From the IMG/VR virus record IMGVR_UViG_3300027467_000206, positions 1-23,508 of that record: DNA of 23,508 nucleotides; one strand, written 5' to 3'. Below are positions 1 through 23,508 of the stretch, in pieces. This stretch comes from a virus. A program made the position numbers and the translations under genes. A model generated the notes under the pieces. That model did no database searches and had not been told where the DNA came from. It was given only the letters and a program-made list of their open reading frames with translations. The stretch's first letter is position 1. Each line of letters begins with the position of its first letter.

Positions 1-221
1 CCTTTATTCGTGAGGCGAATGGGAAAATGCATGGTTCTCCGCATGATGACCGGGTTATGTCTTTGGGGATCGCTAACCAGATGTTGAAGTATGTTTGGTT
101 GCCTGAGTACAGGAATGATTTGGAGCCCAGAAAGAACTCTTTGGATTGGTGGGCACGCCATATTGTCAAGAATATGCCCGATAAGCCGGCAAAAATCGGG
201 TCGTTTAACGTCGCTGAGTAA
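1..221 (+). CDS. Terminase large subunit, C-terminal end (partial)
   Basis: This is the 3' end of a gene that begins left of the window; the frame is open from base 3 and stops with TAA at 219-221. The residues REANGKMHGSPHDDRVMSLG are typical of the end of the phage terminase large subunit nuclease domain, where the SPHDD aspartates are conserved metal ligands. The family is the DNA-packaging motor: an ATPase plus a nuclease that cuts concatemeric DNA at the portal. Only about 72 residues are present, so the ATPase half cannot be seen. Its place upstream of portal, scaffold and capsid genes fits the usual packaging-head order. The assignment rests on the motif and the context. Confidence 0.82.
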   Translation, partial: FIREANGKMHGSPHDDRVMSLGIANQMLKYVWLPEYRNDLEPRKNSLDWWARHIVKNMPDKPAKIGSFNVAE

Positions 222-239
222 CGAAATCCCCTATTATCG

Positions 240-464
240 ATGAAAACTTTCCGTTGTTTAGAGTGTTTGACCGAGTTTGATGCAGACGAACTCCCGAGAA
301 GGGGTTCTGTTTGCTTTAAATGCCATGTGAAGTCAATTCGCCTGGGTTTTACTCATGGTCAGGAAGATTTTCATGGACCAACCATTAAGGAACGTCAACA
401 TAAAATTGTTGAGGACGCCAAGATTAATGGTTACAACGCCGAGCCTGTGACGAATTGGATGTGA
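240..464 (+). CDS. Small zinc-knuckle protein, unknown function
   Basis: This encodes a 74-residue protein with two CxxC pairs (C6/C9 and C25/C28) and several histidines (29, 39, 45), which suggests one structural zinc site. The rest is charged and helical (about residues 48-63) with no membrane segment. It lies between the terminase and a small membrane protein; the stop TGA is one base before the next start. No good Shine-Dalgarno site is visible in the 18 bases before its ATG, so it may depend on coupling to the upstream gene. I do not recognise a function. A nucleic-acid-binding or packaging accessory role is only a guess from the zinc pairs and the position. Confidence 0.7.
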   Translation: MKTFRCLECLTEFDADELPRRGSVCFKCHVKSIRLGFTHGQEDFHGPTIKERQHKIVEDAKINGYNAEPVTNWM

Positions 465-465
465 T

Positions 466-675
466 GTGGAACCGATCTGGGTGCCGATTGCGGTCGCTGT
501 TATATCAGGTCCGCTGGTCGTGGTACTTCAGAAACTACGCAAAGAAAACACCTCACAGCACGAACAGGGTCAAATCCTGTTAAGGATGCTTGGTACCAAG
601 GTAGATAAGATCGGAAGCAAATTAGACAACCATATTGGTTGGCACGAAGGACAAGACGATGGCAAGAATCTCTAA
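466..675 (+). CDS. Small single-pass membrane protein, holin-like candidate
   Basis: This 69-residue protein starts with GTG, one base after the preceding stop. Residues about 4-22 (PIWVPIAVAVISGPLVVVL) form one clear transmembrane helix, followed by a charged, probably helical tail with KVDKIGSKLD. The size, single N-terminal helix and charged C-terminus resemble small phage membrane proteins that are often called holin-like. If it is the holin, it sits about 17 kb from the peptidase gene at 17517, which is not the usual neighbouring lysis cassette. The last 17 bases overlap the start of the portal gene and contain its ribosome site. A membrane anchor at the packaging vertex or a superinfection function is also possible. 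Confidence 0.65.
   Translation: MEPIWVPIAVAVISGPLVVVLQKLRKENTSQHEQGQILLRMLGTKVDKIGSKLDNHIGWHEGQDDGKNL
646..651 (+). promoter_or_regulatory. Ribosome binding site setting the portal start
   Basis: GAAGGA lies seven bases before the ATG at 659. It favours that ATG over an in-frame TTG at 635, which has no comparable site. It sits inside the 3' end of the upstream membrane-protein gene. Confidence 0.65.
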
Positions 676-2410
676 CCAAGAACTTATCACCCGATATCGG
701 GAAAAGATTGAACAGTCACGTCGTTGGCGTCGTGAAGATAACTACGATAAAACCTGGAAGCGCATGATCGACATGTATCGTGGTAAGCACTTCCTGAACA
801 GCTCCGACGAAGATCGGATGTTGATTAATGATGCATTTGCAACTATCAACGTCATCTGGCCGAGCGTGTCGGTGAACCATCCGAAGATTACGGTTAACGC
901 ACGCCGTTATGAAGATGCCCCGAAGGCGATTGTGACCGAAGAGGTCGTCAACTATTGGTGGAGGCACTATGAGTGCCAGAGCGAGTTTCGTCGTGCAGTC
1001 AAGGACATGCTTATTGTTGGTCACGGCTGGTTGAAGACTGGTTATCGTTTTGTTGAAAAGACCGAAGGCGAAGAGTACGATACAGCTGATGAGCTTGCAG
1101 CACCGGAATCAATCACGGAATCGGAAATCATTATCACCGAGGACCGTCCATTTGTTGAGCGTATTAGCCCATTTGATGTTTTTGTTGATGCCGATGCGAC
1201 GTCGATTTCCGACATGCGGTGGATCGCACAGCGAATCCGCCGACCGTTAACGGACGTTAAAAAAGACAAGCGTTACAACTCTCAGGCACGCAGAGAAGCC
1301 TCTCCTTCCCACTACACGAAGTGGGGCCAGGATGGCAACATGCCACGACGAAGCGAAAAAGCCGAAGACGGTTATGTGGAGATCTGGGAGTTCTACGACA
1401 TTGATCGTGGAACAATCTCAATATTCTGTGATGGTAGCGACAAGTTCCTTGTAACACCAACCGAAATACCGTTCGCTTTCGGTCATCCGTTTGTCATGCT
1501 CAGGAACTACGAGATTCCAGAACACTTCTACCCAATGGGTGAACTGGAAGCCATTGAGCCACTCCAGATGGAACTCAACGAGACACGTACCCAAATGATG
1601 AACCACCGCAAGCGGTTCTCCCGTAAATGGCTGTACAAGGAGTCGGCGTTTGATGCCGAAGGTCGCAGTGCGCTCGAGTCCGATGAGGACAACGTGCTGG
1701 TTCCAGTTATTTCAGAAGAAGGATTGGGTGGCGTGGTTGCGCCGATGCCTGCGGTCATCAGTCCACCAGAGTTCTATAACCAGTCGTCGCTGATCACCAA
1801 TGACATTGACCGTATCTCCGGAATCTCAGAGTACGCCCGAGGCGCTCTCCCTGAAATCCGCCGTACGGCCACAGAAGCCGGCATCATCCAAGATGCTGCC
1901 AACGCTAGAGCGTCAGACAAGCTGGCGATCATTGAGAAGGCGATTGCCGATGCGGCACGCCGACTGGTTATGCTGGCACAACAGTACATGACCGGTGAGC
2001 AGGCTGTACGTGTGGCAGGCAAGGACGCCACCAATGTCTGGGTGGACTTTGACCGAGACTACATCCAAGGCGAGTTTGACTTCGAAGTTGAGGGCGGATC
2101 AACCCAGCCAGTCAACGAGTCCTTCCGCCGACAGATGGCACTCCAGGTTGTGGACGCAATGGCTCCATTTGCTCAGGCAGGAATCTTGGACATGGCGAAG
2201 CTGGCAACTTATGTGCTTCAGCAGGGTTTTGGTATCAAGTCTGCTGCTGGATTCATTATGGCTCCGCCCCCTCCAGCACCTGAACCGGCTCCGGCACCGG
2301 TTCCTCCGATGCCTGAGGCATTGCCACCAGCACCTGGTGGTATGCCGATGGACCCAGCTATGTTGGCCCAAATGATGCCCGAGGGGATGCCACAGCCACC
2401 AGTTATGTAA
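659..2410 (+). CDS. Portal protein
   Basis: This encodes a 583-residue protein with the size and features of a podovirus-type portal, the dodecameric ring at the capsid vertex through which DNA is packaged and ejected. The N-terminal part is basic and helical (RYREKIEQSRRWRRED). It is followed by typical portal-like text such as DMYRGKHF, INVIWPSVSVNHPKI and the central VGHGWLKTGYRF. Residues 534-583 form a proline, alanine and methionine-rich tail that is probably disordered. The start is the ATG at 659, chosen for its GAAGGA site, and overlaps the upstream gene by 17 bases. The terminase before it and the scaffold and capsid genes after it support the call. The family (P22-like or other) is inferred from length and context. 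Confidence 0.85.
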   Translation: MARISNQELITRYREKIEQSRRWRREDNYDKTWKRMIDMYRGKHFLNSSDEDRMLINDAFATINVIWPSVSVNHPKITVNARRYEDAPKAIVTEEVVNYWWRHYECQSEFRRAVKDMLIVGHGWLKTGYRFVEKTEGEEYDTADELAAPESITESEIIITEDRPFVERISPFDVFVDADATSISDMRWIAQRIRRPLTDVKKDKRYNSQARREASPSHYTKWGQDGNMPRRSEKAEDGYVEIWEFYDIDRGTISIFCDGSDKFLVTPTEIPFAFGHPFVMLRNYEIPEHFYPMGELEAIEPLQMELNETRTQMMNHRKRFSRKWLYKESAFDAEGRSALESDEDNVLVPVISEEGLGGVVAPMPAVISPPEFYNQSSLITNDIDRISGISEYARGALPEIRRTATEAGIIQDAANARASDKLAIIEKAIADAARRLVMLAQQYMTGEQAVRVAGKDATNVWVDFDRDYIQGEFDFEVEGGSTQPVNESFRRQMALQVVDAMAPFAQAGILDMAKLATYVLQQGFGIKSAAGFIMAPPPPAPEPAPAPVPPMPEALPPAPGGMPMDPAMLAQMMPEGMPQPPVM

Positions 2411-2451
2411 CGAACTTCCTTATGGTGTAGAGCAACCCATGGAGGACTCAA

Positions 2452-3258
2452 GTGAGTGACATAGTTAGCAATGAAGTCGAGACCGAATCGGCCCCTGTAG
2501 TTGAACAGCAAGTTCAGCCGGAGGGACAACCGCAGGAAGTTACAGATGTAGTTGAAACTCTGACAGAAGAGCAGATTGATCTTCTTCCTGTTGATGAGTT
2601 CGGTGACAAGTATGTGACCGTGACCGTTGCAGGTGAAGAGATAAAAGTTCCTTTGAAAGAGGCGCTTTCTGGCTACCAGCGTCAGGCGGATTATACCCGT
2701 AAGACGCAGGAGTTAAGTGAGCAAAAGCGACAGCTTCAATTTGGTGCTGCTTTGCAAGAAGCTTTGCAGAACAACCCCAAGGAGACGCTGGAACTGCTTT
2801 CTAAGCATTACGGAATCAACGAGCAATCCGTCCCTGATGAGGCGGAACTTGATTTGGATCCGGTGGAGAAGCAGTTCCGACAGTTGGAACAGCGAGTCCA
2901 AGCGTTTGAGCAAGCTCAGGCGATGGAGGAGTTGGAACGTACTATCGAAACGCTTCAGAACCGATATGGCTCTGATTTCGACGCTAATGAAGTTGTTTCC
3001 AAGGCCCTGTTCATGGGAACCTCCGATTTAGAGGCGGTCTACAAGCAAATCGCTTTTGACAGAGTGTACGAGGATGCGCAGTCAATTCGCCAAATTCGTG
3101 AGAAGGCAGCGAAGGAAACTGAGCAGATTACTGGTGCTAAGCGTCAAGCGGCGGTTGTCTCTGGAGGCTCCACGGCGAGTTCGGCAGATGTATCGGCAAA
3201 ACCCATTTCATCTATCCGAGATGCTTTTGAATCCGCTAAGCGGATCCACAGCGTTTAG
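2452..3258 (+). CDS. Capsid scaffolding protein
   Basis: This 268-residue protein starts with GTG at 2452, with GGAGG at 2441-2445. The N-terminus is acidic (about residues 1-45). Next comes a short beta segment with EEIKVPLKEALSGYQRQADY and RKTQELSEQK, a signature common in phage scaffold proteins. About residues 85-175 are a long charged coiled coil. The C-terminus (SSIRDAFESAKRIHSV) is basic and helical, as expected for the capsid-binding end. Scaffold proteins co-assemble with the capsid protein into the prohead and then leave or are degraded. Its place directly before the capsid gene fits this role. No protease domain is visible, so release by exit rather than self-cleavage is the simpler inference. 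Confidence 0.82.
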   Translation: MSDIVSNEVETESAPVVEQQVQPEGQPQEVTDVVETLTEEQIDLLPVDEFGDKYVTVTVAGEEIKVPLKEALSGYQRQADYTRKTQELSEQKRQLQFGAALQEALQNNPKETLELLSKHYGINEQSVPDEAELDLDPVEKQFRQLEQRVQAFEQAQAMEELERTIETLQNRYGSDFDANEVVSKALFMGTSDLEAVYKQIAFDRVYEDAQSIRQIREKAAKETEQITGAKRQAAVVSGGSTASSADVSAKPISSIRDAFESAKRIHSV

Positions 3259-3283
3259 GACCAAACTCTAAGGAGAAAACAAC

Positions 3284-4228
3284 ATGCCAGGTAACGCCAA
3301 TTTTGATGCGTTGCTCAGCACTACGCTGGCAAACTATCGTGCACAGCTCACGGACAACGTGTTCACTGCACGCCCACTGACCTACTTCCTCATGGACAAG
3401 GGTCGCATTCGTATGGTTGATGGTGGAACGAAGATCGTTGAACCGTTGATCTACGGTCAGAACGGCACCGTTGCATCGTACAGCGGTTACGACACCATTT
3501 CGCTGACTGCCCAGGATGGCATGTCCGCTGCCGAGTTTGACTGGAAGCAGTACGCTGCATCCATCGCAATCTCCGGTATTGAAGAGGCGAAGAACAACGG
3601 CGAAGCCGCAATCATCAACCTCCTTGAGGCGAAGATTATGCAGGCTGAGGAGTCGATGCGTGAAGGTTTCAACCAGATGTTCTTCGGTGATGGCACCGGC
3701 AACTCTGGCAAGAACTGGAACGGTCTTGGAAACCTTGTTGAGTCCGGCAACACCGTTGGTGGAATCAACTCGGCAAACGGCCAGGGCAACGACTTCTGGC
3801 GTTCGTACGAGGAAAACACCGCAGGTGCTTTGACCCTCGCACAGATGGCCACCGCCTACAACAGCGTGTCGGTTGGTAACGACCACCCAGACATGATCCT
3901 CACGACTCAGACCCTGTTTGAGAAGTACGAGGCTCTGTTGCAGCCGCAGCTCCGCTACACGGACACCAAGACCGCAGATGCTGGATTCCAGAACCTGCTG
4001 TTCAAGGCTGCTCCTGTTGCGTACGATGTGCATTGCACCGCAGGTGTTGTGTACTTCCTCAACAGCAAGTACCTCACGCTTGTCGGTCACTCGGGCAAGT
4101 GGTTCCAGCAGACGGATTTCGTCCGCCCAGAGAACCTCGATGCTCGTTACGCACTCATCATGTGCTACGGCAACCTCACGGTCCGCAACCGTGCGAAGCA
4201 GGGCAAGCTCACCGCAAAGACCGCCTAA
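3284..4228 (+). CDS. Major capsid protein
   Basis: This encodes a 314-residue protein with an excellent ribosome site (AAGGAG at 3270-3275, eight bases before the ATG). Segments such as NFDALLSTTLANYR, MVDGGTKIVEPLIYG, AAEFDWKQYAASIAISGIEE and QMFFGDGTGNSGK match a widespread phage major capsid family that is expected to have the HK97 fold: an extended N-arm, a long helix (about 110-133) and a central P-domain. The protein forms the icosahedral shell. Codon use is markedly rich in C-ending codons (aac, gac, acc) compared with its neighbours, as expected for the most highly expressed gene. A strong hairpin follows the stop codon. There is no obvious N-terminal prodomain. Confidence 0.9.
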   Translation: MPGNANFDALLSTTLANYRAQLTDNVFTARPLTYFLMDKGRIRMVDGGTKIVEPLIYGQNGTVASYSGYDTISLTAQDGMSAAEFDWKQYAASIAISGIEEAKNNGEAAIINLLEAKIMQAEESMREGFNQMFFGDGTGNSGKNWNGLGNLVESGNTVGGINSANGQGNDFWRSYEENTAGALTLAQMATAYNSVSVGNDHPDMILTTQTLFEKYEALLQPQLRYTDTKTADAGFQNLLFKAAPVAYDVHCTAGVVYFLNSKYLTLVGHSGKWFQQTDFVRPENLDARYALIMCYGNLTVRNRAKQGKLTAKTA

Positions 4229-4251
4229 CGGTCCTAGGGGTGTTAAGATTG

Positions 4252-4273
4252 GGGAGGGGGGAAACCCCCTCCC
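4252..4273 (+). promoter_or_regulatory. Strong GNRA-loop hairpin after the capsid gene
   Basis: A perfect nine-pair G:C-rich stem (arms 4252-4260 and 4265-4273) closes a GAAA tetraloop between the capsid stop at 4228 and the next start at 4295. No run of T follows, so it does not look like a complete intrinsic terminator. It more likely stabilises the 3' end of the capsid message or partly reduces downstream transcription. Confidence 0.75.
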
Positions 4274-4294
4274 TGATTCCCGAAAGGAAATCAA

Positions 4295-4660
4295 ATGGCT
4301 AGAAAACCCAAAACATCGGCAATTGAAGCAAGGGTCGGACACAACACTGATGATTCTTATCGTCAGCGTCGTCGTGTTTCCGATATCAAGACTTCATACA
4401 ACATGCCCTACCCAGGAAAGGGGCCCAGTCGTCCCTGGAACCCTGCCTATGGCAGAAATATGGAAAAACTTGAAGGTTCAATGGGAAGGGTTCGATATGA
4501 GGAAGATGGTGCCGATTATCGAAACTTTGAAAGAATCTACAGTGGCCCAACTGATGCCGTAGGTGTTTCTCTTCGCAGGAGACGAGAAGCAAACATGGGG
4601 GTAAAAGAGGGCAAGCCAAGAAATAAGAAAAAGAATCAAATCAAGAAAAATGCAAGGTAA
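4295..4660 (+). CDS. Small basic protein following capsid, unknown function
   Basis: This encodes a 121-residue, strongly basic protein (many Arg and Lys, ending RNKKKNQIKKNAR) with a good ribosome site, AAGGAA at 4284-4289. It has no membrane segment, cysteine pair or recognised domain. The middle (PGKGPSRPWNPAYG) is rich in proline and glycine and looks loosely folded. It lies between the capsid gene and another basic protein, so a virion role such as binding packaged DNA or the inner capsid surface is plausible, but nothing in the sequence proves it. The strong hairpin upstream separates its translation from that of the capsid gene. Confidence 0.7.
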   Translation: MARKPKTSAIEARVGHNTDDSYRQRRRVSDIKTSYNMPYPGKGPSRPWNPAYGRNMEKLEGSMGRVRYEEDGADYRNFERIYSGPTDAVGVSLRRRREANMGVKEGKPRNKKKNQIKKNAR

Positions 4661-4669
4661 GTAACAGAA

Positions 4670-4990
4670 ATGCCAAGTTATTATCGGATACTAGACAACG
4701 GAGTAGAAAAGCCAATGGCAAGAGACCGTAAGCCGGCAGACCGCATGAAGCAGGGACTGTCAAAGAGCAAGAACAGCAAGCCAAGCCAGTTCAAGAAGAA
4801 GGGCGATTTCCGCATCGGTGGCACGTACAGCACCGGTCGTGCGATCACCATCGGAATTCCTGGCCAGAAGCCAAAGGTCAAGGGCAAGGCTGTTGCTGGC
4901 AAGGCACAGCAGATCCGCAAGGCCGACAAGGCTGATGCTTCTAAGCGTCGTATCAGTGGCACGACACGTGGCGGTCGTTCCAAGTATTAA
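4670..4990 (+). CDS. Lysine/arginine-rich protein, possible virion DNA-binding protein
   Basis: This encodes a 106-residue protein very rich in lysine and arginine, with few acidic residues and low-complexity KGKAVAGKAQQ-type text like a histone tail, ending GGRSKY. The first ATG (4670) has only a weak AAGG upstream. An internal ATG at 4715 (MARDRKPADR) has GGAG 11 bases ahead, and the C-ending codon bias of the gene begins there, so the true start may be 4715 (91 residues). The favoured codons resemble those of the capsid gene, hinting at high expression. Packaged-DNA binding or capsid cementing are possible roles; neither is shown. Confidence 0.68.
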   Translation: MPSYYRILDNGVEKPMARDRKPADRMKQGLSKSKNSKPSQFKKKGDFRIGGTYSTGRAITIGIPGQKPKVKGKAVAGKAQQIRKADKADASKRRISGTTRGGRSKY

Positions 4991-5000
4991 TCAGTAGGTC

Positions 5001-5038
5001 TGTTGCCTTCCCTCAGGCCACACTGGGGGAAGGTAACA
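5001..5038 (+). promoter_or_regulatory. Long intercistronic hairpin
   Basis: Arms 5001-5016 and 5023-5038 pair over 16 positions (two are G:T pairs) around the six-base loop 5017-5022. It fills most of the 65-base gap between the basic protein and the CCCH protein. A T-tract is absent, so it is more likely an RNA processing or stability element, or an attenuator, than a terminator. Confidence 0.75.
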
Positions 5039-5055
5039 AATAGGGCTATTGGTTG

Positions 5056-5271
5056 ATGATGAAAAACGCTCAACCAGCCCATTCGCTTTACGGTGCACCC
5101 GTTTCGGGACAACGCCTCGCATATACAGAGAATGCGAAGATTGCGGCACCATCCGGCCCCTATGTGGGCCGTAATCGTTGCATTGGCAACGATGATACCT
5201 GTGAGGGCCCAAAGGCCAAAGGAACTGATTACTGTGTGGGGCATCTGCGTTCACAAGGGCTGGCTAAGTGA
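5056..5271 (+). CDS. Small CCCH zinc-motif protein
   Basis: This encodes about 71 residues. Three starts lie in tandem (TTG 5053, ATG 5056, ATG 5059); I chose the first ATG. The C-terminal half holds C42-x6-C49-x10-C60-x2-H63, a probable zinc site in the text RCIGNDDTCEG and DYCVGHLR. The N-terminal half is polar and unstructured. The ribosome site is weak. The stop TGA overlaps the GTG of the next gene (GTGA), so the two are probably translationally coupled. Position between capsid-associated genes and the head-tail adaptor suggests a minor virion or assembly role. I do not recognise a characterised family. Confidence 0.7.
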   Translation: MMKNAQPAHSLYGAPVSGQRLAYTENAKIAAPSGPYVGRNRCIGNDDTCEGPKAKGTDYCVGHLRSQGLAK

Positions 5272-5960
5272 TTACCCTGAATACCCTTCGGGATCAGGTT
5301 CGTGCCATGGCCGATCTGGACGAAACGGATCTTTCCGATTCCGTCATTGACCAGTTTGCCAAGGAAGGTTTTCAGCGCATTTACGCCTTGGAGCGTCGCT
5401 GGCCATATTTGCAAACAACGTTCACAACCTCAACGTCCGCAGGCATCAGATCGTATCTGATTGAAAACATCGGTGATATTCGAGAAATCATTTCAATTGT
5501 TGACACAAGTTCATCTGGCAATAGGTTTACTTTGATTGACCATAACAATGCGGAAGAGGTTTGGCTCGGGAATACCGACACACCAAGCCGACCGTATTTC
5601 TTTTCAATTTGGGAAAAGCAGATCCACCTGTGGCCGAAACCAGATACAACCTATACTTTGTTGATTCGTGCATACCGGAACCCGTCATACGACTGGTTGA
5701 CCAGTCCGGATGACGATATTGATTTGGATGAATGGTTCCATGCCATTCTCCCGTATTTTGTTTTGGCACGTGTTTATCAGCGTCAGGAAGACGCAGAGTT
5801 GAGTGCGATGTACATGCGCTCCTTTGAAGAAGGAGTCGCATTTGCTAGACGTGACTTGATGAAAGCTTCAAGCGCACAACCTGTTGTTATGTCCGGTGGC
5901 AAGCGTTATCCAACTATGCGTCGCTGGTTGCAGACGCTTGGGGCGACTCTTGGACAATGA
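5268..5960 (+). CDS. Head-tail adaptor / tail tubular protein A-like
   Basis: This 230-residue protein starts with GTG overlapping the preceding TGA. The N-terminal helices (LRDQVRAMADLDETDLSDS, then FAKEGFQRIYALERRWPYLQ) and the later segment IHLWPKPDTTYTLLIRAYR match the arrangement of podovirus adaptor proteins, known as gp11 or tail tubular A in T7-like phages and gp4 in P22-like phages. These proteins form the ring between portal and tail nozzle. C-terminal helices (about 150-200) carry the usual repeated-helix character. The stop overlaps the next ATG (ATGA), giving coupling with the nozzle-like gene, and the pair order adaptor-nozzle is the standard one. The family call is by pattern and context. 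Confidence 0.72.
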   Translation: MITLNTLRDQVRAMADLDETDLSDSVIDQFAKEGFQRIYALERRWPYLQTTFTTSTSAGIRSYLIENIGDIREIISIVDTSSSGNRFTLIDHNNAEEVWLGNTDTPSRPYFFSIWEKQIHLWPKPDTTYTLLIRAYRNPSYDWLTSPDDDIDLDEWFHAILPYFVLARVYQRQEDAELSAMYMRSFEEGVAFARRDLMKASSAQPVVMSGGKRYPTMRRWLQTLGATLGQ

Positions 5961-7576
5961 GCGCAGTATCCGTAGAGCGTTACGATGATTTTACTGGAGG
6001 TCTGAACCTACGTTCAGATCAATTCCAGCTGACTCGGAACGAGTCGCCAGATATGCTTAATGTGGAAATTGATCCACGTGGCGGTTTGTTTACCCGTGGT
6101 GCAATACGGGAGATAAATAGCACAGCTATTTCTCACACTGGTTCGTGGAACCCTGAACGGCTTTACAATTTTTCTGGAACTACGCCCACAATCATGTTGA
6201 CTGCTTCAAGCAAAGTGTATAAGTCGACTGGTGGGAACTTTACGACTCTTCAGTATTCAGCTGGAAATGATGTGACTTCTTTGTCGTCCCATGGTGCATG
6301 TATGGCTCAATGGAGTGACACGATGTACATGTGCATGGGAACTGCTGGCAACGGTGGATACAAGTGGAAGACGACTGATACGTATGCGACAGCGTTGACT
6401 GCCTCTGGCGTCAACCCGAACCCTTGGCAGGCATATAATACTCCTACTGGTGGGAAGATGCCAACGGCTGAGCATCTTCTTGTTCACGCCAACAAGATGT
6501 TTGCAGCTAACACGACAGAGGCTTCTGTGACCTATCCGAATCGTGTTCGTTGGTCGCATGAAAACCTGCCTGAAGATTGGATGCAGGACGACTACATTGA
6601 TTTTGAAGGTGGCGGAACCGGTGTTACCGGTATGGCTACCGTTGCTGGTCAACTTGTGGTGTTTAAGCCACGAGCCATTTATGTTGTGTATGGTTACGAT
6701 GGCACAGACTTTCAGGTTGTTGAATTAACATCAAAACTTGGTGTTGCAAGCCACCATCATATGGCTGTTGCTGAAACAGGAGTTTATTTTTACTCGCATC
6801 CACAGGGTTTGTTTTACTATAATGGAACAAACATTCTTGAGTTGTCCGACAACATCAAACCAATTTATCCGTTAGGGCATGTTAACAATTCTGAAACAGA
6901 CAAAATTTCTGTTTCGTTTATCAATCGTCGTGTATGGTTGGCGATGCCGTATTCGGTTACCACTAGCGTTACGGATGCGACTGTAAATTTTGTTTACGAC
7001 CCTTCGATCAACAATGGTGCTTGGGTCAAGCATTCAACAGCAGATGGCAAAGCTGTAGTAGGTGGGGTTGACTGGACAGATACAACTGGCGTACCTAGGG
7101 CTTTGGCCATTCATGCAACACAACCAAGAGTTATGGAAGTTGACCTTTACAGCGAGGTGAATGACCGAATTGGTGGAACTAATCTCGGTTTCTCAACCTA
7201 TTATCGCACAGGTTGGATTGATGGTCGCACATATTCTCAAAAGAAGATGTGGCGTAGACCCGACATTGTTGTTAAGCAGATTAATTCTACCGCACAGCTT
7301 AACGTAAAGGTGTACCATAATTTTGAGGAAGCGGTCGGCAACGAACGCAAAACGTTTGTTATCAATATTCCTGCTTCGGCATCCGGAATGATTTGGGGTG
7401 CTGGCGCATGGGGTTACGGTTCCTGGGGTGTAATGGCCCAGGGGGCACAGGTTATGCGTGGATCCAACCTTGGGTTGGCTCGCTCGGTCCAATTGTTGTT
7501 CACTGGCCCATCAGGAAAGTATTGGGGCATTGACAGCATTTCTTACAAATTCAATGCACGAAAGGTCAGTGGCTAA
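5957..7576 (+). CDS. Tail nozzle / tail tubular protein B-like
   Basis: This encodes a 539-residue, beta-rich protein beginning VERYDDFTGGLNLRSDQFQL, then SPDMLNVEIDPRGGLFTRGA. This opening is typical of podovirus nozzle or stabilisation proteins that follow the adaptor gene (the T7 gp12 or P22 gp10 position). Repeating blocks with Trp, Tyr and Gly (LYNFSGTTPTIML, GKMPTAEHLLVHANKMFAAN, VVFKPRAIYVVYGYDG) suggest a beta-propeller-like body. It would form the distal hexameric part of the short tail and may anchor fibres. It is coupled at both ends: ATGA with the adaptor, and TAATG with the next gene. T-ending codons are more frequent here than in the capsid gene. Confidence 0.72.
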   Translation: MSAVSVERYDDFTGGLNLRSDQFQLTRNESPDMLNVEIDPRGGLFTRGAIREINSTAISHTGSWNPERLYNFSGTTPTIMLTASSKVYKSTGGNFTTLQYSAGNDVTSLSSHGACMAQWSDTMYMCMGTAGNGGYKWKTTDTYATALTASGVNPNPWQAYNTPTGGKMPTAEHLLVHANKMFAANTTEASVTYPNRVRWSHENLPEDWMQDDYIDFEGGGTGVTGMATVAGQLVVFKPRAIYVVYGYDGTDFQVVELTSKLGVASHHHMAVAETGVYFYSHPQGLFYYNGTNILELSDNIKPIYPLGHVNNSETDKISVSFINRRVWLAMPYSVTTSVTDATVNFVYDPSINNGAWVKHSTADGKAVVGGVDWTDTTGVPRALAIHATQPRVMEVDLYSEVNDRIGGTNLGFSTYYRTGWIDGRTYSQKKMWRRPDIVVKQINSTAQLNVKVYHNFEEAVGNERKTFVINIPASASGMIWGAGAWGYGSWGVMAQGAQVMRGSNLGLARSVQLLFTGPSGKYWGIDSISYKFNARKVSG

Positions 7577-7833
7577 TGGCTGTTACAATCCCACACACAT
7601 TTACCAATGGAAACATTGCTGAGGCTGCTGAGGTCAATGCTAACTTCACAGCGGTCAAACTGTTCGTTGACAATCTTCAGGATGGCACCAATTTTACGGC
7701 TGGTGCCATTACCACAAACTCAATTGCCGATGGGGCAATTACGCAGTTGAAGATTGACCCGACAGTCATTTCATCTTTGGGTGCTAGTGGCGATGACTCT
7801 GGAATTGTATTGGGTGCACAGATTTTCTCATGA
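7576..7833 (+). CDS. Short tail-appendage / fibre N-terminus-like protein
   Basis: This 85-residue protein starts with an ATG that shares a base with the preceding TAA. The text FTNGNIAEAAEVNANFTAV resembles the start of many phage tail-fibre and appendage proteins, followed by repetitive beta-type text (TAGAITTNSIADGAITQLKI). A normal fibre would continue for hundreds of residues into a receptor-binding tip; here the ORF ends after 85. It could be a small fibre anchor, a trimeric adaptor for a fibre encoded elsewhere, or a shortened relic. There is no sign of a frameshift continuation, because the next frame opens directly into an unrelated coiled-coil protein. Confidence 0.6.
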   Translation: MAVTIPHTFTNGNIAEAAEVNANFTAVKLFVDNLQDGTNFTAGAITTNSIADGAITQLKIDPTVISSLGASGDDSGIVLGAQIFS

Positions 7834-8018
7834 TGTACGAACTCCAAATCCCCGCCCTGACGACTTTGCAGTCATCTGATGCTCGAGCGATTAGGGCCAT
7901 TGTTGCCTCGCTTGTGTCCGAAATTTCCAGACTTAACAAAGAAGTTGAAGATCTTAAGGAACAGATGAAGCGACGAAATGACAATCGAGAAAGGCCAGTT
8001 TATGGCATACGACGCTAG
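7830..8018 (+). CDS. Small coiled-coil protein
   Basis: This encodes 62 residues starting at ATG 7830, which overlaps the preceding TGA (ATGA); a second ATG follows at 7833. About residues 24-50 (ASLVSEISRLNKEVEDLKEQ) form a clear amphipathic coiled coil, and the C-terminus is basic. There is no membrane segment or zinc site. It overlaps the next gene by 17 bases. Small coiled-coil proteins in this position could be tail or internal-virion assembly factors, but I cannot name a family. Confidence 0.62.
   Translation: MMYELQIPALTTLQSSDARAIRAIVASLVSEISRLNKEVEDLKEQMKRRNDNRERPVYGIRR
7990..7994 (+). promoter_or_regulatory. Ribosome binding site favouring the 8002 start
   Basis: AAAGG (within GAGAAAGG, 7987-7994) lies seven bases before the ATG at 8002. 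The in-frame ATG at 7978 has no comparable site, so the shorter product beginning MAYDASVFEAR is preferred. Confidence 0.55.
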
Positions 8019-8433
8019 CGTATTTGAAGCACGTCGGCGTGCTGCAATGCAGAACATTGCCGCACCGTCGGCAATGAATGTATATGACCAGTTTATTTCA
8101 CAGCAACGTGGTCAACGCAATCTTGCAGATTTGCAACGCCAATACAACGAGGGTGCCCCTCGGGTTGTAGCAGGTTACGGTCGTCGTGGACTATTGGCAC
8201 CATCGGTTAAAAGTGGTGCTTTCCGTAAGGCAATGGCAGAATATGCACGCAGGCGTGTTGAAGATACTTCTGCTTTGCAGCGTGAACTGGATATGTCTGC
8301 TGCTCAAGCAGAGTTGCAGAATCGTCAGTTGCGGTCACAGTACGCTCAGGATTTGCAGGATCTTGAAACCGACAAAGCACGTCAGATTCGAGAAGACGCT
8401 TTGGCGCTTCTTCGTTTGAGAGCAGGAGCATAA
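8002..8433 (+). CDS. Helical putative internal virion protein
   Basis: This encodes 143 residues from ATG 8002 (151 if the ATG at 7978 is used). It is almost entirely helical and rich in Ala, Gln, Arg and Glu. A central glycine-containing segment, VVAGYGRRGLLAPSVKSG, is followed by a long heptad-like helix (about 75-135). It has no signal peptide and no catalytic motif. It is the first of four consecutive helical proteins between the tail genes and the peptidase, a place where podoviruses keep proteins that are ejected with the DNA (T7 gp14-16, P22 gp7/gp20/gp16). That role is inference from position and composition. Confidence 0.62.
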   Translation: MAYDASVFEARRRAAMQNIAAPSAMNVYDQFISQQRGQRNLADLQRQYNEGAPRVVAGYGRRGLLAPSVKSGAFRKAMAEYARRRVEDTSALQRELDMSAAQAELQNRQLRSQYAQDLQDLETDKARQIREDALALLRLRAGA

Positions 8434-8434
8434 C

Positions 8435-9634
8435 ATGGCAGAAAACCAGAGAACCCCAGGTCGTAGCGCATATAGAGCAAATCGTATCAAAGTGTTTCCG
8501 ACTGCCCAACCGTCAACGGATAATACAATTCCCGTTGCCTCATATGTTGATCCGACGGCTACACAAATTGCCGACACACGCCGTGGCACGGCTGACCGTG
8601 CTTCCGCAATCCTGAACCGTGGTCTTTACGGAACCAATCTTGACGTTTTAAATCCTGCACAACGTGCAACATATCTTCAGGGTCAAGGAATTGACACGAG
8701 ACCTGCACAAAATGTGAACATTGATATTGCTGGAGCACTTGGTCTTGGCGGTGGAGGTTCAGGTGGCGGCGGACTGTCAGCATCTGACAAGCTTGCATTG
8801 CAGAAGTGGCAGTATGAGAAAGCGCAGGACGCTGAAGAAAAAGCACGTCAGCAACGCTCGTACGATCTCATGATTCAGCAACTTCAAAATGGTTCGTACC
8901 GTGGAGATGTGGACGCAGCTTTGGCAAGGATTGGCAAGATGGATGCCGCATCAAAGACTGGTATTGAATCGATTTATGGCGATGTTTTAAAGAACATTGG
9001 TGCCGGATATGACACGGCATCCGGTTTGACAACCGGTGCATACAATGCGCTCACAGATTACCTGAACCAAAACCCGAACAACGCATTTGCTGGTTTGACA
9101 CAGCAGGTTACTGCTCCACAGGATCAGATGGCCCAGATGTTGGGTGCGTATGGTGTGTCGGCACCTGAAGTGGCGGCACAAATTCAGGCAGAACAGTTTG
9201 CTGGGCAGCAGGGTGCTGGGGCATTCAATACGCTTGCGGACTTTCTTGCTAGTGCGTCTCGTCAGGCTGATTTGTCTCGTTTGGCTGAAGCCAAGGCTGC
9301 TGGTGCGTTTGCTGGCACCCAGTTGGGTCAGGAACGTGCGGCTTACCAGTCGCAGGCTGCTAGGTCACGTCAGGATGCTTTGACCGCTTTGGCTGAGCGT
9401 ACTGCTCAAGCCCAGTTTGATCAGGAACAGGCTGCCGAAGCAAGGCGACAGGCCATTGTGGATGCTCTTATTGCGGCCGGCATTGCCCCTCCTAATGGTT
9501 CTGGGGCTGGTGGCGCTTTGACGAAACTTGAGCAGACGATTAGGGCTGGTGGTGGAAATACCACGGAGGCGCAGTTCCAGCAGGGGGTTGATGAGTTGGC
9601 GTCAATCCTTGGTGGTATTGGGTTCCAAGGGTAA
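8435..9634 (+). CDS. Ala/Gln-rich putative internal virion (ejection) protein
   Basis: This 399-residue protein starts one base after the preceding stop, with AGGAG at 8424-8428. The first 100 residues are mixed and polar. A glycine linker (G105-G113 with one Ser) leads to a long helical body rich in Ala and Gln, including AAGAFAGTQLGQERAAYQSQ. Near the end is another Gly/Pro hinge (IAPPNGSGAGG). There are no cysteines and no obvious membrane segment. Such hinged, Ala/Gln-rich proteins are common among podovirus ejection proteins. The 3' half shifts to T- and G-ending codons (gct, cgt, ttg). Function is inferred from context only. Confidence 0.65.
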   Translation: MAENQRTPGRSAYRANRIKVFPTAQPSTDNTIPVASYVDPTATQIADTRRGTADRASAILNRGLYGTNLDVLNPAQRATYLQGQGIDTRPAQNVNIDIAGALGLGGGGSGGGGLSASDKLALQKWQYEKAQDAEEKARQQRSYDLMIQQLQNGSYRGDVDAALARIGKMDAASKTGIESIYGDVLKNIGAGYDTASGLTTGAYNALTDYLNQNPNNAFAGLTQQVTAPQDQMAQMLGAYGVSAPEVAAQIQAEQFAGQQGAGAFNTLADFLASASRQADLSRLAEAKAAGAFAGTQLGQERAAYQSQAARSRQDALTALAERTAQAQFDQEQAAEARRQAIVDALIAAGIAPPNGSGAGGALTKLEQTIRAGGGNTTEAQFQQGVDELASILGGIGFQG

Positions 9635-9651
9635 CGAATCAGGTATTTGGT

Positions 9652-10575
9652 ATGGATCCAAAGGTTTTAGCACAAATTGCCCAAATGTTTAAGGCAAACA
9701 AGCTTGGCGACCCCTCCAGCGCCGCCTTTGACCCAGTTCTCGCTTTGCTGACCGGAACCTATACACCCAAGCAACAGTTCACTGAGGAACAGCTTTTTGA
9801 GCGTCTTGCGCCCACGATGTTGTATGCGGCCGCTGAGGGCCCTAATTCGCCTAGGGCGATTGCGGCTAGCCGTATTAAGGCCGGTGAAGCACCTTGGTCG
9901 ATTGAAAACGACAAGGAACTTCGTGGAAAGATTTCTAGCAAAGAATGGTCAAGGTTTGTTTCCGATCTCGCAAAGGAATCGCAGGCTGTTCGTGCAAAAA
10001 TGCTTGATTTAAGTTTGGAACAAGATCCTTTCCAGAAACAGGGTCTTCGTGGGTTAAATGAGCAGTTCACTCCGCAGGATGCATACAAGTATGCGCCAAA
10101 GGAGTTTGCAAAGATTTTTGAGGGCATGGATGAAGCCAAAAAGGCCGAAGATGCCAAACTGAAGAATATTCGTTCAGAGTTTGGTCGTGATGTGATGATC
10201 CTCAATAGAGAGGAAATGCTCAAGAAGCTTACGGATATGGAGAAAAGTAATCCGGATGTTATTAAGCGTGCACGTGAATTCAGTCCAACTAATTGGAGAA
10301 AAGAAGTTGCAAAGTTTGCCAAGAATTCTGCCCAAAACAAGTTGAACGAAAATCCCCTCATGTCTCTTGTGGACGTAGGTCAGACTGCCGCACAGAAGTC
10401 TTATCTTGCCCAGAAGGAAGCCGTGGAGGCCCGTAGGGCTGGTACGGCATCAAACAGGATGGCTCAGGCAGCAAAACTGGCTGAGGGCATTACAGGGGCT
10501 CTTACATCGGCTGGACTTAGCCCAACGATGGAAGATATTTTACGGAACCTTGCAGTACGCAAAACAATGAAGTGA
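9652..10575 (+). CDS. Helical putative internal virion protein
   Basis: This encodes a 307-residue protein, mostly helical and lysine-rich, with a hydrophobic N-terminal patch (VLAQIAQMFKANKL) and polar repeats of Lys/Glu in the middle (EGMDEAKKAEDAKLKNIRSE). It has no recognised catalytic motif, cysteine pair or membrane segment. Its ribosome site is poor, and the gene follows the preceding stop by 17 bases, starting with a CGAA motif also seen at other junctions. It lies directly before the giant gene and probably works with it inside the virion. The name of a family cannot be given. Confidence 0.65.
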   Translation: MDPKVLAQIAQMFKANKLGDPSSAAFDPVLALLTGTYTPKQQFTEEQLFERLAPTMLYAAAEGPNSPRAIAASRIKAGEAPWSIENDKELRGKISSKEWSRFVSDLAKESQAVRAKMLDLSLEQDPFQKQGLRGLNEQFTPQDAYKYAPKEFAKIFEGMDEAKKAEDAKLKNIRSEFGRDVMILNREEMLKKLTDMEKSNPDVIKRAREFSPTNWRKEVAKFAKNSAQNKLNENPLMSLVDVGQTAAQKSYLAQKEAVEARRAGTASNRMAQAAKLAEGITGALTSAGLSPTMEDILRNLAVRKTMK

Positions 10576-10578
10576 CGA

Positions 10579-13500
10579 ATGGCTGATGCAAACAACGAAC
10601 AATTCATACTGGAGAATCTAAAAAAGATTGGTCAATCCCAAAAGGGAACCAAAGCCAGTATTCCTGGGACGACTGGTATTCGTCGTCCCCAAGGACAAAC
10701 CAGTGAACTGTTGAATGTCCTGAACACAGCCAAGAATGTGCCCGTGTCTGCGCCCACAAAGAAGGGCAAGGTTGTTTTGTCAACCGAAGTTAAGGATTTG
10801 GCCAAGGATGGTCCTGACGTTTTGGGCAAACTTTTAAAACCTCTTGAGGTTCTCAGCATTCCTCGTAATGCCATTATTTCAACTGTGAGAGAAGTGGCTG
10901 ATGTTCTTGATTCTGATCCCAATACCAAGGGTAGTTGGGGGGATTGGTTTAATCAGACGAAAGATTCAACCTACGGTTTTGGTAAAGCTTTCCCGATGAA
11001 GGGTTGGTTGGGTCGTATCGTTGGTTTTGCTGGAGACACATTACTTGATCCATTAACATATGCCACTTTGGGTGGAACCGTTGCTAAGGGTGCAACTTTT
11101 GTTGATGATGCAGGTAGGGTTCAAAAGACTCGATCCATTCTTGGTCGAACAGTTGTTGGTCGTGAAGGACGCCAGAAACTGGCAAGTTTTGCAAGAGCAC
11201 GTGTAGAGAAACTGGCTAGAGACGGTCACATTGCTGCTAGTGCAATGAGCAAGGACATGATCTCTGAAATGGTGCGAGATATCGCAGCTCAAGGCAAACG
11301 TGCTTTACCAAAGTTTGTTGCTGATGATATTGGCATTAGGGGACCTGGGGTTTATTATTTTGGTTCTAGGGTTAAGGTTCCAAAGAGCGATAAGTTGGGT
11401 TTCTTTTTGGAAAAAGGTATTACGAAGATGCGCCTGGGGGCGGTTAATTCGGATGCCATGAAACCATTGATTCGTGCAATAACACCTAGAGGTGTTGGAA
11501 GAATTGAGGAATTGGGTCCAAATTTTGTTCGTGATGCAAGAATTGCTTTGGCGTCTGGACGTTTGGATCCGATCGATGCCGATAATGCTTTGACCTATCT
11601 TGAGATTTTAGATAATAAGCGAATTAATGTTGCAGCATATTCAAGTTCAACATCCGATGCATTGGCTGACGAACTTGATGACGTTCTTAACACAACTCAA
11701 GATATGCGCTTGTACATGGATAATGTTGTGGATCCGAGCACTGTTCCGGGTGCAACAGCAGGTGATATTGACAAGGCTGTTCGTCTCAGGGCCGTGCTTG
11801 ATGATTTGCGCCTGAAGCTTGATGCAAGGGCGCAAGAAGTTGGAGCAAGCCCAATCGGTTATGTTAAGGGTTATGTTCCACGTATTGAAACCGAACAAGG
11901 AGCCCGATATAGGCAACTTGTTGGTGATGATGCATTTGACGAAATGGTTTACGGTCCACCAATTGATTCACGCAGACGTCAATCATTCCGAAGACGAACA
12001 TTGCAACCAGGAGATGAATGGTTCGGTCACACCCTGCAACCAGAACAAATGGATAACGCCACATTGAATACTTTGGCACGTAATCCAACGGAAGCTTGGA
12101 TTGGTAAGACCGGTCGTGAACCAATTACGTTTGACATTTTTGAAACCGACATGGCAAAAATCTTGAACGGATACATCCGTCAATACGGTGAACAGATGGC
12201 CACCTTTGACATGATTGAAGAGTTTACAACACGCATGCCGCACATGGTTGCATGGTTGGACAAAACATTTGAACTAGACCCAGACTATGTGCGCACAGCT
12301 TTGGTGTTGCGTCCCAAAGAAGCATTTGAAGACAGTGTTGAATCACTCAGGAACTGGTCACGTGTAACCAACGAAGCAGCGGAGCATTCAACATCCACAC
12401 TTGAGGCTCTTACCGGCACTCTCCGTGGACGCAAAGAAACCTTGCTTCGCCAAGAGGTATTGGACCAGGATCTTGTTGCGATTGTGGCCCACCTTGATGA
12501 GGCATTGAAGCAGGAACAGGCTGCTTCGCAGGCTGTTCAACAAACCTTTGCCGCATTTGATGACATGCTGGAAAATGTTGATGGTCTATCAAACAATACG
12601 CTTGTTATTGCTCAGCGTCAGAAGCTTGCTGATGAGTATGCTGGTTTGGCTAGCAGGGTTGCTGAGATTCAGAAGAAAATGTCAGCTGATCCGCTGCCTG
12701 GTCCTAAGGTATCAGATAAGTTTGGAAAAGAAATATCCACTCAATGGGTGGCTAATCCTAAAAAAGAAATTCTTGCACTTGTAAACGATTTTGCTGATCA
12801 CGCCAGGCGTATTGCTAGATTTGAAAGAGAGATTGATTCTCTTGGTGATGTGCAAGATATTCTGCCTGCGTTTATTAACGCCGGCGAAGTAAATGCTGGA
12901 AGCCTCTACGATTCTATGAGTCGTTTTGTAAAACTCAAAGGCATGCCGAAAGGCAAGCCATTGGTTGGGAATTCAAACTGGAGCCCGACCACAGCACAGG
13001 CTGTCGCCAACCTTGGCAACGATGCAGATGTTATGAACAGTTTGTTGTCATTCAGCGATGAAACATTTGATGCCATTACCGAAAAACAGGTGAAAAACAT
13101 TGCCCGATACATTTGGGCTCGCATAGCAAGCAATGACTCCAGTTTTGTTAATGATTTCAATAACGGAATCTGGAAGCGTGGCGGAAAACCAACACTTGCC
13201 GATGTGTGGCAAACAGCATTCAAAAATATAGGAAGCAAGGGAAATCCCAAAGTAGTTGTTCAGGATTTGGTCGACATGCTTCACGCTCAAATAGCACTTA
13301 CTGAATATTTGCAATACAAAGCCGTATTTGATGAATATGGCCTGCAAATTGGCGACGATGTAATTGATGAAATTCTGCGACGTAAAGCAGAACCCATTTT
13401 GGCAAAAGCCGTTAGAGATAACGATGTTGAATTGCTGTCACGTTTGACGGATTCACAAAACATTTATGGGCGCACCGACCGAATCGATCATCCGTTTAGC

Positions 13501-16500
13501 CGATACAAAATGGTTGAGCGTGCACGCAAAACACGAGACGACCTTATTGACGAGATTGATAAGACAAACAAACTTAGCCGTGAAAGAAATGCACCAGCAG
13601 ATGTTAGGGCTGCAAGAACAAAAGAACTTGATGGTCTTAAGCCCAAGCAGCGTGCTGCGTTCAAAAACTTTATTGCTAGGCAAAAAGCTTCAGCAAGAGC
13701 CTATAGGGCTGATCTTGCTCGAGCGAAAGAAGACTTGAACTTTGTTAATGGTGCTTTGGCCGAAGTGGACTCTAAGTACGGTGCAGCCAAGCAAAAGCTT
13801 GTGAAAGAGTTTGGTGACTCGGCGGCAAAAGGTACTTTGGGTCAACGCTTTAAGGCAACTGTCCAGCGCATCTTTGATAATCCAAAACTTCTCGAAGAAT
13901 ATGTAGAAAAGAAAATTATTGAATTGTTTCCTGAAAGTGTTTATGGTCAAGACGTTGGTCGTCTTGTCGCAGAATCATGGAAGTCCCACCATGCCGAAGG
14001 GCTGAGAATTGTTTTGACAAGAGACTCAGCTGATGACGGCGGATATGTCAAACAGATCATTGCGGAAATGTTGAACGGTTTGGATGAGATTATTGATAAT
14101 GCGGCTTTGGCTGCAAAAACGGATCTCAATCTGCAGGCGGATGAAATTGGCAAAGAATTTTCCAGACTGACAGACAAAATCGCATTGCTTGAAGACAACA
14201 TCAATAACATGATGCCAAGTACCTGGTTGAACGGCGAAATGGGGCAACAGGTATACGAAGATGTGCTTATTAGGTCGGAGGGCGTACAGCGTGCAGTACA
14301 ACCTGGGGCCGGTGACATTCCAGAGAATGCAAAAAATGTTGAATTCTTGAAGCAGGTATACAGGGATCTTGTTGATAGCGATGAATACCCGATTGCAAAG
14401 GCACAGCAGAAAGCGGCGAACATTGCGTACATTGTTTCTGAGCTGAATGGGACTGCGGACATTCTTCCTGGCATCAGATTCTCGTCTGAAGAATGGGACG
14501 CAATTATGTCCGGGGCGGAGGTCGCTACGGCGACCAGCCGCAAGCTGGATGCAATTGTCAAGCATGCACGAAACATATTCCAGCAAACAGATCCAGATGA
14601 GTTTGCCCGATTGGGTGGAGAAATCTCAGACGAATACGCTTTGAAGCGATTCGTTCAAAAGACCATGACCGAGCGGCCAGATATTGTTGCGCCCACAAAT
14701 GTTGCGCAGACACGCAAGGCCGCAATTCAAAAGGCGTTTGAGCAGACTGACGGATATCAGCATCTTAAGAAGATTGAAGAATTCCGTGCACGTATTGTTG
14801 CTGATGACATTCGTCGCAAGTCGGTAAACCCACAAACCAAAGCCGATGCTTTGGCTGCTGCCAATGATGAGATTGATAATGCTGCGAATCAGATTGCTCA
14901 GGAATTTGATGAGTGGACCCCTGAATCATCCAAGAAAATTGATGAGCTTATTAGAGAACTCAATATTTGGAAACGTGAAGTAGAGGGCAAACTTGTCACA
15001 AAAGAACAGCAAATGTCGAAGGGGCAAACTGGTGCTTTTCTTGGTTATACGGAAGAAGGCGAAGATATTGCCGCAAATCTGCTTAAAGAAATTGATGAAA
15101 CAGGATCGTTGAAGTTTACAAAAGGTCCAGATCGAACACAAAACATTAATGCAGCAGCCCAGGAACAAAGTTTTGAGTTGTTGCGTCAACTGAATTATAA
15201 CAATGATTTGATTCAGCGTCGTATTAGGGCCGTTTTGGATACCCCACTTGAACGCAAGTCTGTTCAAAGACTTTTAGATGAAATTAGATTGCTTGATGAA
15301 ATCAAGAAATTTAAGATCGATATTGATGGTGTGCAGATTTCTCGTGCCTTGCGTGAGCGCAAAGCACAGCTTAACAGGCTTGTGCCGAAAGAAGAATACA
15401 TTCTTGACACCACTGGACTTAGTGACGAAAGCGCAAAGTTCCTTAAGGGATGGGAATCAAAAACCAAAAAGGTTGCACGATCAAAGACTTACAAGCAACC
15501 TAAAAATGACAACATGGAAAATGTTTTGGAGCGCACTATTAGGTCGCAAGACGAACCAAGGGGCGAGTTTGATCCAGATGGCGGTTACGGTCTTTCCGAC
15601 TACATTGAAAACGCAGAAGAAAGAGCAGTGCGAGAAGGCATCTACCGTAATCCAGATGGGTCAATATCCGTATGGAGACGAACTGGCTTGCAGGCCAAAC
15701 CAACCCCCGAAGCCGTAAAACAACGACTTTTGGAAACCGTGCCAACACCTATGACACCAGAACTCAGAACACCATCTGGCATCAACGAAGAAGGCCTGAG
15801 ACTGCTGGAAAACGACCTCAAAAGGGTCGCCAACACCTCTGATGTGGGCGCAAAACAGGCCGAGCTCGACAGAGCAAGGGCTGTTGTACGGAACTTGGAA
15901 GCACAATACGATCAGGCTGCAGCAGTAATCAATGCCGGCGACCCAGAAGCATTGACCAATGTGCAAGAAGGTTTAGACCTGCTTGAACAAACAGTTGAAG
16001 CATTGAAGAACAATATTGAAATCAACAATATCAACTCTGGCGACTTGGCAACTGTTAGCAAGCGAAGCGGAGATATCTACAACTCGCTCAAATTTGTTCA
16101 AGAAAGACTAAAGGAAGCACGCAAAGTTGCTGAATACCTTGGTGACAAGAAATCAATGGACCTTATCGACAAAATTATTTTGTCACAAGTTGAAGCAGAA
16201 CGACAGTTCTTTGAAACATTCGCACAGTTTGGGCAAGCAAAGTTTGACAACCAAATGCTTGGTGCTGCAGAAGCAATGATTTCATCTGGAGGGAAACTTC
16301 TTGAGGATGGAAGAATTGCGCTTCCATCAGGCGTAATCGTGGATGGTGTGCCACCAGAAATGATTGCTGATGGCATCAGGCAAACAATGACCACTTTTGC
16401 CGGCTGGAAAGAACTTGGAACATTCTATCCAGGGTTGCAGGGTTCACCAGAATTTATGCAACTTTGGGAAGCAGGATCACGAATGCAATCCCCAGAATGG

Positions 16501-17508
16501 GTACGCAAACTTGCTTACTATATTGGACCTTACACGAAAGCTTGGAAAGCTTTCGCAGTTCTTTCACCCGGATTCCATGTGCGCAACGCTATTGCAAACG
16601 CAGTTACGTACACATTGGCTGACGGAAATATGGACAACCTGATAACCATCACCCCAATTTATGCGGCATGGACGAAAGCCAAACGAGCAGGAACAAGCTG
16701 GGCAGAATTCTTGCGAAGTTCAGCAGTTCCACAAGAACTCGTACCGGCTTTGCAAACGGCACGCCTCGGCATGCTTGGATCGGGTGGAGGTATCTTCTCC
16801 GAAACCTTCAAAGAAGCAACCAGCGGAAAGTTTGGTGCACGCATTTATGACAACTGGCTGATCAGAAAGAACCAAGCAATCGGTCAGGCAGCAGACAACT
16901 ACATGCGATTTGCATTAGCGTTCGATACCGCCGTGAAAGGCGGCGACGTTGGTCTCGCACAAATTAGAGTAAAACGATTCTACTTCGACTACGAAGACCT
17001 TTCACAGTTTGATGAGGTCATGCGACAAATTGTACCGTTCTGGCTGTGGACAAGCCGAAACCTTACAATGCAAATTCAAAACATGTGGCTGAATCCACGA
17101 CCATACTTGATCTACGAATCTTTCAAACGGAACTTTGGTGATAACGAAACGCCACTTCCACCATTCGTAAAAGAATTGGGTGGCTTCAGATTGCCATTTG
17201 GCACAGGTATGTACCTGATGCCAGACATTGGATTCAACCGAATTGGCAAAGACCTAGAAGCTTTCTACAATCCAGTAGAGTTCCTGAACAAAGCCAATCC
17301 GTTGATTAAGATCCCGGTCGAACAAGCAATGGGAGCAAGCGCATTCACCGGAACAGAGTTTAAGACACCGCAAGACAGGCTTGCAGCGATCCTTAGGGCT
17401 GGCGTGCCGCCTGTAGGCCAGGGAGAAAGACTGTTCGGTAAAGAAGGCTTGTCACAACTCAACGCTTGGCTCGGTTACCTTGGATCACCAGTACGTAAAT
17501 ATAACTAG
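10579..17508 (+). CDS. Giant polyvalent / internal virion ejection protein (2309 aa)
   Basis: This is one uninterrupted ORF of 2309 residues. Residues 135-166 hold an amphipathic or hydrophobic stretch (GRIVGFAGDTLLDPLTYATL) of a kind seen near the start of large ejected phage proteins. Residues 427-436 carry GYVKGYVPRI, close to the YVPH-type motif of polyvalent proteins. About residues 600-1950 are long charged helices and coiled coils. The C-terminal 330 residues contain AWKAFAVLSPGFHVRN (1988-2003) and IVPFWLWTSRNL (about 2151-2162), which I recognise as resembling the large polyvalent protein-associated domain LPD38. Such proteins travel in the virion and enter the host with the DNA. No HExxH, lysozyme or ADP-ribosyltransferase site was found by eye. 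Codon preference shifts along the gene, to A/C-ending codons after about 15.7 kb. Confidence 0.75.
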   Translation: MADANNEQFILENLKKIGQSQKGTKASIPGTTGIRRPQGQTSELLNVLNTAKNVPVSAPTKKGKVVLSTEVKDLAKDGPDVLGKLLKPLEVLSIPRNAIISTVREVADVLDSDPNTKGSWGDWFNQTKDSTYGFGKAFPMKGWLGRIVGFAGDTLLDPLTYATLGGTVAKGATFVDDAGRVQKTRSILGRTVVGREGRQKLASFARARVEKLARDGHIAASAMSKDMISEMVRDIAAQGKRALPKFVADDIGIRGPGVYYFGSRVKVPKSDKLGFFLEKGITKMRLGAVNSDAMKPLIRAITPRGVGRIEELGPNFVRDARIALASGRLDPIDADNALTYLEILDNKRINVAAYSSSTSDALADELDDVLNTTQDMRLYMDNVVDPSTVPGATAGDIDKAVRLRAVLDDLRLKLDARAQEVGASPIGYVKGYVPRIETEQGARYRQLVGDDAFDEMVYGPPIDSRRRQSFRRRTLQPGDEWFGHTLQPEQMDNATLNTLARNPTEAWIGKTGREPITFDIFETDMAKILNGYIRQYGEQMATFDMIEEFTTRMPHMVAWLDKTFELDPDYVRTALVLRPKEAFEDSVESLRNWSRVTNEAAEHSTSTLEALTGTLRGRKETLLRQEVLDQDLVAIVAHLDEALKQEQAASQAVQQTFAAFDDMLENVDGLSNNTLVIAQRQKLADEYAGLASRVAEIQKKMSADPLPGPKVSDKFGKEISTQWVANPKKEILALVNDFADHARRIARFEREIDSLGDVQDILPAFINAGEVNAGSLYDSMSRFVKLKGMPKGKPLVGNSNWSPTTAQAVANLGNDADVMNSLLSFSDETFDAITEKQVKNIARYIWARIASNDSSFVNDFNNGIWKRGGKPTLADVWQTAFKNIGSKGNPKVVVQDLVDMLHAQIALTEYLQYKAVFDEYGLQIGDDVIDEILRRKAEPILAKAVRDNDVELLSRLTDSQNIYGRTDRIDHPFSRYKMVERARKTRDDLIDEIDKTNKLSRERNAPADVRAARTKELDGLKPKQRAAFKNFIARQKASARAYRADLARAKEDLNFVNGALAEVDSKYGAAKQKLVKEFGDSAAKGTLGQRFKATVQRIFDNPKLLEEYVEKKIIELFPESVYGQDVGRLVAESWKSHHAEGLRIVLTRDSADDGGYVKQIIAEMLNGLDEIIDNAALAAKTDLNLQADEIGKEFSRLTDKIALLEDNINNMMPSTWLNGEMGQQVYEDVLIRSEGVQRAVQPGAGDIPENAKNVEFLKQVYRDLVDSDEYPIAKAQQKAANIAYIVSELNGTADILPGIRFSSEEWDAIMSGAEVATATSRKLDAIVKHARNIFQQTDPDEFARLGGEISDEYALKRFVQKTMTERPDIVAPTNVAQTRKAAIQKAFEQTDGYQHLKKIEEFRARIVADDIRRKSVNPQTKADALAAANDEIDNAANQIAQEFDEWTPESSKKIDELIRELNIWKREVEGKLVTKEQQMSKGQTGAFLGYTEEGEDIAANLLKEIDETGSLKFTKGPDRTQNINAAAQEQSFELLRQLNYNNDLIQRRIRAVLDTPLERKSVQRLLDEIRLLDEIKKFKIDIDGVQISRALRERKAQLNRLVPKEEYILDTTGLSDESAKFLKGWESKTKKVARSKTYKQPKNDNMENVLERTIRSQDEPRGEFDPDGGYGLSDYIENAEERAVREGIYRNPDGSISVWRRTGLQAKPTPEAVKQRLLETVPTPMTPELRTPSGINEEGLRLLENDLKRVANTSDVGAKQAELDRARAVVRNLEAQYDQAAAVINAGDPEALTNVQEGLDLLEQTVEALKNNIEINNINSGDLATVSKRSGDIYNSLKFVQERLKEARKVAEYLGDKKSMDLIDKIILSQVEAERQFFETFAQFGQAKFDNQMLGAAEAMISSGGKLLEDGRIALPSGVIVDGVPPEMIADGIRQTMTTFAGWKELGTFYPGLQGSPEFMQLWEAGSRMQSPEWVRKLAYYIGPYTKAWKAFAVLSPGFHVRNAIANAVTYTLADGNMDNLITITPIYAAWTKAKRAGTSWAEFLRSSAVPQELVPALQTARLGMLGSGGGIFSETFKEATSGKFGARIYDNWLIRKNQAIGQAADNYMRFALAFDTAVKGGDVGLAQIRVKRFYFDYEDLSQFDEVMRQIVPFWLWTSRNLTMQIQNMWLNPRPYLIYESFKRNFGDNETPLPPFVKELGGFRLPFGTGMYLMPDIGFNRIGKDLEAFYNPVEFLNKANPLIKIPVEQAMGASAFTGTEFKTPQDRLAAILRAGVPPVGQGERLFGKEGLSQLNAWLGYLGSPVRKYN
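16535..16555 (+). repeat. Perfect inverted repeat inside the giant gene
   Basis: Arms 16535-16543 and 16547-16555 are perfect reverse complements (nine pairs) around a three-base spacer. The repeat lies in the codons for TKAWKAFA at the start of the LPD38-like region. It may be chance, or an RNA hairpin or protein site embedded in coding sequence. Confidence 0.6.
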
Positions 17509-17516
17509 GAGAACAC

Positions 17517-18026
17517 ATGGCAAAGCGACCCTACACAGGCAACAAAGATGGCGCAGCCAAAGGCTTGCGCCCCGGCATGAAAGTATTCATTGAAGAAGTA
17601 ATCAAGCTTGGGAACGGTGCACTTTGGAACAACGGTGACTGGGGCGTACGCCCAATGAGAGGCAAAGAAACTCTCAGCGTCCACGCAACAGGTCGAGCTG
17701 TTGATTTAAGTTATAGGCACGTACCCGAAAAGAAAAAAGGGAAAAAGAACGGCCGACCCGACGCCATCAGAGTATTAAAAATATTGCAAGCTAACGCAGA
17801 TCTGTTAGGCATCGAAGCAATGTTTGATTACTTCCCCAAGCCATGGGGCAGGGCATGGATGTGCACCAGAGATGCTTGGTCTAAATATCGGACCGAAACA
17901 ATTCACGGGGCACCTGGTGGAGATTGGATACATCTAGAAGTCTCCCCTGAAATGGCTTCCGATCCGAAGAAGATGCGTGAGGCGTTTCAGAAACTGGTGA
18001 TTCCTTCTGGTCCTTTGACTGAATAA
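17517..18026 (+). CDS. M15-type D-Ala/L-Ala peptidase, putative endolysin
   Basis: This 169-residue protein starts at ATG 17517 with AGGAGA at 17507-17512 overlapping the previous stop. It has the zinc-peptidase signature SxHxxGRAVD (S54, H56, D63) and a C-terminal WIHLE (H139, E141). These are the usual ligands and catalytic residue of the M15/VanY D-alanyl-D-alanine carboxypeptidase fold, which cuts peptidoglycan stem peptides. A lysine-rich loop (71-80) lies between them. There is no signal peptide, membrane anchor or wall-binding domain, so the enzyme is a single catalytic unit. It may be the lysis enzyme or a virion-carried wall peptidase; its position at the end of the structural unit allows either. 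Its 3' end is overlapped on the other strand by a minus-strand gene. Confidence 0.8.
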   Translation: MAKRPYTGNKDGAAKGLRPGMKVFIEEVIKLGNGALWNNGDWGVRPMRGKETLSVHATGRAVDLSYRHVPEKKKGKKNGRPDAIRVLKILQANADLLGIEAMFDYFPKPWGRAWMCTRDAWSKYRTETIHGAPGGDWIHLEVSPEMASDPKKMREAFQKLVIPSGPLTE

Positions 18027-18300
18027 TTACTTCGGGCTGATCCAAAATATAAACATTTAACACCATCCCAACAGGGATGTGAACAGGCATACCCACGGTT
18101 TTGGGATCATCAACCTCATCAGGCATGTACGAACCAACAATGGTCATATAACCATCAAGGCAGTTTTCCCAAAGCCACCCGACAGTAACCACCGTACACT
18201 GCTCCGGCTCATATGTCTTGACTTCCGTCCAACCGTTCTCGCCATCATACGCATCTTGCCAATGAATGGCGACAAGAGGCCAGCTTGATTTAATCTTCAT
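17881..18300 (-). CDS. Conserved-type phage hypothetical protein with antisense extension
   Basis: This encodes 139 residues from the ATG at 18300, which lies inside the last codons of the 90-residue gene (11-base overlap). The first 90 residues look like a small folded beta protein found in many phages: AIHWQDAYDGENGW, then CTVVTVGWL, then HIPVGMVLNVYIL. I cannot assign a function. The last 48 residues (from about 92) are polar, low in hydrophobics, and are read antisense to the end of the peptidase gene for 146 bases. That tail may be a stop-loss extension rather than part of the fold. It is the last gene of the minus-strand unit. Confidence 0.68.
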   Translation of the reverse strand: MKIKSSWPLVAIHWQDAYDGENGWTEVKTYEPEQCTVVTVGWLWENCLDGYMTIVGSYMPDEVDDPKTVGMPVHIPVGMVLNVYILDQPEVIIQSKDQKESPVSETPHASSSDRKPFQGRLLDVSNLHQVPRELFRSDI

Positions 18301-18562
18301 ATGGATTGATACCCTCCTCATGCAAATGCATCTCAATCGTAGCGATAATACCCGACATAAACGAACCAACCTTAACCCAAGAGTTCTTGTCGCCGTAAAG
18401 AGCCTCACGCCAATAACGACATAAATCAATAGCCGACTGATTATCAGAATTCAAAACAATACTGATGCCACCCGACATATGATACTCGAGCTTGGAAGCA
18501 GCATCATTCATACGCTCAACCTCATCCTTGGGGATGATGTTGTAAATCCAGTCGTCAGACAT
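18290..18562 (-). CDS. 90-residue protein of unknown function
   Basis: The start is the ATG at 18562, chosen for its AGGA at 18572-18569, although the frame stays open upstream to 18703. The product begins MSDDWIYNIIPKDEVERM and holds a helical half, then SGGISIVLNSDNQSAIDLC, WREALYGDKNSW and a short hydrophobic segment (KVGSFMSGIIATIEMHL). No catalytic or metal-binding pattern is visible. It overlaps the small gene upstream by eight bases and the gene downstream by 11. I do not recognise the family. Confidence 0.65.
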   Translation of the reverse strand: MSDDWIYNIIPKDEVERMNDAASKLEYHMSGGISIVLNSDNQSAIDLCRYWREALYGDKNSWVKVGSFMSGIIATIEMHLHEEGINPYED

Positions 18563-18731
18563 TCTTCTTCCTTGCTTTCTGATTTCTAACATATACGTAC
18601 CCCGGGGGAAGACCGTTCGATGAAATGCCCTGACCCACATCCACACTGCCAAACGCAGCTGCAAGAACTTCAGCAACTTCTTCCACGCTGACCGAAACAT
18701 CAAAACCCACTGTGATCTGTCTCATCTTCAT
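18555..18731 (-). CDS. Tiny 58-residue protein, unknown function
   Basis: A short ORF fills the 138 bases between the sigma-like gene and the 90-residue gene. It starts at ATG 18731 (or the second ATG at 18725) and stops at 18557-18555. It reads MRQITVGFDVSVSVEEVAEV, then LAAAFGSVDVG, then LPPGYVYVRNQKARKKNV. The pattern is strand-helix-strand with a basic tail, which looks like a real small fold rather than random text. The competing frame through the same bases gives Trp/Arg-rich noise. It overlaps the gene before it by 32 bases and the gene after it by eight. No family is recognised. Confidence 0.6.
   Translation of the reverse strand: MKMRQITVGFDVSVSVEEVAEVLAAAFGSVDVGQGISSNGLPPGYVYVRNQKARKKNV
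18569..18572 (-). promoter_or_regulatory. Ribosome binding site setting the 18562 start
   Basis: AGGA, inside AAGGAAG, is six bases ahead of the ATG at 18562 on the minus strand. It picks this start over the longer open frame whose upstream part overlaps another gene. Confidence 0.6.
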
Positions 18732-19086
18732 CTAAATTCAATCTTTCACGAATAAACTCATTGGCTTCAAGAAGAACCCCAAGCCTAGCGTAAGCAGCAT
18801 TACGCAAACGCCAAGCATGCGGCTTGGAAACACCAAGACGCTTACCCAAAGCCTCCAAAGAAATCATCTCAGAATTAACCGCATCAATAATAAAACGATC
18901 CTGCTCAGACAACTGTTCAATACAGCTAGCAACAGCCTCCCGAAGAGGCTGGATTTCCTGCAAGGACTCTTCAGGCTCTTCAAGGATGCCAGCCATCATC
19001 AACGCCTCAATGGGCGTTTCTGGCCTCCTGTACCCACGGAACGACTCTGCGTGGGACGGAGTAATGCTGACGTCTCTATTCCTCAA
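18700..19086 (-). CDS. Sigma-factor region 4-like HTH protein
   Basis: This encodes up to 128 residues. Residues about 56-105 have the sigma-70 region 4 arrangement: CIEQLSEQDRFIIDAV, then ISLEALGKRLGVSKPHAWRL, then a helix with NAAYARLGVLL. The helix-turn-helix is about 76-103. Region 2, which binds the -10 element and core polymerase, is missing, so this is not a full sigma factor; it may bind DNA or RNA polymerase as a regulator. The N-terminus (TPSHAESFRGYRRPETPIEA) is conserved-looking but unassigned. The start is uncertain: the only in-frame canonical start near the beginning is TTG at 19086, which has no ribosome site, while GAGGAA lies just after it (19084-19079). Confidence 0.7.
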   Translation of the reverse strand: MRNRDVSITPSHAESFRGYRRPETPIEALMMAGILEEPEESLQEIQPLREAVASCIEQLSEQDRFIIDAVNSEMISLEALGKRLGVSKPHAWRLRNAAYARLGVLLEANEFIRERLNLDEDETDHSGF

Positions 19087-19501
19087 GTTTTACAATTTTG
19101 CACTTATCGATCGGTATCTCAAAGAAGGTTTCACCTTCCGTATAAATAGTGTTCTTCGTTACAACAGACTTGAAATCCTCACCATCAACAAGAAGAACAT
19201 GTGTTCGCTCATGGTTCAACATGGCGAAATAAACCATCTCGTGCGTCTTCAAAAACTTGAACTTACGAGAAGCAAAATGCACAGTCTTAAACGGGAAAAC
19301 TGGACCACGCCAATTATGCTTAACCTCAACCTCAATACCGGTATCAGGCATACCCCAATCAGTCAAAATATCAATACCAAACTGATCAGGATTCAACTCC
19401 GCTTTTGCCCCTTGTGAGCGCAACCACTCAATGATCTGATATTTAGCCGAATCATCGGCCTCGTAAAGATTGCGATCAAACGGCTTCGAAGAAGGCTTCA
19501 T
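19076..19501 (-). CDS. PD-(D/E)XK-type nuclease
   Basis: This encodes 141 residues from ATG 19501, which overlaps the previous TGA (ATGA); the frame is open farther upstream but that part overlaps a real gene. FGIDILTDWG (D44) followed by TGIEVEVKHNW (E59-x-K61) gives the D...ExK metal site of restriction-endonuclease-like nucleases, after an N-terminal helix (SAKYQIIEWLRSQG). Then come a basic RKFKFLK segment and the hydrophobic strand MVYFAMLN. The small single-domain size resembles Holliday-junction or VRR-type nucleases rather than a restriction enzyme with a recognition domain. A role in phage recombination or host DNA degradation is inference. It overlaps the next gene by 11 bases. Confidence 0.65.
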   Translation of the reverse strand: MKPSSKPFDRNLYEADDSAKYQIIEWLRSQGAKAELNPDQFGIDILTDWGMPDTGIEVEVKHNWRGPVFPFKTVHFASRKFKFLKTHEMVYFAMLNHERTHVLLVDGEDFKSVVTKNTIYTEGETFFEIPIDKCKIVKLEE

Positions 19502-19797
19502 GCTGTCATGTGCTCCATCTTCTCTGCAATTTGCGCATAGCACCACAAATACCCTGCGGCATCAATGACACTATCCACATGCAAAAGATTCTTGCGATAG
19601 TTATTTTGCAAACGAGCAAGTTTCACGGAAACCATGAACATTGCACCTTGGGCAGGAGTTAACTCCACGCCCGAAAAAGCACGAAAAATATCAACCACCC
19701 GAGAATAGTCATCAAACGGATGATTGTATTCTTCACGACGCTGCCCGTGGGTCAGCTCGTGAGCCTTAAGCAAAACCTCATCAATTTGTTTAGACAT
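19498..19797 (-). CDS. DUF6378-like phage protein
   Basis: This encodes 99 residues from ATG 19797, which shares one base with the preceding TAA and has GAGGA at 19805-19801. The text KAHELTHGQRREEYNHPFDD, then ELTPAQGAMFMVSVKLARL, then HVDSVIDAAGYLWCY follows the pattern of the phage domain DUF6378: G-x-R, Y-x-HP, a helix with KxxR and a D-x3-D-x2-GY end. The all-helical layout with acidic clusters resembles MazG-like pyrophosphatases, but the family function is not established and I do not assert one. It is coupled to its neighbours on both sides (TAATG and ATGA). Confidence 0.72.
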   Translation of the reverse strand: MSKQIDEVLLKAHELTHGQRREEYNHPFDDYSRVVDIFRAFSGVELTPAQGAMFMVSVKLARLQNNYRKNLLHVDSVIDAAGYLWCYAQIAEKMEHMTA

Positions 19798-19970
19798 TAT
19801 TCCTCGTCGCTGAGAGCCATATACTCTGCGCCACTCATTTTCAGAATACGGCCATCTGGCTCGATAGCAACCCAGGTTGGTGCATCCGGATCGCAAGTGC
19901 ATCCGGACAACTTTTTGGGGTCATGAGTAACCAAGAAATTACAACGTAAACAAACAAGAGCATGAATCAT
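19797..19970 (-). CDS. 57-residue zinc-ribbon-like mini protein
   Basis: This starts at ATG 19970, one base after the RusA stop; the frame extends upstream but would run into the RusA gene. CLRC (C7, C10) and CTC (C24, C26) form a likely zinc site, and the second half (WVAIEPDGRILKMSGAEYMA) is a small beta unit ending in acidic residues. The general plan, two cysteine pairs followed by a short C-terminal beta segment, is common in small phage proteins of unknown function. No role can be assigned. Confidence 0.65.
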   Translation of the reverse strand: MIHALVCLRCNFLVTHDPKKLSGCTCDPDAPTWVAIEPDGRILKMSGAEYMALSDEE

Positions 19971-19971
19971 A

Positions 19972-20334
19972 TTAAGCTTTCTCTGCGAACAGAACAACAA
20001 TCTGCTTATCATCAGAATACGCCACACCATTCAACGCATCCAAAACAGACTTAACGTAATTATCAATATCACCACGTAACCGCTTAACCGGCTGCTCAAC
20101 TTCAGGATTCGGCTGCACACGCTCAATCTCCAACTCAATCTGATCATGCACAAAACGCAACCGAACAGCCAAATCACCTTCTTCAAACAACGGACCTTTA
20201 TACATCTCAGCAATAGCAGCTTCATGCAAAGCCGTCACTTTGGGTGTGTACGCAAAACCACGCTTTGATATTCTCGGGCGCTGCTTTGCCCGAGGACGAA
20301 TCTTGAAAATTTGGTTGTACTTAAACTTTTTCAC
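19972..20334 (-). CDS. rusA: RusA-family Holliday junction resolvase
   Basis: This 120-residue protein starts with GTG at 20334, overlapping the primase TGA (GTGA). It has the RusA pattern: KQRPRISKRGFAYTPK at the N-terminus, then GDIDNYVKSVLDALNG (D89, D91, K95, D99) followed by YSDDKQI. The aspartates bind the metal and the lysine is part of the active site in this family. RusA dimers cut four-way junctions and so clear branched DNA before packaging or during recombination. The length equals that of E. coli RusA. It lies directly after the primase and helicase genes, which fits a replication-recombination operon. Confidence 0.88.
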   Translation of the reverse strand: MKKFKYNQIFKIRPRAKQRPRISKRGFAYTPKVTALHEAAIAEMYKGPLFEEGDLAVRLRFVHDQIELEIERVQPNPEVEQPVKRLRGDIDNYVKSVLDALNGVAYSDDKQIVVLFAEKA

Positions 20335-21242
20335 GGACGAAACCCTTCCGACATAGGAACATCAGAACCATAACACGTCTCAATAATCTTAGTCAACTGT
20401 TCAACAGCATCCTCACGACCATGAAACTTACCCCACCTACGATCTGCGCCCACAAGCAAATTATAGGCATGATTGATCGGCGTGCCGTGCTCACGCATCA
20501 AGTGGACTAGACGCACAAGCGTGTTCGAGCGGTCAGAACCCGGTAACGGGCCATGCCACCAAATGTTGGCAATATACGGATTGATGTGCTTGAAAGATTC
20601 CTGAAGGTCAGGGGGCAAACCCTGAGGAACTTCAACCTTACGACGCTGAACCTTGGACATTTCAGCCAAGGGAAACAGATCAATATTGCTTGCACGATGC
20701 GCATACGCATGATCAAGAAACTCTTCTAAAGGAAGAGGATTATCATTAGCGTCTAACATAAACCTGTTCTCCGGAATACCATTACAGCCACCCGGATAAG
20801 GCAAACGAACATAGTTACCCAAACCCGAACAAATCTCCTGCTTGGGATTAACCTCTTTAGCAGGAAGATTGATTACTTGGTGGGCAGCTAGGAACGCACG
20901 ACGCATAATCCAAGCCGGCACCCAATCATCAGCGAAAACCCAAACATGATAACCACGTCGAGTTTTCTCAACATAAGAAACAACACCCTTCAAAAAGAAA
21001 GCTGTCTGAAGATTACGTGCCGCATCAAGATCATCAACATCAATATCCGAACAACCCCACTTGACAGTGGAGTCGTCAAGCAACGGATAAACCCCGAAAT
21101 AGAAATCGCCGTTCAAATGTGAGGCGAACATATCTGAAGTCACCGAAGCTTTGACAGACCCACCATCCCAAGTGCCGTACGCATCTGTACGACCGTCAAA
21201 AAGCTCAGAAAATAAATCAACCGAACTAGAAAGATTGCTCAT
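20331..21242 (-). CDS. Archaeo-eukaryotic-type (AEP) primase
   Basis: This encodes 303 residues from ATG 21242, with AGGG about eight bases ahead; the frame is open farther up but only into the helicase gene. The motifs are SDIDVDD (D66, D68, first metal-binding motif), KTRRGYHVWVF (H99, second motif) and GNYVRLPYP (142-150, nucleotide-site strand), as in AEP and TOTE-type primases. The C-terminal part (234-290: PGSDRSNTLVRLVHLMREHG) resembles PriCT helical domains. Its role would be to lay primers, and possibly polymerise, at the phage fork. It overlaps the helicase gene by 17 bases, so the two are probably co-translated. No helicase domain is fused to it. Confidence 0.78.
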   Translation of the reverse strand: MSNLSSSVDLFSELFDGRTDAYGTWDGGSVKASVTSDMFASHLNGDFYFGVYPLLDDSTVKWGCSDIDVDDLDAARNLQTAFFLKGVVSYVEKTRRGYHVWVFADDWVPAWIMRRAFLAAHQVINLPAKEVNPKQEICSGLGNYVRLPYPGGCNGIPENRFMLDANDNPLPLEEFLDHAYAHRASNIDLFPLAEMSKVQRRKVEVPQGLPPDLQESFKHINPYIANIWWHGPLPGSDRSNTLVRLVHLMREHGTPINHAYNLLVGADRRWGKFHGREDAVEQLTKIIETCYGSDVPMSEGFRP

Positions 21243-22254
21243 AAAAATTACCCTGCTGATATTGCGTCGGCAAAGCACCACTAAGATCAGTCAACCGACC
21301 CGTAGCGGTATCCAACTCGAAATCAATATCATCAACAAGTTGACCAGCTGGACGCTTATTCTTCAACAAAGAAACCGTCACAGTAAACTCATGAATCCTG
21401 GCTTCGCTACGCAAATAATCCAAACGATCCTGAGCACGCTCAGAATGCGAACGATCAAGTTTCTCAATCAACTCATTGATCTCTGCAGCAATCTGATACT
21501 TCTTGCGACGAACACCGATAATACTGGTTGCCTGCTGTTCACCACCGTACGAACCCGAAGACATGGTCAACTTCGCACCATCAGCACCAGCAGTACGAGA
21601 CGTCTGATGCAACACAAGCATCGGAATATCGTGACGCCGACCAAAACCCTTCAAGAAAGTAGCCTTATCCGGAACAGTCTCACCAGCCTCAACCAAATCC
21701 AAATAGTCAACAACAACTAGTTCAGGCACCCGACCCCAAACATCACAAACCTCGTTATAGGCACGCTCCATATCAGAAGCAGCCAAAGGCTGATCAAACA
21801 CAGCAAGATTCGGGAAATCCTCTTCAGCTGTACGACGCAACAACTTAATCGCATCAGCATCATCAGCAGCCACCCGAGCCTCAAGCTCACGAGCATCAAT
21901 ACGATGCTGAATACAAGTCAACTTAGTCAACACAAGCTGACGAGGCTCATCAGGAATGAACATCGCAATATGCTTATCACGATTATGACGCAACGCATGC
22001 ATCAACAATAAAGTCTTGCCACCATGAGCGAACCCGAGCATCATCGCAATTTCACCAGGCGCAATACCACGCAACTCCGCATCAATTCGAGGAATACCCA
22101 AATGGATACGTTCCTGCGGAGACTGAGCCCAACGAACAAACGAATCCGCAGCATCAGCCAACGGAGAATACATCCGATACTCAGGTTCAGGTGGGGAAGC
22201 GGACTTCCCCACCAAATCCCAGCCGGCAGCAATATCTTCCGGCGACAAACGCAT
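21226..22254 (-). CDS. DnaB/RecA-like replicative helicase
   Basis: This 342-residue protein starts with ATG 22254, overlapping the upstream TAA by one base. Walker A is GFAHGGKT (74-81), a catalytic Glu lies in FIPDEP (E103), Walker B is LVVVDYLDL (D183), and LVLHQTSR (about 213-220) holds the RecA-fold sensor glutamine. Together these give the DnaB/KaiC-type hexameric helicase core. The N-terminal primase-interaction domain of full-size DnaB is missing; only about 50 residues precede the core. It would unwind DNA with the adjacent primase. The C-terminal 40 residues are polar. A charged insertion, YQIAAEINELIEKLDRSH, lies between the sensor and the last strand. Confidence 0.85.
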   Translation of the reverse strand: MRLSPEDIAAGWDLVGKSASPPEPEYRMYSPLADAADSFVRWAQSPQERIHLGIPRIDAELRGIAPGEIAMMLGFAHGGKTLLLMHALRHNRDKHIAMFIPDEPRQLVLTKLTCIQHRIDARELEARVAADDADAIKLLRRTAEEDFPNLAVFDQPLAASDMERAYNEVCDVWGRVPELVVVDYLDLVEAGETVPDKATFLKGFGRRHDIPMLVLHQTSRTAGADGAKLTMSSGSYGGEQQATSIIGVRRKKYQIAAEINELIEKLDRSHSERAQDRLDYLRSEARIHEFTVTVSLLKNKRPAGQLVDDIDFELDTATGRLTDLSGALPTQYQQGNFYEQSF

Positions 22255-22673
22255 TACTTAGACCGAGGCGGCCAGTAAGCCTTCTCACCCTCAACAGCCT
22301 TGAAGTGAGGACGCTTAGGATTCTTATCAAGCGAATCACGGTTGTCATAAATCTTCGTGACACCATCACGCTTACAAGCCTTAATCAACCAATCCGGAAG
22401 ATCACCATGCTGCTTACCAACAACACGAATATCGCCACCCGAAGAAGAAACTTCAGTAGCACCAAACGCTTCACGCATCATATTCACAGCCTGAGCATTT
22501 TGATCTTGCGAACCCTGCGGAGAACCATAAATGGTGTCCAACATGATCTCAGAAACCGACCCGAAAATGTTTGCAAACTCACCAATGCGAGCATCAACAG
22601 TCAACGACTTATCAGTCATATCGGCTGCGATCTTCGCACAAACCTGCATGATAATTGCTCTGTCCTTATCCAT
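22254..22673 (-). CDS. Unknown replication-operon protein (139 aa)
   Basis: It starts at ATG 22673, overlapping the preceding TAA by one base, and has a very strong GAGGAGG site at 22684-22678. Residues 1-72 are helical, followed by a polar linker (VSSSGGDIRVVGKQHGD) and a conserved-looking end: LPDWLIKACKRDGVTKIYDN, then NPKRPHFKAV, then AYWPP. This ending resembles a phage module that often contains a zinc ribbon, but here only C12 and C100 remain and no CxxC pair exists. Placement between the Fe-S nuclease and the helicase suggests a single-strand-binding or loading accessory. That is inference; I cannot name the family. Confidence 0.65.
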   Translation of the reverse strand: MDKDRAIIMQVCAKIAADMTDKSLTVDARIGEFANIFGSVSEIMLDTIYGSPQGSQDQNAQAVNMMREAFGATEVSSSGGDIRVVGKQHGDLPDWLIKACKRDGVTKIYDNRDSLDKNPKRPHFKAVEGEKAYWPPRSK

Positions 22674-23508
22674 TACGCCTCCTCGACGCTAGTGGAGCCT
22701 TTGATGTGCGCTCCTTTACACATTGACCAAACCGGACACCACCTATCAGAACACAGGAAGTGCTGGTCGTTTATCAGCCAGCGTTCATCTGGCAAATAAA
22801 TCTTACTAAGAAGAATACCATTAATCAAGGCTTGAGCCTGCTGAATAACCCAAGAACCATGACCCTCAGTACGCTTCACCGAAACAACCTGACCCGAAGA
22901 CGAAGCATTACGAATCATCACACCAAACGAAAAATTCGATGGATATTCAAGCACACCCGCCCGAACCATTGCCTCAACATACAAAGCCGACTGAATATTC
23001 TGGGTCTGCTTCTCCACCTCAGAATACTTACGAGCACTTGTTTTCCAATCCCACAAACCCGAAGGATGCACATAATCAATAGTGCCCTCAAAGTACAGCT
23101 CATACTCATAAAGAGCATTCTTTACCGACCCGACATGCACAGCAAACTTATGCTCCGTCTCCCCACCAAGTGGGACGACGGGCAGAATATCACGAACCCA
23201 AGCAGAGGCCATCGAATGAATATGAGTATCCCACTTAGCAGGATCAGTATTCGTAACATAGATCTGCTTGTTTTGCGCCCACAAGTCCTGCTCAGCCGAA
23301 CGAAACGCATGAACCGCATAATCACCGGCATCGCCGGCATCAATCTCATTATTAAGAATAGCCTCAATAGCCGTATGACAGGCCGTACCCATCATCGCTG
23401 AATCATTTTCACGACGCAACTCAGGATTTTTCTCCATGAGCCGAGCACGCTCAGGACACATCAAAGCATCATTAAGCCAAGACTGACGGACATAAATCTT
23501 GTCATCGT
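22673..23508 (-). CDS. Cas4/RecB-like PD-(D/E)XK Fe-S exonuclease (partial)
   Basis: The frame is open to the right window edge, so the start lies outside. An internal TTG/ATG near 23464 is unlikely, because the bases before it encode YVRQSWLNDALMCPERA, a normal family N-terminus. Counting from the edge, 277 residues show MGTACHTAIEA (H44, E48), EGTIDY (D144), WDWKTS (D153-x-K155) and QSALY (Q172, Y176), which are the active-site motifs of PDDEXK_1 nucleases. C17, C252, C257 and C263 would hold a 4Fe-4S cluster as in Cas4 and AddB. Such enzymes resect DNA ends in recombination. It is the first visible gene of the minus-strand replication operon and lies one base overlap upstream of the 139-residue gene. 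Confidence 0.85.
   Translation of the reverse strand, partial: DDKIYVRQSWLNDALMCPERARLMEKNPELRRENDSAMMGTACHTAIEAILNNEIDAGDAGDYAVHAFRSAEQDLWAQNKQIYVTNTDPAKWDTHIHSMASAWVRDILPVVPLGGETEHKFAVHVGSVKNALYEYELYFEGTIDYVHPSGLWDWKTSARKYSEVEKQTQNIQSALYVEAMVRAGVLEYPSNFSFGVMIRNASSSGQVVSVKRTEGHGSWVIQQAQALINGILLSKIYLPDERWLINDQHFLCSDRWCPVWSMCKGAHIKGSTSVEEA

Follow-up and report, generated by a model that had tools for sequence, protein, structure and literature searches.

A giant cysteine-free protein with a remotely polyvalent-like C terminus in a putative ejection cassette of a short-tailed phage

We analysed a 23,508-bp IMG/VR virus record, hereafter called the window, in which one giant open reading frame (ORF) runs uninterrupted on the plus strand from 10579 to 17508 and encodes 2309 amino acids. 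A single ORF of about 7 kb and 2309 residues had been reported in a preliminary description of this DNA, and this was borne out, as the frame is open throughout and is kept at full length in relatives from viral contigs at 77-32% identity. Its ATG lies 3 nt downstream of the stop codon of the preceding ORF. Compared with one such relative (L002), the substitutions were mainly silent, with a dN/dS of 0.14 overall and of 0.13, 0.15 and 0.066 in the N-terminal part, the middle and the C-terminal part, respectively. The giant ORF is a genuine gene under purifying selection and the closing gene of a podovirus virion module.

Pfam and PHROG searches gave the gene order as an SU10-like portal and adaptor, a scaffold, a major head protein, three small ORFs, the giant ORF and an M15-like peptidase ORF, and by this gene content the neighbourhood is the virion module of a short-tailed phage. 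The three small ORFs, all on the plus strand, encode 151 residues (7978..8433), 399 residues with a glycine-rich linker (8435..9634; a putative ejection protein) and 307 residues (9652..10575), the last of which matched PHROG 598, 'DNA ejection', with an E value of 5e-4. Three ORFs before the giant gene and a wall peptidase after it had been described earlier; the three ORFs stand, whereas the peptidase-like ORF on the 3' side scored 17.5 bits against the M15-type Pfam family, below the cut-off of 25 bits. Further downstream, the minus strand carries replication and accessory genes at 18700-22254 and 22673-23464, including a weak sigma-70 region-4-like ORF, DUF6378, RusA, an AEP-TOTE primase, a DnaB-like helicase and a PD-(D/E)XK nuclease.

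We gathered the family of the giant protein by iterated searches with C-terminal profiles, which yielded 79 and then 63 loci (the two sets overlap) on contigs no longer than about 46 kb. Homologues that were uninterrupted and had both ends within the contig were about 1.1-3.3 thousand residues long. Two signatures were nearly invariant in the family: W-x-x-R-x-x-GF-x-GD-x-x-x-DP in the N-terminal part and SPGFHVRN / FDY / PFW in the C-terminal part. No relatives were found in a search of bacterial genome contigs. Direct homologues include UniProt A0A6J5RQM5 from an uncultured Caudovirales phage, which matches the giant protein in both its N-terminal and C-terminal regions, and proteins of the Manatee Spring podoviruses MW202795.1 and MW202803.1, which match at both ends and occupy the identical gene slot. 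The latter two differ from the window protein in their length of 1.1-1.3 thousand residues, with a far shorter middle, and are annotated only as hypothetical or as 'chromosome segregation'. Four of 19 homologues of the window family matched PHROG 36598, a family without a function name, with a best E value of 2e-6. MW202795.1 (relative L011) also carries two WhiB-like genes, which hints at an actinobacterial host for this phage only.

An AlphaFold2 model, computed from an alignment of the window protein and viral-contig sequences, divides the chain into several parts, all given here with plus-strand coordinates. Residues 1-87 (10579..10839) are of low confidence or disordered. They precede a conserved, ordered N-terminal domain at residues 88-660 (10840..12558), which carries the W-x-x-R-x-x-GF-x-GD-x-x-x-DP-x-TY motif. 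The variable middle, residues 661-1761 (12559..15861), is predicted to consist of helices and disorder and matches the segment that relatives have exchanged; an ordered C-terminal region follows. The preliminary description had taken about 1300 middle residues to be coiled coil. The model instead shows helices with breaks up to about residue 1470, one confident compact all-helical block at about 1254-1442 (14338..14904; pLDDT 85-95) that has no known name, and low-confidence stretches at about 1470-1528 and 1632-1736, the second of which (15472..15786) is probably a disordered linker.

The N-terminal domain appears to be specific to the family. Residues 88-660 had no known relative beyond the giant-protein family and its direct homologues, and a Foldseek search of the modelled N-terminal half against the PDB gave no match at E <= 0.001; PDB matches to motor proteins and others were rejected as helical noise. 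The same half searched against viral models retrieved A0A6J5RQM5, which was also retrieved by the C-terminal half. A kinship of this domain with polyvalent proteins was considered on the basis of a YFPH/YVPL match (P 0.094) and dropped, because deeper alignment gave P values of only 0.14-0.5.

It had also been proposed that the middle might hide anti-host domains. For the window protein we found no support for this idea: searches of Pfam, PHROG, NCBIfam and PDB sequences returned no enzyme or other useful match, and the N-terminal half gave no PDB fold. Pfam also gave weak matches to eukaryotic coiled-coil families and to an ExoU middle domain (E 0.035), which we ascribe to chance in a helical sequence. 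Elsewhere in the family, however, relative L156 carries a GNAT acetyltransferase domain in mid-protein (26.1 bits against a cut-off of 20.7, E 1.1e-5), located at L156:5078-5266 within a giant ORF at 1823-8302. The flanks of this domain are 55% and 62% identical to those of its nearest relative, L162, which has unrelated sequence at the same site; cargo exchange therefore occurs in the family. The pairs L165/L173 and L050/L075 likewise have central segments that cannot be aligned between conserved flanks. A recognizable enzyme was present in just one of the 60 scanned homologues, the L156 protein. These comparisons indicate that the middle is exchangeable across the family, seldom with a recognizable enzyme, and the L156 module makes anti-host cargo plausible for the family.

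The C terminus shows a more distant kinship. Two motifs that the preliminary description had quoted from near the end of the protein were both found, AWKAFAVLSPGFHVRN at residues 1988-2003 and IVPFWLWTSRNL at residues 2151-2162, and had been considered close to LPD38, a domain of polyvalent proteins described by Iyer et al. 2017 (PMC5512222). The Pfam profile for LPD38, PF18857, had no match up to E = 1 in the window protein and none in the 60 scanned homologues; as a positive control, the C terminus of Burkholderia phage JC1 gp69 matched it with an E value of 4e-34. When 62 LPD38-type polyvalent C termini were compared by hhalign with 103 C termini of the giant-protein family, the two profiles aligned over 387 columns with a probability of 96.9 and a P value of 1.9e-10, compared with 0.2 for the reversed profile and 0.027 for the best of 40 column shuffles. 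We then dissected this signal. The helical module upstream of the PF18857 boundary (residues 1980-2155, 16516..17043; SPGFHVRN ... FDY ... PFW) alone gave a P value of 7.6e-9 (controls >= 0.027), and both motifs of the preliminary description map to this unnamed module. The tail that corresponds to PF18857 (residues 2156-2309, 17044..17505) is collinear with it in the full alignment and alone gave a P value of 0.0023, against 0.34 when reversed. The link emerges only with deep alignments, as a shallow profile of eight C-terminal sequences compared with one LPD38 protein gave a P value of 0.043. Foldseek comparison of the AlphaFold2 C-terminal half with viral models returned 'large polyvalent protein associated domain' proteins (E 8.5e-26), one of them named LPD38, whereas neither the window protein nor its C-terminal profile had a sequence match among PDB chains. 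Together, the profile and model comparisons support remote homology of the C terminus to LPD38-type polyvalent proteins, chiefly through the module upstream of Pfam LPD38. They are no more than suggestive of homology between residues 2156-2309 and LPD38 proper, and they do not support direct membership in PF18857. The earlier 'close to LPD38' thus holds at the profile-profile level, as a remote relationship that lies mostly in the upstream module, and not for PF18857 itself.

A further property of the locus is its lack of cysteine. There is no cysteine among the 2309 residues of the giant protein or among the 857 residues of the three preceding ORFs, so that four consecutive ORFs, from 7978 to 17508, form a cysteine-free cassette that opens with the 151-residue ORF. 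At the rate of the window's own structural genes, the chance of such a cassette is 2.8e-5. The boundary is also sharp in related contigs, in which comparison ORFs were called mechanically: the giant ORFs had 5 cysteines in 257,102 residues (0.02 per 1000), counts that are not independent draws because the homologues are related, whereas successive upstream ORFs had 0.12, 0.34, 1.43 and then, at the fourth, 7.94 cysteines per 1000, and downstream minus-strand ORFs had 14.0 per 1000. A similar depletion was found in well-studied phages, with 2 cysteines in 10,213 residues of the known or annotated ejected proteins of SU10, T7, P22 and N4 and 136 in 20,055 residues of other sampled proteins of these phages. 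No cysteine occurs in the 9,820 residues that make up the LPD38 proteins of JC1, Vibrio phage K250 and Synechococcus phage MinM2, nor in the ORFs sampled just upstream of them. In MinM2 (L152), for example, the 2803-residue LPD38-type protein, annotated as RelA/SpoT (7887-16298), comes straight after two cysteine-free ORFs. Not all delivered phage proteins lack cysteine: it occurs in T4 Alt and in part of P1 DarB, which are delivered by contractile phages, and in 32 of the 62 LPD38 C-terminal parts, and low cysteine could partly reflect other constraints. Near-absence of cysteine is a feature that we found to be shared by the ejection proteins of SU10, T7, P22 and N4, although it does not formally define podovirus ejection proteins. 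The giant protein has this feature, which provides independent support for an ejection reading.

N4-type virion RNA polymerases are already reported to lack cysteine, and an explanation has been offered (PMC3915230, PMC3715699, PMC5795418); for the N4 enzyme, the lack was proposed to permit passage (PMC3715699, PMC3915230). Like the giant protein, the N4 polymerase is giant, cysteine-free and encoded by the closing gene of the virion module; the giant protein differs in that Pfam, PHROG and NCBIfam searches found no RNA polymerase domain in it. Among the open-access papers that we found, none reported and explained a lack of cysteine for other ejection proteins. The cysteine-free cassette extends the feature noted for the N4 polymerase to other ejection proteins.

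Other known systems resemble the locus in different respects. The ejection proteins of SU10 (gp20-24), T7 (gp14-16) and P22 (gp7, 20 and 16) share both the genome slot and the near-absence of cysteine with the giant protein, which exceeds all of them in size and has no detected sequence relation to them. Those of T7 and P22 are helical, as is predicted for the giant protein. The window's portal and adaptor are SU10-like, and SU10 gp20-24 occupy a relative slot that matches that of the cysteine-free cassette; these proteins have been shown experimentally to leave the head (PMC9509320). The polyvalent proteins of JC1 (gp69), K250 and MinM2 are similar in carrying a C-terminal helical module (NP/SPxFxxRN ... 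VDF/FDY ... F/PFW) followed by an LPD38-like tail, and in lying, free of cysteine, at the end of the virion module. In purified JC1 virions, gp69 was represented by 51 unique peptides (PMC9144972). The giant protein differs from LPD38 polyvalent proteins in that PF18857 was not detected, in having its own family-specific N-terminal domain and in having no methylase/helicase, transglycosylase or RelA/SpoT domains. Of two features by which polyvalent proteins are recognized, location of the gene among the late virion genes holds for the giant ORF, and the presence of several effector domains per chain does not, as Pfam, PHROG and NCBIfam searches found none in the window protein.

On balance, we consider it probable (about 0.78) that the product of the giant ORF is an internal virion (ejection) protein in a short-tailed phage and the largest of the four encoded by the cysteine-free cassette at 7978-17508. 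The podovirus ejection slot assigned in the preliminary description agrees with the gene position, the PHROG 598 match of the preceding ORF and the complete absence of cysteine. We infer that the giant protein would be packed in the phage head and would exit through the portal, adaptor and nozzle, ahead of or with the first DNA, to help form a path through the host envelope. Lacking cysteine, the chain could pass a narrow channel and an oxidizing compartment without forming disulfides. The C-terminal region of about 330 residues that is shared with LPD38-type proteins may be a loading and ejection (or membrane-path) module, because it invariably stands at the C terminus and is conserved more than any other part. 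Residues 88-660 would be a structural part specific to the family, and the main role of the helical and disordered middle in the window protein would be that of a spacer or conduit. In the family the middle is a swap site for modules, at least once an acetyltransferase, that would be co-delivered.

The strongest competing explanation is that the entire chain, like T7 gp15/gp16, is a purely mechanical part of the ejectosome, a channel or sheath through the envelope with no cargo role. This would account for the gene position, the predicted helices, the small cysteine-free ORFs before the giant gene and the peptidase-like ORF after it, but the threefold range of lengths among relatives (1.1 to 3.3 thousand residues) and the wholesale replacement of their middles would be odd for a fixed conduit, and a GNAT domain is inserted in L156; we regard it as possible, with the odds against it. 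It is unlikely that the window protein is a true polyvalent effector carrier whose middle holds one or more unrecognized anti-host or anti-defence enzymes that enter along with the DNA. The kinship of its C terminus to polyvalent proteins, the GNAT domain between the conserved flanks of L156 and the compact helical block at 1254-1442, which has no assigned role, would fit such a carrier, but no enzyme family was found in the window protein and only one in 60 homologues, and the predicted middle is nearly all helix and disorder, with no alpha/beta enzyme fold by secondary structure. A tail or tape-measure-like structural protein retained in the particle is very improbable, since a large helical protein encoded late in the virion module and a weak structural hit on a tape measure protein (E 8e-4, probability 0.57) are outweighed by the short-tail gene set with its SU10-like portal and adaptor, by best structural matches to polyvalent proteins and by a lack of cysteine that is common to the ejected, not the retained, proteins of SU10, T7, P22 and N4.

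With the giant protein read as an ejected internal virion protein, a broader proposal can be put forward tentatively, at somewhat less than even odds. In short-tailed phages, the absence of cysteine may mark, from sequence alone, the whole set of host-bound proteins, including effector enzymes purged of cysteine. The variable middle of the giant family may then be a slot for interchangeable cargo, flanked by two fixed parts, the N-terminal domain and a C-terminal delivery module of the polyvalent type. Cysteine-free candidates for such purged effectors are JC1 gp69, a 4515-residue protein with methylase/helicase regions, and the GNAT slice of L156. The original frame, a polyvalent-like giant protein occupying an ejection slot, is upheld in a weakened form; of more use is the finding of a cysteine-free ejection cassette. 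With these findings, a family of giant proteins that had no name, present on well over fifty metagenomic podovirus contigs, acquires a function class. They also point to the conserved but unnamed module that precedes Pfam LPD38 as possibly the real signal for delivery of polyvalent proteins, and offer the cysteine-free cassette as an inexpensive and testable way to predict the phage proteins that enter the cell, for which proteomics is usually needed.
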